Position numbers and translations under genes: made by a program. DNA of 64,000 bases, from positions 339,917,154 to 339,981,153 of the forward strand of contig NC_073693.1 of the NCBI RefSeq assembly GCF_029784155.1, written 5' to 3'. This document shows, one piece after another, positions 1 through 64,000 of this stretch; the first letter of the stretch is position 1, and each line of letters opens with the position of its first letter. The DNA comes from Uranotaenia lowii. Lineage: Eukaryota; Arthropoda; Insecta; Diptera; Culicidae. The notes under the pieces are model-generated. The model ran no database searches. It was given only the letters and a program-made list of their open reading frames with translations, and was not told where the DNA came from.

Positions 1-611
1 GTTTTTTGACCATAACTTTTTCTAGTGAAGTTGTACAGTGTTGATGTATTCACAACAATTGTTCAGCATAATAATGCGCACGTTTTTCTTTAAGATTATA
101 GTAAGCTATTGTTTTATATACAAAAGTTAGGAGCACAAATGTGTTCAAATTTGACCATTTTTGAGCTGCAATATCTCTGATTTGTGCAATCCAACAAATC
201 TGAAATCTATTGCAAAATGTAGCTTGAAACATGAATATTAAATGCTGAAAAAATTGGAGATAGGTTTTTCTTTTAATTCGAGATTTTTAATTTTGAAAAT
301 CGTAATTTTTCATGATTTTTCCAAAGAATTTTATTAAATTTTAATCCTTTTTTATCAGAAACACAACCAATACCAATACACACGCCACTCATTACTCGTG
401 ATATTATTTTGAATTCTTCAGTTTCTTATTTAGCAATGATCTGAAACATTTTATTGTTTCAATAAATATTTTTTTAAAAATTAACAAAGTTTAATTGTTC
501 AAAGAAAATTCAACTTTCTTCAACAAATTTTCCGCAGCTTCGGGCATTGGCGGAATTTCTTTGACTCTCGGGACGCGATTGGTCAATGAAATGAGCGGAT
601 CAGAAGTAATC
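1..611. repeat. Left arm of a ~610 bp inverted repeat
   Basis: This segment is the near-identical reverse complement of 4107-4716; for example GTTTTTTGACCATAACTTTT at 1-20 mirrors the end of the right arm. The arm runs to the window edge, so its true outer boundary may lie outside. The inner part (about 481-611) is an inverted copy of the 3' end of the transposase-like gene at 4079-4218, so the arm was made by inverted duplication of the gene end and not from a simple short terminal repeat. A 60-codon open frame occurs in both arms and looks incidental. Confidence 0.93.
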
Positions 612-846
612 TTGAATTAAGTTCAAAATTAATTCATTGAATGAGAGCAATTTATAATATTCAAAAGTTAGATTGACCGAATTTTCTTAACAATTTTAAA
701 ATTGGCGCTTCTTGTCGTAATTGGAAATTTTATTTGTTTGCTGGGCAAATATAATTTGTTACTGTTAGTTCATCATCCGATTTGCATGATTCCACGTTGT
801 GGGTATAACGGTCAGCAAGCACATGTCTACCGTTTATTTAACTGAT

Positions 847-856
847 ACTTGGTAAC
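847..856. repeat. Target-site duplication, left copy (ACTTGGTAAC)
   Basis: Exact 10-bp direct repeat of 2449-2458, immediately before the GC-rich composite retroposon. Confidence 0.85.
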
Positions 857-2448
857 GTCCGATCCCCTGATCGAAGCTACAAAGATAAGGCATCATCTTC
901 TGCGTAGCGGAGGTCAGGGGTGCGCCGCGAACGTGTGTAGGATACCTCAATGTCGGGGGGTATCCGAGTTGTGCCGCTTCCTAAGAGGGAAACTGCGGGG
1001 ATAAGACTATACCTTCCTCGTAGCGGATCTCGAGGGAAGAGGGTTAACCACTGTCGGGGGATACCCACGGGTAGAGAGGCTCTCGACGCCGGGCGAGCCT
1101 CTCGAGTCGGTGTAGGATGTCGTCACCGTCGGGAAACATCCGAGTCGTAGCGTTCCAAGTCCCGAATGTGTGCCGTGACAGGCGCGAGTCTAGGATAAGC
1201 TGCTCTCGATCTGGCACACAACGGGCAGGAAAATCCGCGGGCCAAAAATCCTAGGGTTGCCAACCAAAGGGGGATAAAGAAGACCGGACAACGGTCGGAG
1301 TAGACTGACCCCATCGACGGGGGGCTGTCGAGTAGAGTGCGTCCGACCCCACGGTTTGAAGTTACAAAGATAAGACAATACCTTCTGCGTAACGGATGCC
1401 GTGGGTGCGCCGCGTTCGTGTGTAGGATGCTCCACCTTCGGGGAGTATCCGAGTAGAGCGGTTCTCAACGACAGAAGCTGCGGGGATAAGACTTGACCTT
1501 CTTCGCAGTGGAAATCGTTGGGAAAGGGTTATTCCACGTTCGGGGAATACCCACGGGTAGAGTGGCTCTCGACGCCGGGCGAGCCATTCGAGTCGGTGTA
1601 GGATGACGTCTTCGTCGGGAATCATCCGAGTCGTTGCGTTAAGTCCCGCGCGTGTGCCGTGACAGGCGCGAGTCTAGGATAAGCTGCTCTCGATCTGGCA
1701 CACGACGGGCAAGGTGGCAAACTTCGAACCCTGAAGATAAGAGGTCGGGCTTCGAGTCGGAAGAGGAGAGGTCAGGCCTCAAACCTTCAGGCGGAGAGGT
1801 TTGTGTGGTAAACCCCGAGTCTTTATGATAAGAGGTCGGGTCCCGAGTCGTAAGAGGAGGGATCAGGCCCCTTACCAACAAGAGGAGGGGTACAAGTGGT
1901 CACCTCGAGTCATTACGAGGAGAGGTCAGATTTCAAGTCGTTAGAGGAGAGATCGGGCCTTGAATCGTGCAGAGGAGAGGTAAACCTCGAGTCGATGCGA
2001 GGAGGGGTCGGATCTCAAGTCGTTAGAGGAGAGATCAGGCCTCAAGTCGCGAAGAGGAGAGGTTTGTGTGGGAATCTCGAGTCATTGCGAGGAGATGTCG
2101 GTTCTCAAGTCGTTAGAGGAGAGTTCAGGCGTCGAGTCGTAAGGATGAGAGGTTTTGCTGAAAGTGGTCTCGTTAATGAGTATTGCCTTTGAGCGCGTTA
2201 GCGCGAATAGACCTCCCACTATTGAAGCATAGTGTACCAAACAGTTCGAGGTGGGAACCAGGTCTGCGGCCCCAGGTGGAGTTTAGGGAGTAGGGGGTAT
2301 ACACGGAGTATATCATGAGTCTTCCCATTGTACCCATGGACCCAGAGTAGCAAACTGGGGGGACGCGGTGGCTCGCCGTGCCTTGGAATACAATCCGTAA
2401 ACCGGGATTTACCACCTGTGGTTACCAACTAAAAAAAAAAAAAAAAAA
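857..2448 (+). mobile_element. GC-rich composite retroposon with VNTR, poly(A) and target duplication
   Basis: The block is flanked by a perfect 10-bp direct repeat ACTTGGTAAC (847-856 and 2449-2458), and its 3' end is an 18-A tract (2431-2448). This is the signature of target-primed, LINE-machinery insertion. Base composition is far more GC-rich than the surroundings. It has three modules: a ~484-bp tandem duplication (for example GTGTGCCGTGACAGGCGCGA at 1168 and 1652), a purine-rich minisatellite of degenerate GAGTCGT-nAGAGGAGAGGTC-type units (about 1720-2165), and a unique 3' domain (about 2166-2430). No frame resembling reverse transcriptase is present, and the open frames of 60-98 codons are low-complexity readings of the repeats. 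It must have been mobilised in trans. It lies inside the 1-4716 inverted-repeat element, so it inserted later. Confidence 0.85.
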
Positions 2449-2458
2449 ACTTGGTAAC
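2449..2458. repeat. Target-site duplication, right copy (ACTTGGTAAC)
   Basis: Exact 10-bp match to 847-856. Its first A may equally be the last base of the poly(A) tail, so the duplication is 9-10 bp. Confidence 0.85.
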
Positions 2459-2502
2459 TGTTTGCACAATTGGTTGCTATAAACACAATGCATTGCAATG
2501 CT

Positions 2503-3378
2503 ACACGGAAAAAAATTGAGTGGTTATCCCAAAGACGCTGTCATGATAATTTTACCATTTCAGCGCTATAGTATTTTCAACCATGAAAAGTTAAACATCG
2601 ATTTTGTAAAAGTGCGCATGAAACAATATTGAAATTACTATGTACCTGGTAATTTTCGATAACTCTCAATGTTTGTTGTCGAAAATACTATGGTCATGAT
2701 AATTTCATCATAATTTCTATTACAACTAGCGTCCGCATAGTAATTTAGACATTGTGGCACCAATTCATATCAACAAAATACTACGCGCATGGTACTTTTG
2801 AGGACAAAACATTATTGACTCAAAAACATAAGTGCGTATGATAATTTTACCATGCAAAACATTCTTGTTGTTTACACTAATTCAGGATCATTAATCATCA
2901 AACCCGTGAGTAAAAAAACTAATTTTCAGCTGCTTTAAAGTTTCATATCTTTGAAAATCTTTCCAGAGCATCGGGAGAACACACCGACACATTGACCGAC
3001 GTTTGTCGGAAGTGTGAATTTTAATGTTTCAAATAATGTCATAATACATGCATGCAAATAAACAAACAAACATACATAGTAATTTTACTATTTAAATCAA
3101 GCTCCTCGCTCCTCCTAATTTTTATCATAACACATGCTAGTTTCATCATGAAACATATTAATTTTACTAGAGACGAAGTAGAACAATGCATCATTTCATT
3201 GACAATTTTACTAAAACGCAGTCGAATTTACTATGCGCAGCCAAATTGAACACATAGTAAAATTGCTATGCATAAGGTATTATAAACAACAAAACATATT
3301 TGACTCAAAAATATGGTTGTCTGTTGTTCATTTAAACCACGGATTTAGTAATTCTACTATGCTTTTTTTTGTGTGTAT
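2503..3378. mobile_element. Probable non-autonomous element with recurring AT palindromes
   Basis: AT-rich block bounded by TACACGGAAAAAAA-like sequence at 2503-2518 and its approximate inverse TTTTTTTTGTGTGTA at about 3363-3377. Inside, variants of CATAGTAATTTTACTATG recur at least ten times, on both strands by symmetry (near 2541, 2637, 2686, 2733, 2837, 3077, 3148, 3217, 3253, 3346). TACACGGAAAAAAA-type termini are familiar to me from mosquito non-autonomous elements, but no clear target duplication is visible, so the class is open. Confidence 0.45.
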
Positions 3379-3514
3379 AATCTGAAGTGACGTTTATTAC
3401 ATCTTCTGATGTTTTTAAACTTGGTGCGGCTTATCGTTACGGACTATTGAAAGGTGTTCAGCAACTCGTGTTTTAGCTCGTTCGGTTTTTAGTAGTGCCA
3501 CAGAATTAGTTAAA

Positions 3515-4218
3515 ATGGAAATTCCACATAGTGAATTGTTTAATTTGCTATCCACTGGTAAAAAGCTCCCTGAATTAGTGCATTTTGTAGAAAGTAAAGT
3601 GAGTGATGGTAAAATTAATGTTCAGGACCGCTACGGATTTTCTCCGTTGCATGCATATATACGATGCATGGAATTATTTCTCAAAGTTTCCTACAGATAA
3701 GGATTGGATAATCCTTCTTGGCGTGTTGGTAAGATAAAAGTAACAAAAAATTATGATTGTTTTAATAATGATCTTTCTTGCAGTACGGCATGACCGAGAT
3801 TTAAAAGAAAGAGAATCTATTATCAAAACAAATCTTCGGAATGAATTGGGCCTAAGAATTAGTGAGCCGCGTCCGGAAGGAGGAAATAGTAACGACGGGA
3901 ACACGCCTCGTAAATTTTTCGAAAATTTCGAAATAGTTTCCCGGATAACTGGAATCAACCAAAATCTGTTACAAAGAATTCGCACTCTTTTATTAGTTTT
4001 AAACAGTAAGGTTGAAATCGATTTTGAAGCGTATCAAGCATACGCCGAAGATTTCAAAAGAATTCAGTAGGGTTGCAAACATCGAAGACGTATTTAAAAG
4101 GCTGCTGATTACTTCTGAACTGCTCAATTCATTGACCAATCGCGTCCCGAGAGTCAAAGAAATTCCGCCAATGCCCGAAACTGCGGAAAATTTGTTGAAG
4201 AAAGTTGAATTTTCTTAG
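3515..4218 (+). pseudogene. Broken transposase-like gene (insect TE-associated family)
   Basis: Three blocks of open frame follow each other. Block 1 (3515-3700, 61 codons) includes NVQDRYGFSPLHAY, which looks ankyrin-like. Block 2 (about 3784-4070) has NSNDGNTPRKFFENF and ITGINQNLLQRI. Block 3 (4079-4218) has VANIEDVFKRLLITSE and ends VEFS-stop. From memory, the NDGNT-(A/P)-R-(R/K)-FF and (N/E)DxFxRLL(V/I)TS motifs recur in a family of uncharacterised arthropod TE-associated proteins; I cannot name the superfamily. A 55-bp GT-AG intron is plausible at 3729-3783 (GTAAGA ... TTGCAG), but the joined frame still hits a stop, and a segment normally present between blocks 2 and 3 seems deleted. 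It is therefore called a pseudogene. Its 3' end is duplicated in inverse orientation at 481-611. Confidence 0.6.
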
Positions 4219-4716
4219 AACAATTAAACTTTGTTAATTTTTTTTTAATTTTTATTGAAACAATAAAATGTTTCAGATCATTGCTAAATAAAAAACTGAA
4301 GAATTCAAAATAATATCACGAGTAATGAGTGGCGTGTGTATTGGTATTGGTTGTGTTTCTGATAAAAAAGGATTAAAATTTAATAAAATTCTTTGGAAAA
4401 ATCATGAAAAATTACGATTTTCAAAATTAAAAATCTCGAATTAAAAGAAAAACCTATCTCCAATTTTTTCAGCATTTAATATTCATGTTTCAAGCTACAT
4501 TTTGCAATAGATTTCAGATTTGTTGGATTGCACAAATCAGAGATATTGCAGCTCAAAAATGGTCAAATTTGAACACATTTGTGCTCCTAACTTTTGTATA
4601 TGAAACAATAGCTTACTATAATCTTAAAGAAAAACGTGCGCATTATTATGCTGAACAATTGTTGTGAATACATCAACACTGTACAACTTCACTAGAAAAA
4701 GTTATGGTCAAAAAAC
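4107..4716. repeat. Right arm of the ~610 bp inverted repeat
   Basis: Reverse complement of 1-611 over essentially its whole length, separated from it by about 3.5 kb. It contains the last codons and stop (4216-4218) of a transposase-like reading frame plus about 500 bp of AT-rich 3' flank. Homology ends inward at GATTACTTCTG (4107-4117). Foldback-type DNA transposons, or an inverted duplication at an element end, would give this arrangement. Confidence 0.93.
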
Positions 4717-5060
4717 TGTTTTTTCGACACGCTCTAATATGTAAATCTTTAAAAAATTATAAAATGAAAACGTTTTATCGTACGACTTTCGTGTGTTCAG
4801 CAAAGTTCGTTGAAAAGTTAAAATCTACAACATTGTAGAACACAGTTCTGCTCTATCTAGCTTTTGAAAGAAATTAGCATTACGAATTCCCAGGAGGATG
4901 ACACGCCCTAATATTATATTCTTTTAAAATATGGCTCTTATAATTATGAACAACTTTGCAGAAGAAATCATATGTCTAAAACGTACATATCTTGCGTAAT
5001 TAATTTTGTCACGATAAATGTTTGTTCTGGACCACTGTGTACTGGAATGACCATCTAAAT

Positions 5061-5100
5061 CAGTGGTTTTCAAACTTTTTCCGTTAATCTAACTTCAGAT
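5061..5100 (+). mobile_element. hAT-type terminal sequence (fragment)
   Basis: CAGTGGTTTTCAAACTTTTT at 5061-5080 matches the terminal-repeat consensus of many hAT elements (CAGTGGTTCTCAAA-type, from memory). No matching opposite end was found in the next 2.5 kb. That stretch is interrupted at 5640 by another repeat, so this is a terminus only. Confidence 0.4.
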
Positions 5101-5639
5101 AACTCAAAAGCCAACACATAACCTACAAACTGTAACAAAACAAAACTTAAAATTCCATCAAAATAAATTGCTTTAATCCTCGAGAAAGAAATTGAAAAAA
5201 AAATATAAAATTCCTAGGACAAACTCTTTAATTTGTAAAAACAAAGTTTATTCTTAAAATTTAGTTTTGGTCAACAAAATTGTTTTCCAAATAAATTTGC
5301 CATTATTGTTCGCAAAACAATTACTGTTGATTCGGTGAAATAGCATTTAAAGTATAATGCATAGTTTTATTTCTTGATAAAGTATTTTTTTAGATGAGCA
5401 ATAATTCGAATGAACACGAAGTTGATAAGTCTTAAAAAAAATTAAAAAAAAAGGAAATTTTGAGCTTTCATTTATGAAAATTATTGACTAAGTCTAGAAA
5501 CTGTTTTAAGCTTAGCAGTAATAACGGGTCTAATATTTATAAACAGATGATTCGGATGGATTCGGACAATGTTAGTAAAAAATCGAATATTTTTTTATGT
5601 TTAAACATGAAATATTACAGAGTTTGATTTAATAATCAA

Positions 5640-7110
5640 CTAGCTGACCCGATGCGCTTTGCTACTCCTTCCATGGAAAAACTTAAGTTTGTTTGAATTA
5701 TTTGAATTTAACCCTTAATTTCATGATTTTTTATTCTCCCTTGAAAATAATTTTAAACAACTGGAAATGATGTGTACATCAATAAAAAAATTGAAATGAA
5801 ATACGATTTTTCACTTTTTTGATACATTAATTGTTACAAATTTGAAACTTTATGAAACAAAGGGTTAATTAAATTCAAACATTACTTAAAAGCGAACTAT
5901 TTTTCATGGTATCTGAGCATCTAGATTGTCTTGAGTCTAAACTTGAAGGTTGAAGGAGCCCTTTAAATTTAAAAACAAAAGCGCCCCTTTTTAAAGCAAG
6001 TGGAGTTTGTGAAAACAGTTAAATTTGCAATCGAATAGTGTGCCAAATTTTATGAAAATAATAAGACATTGGTTTTGTTAATAACATGTGTTTTTTTATG
6101 AAAGACACTTCACCATCCTTGTGGTATTCGTGTCTGCTTAATAATTATGTTACATTTATTGACTATTTATGAGAATCTTCAGTTATTAAAATAGATAGCG
6201 TCTATCAATACAATATATCATCTCATTTTGTTTTTTTTTGTAAATTCAATAAATCTTAGCCAAAAACGTCGAATTGCTCACGTTTATCAATTTAAAACAA
6301 AAAAAAACACATTTTATCATATCACATTTTTGTAAATTTAGTATGCCCCCTCCTTCCCCCTTTTTTTGGATTCGGAGTGGTTTGAAAGTTTTATGAAAAC
6401 CAACTCCGGTCTTGAAAACGCCTACATATCTAATTTCATGTTGAACGATTCAGTAGTTTCCGGAAATCAATCGAACTGTACATTTTTTATTAAACTTGTA
6501 TGGGAGCCCCTCTCTTCTCCCTTCATTTGGAAGGGTTTGCAAGTACTTGAGAAAACAGTTCCGGTCTTAAAAAGAGTCAAATACCTAATTTTACGTTGAT
6601 CGGTTCAGTAGTTTCCGAAAATTGTTTGAATTGTGTCATATTTCAAGTGATTTTGTATGAGAGGTCTCCCACCCTTAATTTGGAGGGGTTTGAAAGTACG
6701 ATAGAAACCATTTTCGGTTTAAGAAACGGCCATACAACAAACTTCACGTTGATTGGATCTGTAGTTTCCGGAATTTGTTCGAATTGTGACTTGTTTTTAT
6801 AAATTTTTATATTGGAGCCCCCTCTTCTTAATTTGGAAGGTTTCGAAAGTATTTAGAAAACCATTCCCGGTTTTGAAATCAACCACAAACCGAATTTCAC
6901 GTTGTTCGGTTATGTAGTTTCCGGATATTGTTATTGTTTTTAATAATTTTGTATGGGAGCCCCCTCATTGAAGTTCGATCGGATTGAGAGTATTTTAGAA
7001 ACCATTTCTGACCCAAAAAACTTTAACATACCAGGTTTCACACTGATCGACTAAGTAGTTTTCGAGTCTATACGGAACAGGCAGACAGACAAACATTCAT
7101 TTTCATAACT
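5640..7110 (+). mobile_element. Interspersed repeat with CTAGCTGACCC head and GACAGACA tail
   Basis: The block begins CTAGCTGACCCGATGCGCTT (5640) and ends in CAGGCAGACAGACAAACATTC (around 7078-7098). This head/tail pair is shared, from memory, by a widespread insect repeat family; I cannot give its formal class. From about 6366 it carries five degenerate direct repeats of about 150 bp. Each contains GGTTTGAAAGT...GAAAACC, then GTTGATCGGTTCAGTAGTTT-like and TTGTATGGGAGCCCC-like segments; the GGTTTGAAAGT analogues start near 6379, 6532, 6688, 6838 and 6980. The only open frames (68-77 codons) run through repeat units and are not credible genes. Confidence 0.6.
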
Positions 7111-9012
7111 TTCAAGCATTGCCATCCAAAATTTATACTATTCAGAATAACTAAAAAAAAACTTACAAAACTTATATATCACAACATCAAAATCTGTCTG
7201 TGTTCAGGCCTGCACATACCCCTGTGAACTTATCTTTAGATATTTTTGTAAAATTAACCTGGCTAAAATTTTGTTTTCAGAGTTGATTCAATGTGAGTTT
7301 CTACTTTTTTAAAAAAAAAATGTGTCAAGTTCTCGAATCGATTAACTTAACGACAATATTTTTGATTGGAGAATAGTATCTGATTTACAGGAGTAATGAG
7401 CGAGAAAATTTTCATACATCATCTGAAATTCTAAAGCCACTTTTCTAAGATGATAGAATTTCAGCATCATTCGCCTAATGAACTAGTCTGATAAAGTTTA
7501 AAGATTTTTGTCAAAGGCTTTTTGTGTCTTTATGGGTTTAAAAAGATATGGTAGTATTATCTTTATAAACTATTATACAAGTATCAGTGATATAAGATCA
7601 TCCTCTTACTCTCTGGTTGTTTTCTGAATATTTGAAAGGAGAAAAAAAAATGTTTAGGTACTATGCCTTTCTAGAGTGAAAATATTTTATTGCTAAATGT
7701 GTTTCAAAACTTTAATGTTCAAATGTAGTTTTTGATTAAGACCACCATATTTAGTCAAATGAACCATTCAAAGTTGGTTTTATAATTTGTTTGTTTTATA
7801 TTTAAACGAATCAAATCAAACGTTTAAAATCGATTGCGTGAGAGTGATACTCCTAATTCAATTACCCGACCATACTCATTAACACTCCATGCACTTTTCC
7901 GTTTCGTCGTTCGACGTTCGTCATTTTCGGAAAAAGAGCGTATCAATTACGGCGTCATCAATCATCGCGACTAATTGTCGGCAATTTGAGGCCCTTCCCC
8001 AGATACCAACACAGGAAAAAAAACAGGGAAAAACAGTCACTGGAGCCCAAAAGAAGTTCGCAACCAATGAATTCGTCGCCCCAGGGCTTGGGATTTTTTG
8101 CTGCTACTTTTTTGGCCCTTTTCCCCAGAAATTCGGAGATCGATTCGGAAAAAACCCCTTCGACAGGTCGTAAATGAAGCTGCATCGAAGTGCCAATGTC
8201 CAATGTTTTAATGTGTGTTGTTCATAAGTGAGCGCATTTCGTTCCGGGGAAAATTTAAATTGTCTTTATTACCTTTTCGAATGTTAAGTGGGGAGTGCTC
8301 AGGGATGACAGTCACCCAGTCATTTTTTTTTTCAAGTTGGCCTCCTAGAGCACTTTGGCGGACATTTCGAGGTGAGGGTGGATCGGATCATGTGCTGGTA
8401 GTTATTTATCGCACCTTCAACAACTTCTGGTCCAGACCGGCGGCCGATTTGAGAGGGAATCCAGCCAGAAAGTCCATCTCTTTCTCCCATCCATCTTCGG
8501 TCAGTCAGGAAAGAGTAAGAAATCTATGTTGGTACCAATACCGTAACCTATTATGGTCATGGAGCGTAATTCCCAAAACGTGACTTGAAGTTGCCATCGA
8601 CCGGAGGTTTTTTTTTCGTAGACTCAGGACTGCCAACCAGATAAACATAAATATTAAAAAATGTGTAATAACACAGCACATGTCCAGGGCTGATCATTTT
8701 TTTCTGCTTTTGCTACCTACTTCAACAGAATTGAGAGGCCATTTATGCGTCGCGCGGTGTCCGACGAGGGATGAAAGAATGATCGAGCAATGTCGATTCG
8801 ATCGTGTCGCTATTTTCGCTATCGGTCCGGTCCGAGACATTTTACCTGATTGCGACCGGGAGGTTTATGCCTGGAGGGGAAAGATTTCCGCATTGCAAAA
8901 GTGATTGGAAAATGCTGGTAGCGATGCGCTTAGAGGGTGGATTTTTTCAAATCCACAAACTAGACGTGTCAAACTCATTGCGGTATGCGCCGCATACAAA
9001 CTTCCACTGCAC
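7111..9012. other. Unannotated intergenic DNA
   Basis: AT-rich to about 7860, then more GC-balanced (7860-8990). Open frames of 60-122 codons at 7889-8583 overlap one another on both strands and show no recognisable domain. The GC-balanced part could contain conserved non-coding DNA, but I see nothing specific. Confidence 0.5.
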
Positions 9013-9377
9013 CAAAATTGTCAAAATTGTCAAAATTGTCAAAATTGCCAAATTGTCAAAATTGTCAAAATTGTCAAAATTGTCAAAATTGTCAAAATTG
9101 TCAAAATTGTCAAAATTGTCAAAATTGTCAAAATTGTCAAAATTGTCAAAATTGTCAAAATTGTCAAAATTGTCAAAATTGTCAAAATTGTCAAAATTGT
9201 CAAAATTGTCAAAATTGTCAAAATGGTCAAAATTGTCAAAATTGTCAAAATTGTCAAAATTGTCAAAATTGTCAAAATTGTCAAAATTGTCAAAATTGTC
9301 AAAATTGCCAAAATTGTCAAAATTGTCAAAATTGTCCAAATTGTCAAAATTGCCAAAATTGTCAAAATTGCCAAAAA
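9013..9377 (+). repeat. 9-bp tandem array 1, unit TTGTCAAAA
   Basis: About 40 nearly identical copies of a 9-bp unit (TTGTCAAAA on the + strand), with rare substitutions such as GGTCAAAA near 9224 and GCCAAAA towards the right end. The right edge passes through TTGCCAAAAATGACAAATTT into unique sequence. Five of six frames are open because the unit is 3 codons long. Confidence 0.97.
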
Positions 9378-10480
9378 TGACAAATTTAAATTTTGTAAGT
9401 TTTGTCCAAATCTTAATTCTTGAATTTTAGAATCAAGCTCCAGTCAGTTTTCCACACTTAATTATCAGCAAATTGGTTCTATTTGTGGTTACAAACTTCA
9501 GTCGATTGGATGTTTACATGAAATCCGACCGTTTTGTTGAACCGGGTGTTTGCTAACGAACAATTGGCCCCTTAGGTTGATCGAAAACAACGACGATCGA
9601 TGACCGGACGGCATTCCATTGAACCGTCAAACGTCGTCGTCGTCGTCGTCGCCTTCCAGATCCTGGTCCATCTGATGCTTGAAGCGTCGTTCGAGTCTCC
9701 GCAAAAAAGCAAAAATAGGACCATGCGCTAGGGGAGAAAAATGATGCCCAGAGCCAAGTAATTTTTCTCGGGGACCAACAGTTTTTCCCCCAGCTTTGGA
9801 GTTACACCACAAGTTTTGGTGAACGGCTGCCGATCCAAACTATTAATAGATCTATAAATTCTGGTAAGTTGTTTGTTTTCGTTGGACTTTTCCTTTTGCT
9901 TCGGGCTGGTGTCCAAAGGTTGGTCCCCTGGAGGAGATCCAACAAGTAAAAAATGAGAAGAAAACTCTAGCGAAGCGGAAAACTGTTTGGAGTTAACAAA
10001 TGAATTAATGGGTTATTTACCCCTTCCTCGGATTCGGGAGGACTGACTGCTTCACGCCCTCTGGGGTCCAGCCCGAGTCACATGTGTACCCGGCACAAGA
10101 ATGTCTCATAAAAAACTGAGCGTCTCAAATCGGAAATTAAACTGTGTGCACGCACGCACATGGCGATTGTTTTGTTTTTCACTTGTTCACGGGAATTGTG
10201 TTGTTTGGTGAGGAAAAACGAGAACCGCATGGTGACGGACTGCCATGCCATGCCGTCGTGTCGTCACATACCGATTCTTTGGACACGGTCACCTTTGGAG
10301 GGCTCTTCGTGACACGATTCGATTTTACAGAACAAAATCAGCTCGAAACGTGTATTTGAATTGAAATAAAAAAATATTTTCAAAAATCGGCAAAATGGTA
10401 CTACATACATGCAGTACTATGTATTAAATATTGACCATATTAATAATTTTAAAAATTAAAAAAAAAATAAATTAAATTTT
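9378..10480. other. Unannotated spacer between 9-bp arrays 1 and 2
   Basis: GC-balanced unique sequence with a short GTC microsatellite at about 9634-9650 and no ORF above about 70 codons with recognisable content. It separates two arrays whose units are inverted relative to each other. Confidence 0.5.
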
Positions 10481-12820
10481 TTTTTTGACAATTTTGACAA
10501 TTTTGACAATTTTGACAATTTTGACAATTTTGACAATTTTGACAATTTTGACAATTTTGACAATTTTGACAATTTTGACAATTTTGACCATTTTGACAAT
10601 TTTGACAATTTTGACAATTTTGACAATTTTGACAATTTTGACAATTTTGACAATTTTGACAATTTTGACAATTTTGACAATTTTGACAATTTTGACAATT
10701 TTGACAATTTTGACAATTTTGACAATTTTGACAATTTTGACAATTTTGACGATTTTGACAATTTTGACAATTTTGACAATTTTGACAATTTTGACAATTT
10801 TGACAATTTTGACAATTTTGACAATTTTGACAATTTTGACAATTTTGACAATTTTGACAATTTTGACAATTTTGACCATTTTGACAATTTTGACAATTTT
10901 GACAATTTTGACAATTTTGACAATTTTGACAATTTTGACAATTTTGACAATTTTGACAATTTTGACAATTTTGACAATTTTGACAATTTTGACAATTTTG
11001 ACAATTTTGACAATTTTGTCAATTTTGACAATTTTGACAATTTTGACAATTTTGACAATTTTGACAATTTTGAAAATTTTGACAATTTTGTCAATTTTGA
11101 CAATTTTGTCAATTTTGACAACTGTGACAATTTTGACAATTTTGACAATTTTGACAATTTTGACAATTTTGACAATTTTGACAATTTTGACAATTTTGAC
11201 AATTTTGACAATTTTGACAATTTTGACAATTTTGACAATTTTGACAATTTTGACAATTTTGACAATTTTGACAATTTTGACAATTTTGACAATTTTGACA
11301 ATTTTGACAATTTTTACAATTTTTACAATTTTTACAATTTTGACAATTTTGACAATTTTGACAATTTTGACAATTTTGACAATTTTGACAATTTTGACAA
11401 TTTTGACAATTATGACAATTTTGACAATTTTGACAATTTTGACAATTTTGACAATTTTGACAATTTTGACAATTTTGACAATTTTGACAATTTTGACAAT
11501 TTTGACAATTTTGACAATTTTGACAATTTTGACAATTTTGACAATTTTGACAATTTTGACAATTTTGACAATTTTGACAATTTTGACAATTTTGACAATT
11601 TTGACAATTTTGACAATTTTGACAATTTTGACAATTTTGACAATTTTGACAATTTTGACAATTTTGACAATTTTGACAATTTTGACAATTTTGACAATTT
11701 TGACAATTTTGACAATTTTGACAATTTTGACAATTTGGACAATTTTGACAATTTTGACAATTTTGACAATTTTGACAATTTTGACAATTTTGACAATTTT
11801 GACAATTTTGACAATTTTGACAATTTTGACAATTTTGACAATTTTGACAATTTTGACAATTTTGACAATTTTGACACTTTTGAAAATTTTGACAATTTTG
11901 TCAATTTTGACAATTTTGTCAATTTTGACAACTGTGACAATTTTGACAATTTTGACAATATTGTCACTTTTGACAATTTTGTCAATTTTGACAATTGTGA
12001 CAATTTTGACAATTTTGACAATTTTGACAATTTTGACAATTTTGACAATTTTGACAATTTTGACAATTTTGACAATTTTGACAATTTTGACAATTTTGAC
12101 AATTTTGACAATTTTGACAATTTTGACAATTTTGACAATTTTGACAATTTTGACAATTTTGACAATTTTGACAATTTTGACAATTTTGACAATTTTGACA
12201 ATTTTGACAATTTTGACAATTTTGACAATTTTGACAATTTTGACAATTTTGACAATTTTGACAATTTTGACAATTTTGACAATTTTGACAATTTTGACAA
12301 TTTTGACAATTTTGACAATTTTGACAATTTTGACAATTTTGACAATTTTGACAATTTTGACAATTTTGACAATTTTGACAATTTTGACAATTTTGACAAT
12401 TTTGACAATTTTGACAATTTTGACAATTTTGACTATTTTGACAATTTTGACAATTTTGACAATTTGGCAATTTTGACAATTTTGACAATTTTGACAATTT
12501 TGACAATTTTAACAATTTTGACAATTTTGACAATTTTGACAATTTTGACAATTTTGACAATTTTGACAATTTTGACAACAATTTTGACAATTTTGACAAT
12601 TTTGACAATTTTGACAATTTTGACAATTTTGACAATTTTGACAATTTTGACAATTTTGACAATTTTGACAATTTTGACAATTTTGAAAATTTTGACAATA
12701 TTGTCACTTTTGACAATTTTGTCAATTTTGACAATTGTGACAATTTTGACAATTTTGACATTTTTGACAATTTTGACAATTTTGACAATTTTGACAATTT
12801 GAACAATTTGGACAATTTGA
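10481..12820 (-). repeat. 9-bp tandem array 2, unit TTTTGACAA (inverse of array 1)
   Basis: About 260 copies of TTTTGACAA, the reverse complement of the array 1 unit. Variant units (TGAAAATTT, TTGTCAATT, CAACTGTGAC, AATATTGTC) are clustered and recur at about 800-bp spacing: TGAAAATTTT at 11071, 11881 and 12684. This shows higher-order repetition by large unequal exchange on top of 9-bp slippage. Short phase breaks occur near 12464 (missing bases) and 12578 (extra CAA). Confidence 0.97.
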
Positions 12821-15225
12821 TTGGTAGGCAGCTAGGTGTTAGTGTAATCGCTTTGCACAAAACCATGTGAATTTTCTTCTAAGTGTCCTGTCTGTTTGGC
12901 TGTGGTTTAACTTTCGAATATCCTGTTCAATTTATTACCTGATTCATTCAATGCACTATGTTCGATTTTCAACGTGTTCGAGTGCGAAGGGTTTCTTCGC
13001 CAAATTTGTTGAAATTTTTTATTCAATCTTTTGACAGACGATATTCTGGTTTTCAAATTTTCACCTATGATTTTCTTGTCTGAATAGACAATTGTAAGTG
13101 AACTTTGTCGGTGCACATTTAATGGAAATGAAAACATTGGAAAAAAATGTAAAAAAATAACAAACAAGATAGTGAACCATTTGTCAAAGTATAGAAGGTA
13201 AACTGAGAAGGAAAAAAGTAATAGTCTTTTGTATTTATTTCGACTGAAAAAAAATTAGGATTTAATTTCAATGTGTACTGCTGATGTTTTCAAGACTGCT
13301 TGCTACACCACGGTGTATTGCGTAGAAGGACTTAAAGAAAAAAAAAATACAGTAACGCTAATTTTTGCATGGGCAGAAAGTAGAGTTTTTTCCGGTTCAT
13401 TTTCACCATAAATTAAAATATATTGTCGGTGACCCACAATACAAAACATTTTTTTGAAAATTTTCTATTTAAATTCTTCAAAAATTAAATAAATTTCAAG
13501 TGTTTTATAATTTCAAAGGAGCTTATTCTCTAAATTTTAACTTTCAATACATTTCAATTGAACTGATTACACAATAATGTCATCAAAAACTTTCATAAAA
13601 ATTTCCTATATTTTTTAAATAGTTACAGAGCTGTTTAAATCTAAAAAATGCTTTTAAACTATCTTCTAATCCTAAAATTTAAAAATTGGCTTGCAAATCC
13701 TGTCAGCAGTCTGAGAGGGACAAATTATCTGAAATAATTCGAGTTATCTAGAATAATATGAATCCACTCGAATTCATTATCTTTTGATTTTCTGATTGTA
13801 GCAACACTGAAGGGAATTTCATTTAAAAAAAGGTCAATGATTAAGAAAATCCGTAAACACTAGAAACCGTTATAACTTTTTTATGATAACGCTTATCGTG
13901 ATGCGATCTGAAACAGAAACGCTTTGGAAAAGATAATAAGATAATGAATATTGAAAAGTAACCAATACGCTATAAACAATTTTTAAACTTCTCCTGATTT
14001 AAATGTCTCAAAATTCCATTCGCACTTCAGACTGGATGCAAATCGCTGCAGCAGTTCAATCTAGCTTGAAATACGCTTGTTACAGTCTTTTGATACAATG
14101 ATCATTTTAAGCATGGACTTTAACTTTTTTATTTTTATTATTTACCACCCGCATTTTTGTAACCCTGCTGTACTCTGTGATTCTTCCATTAAATTCAAAG
14201 AGCTAGCATTACTGTTAGGGTTAAATAATCTGAGCTTCTACGGTTTCCAACCCACTTTATTATTTGAATAATCTCTTGAATTCTTTGTTTTAAATTGAGT
14301 TATATAGTTTTTTGGAAGTAATTTTATTTAATGAATGAATCTAGTCCAAAACTGTGATAAATTTGAAATTGTTCCTAGAAAATGCATTTTAATATTTTTT
14401 GTCGATCTTAAATTTACAAAAATTAACAGATCTGTTGGCAAAAGTGGATTGCAAATGATCGATACCAAACTTGCCTCCAGTGCGTTAGATTTATCATATT
14501 TTGTTCATCCCTTACTTATTTTAGTTATTTTACTGTACACTGAAGTTCTTCTTTATAGAACCTTAATAAATCATAAATGTTAATGCAATTCTGGTAAAAA
14601 CTATAGAAATCATTGGATTGAATAAACCATAGAAATCCATAAAAACAAAAATATCAACAGAACTTCAATTCTTAAGCAAAAATGCAGTTCAAATGATTGA
14701 TTGAAAATTAATTCACCTTCAAAATGAGAAAAAGAAATTAAAAATTTATGTTATGTCGCGGAAGATCAACGGATTTTAGTGCACGCACTGTAACTTTTGA
14801 ACTAAATTTTATGTTTAAAATTTTATTCAAATCTGAACTGTTTAGATTTGTCAAATTTAATCTGAGATGAACAAAATTCAAAGATGTCATAAACGAGTGG
14901 TTTTATCATAAATTTTATTTTTGTTTTCTCAAGTGCGTATCCATATGCACACCTCCATGGGTTTCAGGGAACGTAAGCGGGGTACTCTCAGCACACAAAA
15001 TTTTGAAATTATTCATCAAATTTTGATGATTGAGTAAGGTTATTCATTCTTGATTCAGAACTGATGCCAAACCCTCGAAAACTAATCCTAATTTTGAATT
15101 CTGCAATAGTTTTTTCAAAATTTTCTTACTTGTTGATTGAAATTCATTTCAGATTATAAAATTTTAAATACTTATTTTTATGCTTATGCTTAACATACAT
15201 GCACAGCCAGATCTTGTCAGCATCC
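12821..15225. other. Unannotated AT-rich intergenic DNA
   Basis: No gene, array or transposon end recognised. The longest open frames (82-86 codons) have no recognisable features. Confidence 0.5.
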
Positions 15226-15229
15226 CGGT

Positions 15230-15255
15230 GAGTAGTAAAAGTGCATTTACTACTC
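15230..15255. repeat. Short perfect inverted repeat
   Basis: GAGTAGTAAA (15230-15239) pairs perfectly with TTTACTACTC (15246-15255) around a 6-nt loop. It is about 400 bp upstream of a larger stem-loop at 15623. No function is assigned. Confidence 0.6.
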
Positions 15256-15622
15256 AACTTAACTTGGGTGGGCCCACTGTGCAGTATTGAACGGCAAAGA
15301 CAACTGGAACACAGGGCGGAAGAAACGTTGACAACAGTACCATACGTTTCCATACATTTCTCAATATAAAATTTTCAATAATATTATACTCGCTTCTGAT
15401 TCCATACTAAGTATCAAAATCCAAATTAAATTTCCGTTTTTATGAAATTATTTTATCGGCTATATCGGTGAAATTTTATATTCTTTGAGGAAGAATATTT
15501 AAGAATTGAAAGAATATAGACGGATAGAAGATTAGAATAAGGTGAAAGATGTTGAAAATGAGCGGAAGGGTAATTTTAATTTGAAAAACTTTTCATCACA
15601 TTTCATCAATTTGTTCCTCACG

Positions 15623-15686
15623 GGCCTACTACCTTGCAGTGGTTGATACCGATAGAGCTGTAGCAACCACCACACAATAGTAGGCC
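15623..15686. other. Nested GC-rich stem-loop, possible structured RNA
   Basis: GGCCTACTA (15623-15631) pairs with TAGTAGGCC (15678-15686), and inside it GTGGTTG (15639-15645) pairs with CAACCAC (15664-15670). The two collinear stems, 16 bp in all, stand out in AT-rich surroundings. It is not tRNA-like: there is no T-loop motif and the lengths are wrong. Whether it is transcribed is unknown. Confidence 0.45.
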
Positions 15687-15759
15687 TAGCGTGGTTCGTC
15701 CCACAAGCGGAAACTTGCAGTACGAATTTCCGTTTTTATATCACGGATAATCTAGTTAA

Positions 15760-17900
15760 AGATTGGTGATTTTCGGATCGAATAATCATTAGAAACTAGA
15801 AATGAAAAGTTGTTTTAACTCGTCGTTCAAATTTGGTTTTGCATTTCATTCAAAATCCGATAAATGATTTGAACAAGCATTTTCGATATTTAGATTCTAA
15901 TTTTCAAAATTTGAAAAAAAATACAAACCATCCTGAGTTTCGAGATTTGAACGCACTTAGTTCTTATGCAGAGTTTGAACATAACAAAGCTCCAAAATGG
16001 TTATCCGGAATTGAAAACTCGAAATATGAATTTTATTCGACATTCAGTTTTCAAAATCAAAATAATCTGACCTATTAAGATGACTATTTCGTTGAGGAAC
16101 TCGAATTGCAAAATACTCTTTGTGGGCTGGTGGTGTTAGCATTGGTATGATGTTAGCCATTAATACCTTGAAAGATGCACACTTTAGTCTTAAGAAGAAT
16201 TAAGATTTCTTCAAAGAAACATGAAGTTTCATTGAGATCCTATATGTGTGTGTTCGATATAAGACTGACTTATAATTCAAATTGTAAATTTTAAATTTTT
16301 AACCTAAACCAGGTTGTTTAAAAAAGTCAGCTGAATATCTCAAATAAGGTGCTCAGAATCAGCAAGTGCTCAAATGAAAGTTTCGACAAAACGTGTTTGA
16401 AAGTTTTTCAATTTTCTCGATTTTTCCTTTTCCTTTTTTATTATTCGAGCAGTTTTATTTCAATAAAAAATGTGTTTGATTGTTTTTTAAATTTAAGTTT
16501 TGGCTCAGATGTAGATTAAGATATCAAGAATTGATTAGTATGTTTAACTATAAATCGATGATTTAGGCTTCCATCCCTCTGATTGTGAGGGCCTCAAATA
16601 AGAAGTTGAATTTAAGTTTATTTTGCAGGTTTTGTTTTTATTTTATAAAAAAAATCATCTACAGGATTCGAATTATTTCTATTGATAGGTAAAGAAACAT
16701 GTATTCTCCCCGTAAAAATTATCATATCACATGTTTTTTTGGAGTATTGTTTAATTTTATTGAAATTGAAGAAAAATTCAAACTTCATTCCTAAATTTGG
16801 ATCAAGTTTGCAAGTATCAAATTTGATTTATTTTTAGTGATAGATAAAATCTTGAGTTTTCTCAAGATTTTGTTTATTTGATTCGAGCATAGATTAGGTT
16901 TTTTTAAATTGAAATATAAGGGGTTTTATTAGAAAAAAAACTAATTTTATGTTCCAATCCATCAAGCTTAATTCCTGATGTTTTTGACGAATTTAAAAAT
17001 ATTAACCATCAATTCAAGTAAGTTTCCTATTTTGTTATTAAAGTAGGCCTTCTACAAATCTAGCTTACAAAATTAAAGATTGAAGAACGTTTTTCAAATG
17101 TACTATTTTATACGAAAAACTAATATTGTGAAAGAAACTAATAATGAATAATCAAATAGCATTAAAAATAATTCTGTTTAAATTTTTCATTCATGCTTTG
17201 GTTGAGAAAAACTATCTTATAAAAGACAGGTCACCAGAAACCCTCCCCCCCCTCTCATGAGGTGGCTCTTCCTACGGCCTTGACGGAAGATGTAATAGGA
17301 AATCGAAATTTGTGTTTTATTTTCTTTAAAACTCGACAGAATACTCGACCGAATATTCATTCGGAGCATAGTAAGCACTCGTCTTTTCCATGAAAGTACG
17401 AATTTTCTCAAATAAATTTTCTTGTAGAACTGTTTTGTAGTTCCTATATGTAGTATCAATGTTTCAGCAAAAAAGAAATCCCCTTATAATCTTTACAGAA
17501 ATATTTAAAAAATCTAGCTAGATTCTCAAGTGACGAACAAATAATAATTTGGATGGATCAACGACTTACCGTTTAGTGCAAAATACATCGATCATGAATG
17601 GTAAATGAAAAGAAGATCACCAGATTTTTTTAGTGTCTGAACCAGAAACATTGAAATAACTCACAAATTATAGTTTTTTTTCTACGGTTAAATTAGCATC
17701 CTTCTTAAGGTGGCCATTATGCCCCTACCTCCCCTATCTAGAAATAATTCTTTCTTTCAATATTCGAAATAACCTTCATTTTTAATGCGCTTGAAAACTG
17801 TTTCAACAACAGTTTAAAATTGAATCTCAAGTTCGGCTGGGATAGCTAGGGAAAAAACAATATTTTTAGTATTTTTAACACGTGTTTTCACATTTCATCA
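15760..17900. other. Unannotated AT-rich intergenic DNA
   Basis: Low-complexity AT-rich sequence. The open frames present are short (up to 81 codons) and unremarkable. Confidence 0.5.
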
Positions 17901-18950
17901 CTTCAACAATGTCGTCGTCTTCCGTGTCGTTTTAGTATGATAGAGGACACCTAGCAAATCAAACAATAACAACAAAAAGACAATCTCCGTTCAAGTTCGT
18001 CGGGCTCGTTCCGAAAGGTTCATCTCCCGATTCCCTAAGGTTTTCCTCCTGATCGATTCCGCCTGTCACCGACCCATCCAGTTCCACATTCGGAAGGGTG
18101 GAGCTGGAAGCAGAAATCGTGACTTTCAATCACGAATCGATACTTACTTCGCGGCTTACCGTGTACGGGAAGCTCCCGCGAGAAGCCATCCGAGAAAGAA
18201 CCCATATTCGGATGCCTTATCATTATTATTGGCTGCCATGCCATGGAAGGAACGAAACTATGCTGCTGCTAGTTTTTCATTTGAGCCTTGGCCACCACGG
18301 TGCGGTTCCAAGGGGTCCCCTTGCTCTGGGTATGTAATCGTCGCCAACCTGCTGCTGAGATGATGCTCGGCTGTCGATCGATTCTTCGGGATGTCGATTG
18401 ATTGTGGAGGGCGGAGAAGTGGAAGCTCATTCGAACAGGAGGAGTTTCCAAGCGAGAGGGTGGAATATCAACCTGCCTGCGTTGGACTCCCAGGAATTTC
18501 GACCCAACAACACTATACGATCCAGAAAACGAAGAGGTCCCACCTTCTCCTTGAACCTCTGTTTGATCGCCTCGGAGAGACCAAGAAGGAGTTCAGAAAC
18601 GAGGGCGTGTGTGCGCACCTTTGTCTGTGTGTCTTACCGCAGAACTTCATGAAATCTTCCCGGTGCCATCGATGATTGGGGAAGCAACGACCATAATAAT
18701 AAGAAGGTTGCGTTCGGTGTCCACGATCCACGCTGCCTGTGCCCTTCGTCTTCGTCTTTCGTTGGTTCTTCTTCTTGTTGAGGGTGTCAGCGCACTACCG
18801 AACCGGGAGGAAGATTAATAAACTTATCCCATACGCGCGTTCCAATCCTATTCGATCCGTTCCGCGATCGAGGGGCCTCTCGAGAACCGGATTGACAGGT
18901 AATGTTGTGGCCCCCAGAGTCATTCGGGGACATTGGCCACAAGATTAAGA
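17900..18950. other. GC-balanced intergenic block
   Basis: Base composition rises abruptly here compared with both sides. Open frames of 60-94 codons overlap on both strands without a recognisable domain. This may be conserved non-coding or regulatory DNA; no specific motif is defended. Confidence 0.4.
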
Positions 18951-18954
18951 GTGT

Positions 18955-18998
<44 letters not shown>
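18951..18998. repeat. (GT)n microsatellite
   Basis: About 24 GT dinucleotides with one CT interruption (18959-18960). Confidence 0.97.
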
Positions 18999-18999
<1 letters not shown>

Positions 19000-19419
19000 A
19001 GACGAAGGAAAAATTTCGATTGGGAGGCGAGAGAGTGTATTTACTGGATGATGAAGTAGATGATAGGCCAAGAGCGTACCGTGTAAGTTTGAAATTTAAT
19101 TTGTTTCGATGCAACCGGATCGACATTGCATTTTTATGAAAGTGGAAGATGTCGTTAGAAAAAATGATCTTTCGAAAACAAATTTCAATGAAACAAAATT
19201 TCGAGTAAGATATGAATATTATTCATTATGAACTTTAAACTCGGAAATTGTTTAACCTTATAGAGAATTGCAAAAAAATAGGGCATCTAAAGCTTGCTTC
19301 ACATAGAATTGGAAAAAAAACAATCGCCAGTATTTCAGTTATTTATTATTGAATCCAAGATATTTTTAAACAAATGTAGCGTGTTTTATACTTTCAAAAA
19401 AAAATACTGATACAATTAT

Positions 19420-20135
19420 TTGTCACGGTTTCGAAGGAATTCTCGATTTTTTCCTGTAACACGGCTCATTAGGCGGCGCACACCTTCTTCGTCCATCGTT
19501 TTAGCTATCTTATTCCACCAGGTCTTCATCTGATTGATGTCTTTAAAAACATTTTCCTTACTCTCCTCTTCATGATTGCCCGGTATTCCCAATAGGGCGG
19601 AACTGGGGACAGTTGGGTGGGTCAAGGTTTTTCGCAACAAACTGGAGCTCTTCCTCTGCAAACAATTCTTGAACGACTTTACTGTAACGACAGCTTGCCG
19701 TATCTGTCCAAAACATTACGGGATGCCGTTTTTTTGCCACAGCTGTAAATGCCCTGCCAAATCATAAACTTTAGTTCAAATTTGTCAACAAAAAAAAATT
19801 TCATTAAGGCTGAAACATTCCTCCGAGCTGTTGCCAAGTAAAATTTTTGATCTGGAATTTTCCCGAAGTCAGGCTTGCCATGGGTTTCATCATCCATCAG
19901 AAGACACCCGTCGAACTTGGTCCAATCACGCTTCCAATCACGGGTTTTGTCCAAACTATTCTGTTTTATGTCAGATTTGGCTGTTTGCTACCTCGATTCG
20001 ACTTGATTCCTTCTCGGTGTCGAATTTTCCTCATGGTACTATGGGCAGCACCGGATTTTCTGGCCCGACAGTTGGGATTTCTCTTAATCGTCTTCAAAAT
20101 CAGTTTCCGGTCGACAATTCTGTAGGAAATTAAGA
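19420..20135 (-). pseudogene. Mariner/Tc1-type transposase pseudogene
   Basis: On the - strand three collinear pieces of one transposase can be read in different frames. The N-terminal helix-turn-helix region (about 20125-19965) reads VDRKLILKTIKRNPN and then MRKIRHREGIKSNRGSKQPN, before a stop. The catalytic region (19954-19679) has GCLLMDDETHGKPDF, which holds the first catalytic Asp, followed by FMIWQGIYSCGKK. The C-terminal region (19661-19416) has MKTWWNKIAKTMDEEGVRRL and MSRVTGKNREFL. These match the general layout of IS630/Tc1/mariner transposases in insects. Stops and frameshifts between the pieces and loss of the later catalytic region make it inactive. Terminal repeats were not identified. 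Confidence 0.8.
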
Positions 20136-20317
20136 TGATTAGGAAGGAATGAAAAAAAAATTAAATAAAACAAAAAAAAATATAAATCCAAAACGTCATT
20201 GGAATTTATGAGTTATTATTTAGTGTGCACGAAAGTTCTGAATCCATCTACTATTTTCGAATCAATTTCGAACGAGAGAGTGGATTGAGCATTAAAGTGG
20301 GGAGAAAGCTTCGGTAG

Positions 20318-20545
20318 AATCAAGGTTTTTTTGTACACTAGGTTCTCCGACTTTCACAGTAAGTAGGCGAGGAGTGAGCGTGGCTCTCAATGAGTTTGTT
20401 TATTTTTTGTTCAGCTTTTCTGTGGTTTGTTGGTAAACAAACTTCATGAGTTCCGCATAGTTGCATAGCCTACATAGCCAAAATGGCTGAATCAGGAATT
20501 CGATATTCGGTAACACCTCCTGAATATATACACACCTTGGGTAGA
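20318..20545 (+). repeat. Dispersed repeat, copy 1 (inverse copy at 39208-39445)
   Basis: Segments such as ACAGTAAGTAGGCGAGGAGT, TTGTTGGTAAACAAACT, AGCCATTTT (inverse) and the CAAGGTGTGTATATAT edge (inverse) occur in reverse-complement order at 39208-39445. The copies diverge by perhaps 20-25% with small indels. Likely an old non-coding transposable element. Confidence 0.75.
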
Positions 20546-21690
20546 ATGAGTTCGAATCGAATATGTGTTTCTCTGAGAGACTGGTAAAAGTCAGTTAGAA
20601 AAGTGTTGTTGTGAAGACAAGAGCGTTTTGCTAGAATCGCAGTGATCGGAATCGAAGGAATGATCGATCGGAATGAAAAGTTATCAGTGTTGGATGATCA
20701 AAATAAGGCTAGCGAAATAGTTGAGAACCACCAGTCACGACAAGTTCCACTCCGAAGATTGACTTGAGGCTTTCGGATCGTCGCCAATGTTTCCTTATAT
20801 CGTTCGATAACGCGCTATACAGTGTTTCTGGGCAAATTTCAGCTGTTTAGCTAGCCTAGATGCAGAACGAAATTTTTTTCCCTTCTTTCGGCTTCTATGT
20901 TGATTGTTTACAAAGTACAGTCGATTTGCGGAACGTCAAAAATACATACGTGAAGCAAATCCGTCCACCATGAGCGCCACAATATGAGCAAAAGTTTGTT
21001 CCAATTCTAAATGAAGTAAGCTAAAAATTGACAGTGAACTTCTCAATTAATAATCAGAATAAGTAAGTTTTATTCTTCTGAAATTGATTAAACATGTGAT
21101 AATCAAAATTTTTTCCTAGAATTCTGGATCAAAATTTTCAGTTATGATTCAAATTTGATTTGAATTTAAAACCAAAACTTGCTTTTCGTTATCAGAATGT
21201 GGAGATCTAGGACATCCCAGGTTTGCTGAAGAATATTGGAAAAGGTATCTTATTATCATGATTCCCGGCAAAATATTTTTCCGGATAAATCGTAGGAAAC
21301 GTATACACGATCTGTATGATGGTATGTACCCTCAGTGAGTAAGGATGTAAACTTTCAAGAGTTTCAATATTTTATGCTCTTTGCTTTTAAGGTTCAGCAT
21401 TTGACATTTTCTTTTTACAATTTATGATGCAAAAAAAACATCATTACAATTTAATGCTAGGTACCTTAATCGCAAAAAATTCAATATCTTCCCTCCTAAA
21501 TCAACCCAAATCTATGAAAATATATTTTCCTATTGTTAAAATGTCCGGAGAATCGATTGGACATAGCTCTCAGATGCTGCACAAGCTTACTAACGGAGAT
21601 ATAGTTCCTTTTTAATTCCTAACTTCCCTATGTTTATAGACAATCCAGACAACTCTGATTTAAACTAAAAAATTGAAAACATAATAATTC
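20546..21690. other. Unannotated intergenic DNA
   Basis: No recognisable gene. One 63-codon frame (21424-21615) has no identifiable features. Confidence 0.45.
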
Positions 21691-22410
21691 ATCTTGTGTG
21701 ATTTTTTGAAAAGAATCAAATGTTATTAAAATGGAGTTATGGTTGATTTTACCGTTATATTTTTTAATTAATTATGAAAAAAGTAAGATCGAAATTGTTA
21801 ATTTTTAACCTAATGAGACCTTTTTTGTGTGATTCATCTTTCCGAGCAATCTTATGAAGGCTGTTTGAGCCACCGCACGCATTGTAAAATGGCTGCTTTA
21901 ACCCTCAATTTCCCTACATGTTTTAATTAATTCAGAAATAAGCATGTTCGGACTTGAAAATTCTAAGCCAAATGATGCTTATTTTTGTGTGCAACTAATT
22001 GCCGTTTTACCCCCAATTTCCTAACATTTTCAATAAAGTTCAGAAAAAGAATGTTCGGAATGGAAGATTCTGTTGCTAATGAGACTTACCTTGTGAGTTT
22101 TTTTTTTCTGAGAAATCGAATGAAGGTAATTTGAACCACCGCACGCCTCGGAAATGGAGCTATTGCTGTTTTTACCCTCAATTCCACCATATTTTTTAGT
22201 TAATTAAGAAAAAAATCATTGTTAACTTGAAAGTTTGGAATCAAAAAAAACTTATTTTGTGTGGGTTTTTCTAGGAATCGATTGAAGGCTATTTGAGCCA
22301 CCGCACGCATCAGAAAATGGAGTTATGGCTTAACTGTTTGTAAAACGTTAAGTTATGCCATTACTCCATTTTCCGATGCGTGTTATAGTTCAAATAGCGT
22401 TCATTCGAAT
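21690..22410. repeat. Degenerate ~130-160 bp tandem repeat ending in an inverted copy
   Basis: About five diverged units share TTTTGTGTG, GAAGG-TATTTGAGCCACCGCACGC, AAATGGAGTTATGG and TTACCCTCAATTTCC segments. The GAGCCACCGCACGCAT motif occurs near 21870, 22138 and 22297. The last unit (about 22270-22335) is followed by its own inverse (about 22345-22408, CCATTTTCCGATGCGTGTT...), forming a hairpin. The array then joins the RT fragment beginning at about 22414. Confidence 0.75.
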
Positions 22411-22413
22411 CGC

Positions 22414-23370
22414 GCAGGGGGCTTCGACAAGGTGATGGTCTATCTTGCATGATGTTCAACGTGGCGTTAGAAGGTGTTATTCGACGAGCGGTGGGCGAAA
22501 TGCGGGGCACGATTTTCAACAGATCCAGTCAACTTATCAGCTTTACCGATGACATTGATATAGTCGGGCAGATCATCTGCGGCGGTGGAGGAGATCTACC
22601 GCAAACTGAAACGCGAAGCAGGAAGGATTGGATTGATGATTAATACATCCAAGATGAAGTACATGCTGGCATGCGGATCCGAGACCGACCGAACCCGCTT
22701 GTCCAGCAATAACAAGGTCACGATCGACGGCGCGAGCTGGAGATAGTCGAAGACTTTGTTTATCTCGGCTCACTGATGACCGCAGACAATGACACCAGCC
22801 GTGAGATCCGGCGACAAAAGATCAACGGAAGTCGTGCCTACTATGGACTCCACAAGCAACTGCGGTCGATAAGACTTAGCCCTCGCACGAAGTGTAACCT
22901 GTATATGACGCTCATTTGACCGGTTGTTCTCTACGGGCACGAGACATGGATATTGCTCGAGGGGGACCTGCGTACACTCGGAGTATTCGAGCGACGAGTG
23001 TTAACCATCTTTGGCGGCGTACAGGAGAACGGAGTGTGGAGGCGAAGGATGAACCACGAGCTCGCGCGACTCTACGGCGAACCCAGTATCCAGAAGGTGG
23101 TGAAAGCTGGCCGGATACGCTGGGCGGGACATGTTGCGAGAATGTCGGACGACTGTCCTGCAAAACAGGTGTTCGCTACGAATCCGGTAGGAACAAGACG
23201 AACGGGGGGCGCAACGAGCGAGGTGGTTAGACCAAGTGGAGCGTGATCTGGCGAACGTGGGATGCCCAAGAAATTGGTGAACGGTTGCTATGAACCGAGT
23301 GAATTTTAGGAATTATGTTCGTCAAGTTATGTCGTGAGACGGAATACTATTTAAATAAAAAATAAATCTA
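22414..23370 (+). mobile_element. 3' part of a non-LTR retrotransposon (RT + C-terminal domain), decayed
   Basis: Conceptual translation in shifting frames gives GLRQGDGLSCMMFNVALEG (RT region before the catalytic box), then SFTDDIDIVG. The latter is the (F/Y)xDD catalytic box, with T in place of the usual A. These are followed by KTKYML-like, VEDFVYLGSLMT, LRTLGVFERRVLTIFGGVQ and AGRIRWAGHVARM, which are typical of the RT C-terminus of RTE/CR1-like insect LINEs; the clade is from memory. Frame changes near 22570, 22730 and 22915 and a stop make it non-functional. The 5' two-thirds are missing. The 3' end is A-rich (AAATAAAAAATAAA, about 23353), consistent with 5' truncation on insertion. Confidence 0.85.
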
Positions 23371-24030
23371 AAACATTTTATAGTGTTGGAACCGATCGAA
23401 CCGCCCATTAATTTTTCATTTGAAAAAGTGAAAATTTTATCGACTCTCCAATCTGATTTTTTTTTTTTCAAACTCGAACCAATTTGGTTTTAGCAAGCAT
23501 CATTTCACATTTGTTGTGTTAATAACAACATTTTAATTTTGATTTGATATTTAGAAATTTCTAAGGTGGGGAGAGAGTTATGCTTCTTATAGAGTTATGC
23601 AAATCATATTGAGGATGATTGATTCGTCTACAACTTGTTTGAAGACAAGGATCTCTGTCTTTGAAAAAAAACGGAAAATTGATTGCTGCGTCTAAAATGA
23701 TTGCTTTTTGCATGAATTCACAGGATAAAAGTAAACGATAACTACACAAAAATTCGTAAACATATAGAGTCAAAAAATACAAAAAAAAATGAATTCCATG
23801 ATGCTAAGAGTTTAAAAGCGTTTTTTTTTGTATATACATATAGTTACCCTAACAGTTAAATATTTATTAAAATTATTTTATTTTAATAAGGGTCTTAAAG
23901 CATAAGAAATATCTTTTTTTATTCTAATCAAACTCCTAAAATCATCTTTTAATGATGCCAGCCAGACTTTAGAATTTCCATGCTACGCCCAAACTTAACC
24001 TCCTTTTGCGGTTATAAAAAAGGACAATTA

Positions 24031-24990
24031 GCCAGTTAGGGCCATATAGATACGGATAACTAATTTGGCTGTAACTTCAAAACTACTGATTAGATTCTCA
24101 TAAATTTTTTCATTTAAGAATTTTCTTTTTTTTTTGTTAGATAGTGAACATGTCAAGAAAAAAAATTATTATAATTTTGTTGGTATCTGAAAAATTGAGC
24201 CGAAGGACAAAATTGTTAAACAAAGATGCTATTTTTGAACAAAGATGGTGACCATCCCGGTTAGAATAATGAAATTTCTCTATGTGAGTTAAACTTTGGC
24301 TAGTTTAAAGATTCATTCAAAGTAAACAGTAGTATTAGGTTTTCGATTTGCTATGTCATGAATGGAAATATAAGAACAAAATTTAAAATCATTGATTTTC
24401 TTCTTGAAAACCGTGGTTTTCTTTCACAGAATAATTACATTATATTTATTAAACTGGGCTGATAAGCATAAGCATAACGTACAAGCCGATAAACCTAAGA
24501 TTTTATGCTCAATATATTGAAATTCTATGATTTAATACTAGAGCTGGTCACCCTAGCAGTCTCTTCAGGTGGAAAATAATTTAATTGAACAGAACAGCAA
24601 TATTAATTCATCAAAAATCCTTGATCCTCATGAAAATATAATGATAAAATCATTGAACATTTTTTATATGAACTTTCCAAATAACCAGCTTGGAAAACCA
24701 AGCTCTTTTATTATTTAAATATGAGCTCTCAATCTATCTGCTTTCATATCAATCAAAAGTTTTTCAATGTGACTTATACAGAATGAGTTATCTTTGGTGC
24801 GAAACACACATTTTCAAAGGATTTTTCTACTTTAAGGTCGTTTTCCGAAAACCATAAACATCATAACTCAAAATTTTAAGAGGCATCTTAAAGCAGACAT
24901 TTCAAAATGGCATAGTTTATGAAAATCGGTTCAGTAGTTTTGATTTTATAACCAAAAAAATAATCCCGGTCTAATATTACCCTAACTGGC
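24031..24990. mobile_element. Non-autonomous DNA transposon, TTA target duplication
   Basis: GCCAGTTAGGG at 24031-24041 is the exact inverse of CCCTAACTGGC at 24980-24990, with weaker terminal-repeat similarity continuing for about 15 bp (ATA, CGG). Both outer flanks are TTA (24028-24030 and 24991-24993). A 3-bp TTA/TWA duplication is typical of PIF/Harbinger, so this may be a ~960-bp MITE-like derivative. No transposase frame remains. Confidence 0.65.
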
Positions 24991-25129
24991 TTATTTTCTT
25001 TATGTTTGCAGCTCTAACCGTTTCTAAAATATCGCTTCGAGAAAGTACAGTTCGGGTCTTATAGACCAAACTGAAGATCAAAGTATAAGACTAAATCTCA
25101 GACAAAATTCTCCCATGCTCAGTTTAAAT

Positions 25130-26602
25130 CAGGGATGTTCAAACACTTTTAATTAGGAACTCTTTGGACGAGATGCATTGAAAATTAAATGTACGTCATA
25201 ATAGTTTGCCGAGCTTTATTTTTTATGACGACAAATTCTTGAGAAATACAAAACTGAAAAATAATAAACTAAAGGGATTCATGTAATTGACTAAAAACTT
25301 TTTTAGTGAAAGATACCGGGATTAAACAAGCCTAAATTGAATAGGTTCATCACTAAATCTTGATCATTTTTCAATAACTAAAATGTTTCAATTGATTTGA
25401 AATGTTTAGGCACAAGACAACAGAATTCACATTTCCCTGAAGTGCAAGGAATTTAAAGAACTGATTTTGAATTATTCGGGGGCGCTGAATCCATATATTA
25501 AATTTTTGTCAGTTCTAATTTTCGACATAACTTTTATATAATTATTGACCAAATGTTCAACTTTCCCAAAGACTGTGAGTTATTTTGAATTCTGAACAAA
25601 AAAAAATGTTACGGCAGTTTTCATTTTGTTACTTTTTTCCAAACCCGCAAAAAACAGGCATTTTGAAAAAAAAATTACAGAATAATTAAACCTAATTTAA
25701 TATCTGATATATTAAAAACCATTAGACAAATCATTTCGCAGTTTTCAACGTAATTTTGGATGAATTAAAACCTTTAATAAGTTTCTTTAATGATGTCATC
25801 AGAAGAAGTTGTAACATTATTTTTTTGGAATTTCTATAAATTGTAGAATTAAATTTTTTGAAACGTTGTATCTCTGATTCAAGAAGTTCTTGCCAAAATC
25901 TGAGTCCTTGATTGAAAGAAGTGTAGTAAGTGTAGTGTTAAGTAAAATCAGCTTTTGGTTTTTATGTAGTTTTGTTGGTTTATCAGTTATGAAAGATAAA
26001 TTTTACCTAAAACTGATCGATTTAAAAATGACCACACGCAAGTGATAGACAAAATCTGGTCAATGTTTTGAATTCAGGAAAGTCATACAAAATCGGTATT
26101 TGAAGCAAAGGCACCACAAATGATGTTTCCCTGTGTAATCGTTACAAATTTTTTGGGTTAAATCACAAAATAGCAGATTTTGTTTAGTCTTCAGATATAA
26201 CTTTCAATCAAGAACAAAAATATTTCACTTCATCATACAATTTAAACTTTGCACAAAACAAAATATATAATGAGTTAACTTACTCATATATTACGTTTTT
26301 TCCATTGAAGTAAATTGCAACCATGCTTTAAAAAGAACTCAATGCAGAGCTTAAATCCTACATGATAAAAAGTCAACAATCTGGATGATTAATGGACAAA
26401 TGCAACTGCAAACAAGTGACGTGTATTTATGACCAAGCTATATTTTTTTTTGTTTAGTGGGACTGCTTTTTTATTATTATTAACAATTTATCGAAGAAAA
26501 AAAAATCGAGAAATAAATTTAATTTGAGATAAGGTTTACGGGCCGCACAAATATGTCTCGAGGGCCGCATACGGTCCGCGGGCTGCAGGTTGTTCATCCC
26601 TG
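25130..26602. mobile_element. Non-autonomous hAT element, 1.47 kb
   Basis: The left end CAGGGATGTTCAAAC (25130-25144) and right end GGTTGTTCATCCCTG (26588-26602) are inverted. The flanking octamers GTTTAAAT (25122-25129) and GTTTATAT (26603-26610) match at 7 of 8 positions, the 8-bp target duplication expected of hAT. The subterminal GGGCCGCATACGGTCCGCGGGCTGCAG (written here as two motifs: GGGCCGCA near 26562 and GTCCGCGGGCTGCAG near 26574) is also typical of hAT-derived repeats. The interior is AT-rich without a transposase frame. Confidence 0.85.
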
Positions 26603-27261
26603 GTTTATATCATAAGCACGGATCGGCACAGCCTAATTCACAGTTCATTACGATTTCCAAACGAAACGTTAATTGAAGTTCTTGAAATTTATACATTAAA
26701 TGATCGAAAGTTAAAATAACATATTAGAAACATTTTTTCTGCTAGATTTTTCAAGATAAAACTTGTAAAATTTTGGGGCATAAAACATTTTAAAATATCT
26801 TCTATCTATTTTTAACGATACGATACTTTTGAAGCTTGTTTATAGGAGGTGTGTCTCCTGTTTCCTCATCTACATATATTCCTCGTGCATCTGAACAAAC
26901 AAACGAAGAACCGTGACCACAGGTTTGAGATTTCCAAAGAATCAAAGTCATGTCAAAGTCATGAGAAATCTCGCAGGCTAAAATATGAATATTCTACACA
27001 TAAAAAGGTGGTATGTAGATTTACGGTTTATTTTAAAAACGTTAAAATTGCGTTTTGGTTACTCAACTATTAGGGTTTTCTCACATACGGAGTTTTAATG
27101 TACCTAATGATATTTTCTTTGGAATGATACATTGAATCTCACAGACGAATTCTTTTTACGAATATTTTCAAAATATATTTTTTGAATATTCCGCACACGC
27201 TAGAAATTATTGAACCATTTATGTTTCAAAAATAACCATTTTTGACCTTTTCCCGGGAAAT

Positions 27262-27300
27262 GTCATTTTATGAGTTCTCCATGAGAAGTCATAAAATGAC
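27262..27300. repeat. Short hairpin
   Basis: GTCATTTTATGA (27262-27273) pairs perfectly with TCATAAAATGAC (27289-27300), with TTCTC/GAGAA pairing inside. Nearby TGGTTATTTTTCAACCGA occurs at about 27323 and again at about 28374, suggesting one old repeat family across this kilobase. Confidence 0.6.
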
Positions 27301-27529
27301 TTCTAGGGGAGAAGTTCGAATATGGTTATTTTTCAACCGAATGAGTTTCTAGCGGAGAAGTTGAAAAAAAGGTTATTCTTTAACCGTTTTTTTAAGAGCT
27401 GCTGTGTAATTAGCAGATTTGGAAGAGTTTCTAGTACAATTTTCATTAAAATCTCCGGTTTCGATTCAGTATTCCTATTTATTTAAACAAATACACTATA
27501 GCATCAAAAGCCCCTCTCCTCCCACTACT

Positions 27530-28260
27530 ACCGAATTAAAATGAAAAAATATATAAAATAACGCCGGTGCCGGACAACGCCGGAAGTGGCGATACGCCTT
27601 GATGATATTTTGTTGATGAAAGTGGTCAAAATATCAATGTCTTCAGTGCTGTTCGTTCACGGGGGGGTTAGATTTTTATTTTTGACTGGCGGGTGATATT
27701 TTTGAAGCAGTCCAGCACGTTCCAGCTTCTTCCGGGTGGTGAAATTGCAGTCGGAAGAGTATCTTGTATTTTCGCACCAATACCTAAAACAAAAATATTT
27801 TATTAGGTAACCAAACTTTCCATCCTCGGAAGGATTCAAAAGTATTCTAAGGAATGTTTAAACTTACCGGAAGTGTGATCCGGGTTCTCCTTTTAGGATA
27901 TTTCAATATACCTGACAGTACGAGGACCATGCAGCTAGCAAGCGACTGCGGTTGATTATAATTTAGGTGTTTCTATTGAAACTTCATGCGGGGTCATATC
28001 TCATCGGTATCCTGAAATTTAATTTTATTTGTTTATTGTGAGGTAGCAATTTGACTTATTTATATTAAAAGATGAAGTTAGATGAATATTTATATTAAAA
28101 TATTTACCTTTGATAACCACCAATAGATTCGATGTGTTCCGACCAGGACCGATTTAATCTCGAACTCGATCTATAGTTTCGCGGAATGATGGAGTTTTGA
28201 AAAACGCGTTCGTCTGTAAATTGGCAATTTTCAAGATGGCTACGATAGGAAAACCAAATT
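27530..28260 (-). other. Possible spliced remnant with two short GT-AG introns
   Basis: On the - strand, TATCAAAG|GTAAAT (exon end 28108) and AAATTTCAG|G (exon start 28011) frame a 96-nt intron; TTCCG|GTAAGT (exon end 27868) and TTGTTTTAG|G (exon start 27783) frame an 84-nt intron. Both sizes are normal for insects. Reading across the second junction gives ...SHFRYWCENTRYSSDCNF..., open to LTPP-stop at about 27657, but a stop lies 14 codons upstream in the middle exon and no ATG is in frame. It could be a gene relic, a non-coding transcript, or chance. Confidence 0.25.
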
Positions 28261-28679
28261 ATTCAAACATTTTGTGGTTAATGCTCAAGAACTACAAAAA
28301 TGGTTAAAATTTGAGAAGGAAAAATTCTTAAAAAATAACCATATTGGCAGTTTTTGGGCTAAAGCCATAAAATGGTTATTTTTCAACCGAAAATGTTTAA
28401 ATGAAAATGAGCGTGCAAGCAGACTTATGCAAAAAAGAAGTACTTCAAGCATGTTTTCAGTTTAGCGGGAAACCCCGCTCACTAAAAAAAGAAGGTTGAG
28501 AGCGTGATTTTTCTAGTAACAATAAAACAAATGTTTTTTTTTTCAAAGTTCCGGTTGGGTTTAGGTTTAACCCAACTACTTTACCAAATTCAGTAAGATA
28601 TAAGATTCATAGACTAAACAGAGCATCGATAGGAGAACCATGTTGATACCAAGAAAATAAAATATTGTACTTCGAAACA

Positions 28680-31600
28680 CTGCCGTTTGTCACGTTAACT
28701 ATTTCGGTCGCCTTCCACGAGATTCAGGTCACATTTTCTAAACATCCCTCCCCGATGTTGTCGTTAAAAGTCGCTAGAAATCACGCCCTTTTCTAGTTCT
28801 GTTTGGTGGAACGGTTCTCAGTCACCAACGTCGAAAAGCCGTCGGCAGTTTTCCGTTTCAAAACCGAAATCGGCTTGGCAAATGTAGTTCAACAGAAGCG
28901 TGAATTACTCCACTACCAACATTCATTGAACACCGAAGACGACGAAAATGCCGGAGCGCAAGGCAAGGAGAAGGAACAAAAAAAAATCAATCAAAATATG
29001 TATTCAACAGAAGTAGGTAGAAGCGAAAAAAGCTGGTGGATGGTACACAAACACACGTTTTTGCTGCCTGCTACTCTTCAATCGAAGTAGGTGCCGATGT
29101 CCGATACCGTACGACGACGACGACGACGTGATGGAAGACTGCTGCTACCGCTTGCTGCTTCTCGTCGTAGTACGGATGACCTTTGTTGCTCTGTGGATGG
29201 CATGGAAGACATGCACCAGGCCTACTACTTCTGGAACGGAATCGGTAAAGCACCACCACCAAAAGGTGGGCCTCTACTGTAACCGATTTTACATCTCGGT
29301 CACCAATACTGTTAAGGTGCTGTAACAGAGTTGAATTGAAGTATTTTGGTAAAGCATCGCACAGCAATGCGATGTGACACGGTTGTGTCGTGCAACGTCA
29401 CTTCTCTTGGAGAAGTGTATCGCTCTGTTCCCCTCTGAATTTTCGATTTTTTTCAGTGTATTAGTGAGTGAGGGGAAACTGGTTTGACCAGTTTTCAGTC
29501 GTTCGAACTCTGCTGTATCGATAAAAGAGTGTTTTTTCGTGAGAGTTGTCGCATGATTTTATTCAAAGAGCGTAAACGTGCTTCGTTCGATCGGGTCGAA
29601 GTAAATTTGATGAAAACGGTGTTGTTTTCATCTGTTTTGTTGAGGGATATTTTCTTATGCTCGCAGTAGTCGCAACAACAACGGATTTCGGCTTTTGTTC
29701 GGATGTTGTTTTTGGCTTGCCGAAAAGCGGAAAGGGTGCTGGTGTGTTCGGGAGTTCGCATATATGGAAAGACGAACTAAATTTACTCTTAACAAAAGCG
29801 CGCACTTTTCTCGCAATCCCCGAAAGGTGTTTTGGCCCGGTTAAGAGAAAAATGTATATCCAGAGGAAAGCATGCTGGGCTAAAAATAGCTCCCTACACA
29901 CTTCACTCAGTTTGCTTACATTACTTGAATGAAGAGTTTAATTATAGCTTTCCTTCGGTTTAACGCATCTGTCATGTTTCCGGCTCACTATTTAGTCGGA
30001 AACGATAGAGTTCAGAGAAAAATCGTCGTCTCCTCGACAGAACAAAGGAAAATTTACCGACGGGAGTGGTACACTTGCTTCGTGTGGTGTCACCAAAGTT
30101 CGCCGCTCTGATTGGTCAACGAATCGGAGAGATCGGAAAAAATTGTCGTCGTCGCCTGCTGCTATCTTTGGATTGGAAGGACATTCTGAACGAAGAAAAA
30201 ATGTCAACCCCCAGTCAGAGAGCAGAGTGCGTTCTCTTTTTGTCATCCAAGGAAGCCGTCGTCCGCTAGAATGGGAAGGCGCGACAATCGGGAAAGGAAA
30301 AACCAACGCCTTCTTTGCGCTTTCGGGTTAAAAAGCTAAAATCGTGTGTCACCAAAAGTCGGTGGCACTCATACAGTCTCACAGCTTCGGGTTTGTCATC
30401 TCGGAGCGAATGTCACCCGAATATTCGAATGTGTCACCAAATATATAGATATTCTAGGGAGAAGGACAGAGAAACTGCGCGGCGTTGCTTCTGCTATATG
30501 TTGGTGTTTGTGGTCACCCAGTAGATGTCTCCTAAACCGGTCGCCGTGAGAGGATCTTTGCGGAAAAGTTCGGGAAGAAGCATCAGCAAAATCCACAAGA
30601 ACCGGAGAGGCGTGACAAGAATGTTTTGTGTCCACCACGCTTATTCGATATAGCGAGTTTGGGTTTTTTTTTTCTCCCGCTCCCGCCTCCTTCTTCCGGG
30701 AGGCTTCTCACTCACACACACCGAGCGGAAAGCCAACAATCGTGTGACACTCTCCGTCGTAAGCCGGCGCCTTTAAATAAATATTATTTTGTGTCGTTCG
30801 CCTGCTGTCCTTGGGCTCCGTCATCCTCCTCCATCCAGAATTGACTTTGTGTATGTGTCACCCACCCCAACGATCTGGATGAGATCAGTTCATGCTCTCG
30901 CTGGCTCTCCTCACTGTGGGATTGTCACTCTCTTCGTATTTATCCTGGTCTTCGCTTTGACACTACACATGACGGAAAAACCACAATACTCTCGACTCGA
31001 CTCGATTCTACCTTGGTCCAAACGACCAAGAGATGTCTCCCCCTTGTTTGGTTCTTGGTATTGGTAGTCAACCGAGTCCGGCTGACGAGGGATTACCAAG
31101 TGAGGCGGCACGGAATGGCACGGCGACAAAGTGAGAGCGAGCGCACACAAAGTGTCATTTGCGATATAATAACGACCACACCGCACATTGTGTGTCACCT
31201 CCCGGTCGTCGGACAAAGACAGCCTCTGCTATCCCTTGTATTCCGTGCATGTATACATAAACATATCGTCGCCGTGTCCGATGTCATAGCGCGTTCGTGT
31301 GGCCTAGCCTGCTTTGCTCTGGCTCTGGCGACAACTACACGACAAATACGACGACGACATCTACTTTACTTTGATAGCGGGACGGCACCGCTTGCTGTGA
31401 TGCCGTGCAGTGAATATGCTTGTTTGAGTGTGGTTGGTGACGCCTACTTTTTTAAATTTTAAGATGAGAATCTCCCTTTGGTGTGTGGTGGGTGACCGAC
31501 GACGACTCTCCTTCTTCTCCGTTGTCGTTGCTTTTCTGCATCTCCACCACCCTTCGCTTCATTCGGATGCTGTGCGGAGACAATTTTCAAGATTTGTCCT

Positions 31601-32500
31601 TGCCCGGCTGCTGCTGCTGCTCTCCACAGGACAAAGGAAGAAAACCGCTCCCCAACGCTCGGCCGATTGTGTCTCCAACACAAAGTCTTCCGGAGAAGTG
31701 GGCGTTGATATTTCCCGGGAAAATCGATCCCCGAGTTTATTGTACCGTACGTACCCAGTACATAGCTGGACGACCAGCAGCAGCCGGACCTCGAAGCAGC
31801 CTGGACTTCTCGGTGCTTTATTGGTCAACCCCGAGAAAAAGGGTTATCACTCTGGCTGGTGTGGTGTCCTGTCGTTGTCCAAATAAATACATAAACAACA
31901 ACGGAATCCGGAACGTTGTAGCATCATCCGGGCGCAGCCAACCGGTACATAGCGCCCTCTACCAACCCAGAAAAGAGGAACGGAAAGACAGTGGAGTGGA
32001 CAGAAGACGGGAAGACGGTGGGTCTTATCTCCTGGTCCCAGGGCGCTTTTGCCGGTCCGGTGAATTATGGCCCTTTGCTGCTCCTGACGGACGTAAACTT
32101 CACAAAGTTGGAACGATACAACTTTACTGCTGCGGGTGAAATACTTTAAGCGTGTAAGCTGCTTCCTCTCTTTTTCCATTTCATGCCATCCTCCCCTCTA
32201 CTGTAGGAGTATGAAGAACGGGTTACAGAATCGATTTATCACTGTTGCTGCTGCTTCCGTATGCCTTGAACCATCATAGCGGGAAGCATCCGGGAAAGGT
32301 CCTTTTGGATAGGAGTCCGTTTTTTGCCGCAGAGGAAATGGAAGTGACAAGATTCATGGTTGCATCTCCCGCGCATTTTTTTCCTTACGAAGATAATCCT
32401 GATGGGGATGATTTTCATTTTATTACTCTACGCGCGAAACTTCGTTCGACTCTCTGAACCCTGAGAGGTGCTGCTGCTGATGCGGGCTCAGCCGGAGTGA
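28680..32500. other. GC-balanced, possibly regulatory intergenic block
   Basis: Marked rise in GC and complexity relative to both flanks. Many overlapping open frames of 60-218 codons occur on both strands, none with a recognisable domain, and they read through simple motifs (GAC and CTG runs). TGTCACC heptamers are clustered on the + strand at 30088, 30347, 30411, 30432, 30856 and 31193. Short ACG/GTC microsatellites occur at about 29110 and 30147. The block resembles promoter/enhancer DNA of a distant gene more than coding sequence. Confidence 0.4.
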
Positions 32501-33315
32501 TTGACGTTTCGATTTCCCGGAGACGAAGATGGTTCCGGTCGATGGATTTTGTGAGCTCTAGCTGGGGAGATCGGATTCTGGAATGTCATCTTATGTTAAA
32601 TTAAGTTGTCTTTTCTTATTGGAGACACTACTCTTGACATGTTTAATCAATTTTATCAAAGCAATAATTTTGTACCTGTACAAAATAATTTTGCTAATCT
32701 TTCGATTAAAAGGATAAACCTCTACTCAGCATTCATAATCCGGAATTTTTCCGTTAAGTGCTTCCCCGTAAAGTCTGATTTTTAATAGTTCTCTACCATG
32801 AATCAAAGTTGACGCGGTTAATCATAAAAAAATTAGGAAAAAATAAATAAATATGGGCTATCCGTAGATATAAAAATGTCCAAATTTAAACACACTAAAA
32901 AAATAATCCATTTCAATTTCTCTGAAAATCCAGAAAGCCTATTGAAAAATATATTTTTACGTTGTTAGAGTTTCCTGTTGTCTTTAAAGCTCCATAGGGT
33001 TAACAAACATCTGCGTAAAGCGGTTGTGAGAGGTCGATACGAAATGACCTTTTGGTATGGTTTGTTTAAACTTTCCTTGATTTTTCTTTCTTTGCTTTAC
33101 TCTTGATTGTGTGGTTTTTTCTCTATGTATGGGCTTAGTTTATGGGAGGCAAGAGGATTGATATTAATTTTTTTTCTTACATTTATATCTTTTTATTAAG
33201 TCTTTTTACCTTTTTCTCATTTAAAGATTGAAATTAAAAAATTGTGGCCCGAAGGAAATCAGAAAATCGAAACTTAAATTTTGGTGCTAAGTGACTTAAA
33301 AATTCATAAAATAAA

Positions 33316-33465
33316 AAGTCGAGATCTGATGTTAACAAGAAATTTTTTTTTTTAGTAAAAATCGACTTTCTGGGAAATTGGCCAGTTTTCCAAAAAACGG
33401 TCCCAGAAAGTCGATTTTTAGGGTAAAATATTTTCTTCGAGCTACCATCAGATATCGACGTTTCA
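33316..33465. repeat. Long imperfect hairpin with a perfect 20-bp core
   Basis: TAAAAATCGACTTTCTGGGA (33356-33375) pairs perfectly with 33401-33420. Outside that core, TCGAGATCTGATG (about 33319-33331) pairs imperfectly with CATCAGATATCGA (about 33447-33459). It looks like a palindromic MITE or a foldback sequence and lies 220 bp left of 9-bp array 3. Confidence 0.8.
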
Positions 33466-33680
33466 TGTATTTCGTAGATAGTAGACATAGAAATAAAAAT
33501 TTCCAGTTTTTTGGACAAATCGACTGAAATTTAAATCAAACAGAATATCAAACTATTGACTTTTTTTAATTACCAAGCCAAATTCACAACATAATCGAAA
33601 TTATATTGTTAAAGAAACTTAAACTAGTCGTAACTTGAGATCTGTTTCTGAATTCTGATGAACTTCCCAGATTCATATAA

Positions 33681-36600
33681 AAAAATGACAAAAATGACAA
33701 AAATGACAAAAATGACAAAAATGACAAAAATGACAAAAATGACAAAAATGACAAAAATGACAAAAATGACAAAAATGACAAAATGACAAAAATGACAAAA
33801 ATGACAAAAATGACAAAAATGACAAAAATGACAAAAATGGCAAAAATGACAAAAATGACAAAAATGACAAAAATGACAAAAATGACAAAAATGACAAAAA
33901 TGACAAAAATGACAAAAATGACAAAAATGACAAAAATGACAAAAATGACAAAAATGACAAAAATGACAAAAATGACAAAAATGACAAAAATGACAAAAAT
34001 GACAAAAATGACAAAAATGACAAAAATGACAAAAATGACAAAAATGACAAAAATGACAAAAATGACAAAAATGACAAAAATGACAAAAATGACAAAAATG
34101 ACAAAAATGACAAAAATGACAAAAATGACAAAAATGACAAAAATGACAAAAATGACAAAAATGACAAAAATGACAAAAATGACAAAAATGACAAAAATGA
34201 CAAAAATGACAAAAATGACAAAAATGACAAAAATGACAAAAATGACAAAAATGACAAAAATGACAAAAATGACAAAAATGACAAAAGTGATAAAAAATGA
34301 CAAAAATGACAAAAATGACAAAAATAACAAAAATGACAAAAATGACAAAAATGACAAAAATGACAAAAATGACAAAAATGACAAAAATGACAAAAATGAC
34401 AAAAATGACAAAAATGACAAAAATGACAAAAATGACAAAAATGACAAAAATGACAAAAATGACAAAAATGACAAAAATGACAAAAATGACAAAAATGACA
34501 AAAATGACAAAAATGACAAAAATGACAAAAATGACAAAAATGACAAAAATGACAAAAATGTCAAAAATGACAAAAAGGACAAAAATGACAAAAATGACAA
34601 AAATGACAAAAATGACAAAAATGACAAAAATGACAAAAGTGATAAAAAGTGATAAAAAATGACAAAAATGACAAAAATGACAAAAATGACAAAAATGACA
34701 AAAATGACAAAAATGACAAAAATGACAAAAATGACAAAACGACAAAATGACAAAAATGACAAAAATGACAAAAATGACAAAAATGACAAAAATGACAAAA
34801 ATGACAAAAATGACAAAAAATGACAAAAATGACAAAAATGACAAAAATGACAAAAATGACAAAATGACAAAAATGACAAAATGACAAAAATGACAAAAAT
34901 GACAAAAATGACAAAAATGACAAAAATGACAAAAATGACAAAAATGACAAAAATGACAAAAATGACAAAAATGACAAAAATGACAAAAATGACAAAAATG
35001 ACAAAAATGACAAAAATGACAAAAATGACAAAAATGACAAAAATGACAAAAATGACAAAAATGACAAAAATGACAAAAATGACAAAAATGACAAAATGAC
35101 AAAAATGACAAAAATGACAAAAATGACAAAAAATGACAAAAATGACAAAAATGACAAAAATGACAAAAATGACAAAAATGACAAAAATGACAAAAATGAC
35201 AAAAATGACAAAAATGACAAAAATGACAAAATGACAAAAATGACAAAAATGACAAAAATGACAAAAATGACAAAAATGACAAAAATGACAAAAATGACAA
35301 AAATGACAAAAATGACAAAAATGACAAAAATGACAAAAATGACAAAAATGACAAAAATGACAAAAATGACAAAAATGACAAAAATGACAAAAATGACAAA
35401 AATGACAAAAATGACAAAAATGACAAAAATGACAAAAATGACAAAAATGACAAAAATGACAAAAATGACAAAAATGACAAAAATGACAAAAATGACAAAA
35501 ATGACAAAAATGACAAAAATGACAAAAATGAAAAAATGACAAAAATGACAAAAATGACAAAAATGACAAAAATGACAAAAATGACAAAAATGACAAAAAT
35601 GACAAAAATGACAAAAATGACAAAAATGACAAAAATGACAAAAATGACAAAAATGACAAAAATGACAAAAATGACAAAAATGACAAAAATGACAAAAATG
35701 ACAAAAATGACAAAAATGACAAAAATGACAAAAATGACAAAAATGACAAAAATGACAAAAATGACAAAAATGACAAAAATGACAAAAATGACAAAAATGA
35801 CAAAAATGACAAAAATGACAAAAATGACAAAAATGACAAAAATGACAAAAATGACAAAAATGACAAAATGACAAAATGACAAAAATGACAAAAATGACAA
35901 AAATGACAAAAATGACAAAAATGACAAAAATGACAAAAATGACAAAAATGACAAAAATGACAAAAATGACAAAAATGACAAAAATGACAAAAATGACAAA
36001 AATGACAAAATGACAAAAATGACAAAAATGACAAAAATGACAAAAATGACAAAAATGACAAAAATGACAAAAATGACAAAAATGACAAAAATGACAAAAA
36101 TGACAAAAATGACAAAAATGACAAAAATGACAAAAATGACAAAAATGACAAAAATGACAAAAATGACAAAAATGACAAAAATGACAAAAATGACAAAATG
36201 ACAAAAATGACAAAAATGACAAAAATGACAAAAATGACAAAAATGACAAAAATGACAAAAATGACAAAAATGACAAAAATGACAAAAATGACAAAAATGA
36301 CAAAAATGACAAAAATGACAAAAATGACAAAAATGACAAAAATGACAAAAATGACAAAAATGACAAAAATGACAAAAATGACAAAAATGACAAAAATGAC
36401 AAAAATGACAAAAATGACAAAAATGACAAAAATGACAAAAATGACAAAAATGACAAAAATGACAAAAATGACAAAAATGACAAAAATGACAAAAATGACA
36501 AAAATGACAAAAATGACAAAAATGACAAAAATGACAAAAATGACAAAAATGACAAAAATGACAAAAATGACAAAAATGACAAAAATGACAAAAATGACAA

Positions 36601-36967
36601 AAATGACAAAAATGACAAAAATGACAAAAATGACAAAAATGACAAAAATGACAAAAATGACAAAATGACAAAAATGACAAAAATGACAAAAATGACAAAA
36701 ATGACAAAAATGACAAAAATGACAAAAATGACAAAATGATAAAAATGATAAAAATGATAAAAATGACAAAAATGACAAAAATGACAAAAATGACAAAAAT
36801 GACAAAAATGACAAAAATGACAAAAATGACAAAATGACAAAATGACAAAAATGACAAAAATGACAAAAATGACAAAAATGACAAAAATGACAAAAATGAC
36901 AAAAATCACAAAAATGACAAAAATGACAAAAATGACAAAAATGACAAAAATGACAAAAATGACAAAA
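33681..36967 (+). repeat. 9-bp tandem array 3, unit ATGACAAAA
   Basis: About 365 copies of ATGACAAAA, a different unit from arrays 1, 2 and 5 but sharing TGACAA. Frequent single-base losses make 8-bp units (33780, 34861-34880, 35095, 35229, 35865-35880, 36003, 36195, 36661, 36732, 36831-36843). Variant blocks AGTGATAAAAAATGAC recur at about 34285 and 34636, and GATAAAAAT occurs three times at about 36738-36762. The array runs into the assembly gap, so its length is a minimum. Confidence 0.97.
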
Positions 36968-37467
36968 NNNNNNNNNNNNNNNNNNNNNNNNNNNNNNNNN
37001 NNNNNNNNNNNNNNNNNNNNNNNNNNNNNNNNNNNNNNNNNNNNNNNNNNNNNNNNNNNNNNNNNNNNNNNNNNNNNNNNNNNNNNNNNNNNNNNNNNNN
37101 NNNNNNNNNNNNNNNNNNNNNNNNNNNNNNNNNNNNNNNNNNNNNNNNNNNNNNNNNNNNNNNNNNNNNNNNNNNNNNNNNNNNNNNNNNNNNNNNNNNN
37201 NNNNNNNNNNNNNNNNNNNNNNNNNNNNNNNNNNNNNNNNNNNNNNNNNNNNNNNNNNNNNNNNNNNNNNNNNNNNNNNNNNNNNNNNNNNNNNNNNNNN
37301 NNNNNNNNNNNNNNNNNNNNNNNNNNNNNNNNNNNNNNNNNNNNNNNNNNNNNNNNNNNNNNNNNNNNNNNNNNNNNNNNNNNNNNNNNNNNNNNNNNNN
37401 NNNNNNNNNNNNNNNNNNNNNNNNNNNNNNNNNNNNNNNNNNNNNNNNNNNNNNNNNNNNNNNNNNN
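36968..37467. other. Assembly gap, 500 N
   Basis: Exactly 500 Ns, a conventional placeholder, lying inside the satellite domain. The true distance and even the relative orientation of the two sides may be unreliable. Confidence 0.99.
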
Positions 37468-37654
37468 CAAATTTGTCAAATTGTCAAATTTGTCAAATTT
37501 GTCAAATTTGTCAAATTTGTCAAATTTGTCAAATTGTCAAATTTGTCAAATTTGTCAAATTTGTCAAATTTGTCAAATTTGTCAAATTTGTCAAATTTGT
37601 CAAATTTGTCGAATTTGTCACATTTGTCAAATTTGTCAAATTTGTCAAATTTGT
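37468..37654 (+). repeat. 9-bp sub-array, unit TTTGTCAAA
   Basis: About 20 copies of TTTGTCAAA immediately right of the gap, with a few 8-bp units and variants (GAATTTGTC, CACATTTGTC near 37608-37623). It differs by one A/T from the TTGTCAAAA unit that takes over at about 37655. Confidence 0.95.
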
Positions 37655-38892
37655 CTAAACTGTCAAAATTGTCAAAATTGTCAAAATTGTCAAAATTGTC
37701 AAAATTGTCAAAATTTTCAAAATTGTCAAAATTGTCAAAATTGTCAAAATTGTCAAAATTGTCAAAATTGTCAAAATTGTCAAAATTGTCAAAATTGTCA
37801 AAATTGTCAAAATTGTCAAAATTGTCAAAATTGTCAAAATTGTCAAAATTGTCAAAATTGTCAAAATTGTCAAAATTGTCAAAATTGTCAAAATTGTCAA
37901 AATTGTCAAAATTGTCAAAATTGTCAAAATTGTCAAAATTGTCAAAATTGTCAAAATTGTCAAAATTGTCAAAATTGTCAAAATTGTCAAAATTGTCAAA
38001 ATTGTCAAAATTGTCAAAATTGTCAAAATTGTCAAAATTGTCAAAATTGTCAAAATTGTCAAAATTGTCAAAATTGTCAAAATTGTCAAAATTGTCAAAA
38101 TTGTCAAAATTGTCAAAATTGTCAAAATTGTCAAAATTGTCAAAATTGTCAAAATTGTCAAAATTGTCAAAATTGTCAAAATTGTCAAAATTGTCAAAAT
38201 TGTCAAAATTGTCAAAATTGTCAAAATTGTCAAAATTGTCAAAATTGTCAAAATTGTCAAAATTGTCAAAGTTGTCAAAATTGTCAAAATTGTCAAAATT
38301 GTCAAAATTGTCAAAATTGTCAAAATTGTCAAAATTGTCAAAATTGTCAAAATTGTCAAAATGTCAAAATTGTCAAAATTGTCAAAATTGTCAAAATTGT
38401 CAAAATTGTCAAAATTGTCAAAATTGTCAAAATTGTCAAAATTGTCAAAATTGTCAAAATTGTCAAAATTGTCAAAATTGTCAAAATTGTCAAAATTGTC
38501 AAAATTGTCAAAATTGTCAAAATTGTCAAAATTGTCAAAATAGTCAAAATTGTCAAAATTGTCAAAATTGTCAAAATTGTCAAAATTGTCAAAATTGTCA
38601 AAATTGTCAAAATTGTCAAAATTGTCAAAATTGTCAAAATTGTCAAAATTGTCAAAATTGTCAAAATTGTCAAAATTGTCAAAATTGTCAAAATTGTCAA
38701 AATTGTCAAAATTGTCAAAATTGTCAAAATTGTCAAAATTGTCAAAATTGTCAAAATTGTCAAAATTGTCAAAATTGTCAAAATTGTCAAAATTGTCAAA
38801 ATTGTCAAAATTGTCAAAATTGTCAAAATTGTCAAAATTGTCAAAATTGTCAAAATTGTCAAAATTGTCAAAATTGTCAAAATTGTCAAAAT
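37655..38892 (+). repeat. 9-bp tandem array 4, unit TTGTCAAAA
   Basis: About 137 highly uniform copies in the same orientation and sequence as array 1 (9013-9377) and inverse to arrays 2 and 5. Only a handful of variants are visible (for example TTTTC near 37714, AGTTGTC near 38270, an 8-mer at 38361, ATAGTC near 38541). The right edge ends abruptly at TTCACC (38893). Confidence 0.97.
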
Positions 38893-39590
38893 TCACCTTT
38901 TTAACGAGACCTTTGGTTGGTGGATCATGTTGTATTTTGTCAAAATTGTGTCGAAATTTTCACAACTGTGTCAAAATTGTCAAATCGTGAAAAATTGTTT
39001 TCAAATTCTGTCGAATTTGTTTCCAATCAGGTTGAAATTGTGAAAATAATGTCGAAATGATGTCAATAGTGTGTCAAAATTATTCTGACTTTTTTTGTTC
39101 AAAATTGTTCCAAAACTATTTCGAAGATTTCAAAACTATGAAAAATTGTGTTGAATTGTTTCAAAATAATGTCGATTTTATGTCGAATTTCAGTTTTCTT
39201 ACGTATTTGTGTCCAAGGTGTGTATATATAAGAGGTATTACCGAATGTTAAATTCCCGATTTAGCCATTTTGACCATTTTGGTTTTGCAACTACAAAACT
39301 CATGGAGTTTGTTTACCAACAAGCCACAAAACAGCTGTGCAAATATTCTTATGTTTGTAAACAAACTCATTGAGCGCCCCGCTCACTCCTCGCCTACTTA
39401 CTGTAAAAGTCGGAAAGCCTTGTGTTTCTAAAAACCTTGATTGTGTCAATTTTGACACTTTGTCAAAATTGTATCAAATTTGAGTCTAATGTTGTTAAAC
39501 ATTGTGTAAAAATTGCGTGACTAATGTGTCAAATTGTATCGAAACTGTGTCAAAATTTTGTGAAAAATGTGACATCATGGTCAAAATTGA
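38893..39590 (+). repeat. Decayed shoulder of the 9-bp array, interrupted by a repeat
   Basis: GTGTCAAAATT, GTCGAAATT, TTGTGTC and GTCAAA-like variants continue at irregular 8-20 bp spacing to about 39207 and again from 39446 to 39590. The intervening 39208-39445 is a copy of the 20318-20545 dispersed repeat in inverse orientation, which appears inserted into older array sequence. Confidence 0.6.
39208..39445 (-). repeat. Dispersed repeat, copy 2 (inverse of 20318-20545)
   Basis: Reverse complement of copy 1 along its length, including TTGTTTACCAACAAGCC and ACTCCTCGCCTACTTACTGT. Its insertion splits the degenerate 9-bp shoulder. Confidence 0.75.
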
Positions 39591-41189
39591 AAAAAAAAAT
39601 ATTATAAAAACCAGGATAAGTGACCAACGACAGAATAACATTGATCTGGAACTTAGTCGATGTTGCAACAGCTCAACCAAAAGCCGGCCGTTTGTCCCAA
39701 TAGGACAGAAATAAGTGAGTGAGTGACTGATTAAGCCAGAACTGAGCTGATGGGTCTTATCTTTATGGGTTTATTATTGCATTAAAATACGATGATGATG
39801 ATCAGCCTGCCCGAGCTTGTTCCTTCGCATTTTGGTGTACTCACATGATGGGGGCACGTGTTGTGGCGATGCAGTTGGATATGGATGTATGAATACGCGG
39901 CGAGATGGTCCCTATGGATGGATATATTTAGTATGTAGGGAGGGCTTCTTCGTTCGTTCGCTCGCCCGGTCGGAATTTATATGCGGTCGTTTCTATCGGA
40001 GCGAATCCGGGCAAATTGAATTGAACTGCGGTGGCGGGGATTAATTAATTGACGCACTCGACGCAATAAAACGGAATCCAGTGACCGATCACTCCGGCTT
40101 TGGCTTTGACTTGGAGGGCCAAATTCCTCCTTCCAGAGAGCAGATTTCGGTATTATTTTAACGACCTTTTGACGAGGCTCAATTCGGTTTTAATTAAATA
40201 GGTCACCGAAGAGAAGTCGGTCTGGTAATTAAATTACTTTCTAAATATAATTTTTAATATTTTTTTCCGAAGTCATTCCTTGACAGTGATATATTCTTAG
40301 AATTCTTTGAGAAAAAAAACATTCGCGATCACAAACAAAAATACGCAACTGATGCTCCCGGTTTGAATCCAAAGCAAAAACCAACCACAATAAAGCCTCG
40401 GAAAATCTTCATTACGACCACCATTTAGCACTCTGGGTGGTCACCGCAAAACCGTTCCGGTCAAACTAGAACAGGTCCCGTCATCATAATCATCATCAGC
40501 AGTGTGGCAAGAAGTTCCAGAAATCCTGCCGAGAGCTCCCGGGGTCACCCGAAAACAGAAAAAAGCGACATCATGCCATTTGTGCCGGTCGCCATGTCGG
40601 TGAAAGGTGGGGGTAAAAACGGACAAAAGTAGAAAACCGAAATTATTCGAGCCCTACCGGATTGTTCGGCTAGATACCTATGTAGGTGCAGCACCTTAAG
40701 TCATTTTTTGGACCGTTTCAGTTACCTCAAAAAAAGGTTAAAGTCGCAGCTCGTAAAAAAGGAAGATGTATTGATATTTGAAATCATCACCCTGATCCCG
40801 ATGCTGCCGCCTTCAGGCCACCGCCGCCGTTGTGCTGGCGGGTTTCCTTTCTTTCCTCTAAATGATGTGGTCGGCAACAAACGAAAACAATCCGAAATGA
40901 AGCAATTCTGGTAGGTCACCCCCCGGGCAGGAAGATTGCCTTCATAACAACAAAACAGGGCGGACAAAAAAGAAAAGCGGGAATCTTTTGCTGTCTGGCT
41001 GGGGTGTTGCGTTGTTATCATCGAGTTAGATTAATTTCTATTAGCCATGCTGTCCCCTTTCTCCGATATTTTTTGAAAAGTTTCCTTTAAACGTATTTTA
41101 AACAAAGAAGACTTATACTGAGCTAAAAATTCAGGATTACACATTCACAGAAATGACACAATTTTTTAACAAACATCTATGATAAATTT
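39591..41189. other. Unannotated GC-balanced spacer between arrays 4 and 5
   Basis: Open frames up to 99 codons on both strands, no recognisable domain. Nothing specific is identified. Confidence 0.45.
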
Positions 41190-42326
41190 TCACAACTTTG
41201 ACAATTTTGACAATTTTGACAACTTTGACAATTTTGACAATTTTGACAATTTTGACAATTTTGACAATTTTGACAATTTTGACAATTTTGACAATTTTGA
41301 CAATTTTGACAATTTTGACAATTTTGACAATTTTGACAATTTTGACAATTTTGACAATTTTGACAATTTTGACAATTTTGACAATTTTGACAATTTTGAC
41401 AATTTTGACAATTTTGACAATTTTGACAATTTTGACAATTTTGACAATTTTGACAATTTTGACAATTTTGACAATTTTGACAATTTTGACAATTTTGACA
41501 ATTTTGACAATTTTGACAATTTTGACAATTTTGACAATTTTGACAATTTTGACAATTTTGACAATTTTGACAATTTTGACAATTTTGACAATTTTGACAA
41601 TTTTGACAATTTTGACAATTTTGACAATTTTGACAATTTTGACAATTTTGAGAATTTTTACAATTTTGACAATTTTGACAATTTTGACAATTTTGACAAT
41701 TTTGACAGTTTTGACAATTTTGACAATTTTGACAATTTTGACAATTTTGAGAATTTTTACAATTTTTACAATTTTGACAATTTTGACAATTTTGACAGTT
41801 TTGACAATTTTGACAATTTTAACAATTTTGACAATTTTGATAATTTTGACAACTTTGACAACTTTGACAATTTCGACAATTTTGACAATTTTGACAATTT
41901 TGACAATTTTGACAATTTTGACAATTTCGACAATTTTGACAATTTTGACAATTTTGACAATTTTGACAATTTTGACAATTTTGACAATTTTGACAATTTT
42001 GACAATTTTGACAATTTTGACAATTTTGACAATTTTGACAATTTTGACAATTTTGACAATTTTGACAATTTTGACAATTTTGACAATTTTGACAATTTTG
42101 ACAATTTTGACAATTTTGACAATTTTGACAATTTTGACAATTTTGACAATTTTGACAATTTTGACAATTTTGACAATTTTGACAATTTTGACAATTTTGA
42201 CAATTTTGACAATTTTGACAATTTTGACAATTTTGACAATTTTGACAATTTTGACAATTTTGACAATTTTGACAATTTTGACAATTTTGACAATTTTGAC
42301 AATTTTACCATTTTTATAATTTTGCC
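41190..42326 (-). repeat. 9-bp tandem array 5, unit TTTTGACAA
   Basis: About 125 copies in the orientation of array 2. A variant cassette GAGAATTTTTACAATTTT occurs at about 41650 and again 99 bp (11 units) later at about 41749, with GACAGTTTT following each; a local duplication. Both edges show diverged units (CAACTTTGAC on the left, ACCATTTTTATAATT on the right). Confidence 0.97.
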
Positions 42327-43184
42327 AAAACTGACTCACAGTGCTAAGAGAGAACTGAAGCCTACCTCCATTCTGCCTAAATGTGACCAAACGACAGTAC
42401 AGAGTTTCTGTATTGAATTTCCATCCCAATTTCTGTCTTTGACTTGAAATTTGAATTGAAACATTTTCGAACTGATTTAACAAAAATTATATCATCAACT
42501 AAAGTATATATCCTGAATTCAGCATATCATTTTCTAAATGATCATTCTCAAATTATCATAAAAACGATTTCATAGTTGAGATGCTGATATCATTGATATC
42601 TCTTAACATGAATATTTCTATGTTTTTAATCTTGTTTTTTCCAGATTCAATTCATTGAGATATACAAGTCTTGTGTTGTTTCTTCAGTTACTGAAGTTCA
42701 GTTTCGTGGTTTTTCTGAATTTTGAGAATTCAGGATCTTTGTTTAAGGTATTAAACTCATTTGAATTCTTTATCTGACTTTTTTCAATGATAACTGATCC
42801 TGTGTTTAACACATTTAATCTCTATTCTGATTTTTTTCAATCACTCATTTTTGCACTTATACCCCTTTGACTTTGAGGGCATCGAATGAAACTTTTGTTA
42901 CATTGAGAATAACAATTTGATAACAATTTTTTTTATCTGATGAAAAGCATATTCGAAAACATCTCATGAAAAGGTGTTTGTGATTCAAAGATTTGAAATT
43001 GAAAATCACATTTAGTGCAATTTCTGATTTGGCTCTGATTGTAACTTTGAATCTCTTTTTATTTAATTTAATCCATATTTTGTTTCTCAAAACTTTATTC
43101 GAAATTACGGTTGAGATTTGAGACACTGATTAGTGGTTCTGAATAAAACCTGATTTTAAGTTTTTAATTCTTAAACTCTTTTAT
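42327..43184. other. Unannotated AT-rich intergenic DNA
   Basis: No recognisable gene or repeat. Open frames do not exceed about 90 codons. Confidence 0.45.
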
Positions 43185-43346
43185 AAGGAGTGTATGTGAA
43201 AAAAAGCAACACTTGGTTTGGTTGATAACTTTCGAATGCATGGATGGAAATTGATGAAATTTTCAGTAAAACTACCTATCAATGTATTGTTTACATGTGC
43301 AAAATTTGGTGACGATTTTTCCAGTGGTTTATGAGATAGAGTCCAA
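43185..43346 (+). repeat. Diverged transposon-end repeat, copy 1 (inverse at 48915-49060)
   Basis: AAGGAGTGTATGTGAAAAAA, CGAATGCATGGATGGAAATT, GTGACGAT and ATGAGATAGAGTCCAAT recur in reverse complement at 48915-49060. The AAGGAGTG(C/T)AT start suggests a Tc1/mariner-like terminus, but this is from memory. The pair encloses the LTR complex without being obviously part of it. Confidence 0.65.
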
Positions 43347-44096
43347 TCCATCTATACTTCACAATATGAACCTTCCCTCTTCCAAATCAAAGATTTTTTG
43401 GTTGATTTTATCTATTTCTTGGAGTTTTCCTTTCAAATTGGCTCAAAATTATGTATTTGACAGAAGTTTTGGAAAGTTGAGCACATTGTTCTCCTTTTGC
43501 AAAAAAAAACAATATCGCTGACTTATTATCACTCCACCAGAGTTTTCTTATAGTGACACGATTCCATATCCAATCCAGATAAAGATATCATCTTGGTGAG
43601 ACCTATACAAGTACTATGGAAGAAAAGCTATCGAGATAAGAAGCATTTTTCATATATATTTGGCTTTTTATTGTGACGCTCATTGTTTATCACTTACGAA
43701 TTTACAGCTTCACGTATTGCCAGTCTTAATAAAACTAGTTATCTTTCAACCTTTCCTCCTTTATCTTCTCCGGAACATCCAGGGAAGACTTGTCAACAAA
43801 AAATTTGTTTGCTGGTGGTCTGCCAGGTAAGCACCTGGTTAAGAAATCCATTCCGATTTTTTTTTCAAAACTTCATCCCACTTGCTGTTTAACTGTTTAG
43901 TGCACGGTTTGACCCCCTTTTTGTGTATTTAACCGATGGACAACTTATTAAAATAGTCTACATGAATTTTGGCCTGTTTTTGTTCTGTAGCACGGGTCAA
44001 AAAAAAAGAATTGACCTTTTTTACCACTTATACAATCGAAATGTTCTGATTTCAAATGATTATTTAAATCTTCAAAGGTGAAACCATATTCTTTAC

Positions 44097-45455
44097 TGTA
44101 AGTTTAAAACCTACCACCCCACCGGCGTTACAGGGACTCCCTTTATTAGGCCTCAGGGCGGCTCGCTTACAAAAGGAAATCGCAGGGAGTTCGAACTTTG
44201 ACCTCAGGAAAACCCCAAAAATGCACTTCTTGAACTTTTATTTGAAATTGCCTCAACAATTCTACGGCCCATGCGCAAACTAGTAAGGACCCAGATGGTT
44301 ACAGTACCTTTTAGGGCCACGCCCTGGTTCGGTTTTGAAGATGGCGGAGCTTCGACGAGGGCGACGCTGCTGCTGCTGACCAACTGCTTTGCCGGTCCAA
44401 TTCCTACCGGAACCCGGGATGTTCTTTCCGGGATTTTCGGCTACGTGGCGGAAGGAGCTGCTTGGAGACTTTGATTGGTCGCTCCGAGTGTTGTTGTTCG
44501 GAACCGACGACAATCTCCAATCAATGATCACCCGGAGGATAACGGCTATCCGGGCAATCGTGACCAAACCAAAGCCGATTCAGGACCAGGGTTCAGGGAC
44601 CAGGTTGACTTTCGTCCCGCCAAATGGTTGCTTTTGGCCAAAGACTTAGGGGTCCTGTGTAATAATCCGGCGTTAGTGTTCCGTCTTTCAGCGGGAACAA
44701 ACTCGCGGTTCAAGGACGGTCAAAGGCGACTACCTGGTGCTGGCTCACTTCCAAAAGTACCACAAAACTGCGAAGTACAAAGTGCACAACACAGCCAGCT
44801 TAGTGTTAAAAGCCAGACACCAGGTAAGCCATCTGACGCCTAACCGCCATTTTGTTCCCGCTGAAAGACGGAACACTAACGCCGGATTATTACACAGGAC
44901 CCCTAAGTCTTTGGCCAAAAGCAACCATTTGGCGGGACGAAAGTCAACCTGGTCCCTGAACCCTGGTCCTGAATCGGCTTTGGTTTGGTCACGATTGCCC
45001 GGATAGCCGTTATCCTCCGGGTGATCATTGATTGGAGATTGTCGTCGGTTCCGAACAACAACACTCGGAGCGACCAATCAAAGTCTCCAAGCAGCTCCTT
45101 CCGCCACGTAGCCGAAAATCCCGGAAAGAACATCCCGGGTTCCGGTAGGAATTGGACCGGCAAAGCAGTTGGTCAGCAGCAGCAGCGTCGCCCTCGTCGA
45201 AGCTCCGCCATCTTCAAAACCGAACCAGGGCGTGGCCCTAAAAGGTACTGTAACCATCTGGGTCCTTACTAGTTTGCGCATAGGCCGTAGAATTGTTGAG
45301 GCAATTTCAAATAAAAGTTCAAGAAGTGCATTTTTGGGGTTTTCCTGAGGTCAAAGTTCGAACTCCCTGCGATTTCCTTTTGTAAGCGAGCCGCCCTGAG
45401 GCCTAATAAAGGGAGTCCCTGTAACGCCGGTGGGGTGGTAGGTTTTAAACTTACA
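44097..45455. mobile_element. Palindromic LTR: 608-bp inverted arms around a 143-bp spacer
   Basis: Starts TGTAAGTTTAAAACC (44097) and ends GGTTTTAAACTTACA (45455). Arms 44097-44704 and 44848-45455 are almost identical reverse complements; I noted one difference, C/T near 44270. The right arm is the 3' part of an LTR on the + strand: polyadenylation signal AATAAA at about 45406, terminal CA at 45454-45455, then TATT and a tRNA-Lys-type primer-binding site. The spacer is ordinary LTR U3 sequence, because both of its halves recur in a second LTR copy (45497-46207 plus 48342-48400) where no palindrome exists. The left arm is therefore an inverted duplication of the right arm. Open frames of 67-122 codons are mirrored in both arms and are not genes. 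Confidence 0.8.
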
Positions 45456-45496
45456 TATTTGGCGCCCAACGTGGGGCCCACGTTGGGCGCCAAATA
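45456..45496. other. 41-bp palindrome of two opposed tRNA primer-binding sites
   Basis: TGGCGCCCAACGTGGGGC (45460-45477) is complementary to the 3' end of arthropod tRNA-Lys(CTT) including CCA (from memory). It is followed by its own inverse, ending CGTTGGGCGCCA (45481-45492). The whole 45456-45496 is a palindrome except for the single central base. Each PBS is separated by TATT from an LTR CA end, so two LTR-PBS units meet tail to tail with no internal region between them. Confidence 0.85.
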
Positions 45497-46207
45497 TGTA
45501 AGTTTAAAACCTACCACCCCACCGGCGTTACAGGGACTCCCTTTATTAGGCCTCAGGGCGGCTCGCTTACCAAAGGAAATCGCAGGGAGTTCGAACTCAA
45601 AGATCAGGAAATCCCCTCTTATGCACTTCTCTACCTTTATTAAACAATTGCCACATCAATTCTACCTTATTTGCGCAAACTAGAATGACCAGATGGTTAC
45701 GGTACCTTTAAGGGCCAAGCCCTGGTTGTCGCTGTTTGGAAGATGGCGGATCTACGGCGATGGTGATGCTACTGCTGACCAACTACTCTGTCGGTCCAAT
45801 TCCGGCCGGGAACCGGGATTTTCCTTCCGTGAATCTCCACGGCGAGGACGAATGAGCGGGTTGGAGAGCTGGTTGTTCGATCCGAAAGTTTCGTAGTACG
45901 GAATCGACAACAACCTTCGACGTGTGACCGTCCGGCAGATATCTGCTATCCGTGACGACCGGGACTAAATACCAAGGCCGATTCAGGACCAGGGTTCAGG
46001 GACCAGGTTGACTTTCGTCCCGCCAAATGGTTGCTTTTGGCCAAAGACTTAGGGGTCCTGTTGATGAATCAGGCGTTAGTGTTCCGGAAAGGAACAAAAT
46101 GGCGGTTCGGCGTCTCCTGGCTTACCTGGTGTCTGGCTTTTATCACTTAGATATGGGTTTTGTGTGCTGGATGTGTCGTGCACTTTGTACTTCACAGTTT
46201 CGTAGTA
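45497..46207 (-). mobile_element. LTR, - strand, 3' portion, related to 44848-45455
   Basis: Begins TGTAAGTTTAAAACC (45497), the inverse of the 44848-45455 terminus. The first ~100 bp are identical to the neighbour; beyond about 45597 the sequence is homologous but clearly diverged, with conserved TGCGCAAACTAG, GATGGTTACGGTACC, CAAATGGTTGCTTTTGGCC and GGCGTTAGTGTTCCG. The - strand carries AATAAA near the end. It is interrupted at 46207 by a DNA transposon and resumes at 48342. No gag-pol coding region is present. Confidence 0.75.
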
Positions 46208-48339
46208 GGGTAACGGACCTATTTTGGACCGCTTTGGGAAGTGGTCATGCTATTTTCTAAATCAATAAAGTATATGTTACAATTTTTTACTGCTTTATCC
46301 GTTCATTACGAAGGTCAAGGCTTTTTCATTCGAAACATATCGTCGTTTGTTGAAATATAACAAGATTTAAGCCTAAAATCTCGTTTTTTCGATAATTACA
46401 CTGGTCGATATTTTGGACCACCAGGTTTCTATTTTGGACCACCCTTTGGACCTATTTTGGACCACCCCTAAACTAAATCTGTTTTTTATCAATTTTGCTA
46501 AATTTACGACAGCGATCGATGCGCATTTATGCGAATAATCCAGGTCATCTTTTCTGCTGATATTCTTGTAGTCAAGTTTGGTTTGTTCACATAAACTCAT
46601 TCCTGAACTAACTTTCTTCAAATTTCCCCAGCCTCTATTTAGGTACACTTGTTTATTGAATATTTCTTACTACAACCTTTTTTTTCTTAAACTTCTTATG
46701 CTTTAAAACATCGAAAACGAAATTGAGTAAAAACAGAAAAACTCCTTTGTTATAAAGTGTGTTTCATATGTTGAAAATTCCGACAGCACGCTGCCAACTC
46801 GACAAATTTTGTTCTGTAGAGCTAAATACTGGCCAGTAGGCTTATCTTTAGGATCAATTTTTTGAACGCAATCTCCTTCAGGCAATCCGATGATAATTTT
46901 AGAAAGTATGACATCATCAACTCCGTGACATCAATTGATACATTTTGACTTCCAAAATCTTAGTGGATTTGGTTTGGCATCAGTTCTGTGGAATACATAG
47001 ATTTAAAAAAGATAAAGGTGTGCGAGAATTATTCGATCTTTTAAAACATCTAAAAGCCAGATTTTTTAAGCTGAAAAATTCACGAAAGTTTAGTTTTATC
47101 ATTGATACAACTTTTGTTTTACGATAGAAATGATCGTCGAAGATTTTTTAAAACTTTTTCTTCTTCATAAATTGCATAACCACAGGGGCTGAAAAATAAG
47201 ATTTTCAGTACTCATTCGCTTTCAATTTTTGAACATTTAAACATTTTAACAATTTTTTCCTAAGTTTTTAAACATATGAAAACTATCTCATAACTCTATT
47301 TGAATATATTTTTGATATTTTTTAAAATTGTTTTTCTGTTATTTGAGATATTTTAATTTAACATAAATTAAACTCGTTATATATTTGCGATTTGTTCTCG
47401 TTTTTTCCCAACCCTTCCCTTAGACAAGGTTTATATTTCGTTTTTTCTATCTAACCAAGTATTTTTTTCCAGAAAATTAATTCTGAATGGTTGTAACTTC
47501 TAGAAAAAACTGTCAACAATTTTTCATGAAGCATAAAAAATGACTCAATAAAAAATTGGTGCATGCCCACTTTTTTCATGTTTTTAAGCTTCTTTAAGCT
47601 GTAGCTTGTGACAACTGCTTCTCAAACAGTTGCCATTAATGTGGATTGTTAGATTATTGTGGTTTAAAGCACAAAAATACGTTCAAACAATGACTGGCTT
47701 GGTTTTATGCCGATTGAAGTAAACCCCGTCTAAATGCGGGTTTGGACTTTAGCGAGTTGTTTATAAAAGTAATTCCAAAATTCCAATTTTTTTAATAATA
47801 ATATTTCAAAGTGTACAAAATTCTTTCCATATCGTCCTATAACGTCTTTTTACGTTTATAAGCAATTAACAGCAAGTAAAATACCCAGGTTATGTTGAGT
47901 GGTCCAAAATAAGTCCCTAAGGAATTAAGTAGGACCTATTTTCGACATGGGTCAAATTACTATCAAAACATGATTTTTTGGTTCTTCGAGCTTGCAAACT
48001 AGTTTTCAAGTGTTTTTCATAGCTGTGAACATATTTGTAGTTGTTAAACTCATCACAGCTATACAAAAAACTTCTTGTGGTTTCACTCCAATAATGGCAC
48101 GTTCTCCTGAAATGGGCTTGGATCGGCCCAACTGTGAAAATTCAAAACTTTATTTTCAATTTTCTCTCCCTTACTTTCTTAATTGAATAGAATGTTAGAT
48201 ATGATTAGAATCATAAGAAGTAGCTTTAACTATATGTGTTCAAAATTTCAATGATTAAAATGATTTATGAGGGAAATATTGGGAAAAAGCTGAAAGGTGG
48301 TCCAAAATATGTACCCGGTCCAAAATAAGTCCGTTACCC
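46208..48339. mobile_element. Non-autonomous DNA transposon in an LTR, TA target duplication
   Basis: Terminal inverted repeats GGGTAACGGACCTATTTTGG (46208) and the inverse of GGGTAACGGACTTATTTTGG (ending 48339) differ at one base. Flanking TA is duplicated (46206-46207 and 48340-48341). Removing 46208-48341 restores a continuous LTR sequence that aligns with the related LTR at about 44755-44790, giving an internal empty site. TATTTTGGACC is repeated near both ends (46411, 46430, 46451; inverse at 47900, 48299). A - strand stretch at 46703-46885 (PEGDCVQKIDPKDKPTGQYL) could be a relic, but no transposase is recognised. TA duplication points to Tc1/mariner-type integration. Confidence 0.85.
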
Positions 48340-48341
48340 TA

Positions 48342-48650
48342 CTAATCGAAGTGAGCCAGCACCAGGAAGCCGCCTTTGTCCGGCCTTGAACCGCGAGTAT
48401 AGGTCGTTGCTCTCCCATTGTGGCGGACACGATCGTTCGCCTTCGTGAACTCGTCGGGCGTCGCTACCGATCGGGATGGTTACCAAGCAGCGCGGGTTAC
48501 CATAGATGGCCCTCTGGTTGTCAGGTGCTGGAGCTTCGTGGCTGCATACTGGTGGCTTGTGGCGCTGTCGTCGGCTTTGAAGACTACATTATTCGGGGAA
48601 AACCATCACCCATCATTTTCCCTCACTGCGATATTTAAAAACTACAATTA
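48342..48650 (-). mobile_element. LTR continuation (U3 part) beyond the inserted transposon
   Basis: GAAGTGAGCCAGCACCAGG and CTTGAACCGCGAGT (48350-48400) match the inverse of the palindromic LTR spacer at about 44706-44756. Beyond 48400 the sequence is GC-rich but no longer matches the palindrome arm, so it is probably the native U3 region that the other copy lost. The outer LTR boundary is not determined; composition falls back to AT-rich by about 48650. Confidence 0.6.
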
Positions 48651-48914
48651 ACCGCGACAAATCACTACAACCTCGATGGAAGTGTTATCTGACGCTTACA
48701 TTACTTTCATGGATTCAGTGATTCCTTAATTTATTCATATTTTAGCTCTCAATAATTCTCAATAATTCCTCAATAATTCCTTAAGACTCTAAGTACAATT
48801 TATAACATGAACTTTGGTCGAATAGTTGATTTCCAGCTGTGTTGGGATCTCTCGAAAGAGCTTTCCTAAGTTTTCAAGATCCTGCCCAAAAATTTTAGTC
48901 TATAAACATATTCA

Positions 48915-49060
48915 TTGGACGCTATCTCAAAAATCACTGACAGATCGTCACAAAATTTTGCACAAGTTAACATTCTTCATCAAGACTTTATCAATTTTCA
49001 TCCATGCATTCAAAAGTTATTCAAAAAGCAAAGTGATGCTTTTTTTCGAATGCACTCCTT
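48915..49060 (-). repeat. Diverged transposon-end repeat, copy 2 (inverse of 43185-43346)
   Basis: Contains the inverse of AAGGAGTGCATTCGAAAAAA and TGAATGCATGGATGAAAATT. See copy 1. Confidence 0.65.
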
Positions 49061-49390
49061 ATGTATCTCTATGGAATTATAGTTTAATTATTTTTTTTTA
49101 TTTTTTGAATTTTGTGTTCTATGTTTCAAATTTTCATGATACTTCCTAATTGTCATTAGGTCAACATTTTTCGATAAAACACAGTCCAGACGATCAATGC
49201 TGAAATTAAAATCATTTAAAATATTTATCTAGTCATTTTTCTAAATCATTGAATTTCAATTGGCGATAAGGATATTCAATAAAAGAGAATTAAATTTTGC
49301 ATTTTGCAGCTCAAATCAGAGCTTTCATTTTTGAGAAATTTCTAAACTTATAATCAAAGGTTTGAAGAACTAAGAAGTTGAATGAAACTA

Positions 49391-49474
49391 TGATTTCAAA
49401 GTAGTCGAGAATTCAGTACTGTACATACAGTACTGTAGCTGAATTCAAAGGAATCTTCGACTACTTTGAAATCA
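49391..49474. repeat. 84-nt hairpin, member of a dispersed hairpin family
   Basis: TGATTTCAAAGTAGTCGA (49391-49408) pairs perfectly with 49457-49474. Inside, GAATTCAG/CTGAATTC and TACTGTA/TACAGTA pair further around a short loop. The right arm read in reverse (TCAAAGTAGTCGAAGATTCC) resembles the right arm of the hairpin at 54904-54974 (TCAAAGTAATCGAAAGATTT). Size and pairing fit either a miRNA-precursor-like transcript or a small palindromic transposon. Confidence 0.7.
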
Positions 49475-49659
49475 AAATTTCTAAACTTTTTCGCATTGTT
49501 TGCACGTGATTAAATGACAATTTTTATTTGAGGATTCCAGAAACTAACTTCTAGGCAGACAACATGGTTATTTGAAGACAGTATACTGAACTCATCTCCA
49601 GTTCGTTTACACGTTTAAAATGTTTTATATTTTCTGGGATAAAATTTGAAAAAAAATGA

Positions 49660-49718
49660 ATCATAAGGCACCCCGAGAAAAATTGCCCCGGGCTCCCCGA
49701 TGGCTTAAGTCGGCCCTG
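49660..49718 (-). mobile_element. hAT-like terminal fragment
   Basis: The inverse strand begins CAGGGCCGACTTAAGCCATC (49718 leftward) and continues GGGGAGCCCGGGGCAATTTT. This CAGGGCCG start followed by C/G-rich subterminal sequence is typical, from memory, of hAT-derived repeats. No partner end is visible. Confidence 0.4.
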
Positions 49719-49719
49719 G

Positions 49720-52315
49720 TAAACACTAGAGTGCTCCAAATTTGTATGGGAAATTTAAAACCTGCGGAATGTATGTGCTGTAGACTAAAATTGATCCTAG
49801 TAATAGGTCCCATGCCAAAATGTGACCAAATCGGACCACGAGAAGTGGTCGCTCAACGAATCTGAAGTTTGTATGGGATTTTGAGACATTTTGTTCGAGA
49901 GGAATATAAAAAAACATTTTTCACGAATTTATCCGAATTCTTTTGAATACGGGTTTTCTTTAAGGTGAAATTATAACAAATATTTCATCCCAAGACCGCA
50001 TTTCGATAACAGTTAAGAGCTTTAAAAATGGGATAACATTTTTCCGGATGGTATTCACAGATAATAAGGCGTCAAAAAGGCGTGAAATGCATGCCATTTT
50101 GTCAAATAATGACCGATTTCAACCATTTGGTTGCGTTAGATTGCTTTCACTCCGAATTTGAATTTCCATTACTTTTTACTGCGATGACATTTTCAGTTCA
50201 AACTTTCTGCGATAGATAGATCAACCATCACACTGTCATTTCACAAAATTTTAGCTTCCCAAAGTAGGTATGTGTGTCCTGAGATCCAGCAATCCTAGGT
50301 AAAACGGACTAGTCGAAAGGCTCTATCGATGTGATGAAAATTTACTTTTTTAGTTCTATATTGGTTTGATACATGTTTTGGATGAAAAGAAAAATGAAGT
50401 CCAAAAATGAGGTCCAAATTAGAGAATAATTTGAACGAAATTCAGTTTAAATAAAATATCAAAAGCTTTGGAGAGTTAGTAATGCGCAGACGGGATAGGT
50501 TTTCGGCACCAAGTTTCGGCTAAAATTTAGTTAAAATTATTCCGTATATGTGAGAATAAATTATAATTGGAATAAATTTGTAGCTTTAAGATAAAAATTT
50601 TATCTTTGTTTTAAAATTTTTCGCAAAGTATTTTTTTTTACAAATATGCATTTTTAAAGGTTGCTGTAAAACATTCATCTAGGGCAGGAAATATTTACTT
50701 TATCAAATAATTATCATTGAAAATGTTCCACCCGGCCTTAGGAAAGATCTTATTTTTCGTCTCCTAAGGTTGCTCGTTTTGGCAAGATGTTCGTTCGATT
50801 TTCTTTGTCGTCCCCGGCCTCGAAATGAGGCACAACCTTTCGGAAATATTAGTTGGTATCCGTTTCAAGCTTTTATGGGATTCGCCAGAATCGATGAAAG
50901 GGTTAAGAATAACAACATTTGAGTCCCGGACAAAAAGGATACCTCAATTGGAGTTTACTGGAGTCTAATATCTAAAAAAATTGTTTAAGGCTGCTCTTCT
51001 ACTTCTGCCGGGTCGTAAAAAAGTTATGAATAAATTAGGCCTCGGGCGGGTCACAGAAGCAATCGTTTTACGACGTTCGGAGTGCGTCTGTTTTGTTTTT
51101 TCAAGTTTTTTCGAGCCTAGCCCTGTTAGGCGAATCTTTCTTGCTTCTTCTTACGTCTGCCACCACCCTTTTGGAGTCCACCAGAAAACTTGAGGAAGAC
51201 GTGCGATAAGAAGTGGACAGAAAGTGAACGGGTTAAGTTGATTGTCGTCAATAAAAACCAAAGTTGGTCAGAATCCTGGTCCGATTTTTGTTACCTTTCA
51301 GTGACTGTCAGTCAGCCGGGCGAAAGAGATGAGGGCTGAATTGGACCGAAGATGAATGGGGGAATGATGGCTAGTTGCAAGGACGGAAGGACGAAGTGGC
51401 AAGTGGCAAAAAGGGTGTCATCAATAAAAGGAGGCACTTTTCTCGTCCTCACCGATCGAAAGAGTTGAGAAAGGGTTAGGTTCTGTTGCCGGGATTGTAT
51501 TGTTGGAGAAATTTTTCCTTAACCCTTTACTTGCTTTATGGAAAAGAGAAAAGCAGGACACTCTCGACAAGAAAAAATATGAAGACTACGAATGGCTGCC
51601 GAAAGTTATTGCGTAGTTGTAAAAATTATGCGGCACTAAGACGACGACGAAGACGACATTTCCTTGATTGGACCCTAAATATATAAATAAAACCCTACCT
51701 TTGTTCCTGTCAATTGCTTCTTGAGGTATCGGAACAAAGAAATTTTATGGTGATTTTCAGTTCGTTGGGAACTTGAGTCGTTTTTTAGAAAATGTTTTCT
51801 GAAGTACTTTCTTTCGAAACAGTTAGTTTCTCAATCAACGAAAATTGACGGCAAATGGCGATGATTTCAAAAAGGATTTGAAATTAATCCTGCATCATTA
51901 AGATAGACTGTTTAGCTACCAGCATTCAGCAAAACAAATTCTGCCATGAATTTAACGTGAGGCGCATTTATTTGACCAAAAGTTTATTCAATTTCATATA
52001 TCAATTTAATGAGATTGAATCCCAAGAACAGTGATTGAATATTCAAAGCAAGACTCGAAATCAAAATTTAAAGTTCAATTTTATATTTTAAGTTCAAGAG
52101 AATTGAGATGCGAGGAGGCAGTAGAAATTTTAATATTCATTTCCTAATTGAGGCTTCAACTTTAGATTTAAAATCATAATTCAGGAGATATAGTTTATAG
52201 GTTCAGGTTTTTGATGAATAATTTTGAACAATTTTCAAAGAAATCATGTTTTCAAAAAAATTTAAACTTATTTTGAGATCAATTTAGGCAGCAAAAAGGA
52301 AATATTAAAAAAAAT
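49720..52315. other. Unannotated intergenic DNA
   Basis: AT-rich with a GC-balanced stretch at about 50750-51700. Open frames of 60-70 codons only; none recognised. Confidence 0.45.
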
Positions 52316-52319
52316 AAGC

Positions 52320-54340
52320 GCACATTACATTACAAAGCATTACATTTCATAACATTGCATTGCATTACATTACATTAAAATACATTGCATTACATTACAT
52401 TACAATACATTACCTTACATTACATTTCATTTCATTACATTTCATTACATTTCATTACATTTTATTACATTTCAATACATTTCATTACATTTCATTACAT
52501 TTCATTACATTTCATTACATTTCATTACATTTCATTACATTTCATTACATTTCATTACATTTCATTACATTTCATTACATTTCATTACATTTCATTACAT
52601 TTCATTACATTTCATTAAATTTCATTACATTTCATTACATTTCATTACATTTCATTACATTTCAAAACATTTCATTACATTTCATTACATTTCTTTACAA
52701 TTCATTACATTTCATTACATTACATTACATTTCATTATATTTCATTACTTTACATTTCTTTTCATTAAGTTTAATTACATTTCATTACATTCCAATACAT
52801 TACATTACATTACATTACATTACATTACATTACATTACATTACATTACATTACATTACATTACATTACATTACATTACATTACATTACATTACATTACAT
52901 TACATTACATTACATTACATTACATTACATTACATTACATTACATTACATTACATTACATTACATTACATTACATTACATTACATTACATTACATTACAT
53001 TACATTACATTACATTACATTACATTACATTACATTACATTACATTACATTACATTACATTACATTACATTGCATTGCATTTCATTACATTATATTACAT
53101 TTCAGTACACTTAATTACATTTCATTAGATTTCATTACATTTCATAAAATTTCATTACATTTCATTACATTCAATTAAATTCCACTACGATTCATTACAT
53201 TCCATCACATTATATTATATTACATTACATTACATTACATTACATTACATTACATTACATTACATTACATTACATTACATTACATTACATTACATTACAT
53301 TACATTACATTACATTACATTACATTACATTACATTACATTACATTACATTACATTACATTACATTACATTACATTAAATTACATTACATTACATTACAT
53401 TACATTACATTACATTACATTACATCACATTACATTTCATTACATTACATTACATTACATTACATTACATTACATTACATTACATTACATTACATTACAT
53501 TACATTACATTACATTGCATTGCATTTCATTACATTATATTACATTTCAGTACACTTAATTACATTTCATTAGATTTCATTACATTTCATAAAATTTCAT
53601 TACATTTCATTACATTTAATTAAATTCCACTACGATTCATTACATTCCATCACATTATATTACATTACATTACATTACATTACATTACATTACATTACAT
53701 TACATTACATTACATTACATTACATTACATTACATTTCATTACATTACATTACATTACATTACATTACATTACATTGCATTACATTACATTATATAACAT
53801 TTCATTACACTTCATTACACTTCATTACATTTCATCACATTTCATCACATTTCATTACACTTCATTACATTTCATCACATTTCATCACATTTCATCGCAT
53901 TTCATCACATTCCATTACATTACAAAACGTTACATTACATTACATTTCATTACACTTCATTACATTTCATCACAATTCATTACATTTTATCACATTTCAT
54001 TACATTACATTACATTTCATGACACTTCATTATATTTCATCACATTTCATCACATTGCATTACATTACAAAAAATTACATTACATTTCATTACACTTCAT
54101 TACATTTCATCACATTTCATCACACTTCATTACGATTCAATACATTTCATTATATTTCATTACATTTCATTACATTTCATTACATTTCATTACATTTCAT
54201 TACATTTCATTACATTTCATTACATTTCATTACATTTCATTACATTACATTTTACAGATTTCATTGCTTTACATTTCATAACGTTACATTACTTTGCATT
54301 ACATTGCATTTCTTTACATTACATTTCATTAAATTTCATT
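52320..54340. repeat. TTACA-type satellite with 5-bp, 10-bp and ~445-bp periods
   Basis: About 2 kb of TACAT/CATTA units. 52420-52740 is mostly a decamer TTTCATTACA; 52795-53070 and 53220-53510 are near-pure TACAT pentamers; 53770-54250 mixes CATCACATTT and CACTTCATTA variants. A ~145-bp variant-rich block (starting TGCATTGCATTTCATTACAT) occurs at about 53070 and again at about 53515 with almost identical internal variants (CAGTACACTTAATTAC, CATAAAATTTC, CCACTACGATTC), showing a ~445-bp segmental duplication. Long frames (272 and 168 codons) are repeat artefacts. Confidence 0.97.
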
Positions 54341-54344
54341 ACAA

Positions 54345-54805
54345 AATCGAATGTTGCCAAAATCTAATGTTGCCAAAAACGAACGGGGTCTGTACTCAAA
54401 AATTATAAAAAGATGAAAAATTTAAAAAGTTTAAACAACAAATTCAAACAAAATACCGAAAATGACAAAAAAAAACAACTAAAAACGATGAAGAACGACA
54501 AAAACAGAAAATATGACAAATGAAACCAAACATTATAAACAAAACAAGAAAACTGCAAAATGCATCAAAAACATGATGAAAAATAAAATGACTACAAGTG
54601 GTCGGAAATTAAATAAAAATAACGTTTTCGATAATAATAATAATAGTTCTTTTGTAGAAATAACTGAAAAAAGTATTGAGAAAAAAACCGTTCCTTTTAG
54701 GCAACATTCGATTTCGGCAACACAAAATGTACGGGCGTGTTGCCAAAATCAGACGGGGTCTGTATTACATTACTCATACATAGAGCCCGTTCGATTTTGG
54801 CAACA
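54345..54805. mobile_element. Possible MITE with TTCGATTTTGGCAAC ends
   Basis: AATCGAATGTTGCCAAAATC at about 54345 and TTCGATTTTGGCAACA at 54790-54805 are inverted. Internal related copies lie at 54704-54722 and 54738-54760, so the right end is itself a small palindrome (TGTTGCCAAAATCAGACGGG ... CCCGTTCGATTTTGGCAACA). The middle is A-rich without coding content. No target duplication was seen, and the left end abuts the TTACA satellite. Confidence 0.45.
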
Positions 54806-54903
54806 TGGTTTATGTAACTTATTTCTTTTTCTCATGTTCAATTTATCGAAACTGTTGTAAAACATAATATCTTCTAGCTTTAAATTTATTCGACCCGCTC
54901 CGA

Positions 54904-54974
54904 ATCAAAGCAATCGAAAGATTCGCTTTAATTCAAGCACGGTATAATTGAAGGAAATCTTTCGATTACTTTGA
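54904..54974. repeat. 71-nt hairpin, pre-miRNA-like, same family as 49391-49474
   Basis: ATCAAAGCAATCGAAAGATT (54904-54923) pairs with AATCTTTCGATTACTTTGAT (54955-54974) with a single mismatch. CTTTAATT/AATTGAAGG extends the stem towards a loop of about 12 nt. The arm resembles the right arm of the 49391-49474 hairpin (TCAAAGTA-A/G-TCGAA-GATT). Confidence 0.7.
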
Positions 54975-55299
54975 TGTTAACCTTTCAAAAACGCATTGTG
55001 CCGATTCGTGCCGATTTTTATGTCTGTTCCAAGAAAAAAAAAACAAAAATGGCGAGTATAAAGTTATTAAAATTCAAATTTGTTAAACAAAATTATCCAG
55101 AAAATTTTACTGTTTCTCCTAGATCCGATTCGATTTTCAAAAGTATGCGATATGAGACACAGAATCTGTTTGGAAAAAAACAACTCAAAATTCTGAGAAG
55201 TTATAGATTTTTCTGTGAATTCGGTGACCTTGCCATGGTGTGTTAGGTTTTTTTAGAACAGAATCCTACTGCTAGGATTTTCAATTTTAAGTTATTTCC

Positions 55300-57800
55300 A
55301 TCGCAAATTGGCTTAACAAAAGAAAACGCCGCCTTTCGACTGAGTCGACTTAACTTATTCGGCATGAACTTCGCCCATCAAACTTGCGGCTATTGGCCAC
55401 CCTTTCCTAACTCACCGTAATCAAATCATTTCACACCGTTTTCGCGAAAAGATAAAACCAAGGACCAAGTGAACTAGAAAATTGACTTTCGTAGACCGTG
55501 GTGGTGGAGGTGGTGCTGTTGCATTCCATTACTAGGCGGAATCCTCGACGTGTGTTACGTGTGTTAAATTTCATTTGTTTCCAAACTCTTCAGATAAGAT
55601 TCCTCTGTGTTTAAGGAACGAAAAACAGCAACGCGAGCACCTTTAAGAACAAACTCGCGGGCCGCGAAATCAACCGTTCTTGGAGAGACACGCGGAGGAA
55701 GGAAGGAAGAGCCGAAGGGGGCGATCAGAACCTTACCGTGTATGAACAAAACAAGAAGGAGAAGCTACAGCACGCAAAGTGTAGGTACTCCACCACAGTA
55801 GGCTACCACGGCGAGCTGTAGCGAACCACCGAAGCAAAGCAAAACGGCACCAAAAGGCACAAAAGCTGAAGCGGCGAAAGAGGAATCGCGTACGGCACAC
55901 ACTGCCGAACGAAACGAGCGGAGGGAGCTTCCGCGGGATCCGCGGACTACTTGTAGGTGAATCGGTACGGAAAAGGGTATGGGGCGGCTGAAGAAGCTAC
56001 AACACAAGTGCTTCTTCTTGACTTCCTTTGTCGTTCGTTCTATGCTGCTAAGGCGAAGATGGACCGACCGATGGAGTTCTCCCCAATCGGCGAGGGCCGA
56101 GAAGCAGGTGGACGCCGACGACACACAGTAGGTAAGTCAGTGGAGAGCCAAGGAGGAGAGCGAGATATCACTCCAATCCAACAGAACCTGGACTCTGGAT
56201 CTGGACACTACTGGTTTGGAGAGGGGAGAACCTGAAGCTGTGCTGAAGCCTGGATCTCCGCGGGCGAGAAAGAGTGAGAGAAGGCGACACTTGGGAGTCG
56301 ATTTGAATCGGAAAAGCGGTAGAAAGAGAGGCCCGTTAATGTGACCGCAAAGCAAAACCGGAGCCAAGAAGTTTTCCCGGACCCCTTGGATAGCCCATGG
56401 AGGAGGATGAGGGTGGGATCATACGAGCTATCCATATACCTCATAGGGTGCTTTATGGCTGTGTACATCGCGTATTTGTATATTGTCACAGCGAGCTAGC
56501 TAGCTTCTGGTGACCAGAAGGCAGCTTTTCCAGGACAAATCGAGAGCCGAGTACTTTGGTTGTGTGCGAGAGTACATAGCAGTGACAAAAACGACACTGG
56601 CGCAGAACTGTCCACTCCCTCCTTGAGAGTGTCACTGTTCTTGGGATTATTTTAGATAAATAAATACCTAAAGCATTTACATAAAAGCGGGAGGGAGAAT
56701 ACGACGAGACCGCACCGTATCGGAGCGATTGGGATTGTGTTGGTGTGTCACCACACAGTCAGCTAGCTAACGACAGCCCACCGCCAGCCAGTAGATGGAA
56801 GAAGAAGATTGTCACTAGAAGCGGTGTCCTTTCCTTGTGGCGACGATTTTCCTCCCATTCCGGCAGTGTGTTGGTGTGTCACCGTTGTAAAAACGGAGCA
56901 AAGCAGGCGACATGTCGCGCGACTTTCGGTGCGACACCGACCTAATGTATTCACCCCACCCCTTGGCAGCAGTGCGATCACAGTAGCCGTGTCGTAAAAC
57001 CATGCCTGTATGGGTGTGTCGCTCGTTCCGATAGGTTCGATTGCATCAATCGCTTTCCCCCACCCTTATTTTCTGGTGTCTTTCGCCTACCTATGCTTCG
57101 CATTCGCTTTGCTCACCACTAGCCTCTGTGTCAACCAACGCTGTTATGTTGTTTTTTATTGCACTACACACGCTGTTCGGTCGCTCTCTTGTCCACCAGC
57201 ATAGGGATTTGTCTCTCCGCTTCTTCGCTGTGTGTGGGTTCGATTCGAAATGTCTCTTCAATGGAAGAGAAAAACATAGGAGAGAGAACCGCAAAACCAG
57301 TCCACCCTCTCGCCTCCTTCGCTTCGTTTTGTTTTTGCCGTTTGCTACAAAACAGCCACAGGCTACTCCGACTGGACTTCTGCTGTGCGACTCGCCTAGA
57401 TGTCTCTTGCTTGCGGAGGATTCTTCCTCCGCTCTTCAGTGTACGGTGTTAACACGTTTGTGTACCCGCGCGCAAGAATCTCCCATTCTCATTCTCGTGT
57501 TGTTCTCTCGCTCTCGACCGTCCGTTTGCAAGCAAGTTGTCGCCCGTCCGTCGTCCCACTGCTGCGGTTGTGTGGGTTCACTCATCACACAGAGCTCGCG
57601 CGCGCACACACGACACCTGACTCTTCTTAGCTCCGCTTTACTTTGCTTCGACGATTCGATTCAACTCGACCAACTGGCTTGCTGACGGCTGGCTCTCTTC
57701 GTCACCGCCGAAAGTTCAACAGTATTATTGAACCCGTCTAGCGAGTGAGACACACGACCGCACAGCTCTCCGCACTCCGCACGCAAAACGGAGGCTAGGA
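55300..57800. promoter_or_regulatory. GC-balanced candidate promoter region upstream of a 5'UTR-like exon
   Basis: From about 55300 the sequence becomes GC-balanced and microsatellite-poor. TTGGTGTGTCACC occurs twice 131 bp apart (56740-56752 and 56871-56883), the same TGTCACC core that clusters at 30.1-31.2 kb. Open frames up to 214 codons on both strands (for example 57041-57685) are serine/cysteine/leucine-rich with no domain and are not called. The transcription start is not located, and no TATA or initiator combination is convincing. Confidence 0.35.
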
Positions 57801-58804
57801 AGAAAAAACCACAACCGCAACAACACAGTAAGGAGACTTGGACGTCGTCGTCAACGTTTCGTCAACTCGTCGAAGAAGATCCCCTGTCCTTTGAAGAAAA
57901 AAAAACAACAACAACCGATCATCACCCAGCAAATAGTAACAAAATACTCACACGCTGATCGCGCGCGGAGCAACCACAACAAAAAAAAAACAAACCCCAC
58001 AGTGCTCTCTCATCGATCAACGTGCGAGGTGCTCAAGTGCTCACCAGCAGTAGCCGCGAGTTGTCGTTCGTCGTTGTCGTATCCGGGAACCTCGAACCGC
58101 CCAGAACGCCTACTCCAACTTTGTCCGTCGAAGGAGATACACACACGGCTCGGTTGATCGGAAAAAGTGACGACGTGAGTCGCGAGAAAACGGATTCTTC
58201 GTGTCCATTCTCGTGTGTAATCAAATAATCACAAAAAAAACACCAAGTGATAACACTATTAGAAGTTGACCTGAGAGGATTGTGTCAACTTTTTTGAAGG
58301 GGGTTCAAACAAAAAAAAAGTCAATCTTAAGTGAAATGTGAAAACCCAAACAAGACAAGTGCAAATCTACACCCACGTTTGACTAGGGAAAATAAACCAG
58401 AATAATTAATTTGAAGAAGAAATCAAAAGTGTTGCCGTAAGGCTAAGTTTTTACACCGGTTAAAAAAAAGTTCGGTGTCTTTTGGAAACCAACTTGAAAA
58501 AAAAAACCATAAAAAGGAAGCAAGGATACAAATTCAAATTAATAAAAAGTTTTTCAGTGTTAAAGGCGAAAGTGGAAAACAAAGTGTGCTTTGGAAAAAA
58601 AAGAATTTCCACACTCAAAACCGTGGAAAGCCTGCTGTATTCGGAGTAGTGAAGCAGTGGAAATTGTGACACAATTTTCAACAGCCGTTCCAGAGAGTGA
58701 ACAAAAAACACCATCAAAGTAGGCAAAGTTCTGCAGTTCAAGTCAGAAGTTGCCGAATTTGCTTGCTGTCTGCTGAAAACAGCGTTCGAGCAAAAGTTAT
58801 CAAG
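57800..58804 (+). other. Probable non-coding 5'UTR exon ending in a splice donor
   Basis: Purine- and A-rich, stop-dense sequence with (A)8-9 runs, CAACAACAAC stretches and repeated AAGTG/GTGAAA words, a texture common in long dipteran 5'UTRs. It ends at TATCAAG|GTAGGA (exon end 58804). Immediately after this, composition switches to T-rich intron-like DNA. An alternative donor GACGAC|GTGAGT is at 58174/58175. The start is approximate, and no initiation codon with a long frame is present, so coding exons must lie beyond the window. Confidence 0.5.
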
Positions 58805-61800
58805 GTAGGAATAATTCTGTTTTTTGTTGTTTAAATCCTTAAAAAGACTTAAAAAAAGGTGGATTTCTCACGTGAATTTTCAACACAGTTACTTAAAAAT
58901 GGGGGCTTGAACCGAAAGTAATTCGTCGACTAGAAAGTATTTTTACTGATTAGCGGGTAGAAATCTCATTAAATGTGATGTAAATTTATCTTTTGCTTGT
59001 CATAAAATTACATAAAACTGTCTTCGCTGATTAAGTAGAAATGTTATCGATTGTCAGTAAATTTACATTTTGATTTTTCAAAAAAAAAACGTCACACCTG
59101 TCTAGAAGTCGTTTTTTTTTAAATTTTCAACGAAAACACTGAATTTTATGTGTCAATTCACTGTCGCTTATCACGCTTAATACAAATTTCAGAGTGCGAA
59201 TAACACTTTAATTTTAATCTCCAAATTACATATTTAGCCAAATGTTAAACACTAAATTTACAGTGTAAATAAAAAAGAAAGAGGTTTTTTGTTCTGCAAA
59301 ATTGAGTTTTCTTTATGTAGAACTTGCTAGGTTCTCAATGATCAGAAACAGAAAATTAAAAATTTGTGTAAGTTCACTGCAAATTTAAAGATTTAAAGAT
59401 GAAATTTTTGGTTTTCTCAATCCTCTGTGTTTGATCTTTCAGCAATTTTACAGTTTATTGTCGGTATTTTTACTGTAATAATGGTCCTCAAACCCAAATT
59501 CTGCAAACTGGAGCCCAGATTAAAATTTCAGATGAAAAAAAACTGAAATTTTCTAAATGAAAACGACCATTTTCGTTGATTTTACACAATATTATTGTTA
59601 AAAATACTTTCATTTGATAAAGAAGAATAATTCTTATTGATGAAAATTCTGCAATCTTTAAATCGGTATTGAAAAAAATCTCAAAATAGAACATTTAAAT
59701 GTTTAGAAATGGATTAATCTTTCGTAAGAAAACTTAAATAGAACATTAAAATTTGCATATTAACCTTCTGAATGATTTTACAGTTTTTGTGGCATACTAT
59801 CAATAATCTTGATTACTTTATTTAACTTGCGAGAGCTACATTTGAAATTCAAATTCCAGGAAGAAAACAAGGTGTAAAACACTGAAAATTTCTAGTTAAT
59901 CGGTGTCTTTTTAATGTGAATTCCCCTAAATGTTGGTGTCTTGAAACCCTCGTTTAAGCTAAATGTATTTAATTAAAAATTTTATAATTTTACTGTAACT
60001 GAAAAAAAAATTGAAGTTCGATCTGTATGCAAACACATTTTTGAATAAAAGGATTGAAACTTTTAATTATTCAAAGTGAAATTGCAGAGAAAATTCCTTG
60101 TAAAAATTTGAGAAGTTATACCAATCTTATAAGCAGAAACTTTTTGAAAAGTTAATGTGTTTATTGCTTTAATTAAAAAAAAAGTATTAGAAATTTTTCC
60201 AACTAAAACAAGTTAAATCTCAAACTCAGATTTAAATAAATTGAACAAAAACATTTCAAGACAAATAAACTAAAAGCCTTTGTGTATTTTGTTACTTTCT
60301 TCGATTTTTCGAAGGCTTAATAATTTTCCAATTCACTGCCACATGGATGTCTTGAGAAGTTTTTCCTGGTAACACCTGCACTAATTTGAGATTTATCATC
60401 AGATTTTCAAAAGATGTGAACGCAAAACTGACCTGTGCTTCAAAATTTCAACGTAAATTCAGCATAGTAATTTTAACTGAGAAGCATCATGCAGAATAGT
60501 CGATTCCTTTTCTCGACTTTTTAAATTTCCTTCTGTGATATTTTCAGAAAGTTTGTTTCTACACCTTCAACTACCGAAATGCCTTGAAACAATAGGCAAA
60601 AAAATCGAAAATTAACTGAAAATGGTAAACCATCGTTACAAGTTTTGATTAGAAAGAAGTCAAATTTACAAATTGTTCAAATTCGATTGCCTCTATTTAG
60701 GTGATCCTTTGGAAATTTGAGCCCATTTCTAAAGAGCAAAAAACGCTTCACAAAAGTTCGAACTCAAATCATCAATACAGACCGTGGTCTGAAAAAAAAA
60801 TGTGAGGTGTTTTCTTAAAAATATTTCGTTCAATATTTAGTTTTGTAATTTTCTCAGTGTCAACTCTATCAAAATTCATATGCATCCGATTTTTCGAACG
60901 ATTTAACCGATAAAAAAAAGATCATTGCCGTTGAGTGGGAAATTTTGGTACATTTTGGCAGCCGTTTCATTCAAAATTTAGTTTTGAATTTTTCTGAGTA
61001 AGTGACCAAACACACTGGGAAAATTCTCAGGGTGAATTTCAAAACCCTCACATCTCCCCTCCGAAAAAAAATCTCCGATTACCACGGGAAAACCGTCACC
61101 ACGAAGTGTTCGAAACGGCTTCCGAATGTGGCACAGATCCGTCACGGATGTCCCGGGATCACTCGCCGGCAACGTGTCCACCCCATCTCGGAAAGCCGGG
61201 CACATCTTCTTCATTTTCTTCCCGTGTTGTGTTGTGTTGTTGTAAGTAAACCGTGTGATGTTACAACAAGTGTTCTGCCGCTACTTGCTGGCTGGCGGGC
61301 TGATGATGGTTGTTGCGAAAAGTGTCAATCCCGGCTGATTGACATATCAAGTTCGAGCGCGGGGCCAACCGCGCAAAATATGTACATCAACTGCAGCCGG
61401 GGACACACAATCTGCGGCACAATTGCACCCGTGTCGTTTTGCTGTTTTTGTTGTGGGGTGAAATGGCAAGCAAATACCCCAAGGGACACGAAAAAAGCAA
61501 CAGCAATAATCAAACGCCAGTGAAATTTTCATTCAAATGGTGAAAAAAAAGTTTGAAAAAATCACACAATCGCAGCAGGCGTCTCGTCGCGATTAAGCGA
61601 GCGGCATCGGTCTACTCGGTGAGGTTAGGTTAATGTCAAGCGTGGAGCTTGCACCAACTTTGGTTTGTTGTTAATGGTGTGCGTTTAGTGTACCCCGCTG
61701 CAGTTTCCGAATTATCAACAAATCAACTAAACCTTAATGAAGAGAAGAAGAAGAAGCTGTTTATTGGAAAACAAGCTGATCACAGCTAGTTTGTCGCTGC

Positions 61801-64000
61801 TTTAATGTTTTTAATGGCACAAACAAACGACCGACTATTATGGAAACAAGCAGCAGCGACTAGCCGATTCGATTCGAGAGAAGTCCAAGCGCGGCTTAAT
61901 CGCTGATACCGCCTGACAAGAAGATGAATGTGTGTTTTGCACAAACATAGCTGTCAAATTGAAAGTTTATCAGCAAGCGCAATTGAACAAGCACTTTGGC
62001 TGGTGATCCACATGTTCTCAGTCCGATCGTGAGTGTACAATATTAGTTGTCAATCGGGCCATCTGACAGTCGTCCGGACGCCGGATCCTGTTACGTGCCT
62101 GCCTCTGCCTTCCATCGATTCGATCGGTCGCTCTTCCTCGAAGAGTGACATATTTATTTCATTTCTTTCTTTCAGTATTTTTTTTTTCGGTATGTAACCA
62201 CAGCAAGCGGCGATAAGAGCACTGACGCCTCTTTTCAGCAGCCAAGCTAGGGACATTTGATTCACAAAAAAAAATCACCGACGTCCACCTCGTTATCACT
62301 AGCGAGAGGAATTGTGTCTCTGCTGCTGCTGCTGGAAAATATCAAAATATTGATGAACTGGATGGAAGTTCATCCAATCGCTGGACTTGACAATTATCGC
62401 AAGTGTTCGACTTAATTGTGGCGCACACTGATAGCGGGTGACACTTTTCGAAATCGCTTGGGCGCGCGAAAAATCGAACACGCCGCTGACACAGAAACAA
62501 AGGAGGCGATTCATTTATTTGATCTGAGAAACGCATTCTTTAATGCTGATTTGACTTATAGCGATTGCTAAGGAAGGTGCCGGAAATCAATCAACGCGCA
62601 AAGGCGTTCGCATTAACAATCGATGAATTGTCACTGCCGAGGCAGCCGTCACCATCGTGTGTAGTTATGATGTAATTCGAGACACCCGCCGTAATTACAG
62701 ATCAGAGCGGTCCGGTGCGCTCACACCTTAGTACAGAAACGACCTTGCATTGTCGTCCAATTACTTGCCGCCCGCATGTTCCTTTCTCTGCTCTGTCGTT
62801 TCGTTTCGTTCGGTTTCGGTTTTTTTTTTCAACTGGGACCGATCAATCTAAGTTGGCGGTGGCGGCGTCGTCGAGGGTGTGACACTTGAGCAAAAGGCAA
62901 AATTAAATTATATCCCGTCGCCCGTCTAGCTTGCTTCGATCCCCAAGAAACCCTTGACAAACTTTTGACAGCGTGCTGCCCAAAAAGATTTTGGTTTGGA
63001 CCGACTTCGGTTGTCTAACTCCTCTCCTCGAGGTGATGAAGGAGTTCAACCGGTCACGATTTCGCCTTCTAGGGAAGAATTCAACCAACAATCGCCACAT
63101 GTGACAAACAACAACAACAACAACGCATTACCGCAGTCAGCGTCACCGGAGGAATGATTTGACAAAATTTGTCGGTACACACCGAGCAAATTGTGCCCAG
63201 TTTTGTTTTGATTTGTCACCAAAACTGTGTGTCTGTGTCTTTTCGTGTCTGTGTCTCTGTTTATTTATCCGACGATTTTCCCCCAGGTTTTTTCCTTCTT
63301 CTAGTTCAATCGACAATCGTTTGATCTCTTCTGCCAGATCTGCCAAGCGACATCTACGCACCTCGACGATATTTCGCTCAACAACAAAAATCGACCGGGT
63401 TGATTTGTTATTGTTATTACGGCTGATTTGTTATTGTTGGAGTCGACGACTTTGGTCTCTTCGCACCCAAGAAAGGGGCTTACAATGTTCTCCGGAACGA
63501 CAACAGAGGAAAAATGTGTAATGTCATTCTCGTCTTACCGAAACCGACAGATCGACAGACACCCGGAGACAGGGGGAAAAGCAATTTGTTGAGGTGTATT
63601 AAATGGGTTTCGAATCCTCTCAGTGTGTGTCTCTATCTCTTGCGCGGACTGTTCTGTCTTTGACAATCTTTTCCTCGATCGGGAAGCGTTTGGCCCATAG
63701 TGACCTGTCATTTTGGAGTTGTTTTTCTTTGAGACTCGGTCGGTGTTATTCTTACCTTTATTTTTTTTCCAAGACCTGGCGACATTCGACTGCGTCATCC
63801 ATACGCACGGAGATCTCCGCGACGAAGATCGTTTCCCAGGGATCGAGGACCCCGGGATCGATCGAGACAGAAAAAAATATGATTTGTCATCGTCACCCGA
63901 ACGAAGTCGTCCGACGTCGTCGATGACATTTAATGAAATATCAACCATCATTAGAGTCGTGTTCAAGTGCTCCTCGAAAATCAGGGGGGTCGTCCGATCC
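58805..64000 (+). other. Intron-like DNA to the window end
   Basis: AT-rich to about 60970, then GC-balanced (60980-64000), with CTG/AAC microsatellites (about 62322-62335, 63107-63123). Frames such as 61002-61523 (173 codons) and 63535-63966 (- strand, 143 codons) have no recognisable domain. It may hold regulatory elements of the gene whose 5' exon ends at 58804. Confidence 0.4.

Follow-up and report, generated by a model that had tools for sequence, protein, structure and literature searches.

A tail-to-tail LTR palindrome in Uranotaenia lowii, probably an integrated aberrant reverse-transcription product of a Ty3/Gypsy retrotransposon

How could two long terminal repeats (LTRs) come to stand tail to tail at a tRNA primer-binding site (PBS), with no internal region between them? 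This question is raised by a locus in the window, which is the whole stretch of 64,000 nucleotides of Uranotaenia lowii DNA that was analysed. A sequence-only reading had described two opposed PBS copies of the tRNA-Lys type, each preceded by TATT and the CA end of an LTR, with nothing between them, and the letters at 45456-45496 bear this out: they form an odd palindrome of 41 bases centred on 45476, TATT-TGGCGCCCAACGTGGG-G-CCCACGTTGGGCGCCA-AATA. On the left, the palindrome is bordered by the LTR terminus CTTACA (45450-45455), and on the right by the inverse, TGTAAG, from 45497 onward. An inverted repeat beyond chance expectation has arms of 207 nt with 87% identity and 1 nt between them, and the self-match across the palindrome reaches approximately 80% over 1489 columns, with approximately 725 nt in each arm. 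The palindrome is confirmed as real.

The 41 bp of the palindrome are only a small part of the inserted unit, which also comprises a fold-back copy of one LTR (A) on the left and an interrupted second LTR (B) on the right. The whole insertion spans 44097-48700, with the palindrome at its core, and is flanked on both sides by a 4-bp target site duplication (TSD), TTAC, the left copy of which lies at 44093-44096 and the matching right copy at 48701-48704. The right end of the unit was chosen among CTTACA motifs and then confirmed by BLAST. The fold-back arm, A', occupies 44097-44701 on the minus strand; it is the antisense 3' part of LTR A, running from LTR position 1064 down to about 460, begins exactly at the U5 terminus (TGTAAG), and shows one mismatch in 605 nt against the reverse complement of A. 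LTR A itself lies in the sense orientation at 44701-45455 (plus strand, LTR positions 303-1064), ends in CTTACA, and is identical to the LTR of locus L008 in 714 of 770 columns. It is followed on the plus strand by the TATT spacer between LTR and PBS (45456-45459), which is identical in all 10 of the ordinary 5' LTRs that were read, and by a 17-nt tail derived from tRNA-Lys(CTT) (45460-45476), whose match to the tRNA extends beyond the ordinary PBS. On the minus strand, there follow the inverted tail of LTR B, 16 nt derived from tRNA-Lys (45477-45492), AATA, which is the TATT spacer of LTR B in inverted form (45493-45496), and the inverted LTR B in two parts, 45497-46207 (LTR positions 1070 down to 360) and 48340-48700 (positions 361 down to 1), the latter reaching the U3 terminus, CTTACA. 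LTR B as a whole is identical to the LTR of L014 in 1061 of 1072 columns and to that of L013 in 1063 of 1072, and its second part alone is 99.2% identical to the L014 LTR. A and B belong to different LTR subfamilies and are therefore not simple duplicates of one another.

The interruption of LTR B is a nested DNA transposon of 2.1 kb (46208-48339), bounded by the terminal inverted repeats GGGTAACGGAC... and ...GTCCGTTACCC. It lies in a TA of LTR B, which was duplicated, and it arrived later than the original insertion, after the palindrome had formed. Its inverted ends measure 29 nt at 97% identity, with the duplicated target letters counted, and its interior contains repeats of the motif GGACCTATTTTGGACC.

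Palindromes are prone to misassembly, and an assembly inversion or chimera could mimic a junction of this kind. The arms, however, differ by about 19%, the transposon nested in LTR B has a TA duplication of its own, TTAC flanks the entire unit, and other loci contain comparable structures bounded by their own TSDs. We consider an assembly error extremely unlikely.

The sequence-only reading had asked for a parent element with gag-pol, and such an element was found. The open reading frames of L028 encode Retrotrans_gag (24.1 bits, at its cut-off) followed, in order, by RVT_1, RT_RNaseH, Integrase_H2C2 and rve, which is the Ty3/Gypsy order. Full elements in the same genome possess LTRs of 1064-1070 nt that run from TG to CA, and a 4-bp TSD was present in four of the five LTR pairs fetched (CGTG, GTAA, AACA and AATC), the fifth pair (L009/L010) not having been assessed. 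Judged by domain order and by its LTRs and TSDs, the parent is a Ty3/Gypsy LTR retrotransposon. The Osvaldo lineage of mosquitoes is described, in the available part of PMC3286476, as having an LTR of approximately 1-2 kb, a tRNA-Lys PBS and mostly 4-bp TSDs, and the parent fits this lineage as far as LTR length, tRNA-Lys primer and 4-bp TSD go.

The ordinary copies of this element supply the standard against which the tails can be read. All 10 of the ordinary family I 5' LTRs that were read carry TGGCGCCCAACTTTCC; their PBS is TGGCGCCCAAC followed by TTTCC, and the match to tRNA-Lys extends for only 11 nt. In family III, the match between leader and tRNA is 13 nt long (GT, then TCT). In the window, the two tails total 33 nt, which can be split as 17+16 or as 18+15, the exact tail end being ambiguous owing to the palindrome. 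From letter 12 onward, the tail of LTR A reads GTGGGG, which is absent from the genomic PBS of the family. These are letters of the tRNA that ordinary copies do not possess, and they are therefore best explained as having been copied from the primer.

Nested and opposed LTR insertions are common, and the structure might alternatively have begun as two opposed ordinary elements, both internal regions of which were later removed by a chromosomal deletion that joined PBS to PBS. Partial self-complementarity of the PBS could make a breakpoint at this place more likely. The tail letters nevertheless contradict this scenario: in all 10 ordinary copies that were read, the PBS finishes with CAAC-TTTCC, from which a deletion would not easily create GTGGGG. 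In addition, a single pair of TSDs surrounds the whole composite, and 25 loci have a GTGGG tail, after which the sequence is in most cases different. The deletion of two opposed elements is, in our estimate, highly improbable.

The recurrence was established by searching the genome for the exact pattern TATTTGGCGCCCAACGTGGG, with the reversed pattern as a control. There were 26 matches at 25 loci, the window being counted twice, and none for the reversed control; the pattern requires a tail of at least 16 nt, and short tails are therefore undercounted. Identity between L037 and L038 is 98.5% over 3 kb, and the two share a common continuation after the tail, so that they probably represent one duplicated insertion, and their near-identity leaves 24 independent GTGGG loci. 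Two tailed loci fall outside the pattern, namely L015, which has the spacer TAGT, and L018, which has a 15-nt tail, bringing the tailed loci to 27. A wider census with exact YATATTTGGCGCCCAAC followed by any 13 bases returned 98 sites (29 + 69), which were sorted by hand into 64 ordinary leaders (18 of family I, 37 of family II and 9 of family III), 26 GTGGG tails and 8 other sites, the last including two more copies that read through the tRNA, L076 and L077. At most of the ordinary sites, the 13th base is T. Both census patterns are exact, and diverged sites are consequently missed. The tRNA letters are not inherited by normal progeny: 64 of the 98 sites retain the leader of their family after 11 nt (13 nt in family III).

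The census also bears on the possibility that the tailed loci are truncated or rearranged copies of a sister lineage whose tRNA-Lys PBS really has 18 nt, TGGCGCCCAACGTGGGGC. A PBS of 18 nt is normal in retroviruses, according to the available part of PMC13191261, and the 13-nt match of the family III leaders points in the same direction. If such a lineage existed, a common leader would be expected after GTGGGGC, yet no group sharing one was found among the 98 exact-match sites, a sample in which a diverged lineage could be missed; moreover, the full tRNA copies with CCA described below require a tRNA template. We regard a sister lineage as very unlikely.

Plus-strand synthesis on a primer tRNA normally stops at the m1A58 site (PMC13191261, in the part available), and the tail lengths can be compared with this. 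Among the 24 independent loci, exact lengths are 16 nt at five, 17 nt at six, 18 nt at six and 19 nt at two, with single tails of 50 and 68 nt, two of 76 nt, and the joint tail of the window. Thus, 19 of the 24 tails are 16-19 nt long and end close to tRNA position 58, and four read through for 50-76 nt; apart from the window, no tail ends between 20 and 48 nt. Shorter matches to the tRNA, of 13-15 letters, are also present, at L018 and, in the wider census, at L078-L082. Plus-strand strong-stop DNA, which mostly halts before m1A58 and more rarely continues past it, would be expected to give such a distribution. Read-through ends after 50 nt in L041 and after 49 nt in L077, close to tRNA positions 27-28, where the tRNA may have a second stop.

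At L042 and L051, the tail is a complete tRNA-Lys(CTT) of 76 nt that includes CCA and continues up to the 5' end of the tRNA, and both copies are detected by ARAGORN and Rfam. Animal tRNA genes are not known to encode CCA. Targeting of tRNA genes occurs in yeast Ty3 and in Dictyostelium elements, and a complete tRNA-Lys adjoining the LTR, as at these two loci, is what would be seen if LTRs had been inserted beside tRNA-Lys genes. The copies, however, include the CCA end, and their first letter falls precisely where the PBS begins behind the spacer; at 20 of the 24 independent loci, the tRNA is represented by no more than a short 3' segment; and at L044 and L051 the TSDs lie outside the tRNA copy. 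Insertion beside tRNA genes seems to us next to impossible.

The read-through copies also preserve differences among themselves. No difference separates L042 from L051 over 76 nt, and of the 68 positions that L044 has in common with them, 67 carry the same letter, the exception being position 58. The letter at this position is C in L042 and L051, A in L044 and L077, and T in L041 and L076, so that four of the six read-through copies differ from the expected T (= A58). Relative to the reference, there is one other change in L077, one in L041 and at least five in L076. The reference consisted of the letters of L042 with position 58 set to T, and L042 is therefore no independent witness for the remaining positions of the tRNA. 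That the tRNA-Lys genes of this genome carry A58 is our assumption, made from what is expected of a tRNA, from the available part of PMC13191261 and from the copies L041 and L076, which show it. Under this assumption, the natural explanation for the changes at position 58 would be misreading of a methylated base, which we offer as a lead. If these changes hold against the tRNA genes, base modifications of a primer tRNA could be read from fossil insertions.

The sequence that follows the tail varies from locus to locus. An inverted LTR follows at 8 of the 25 loci (the window, L033, L035, L043, L046, L049, L051 and L056), and at L051 it begins after the whole tRNA copy. At L031 (= L016), the tail is followed by the internal region, which matches L028 directly. 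The tails of L042, L045 and L052 appear to run into the internal region as well, on the evidence of matches to stretches that lie between or before LTRs elsewhere, and that of L050 perhaps does so. A sense LTR or U5 end follows at L053 and L044, and no match could be assigned after the tail at 10 of the 25 loci (L032, L034, L036, L037, L038, L039, L040, L041, L047 and L048). The continuations of the 25 loci thus differ, except in the L037/L038 pair and for shared first letters in two groups: L035, L043 and L046 have in common only the inverted spacer and LTR and diverge further on, and L042 and L051 share only the rest of the tRNA. L043 has the same layout as the window, with an antisense A' from the U5 end, a sense A, a tail and an antisense B to the U3 end, built from other LTRs.

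Several of these loci showed further peculiarities. At L053 (C3:276086837; 929-3563 of a 4.5-kb stretch), an LTR with a 17-nt tail jumps into an LTR at 1518, and the second, partial LTR then has an ordinary 11-nt PBS and leader, as though the 5' end had been duplicated via mispriming. At L018 (C2:154595978), the 15-nt tail is followed by what looks by eye like an old, degraded LINE-type element in antisense, possibly a jump to a foreign template. The tailed LTRs of L050 (C3:172297271) and L035 (C1:166931582) are preceded by upstream sequence common to both. An ordinary PBS lies approximately 6 kb upstream of the tailed LTR of L050, and the tail therefore seems to have been placed on a 3' LTR; the shared upstream sequence suggests the same for L035.

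To what extent do these structures bear the marks of integration? An exact 4-bp TSD was present at all nine of the tailed loci at which both outer ends were located: TTAC in the window, GTGC at L015, GTTC at L016 (= L031), AAGT at L033, AGTT at L043, CCTC at L044, GATG at L046, AGGT at L049 and GTGT at L051. At L043, there were two terminus-like motifs downstream, the first of which bore AGTT, and at L051 the pattern used for the left end included the expected duplication, the start of the antisense LTR being placed there independently by BLAST. At the remaining 18 of the 27 tailed loci, at least one outer end was not located. The LTR starts at TGTAAG or TGTAAC adjoining the TSD at L015, L016, L033, L044, L046 and L049; in the window, it is B that has this U3 start, and A begins inside the LTR at position 303. 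At L015 and L049, U3 termini stand at both ends, with TSDs. L039 (= L017) has an intact U3 start with the flank CATT, and the flanks that were read revealed no LTR-like terminus with CATT behind it, so that some tailed LTRs may not be products of integrase. No second family I LTR was found downstream of L017 or L018. The LTR termini of the composite together with its 4-bp TSD resemble the product of an integrase, which we infer to have been the enzyme.

Taken together, the locus is very probably one integrated aberrant Ty3/Gypsy cDNA, built from over-copied strong-stop DNAs in five steps. First, plus-strand strong-stop DNA (U3-R-U5) would have been copied past the 11-nt PBS into tRNA-Lys to approximately position 59, as the letters of the tail indicate. 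Second, the 3' end would then have mismatched its own leader, and the normal second-strand transfer would have been impaired. Third, A and B, two different strong-stop DNAs, would have met by their tails, and mutual extension or joining would have given the tRNA palindrome of 33 nt that is seen at the junction; the route, including reverse transcriptase rather than a ligase as its maker, is the conjectural part of this step. The letters of the junction are given equally by a blunt join of 17+16 nt and by two 18-nt tails overlapping by GGC. Fourth, the growing strand may have proceeded antisense through A to LTR position 303, snapped back there at a homology of 8/10 and recopied A to the U5 end; the fold itself is visible in the sequence, and the order of the jumps is our reconstruction. 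Fifth, the molecule, which ended in U5 at one side and in U3 at the other, both termini being observed, would have been inserted by integrase with a duplication of 4 bp. The other tailed loci may have followed the same route with self-priming, with mispriming in the internal region or with jumps to another LTR, and a self-primed hairpin would presumably have been converted to a duplex with two ends. Points against this account are the tails that seem to sit on a 3' LTR at L050 and L035, the T at position 58 in L041 and L076, the jump of L016 without homology, the length dependence of the homology at the window fold, the 10 loci without an assigned match after the tail and the 18 loci at which an outer end was not located. 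The sequence-only reading had proposed joined plus-strand strong-stop ends, or an aberrant reverse-transcription product, and the GTGGGG beyond the 11-nt PBS, the 25 tailed loci and the termini with their TSD all speak for this proposal.

The joints themselves offer some indication of how they were made. At L015, the tail end CAACGTGGG aligns with CAACGTGTG of its own antisense LTR at 8/9, the best of 1052 positions, and the antisense copy then runs to the U3 terminus. The fold in the window, AACCGCGAGT/AACCGCCATT, has a homology of 8/10, the best of 745 positions, which depends on the length chosen: with other lengths or one other placing, 2-13 of approximately 745 positions are equal or better. 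L035, L043 and L046 have the junction GTGGGGC-GCCAAATA in common, which may be the outcome of a 3' GGGC pairing with GCCC in its own tail or in that of a partner; at L043, the sense and antisense LTRs are approximately 82% alike, so that the priming partner was probably another molecule. For the jump at L016, no homology was found (2/8).

These joints bear on a variant in which the strong-stop origin is right and the host, before integration, made the tail-to-tail joint by joining two cDNA ends. A blunt join of 17+16 nt would indeed yield the observed junction, and the L016 jump without homology is what such joining would give. On the other hand, L015 and the window fold have imperfect homologies that look primed, and the solution shared by L035, L043 and L046, GGGC with GCCC, fits priming by the 3' end of the tail. 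Host end-joining thus seems to us possible but rather unlikely, and priming by the tail remains our preferred account of the joint.

A mobile palindrome consisting only of LTRs had also been suggested for this locus, and the presence of its central junction at multiple loci would have supported a propagating structure. A 141-nt query was matched on both arms at the window locus only, among the 40 of 170 candidates that were scored, and a propagating palindrome or non-autonomous LTR family, which would be recognised by a shared junction, was rejected, as the window junction occurs once in the genome. The part of the suggestion that stands is that such palindromes do integrate, as L015 and L049 illustrate; propagation does not. 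A junction seen once, together with continuations that mostly differ, fits repeated accidents rather than the propagation of one structure.

Comparable intermediates are known from other systems. In HIV-1 and other retroviruses, plus-strand strong-stop synthesis halts strongly before position 58, with minor products extending further into or through the tRNA (PMC13191261, available part). The likeness to our loci is close, in that an LTR runs into the complement of the last 18 nt of the tRNA, with a stop before position 58 and minor read-through; the difference, as far as that text describes the retroviral case, is that there the molecule is an intermediate and its tail has its match in an 18-nt PBS, whereas here an 11-nt PBS was over-reached and the product was integrated and rearranged. 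In yeast Ty3 and Ty1, the first strong-stop DNA copies 12 nt of the tRNA and is a dead end that accumulates in particles (PMC5371799, available part). These elements resemble ours in forming a strong-stop product with letters copied from a tRNA whose sequence is not inherited; they differ in that 12 nt are copied and integration is not mentioned in the part of that paper available, whereas here 13-19 nt or the whole tRNA are found in the genome, with TSDs in nine cases. An element of Culex, cqgypsy_1, has two head-to-head tRNAs at its PBS (PMC3286476, available part). It is of the same element type, with tRNA-Lys copied together with CCA just after the 5' LTR; unlike the present set, it is a single element, for which its authors, in the same part of the text, proposed a Twin-like transpositional insertion. 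We infer that an error of strand transfer, with read-through of the tRNA and then a jump back to the LTR end, would explain cqgypsy_1 as well. Small LTR elements of the Helenus/Ajax type likewise contain small-RNA sequence (tRNA or 5S), according to the available part of PMC10886601, which places it inside the LTR and as inherited by a propagating family; in our loci, its place is behind the LTR, and they look like independent cases. Our literature search, which left subscription papers largely outside and is no proof of absence, found no description of integrated, tRNA-tailed strong-stop palindromes. Relative to the sequence-only reading, what is new is the tRNA origin of the tails, the outer ends of the insertion and the recurrence.

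More generally, we see about an even chance that these loci document, as fossils in the genome, plus-strand transfers that failed. On this view, over-copying of the tRNA is so frequent that approximately a quarter of the recognisable LTR-PBS sites (26/98) are tailed, nearly every cDNA that has two LTR termini is acceptable to the integrase, even a pure LTR palindrome with U3 at both ends, and read-through copies keep m1A58 as a base change. If this is true, the genome is a readable archive of tRNA modification and of reverse-transcriptase behaviour. The idea of a dead end rests on work with yeast Ty1 and Ty3 (PMC5371799, available part), and here the host genome would hold the apparent dead ends themselves. 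Tail lengths, priming sites and TSDs would make over-copying, failure of transfer and the choice of ends by integrase countable in one genome. LTR palindromes, pairs of inverted LTRs and tRNA insertions at PBSs, structures that might be taken for assembly errors or chromosomal rearrangements, would also have a general way of arising.

Elsewhere in the window, there are five tandem arrays (9013-9384, 10483-12818, 33681-36967, 37468-38893 and 41185-42328), amounting to approximately 8.6 kb in total. They are composed of 9-bp units, CAAAATTGT, TTTTGACAA, AAAAATGAC and AATTTTGAC, which are apparently related, and they coincide with a strong AT skew at 34-38 kb. At 52322-54343, a tandem array of 10-bp units (ACATTTCATT) shows a very strong GC skew.
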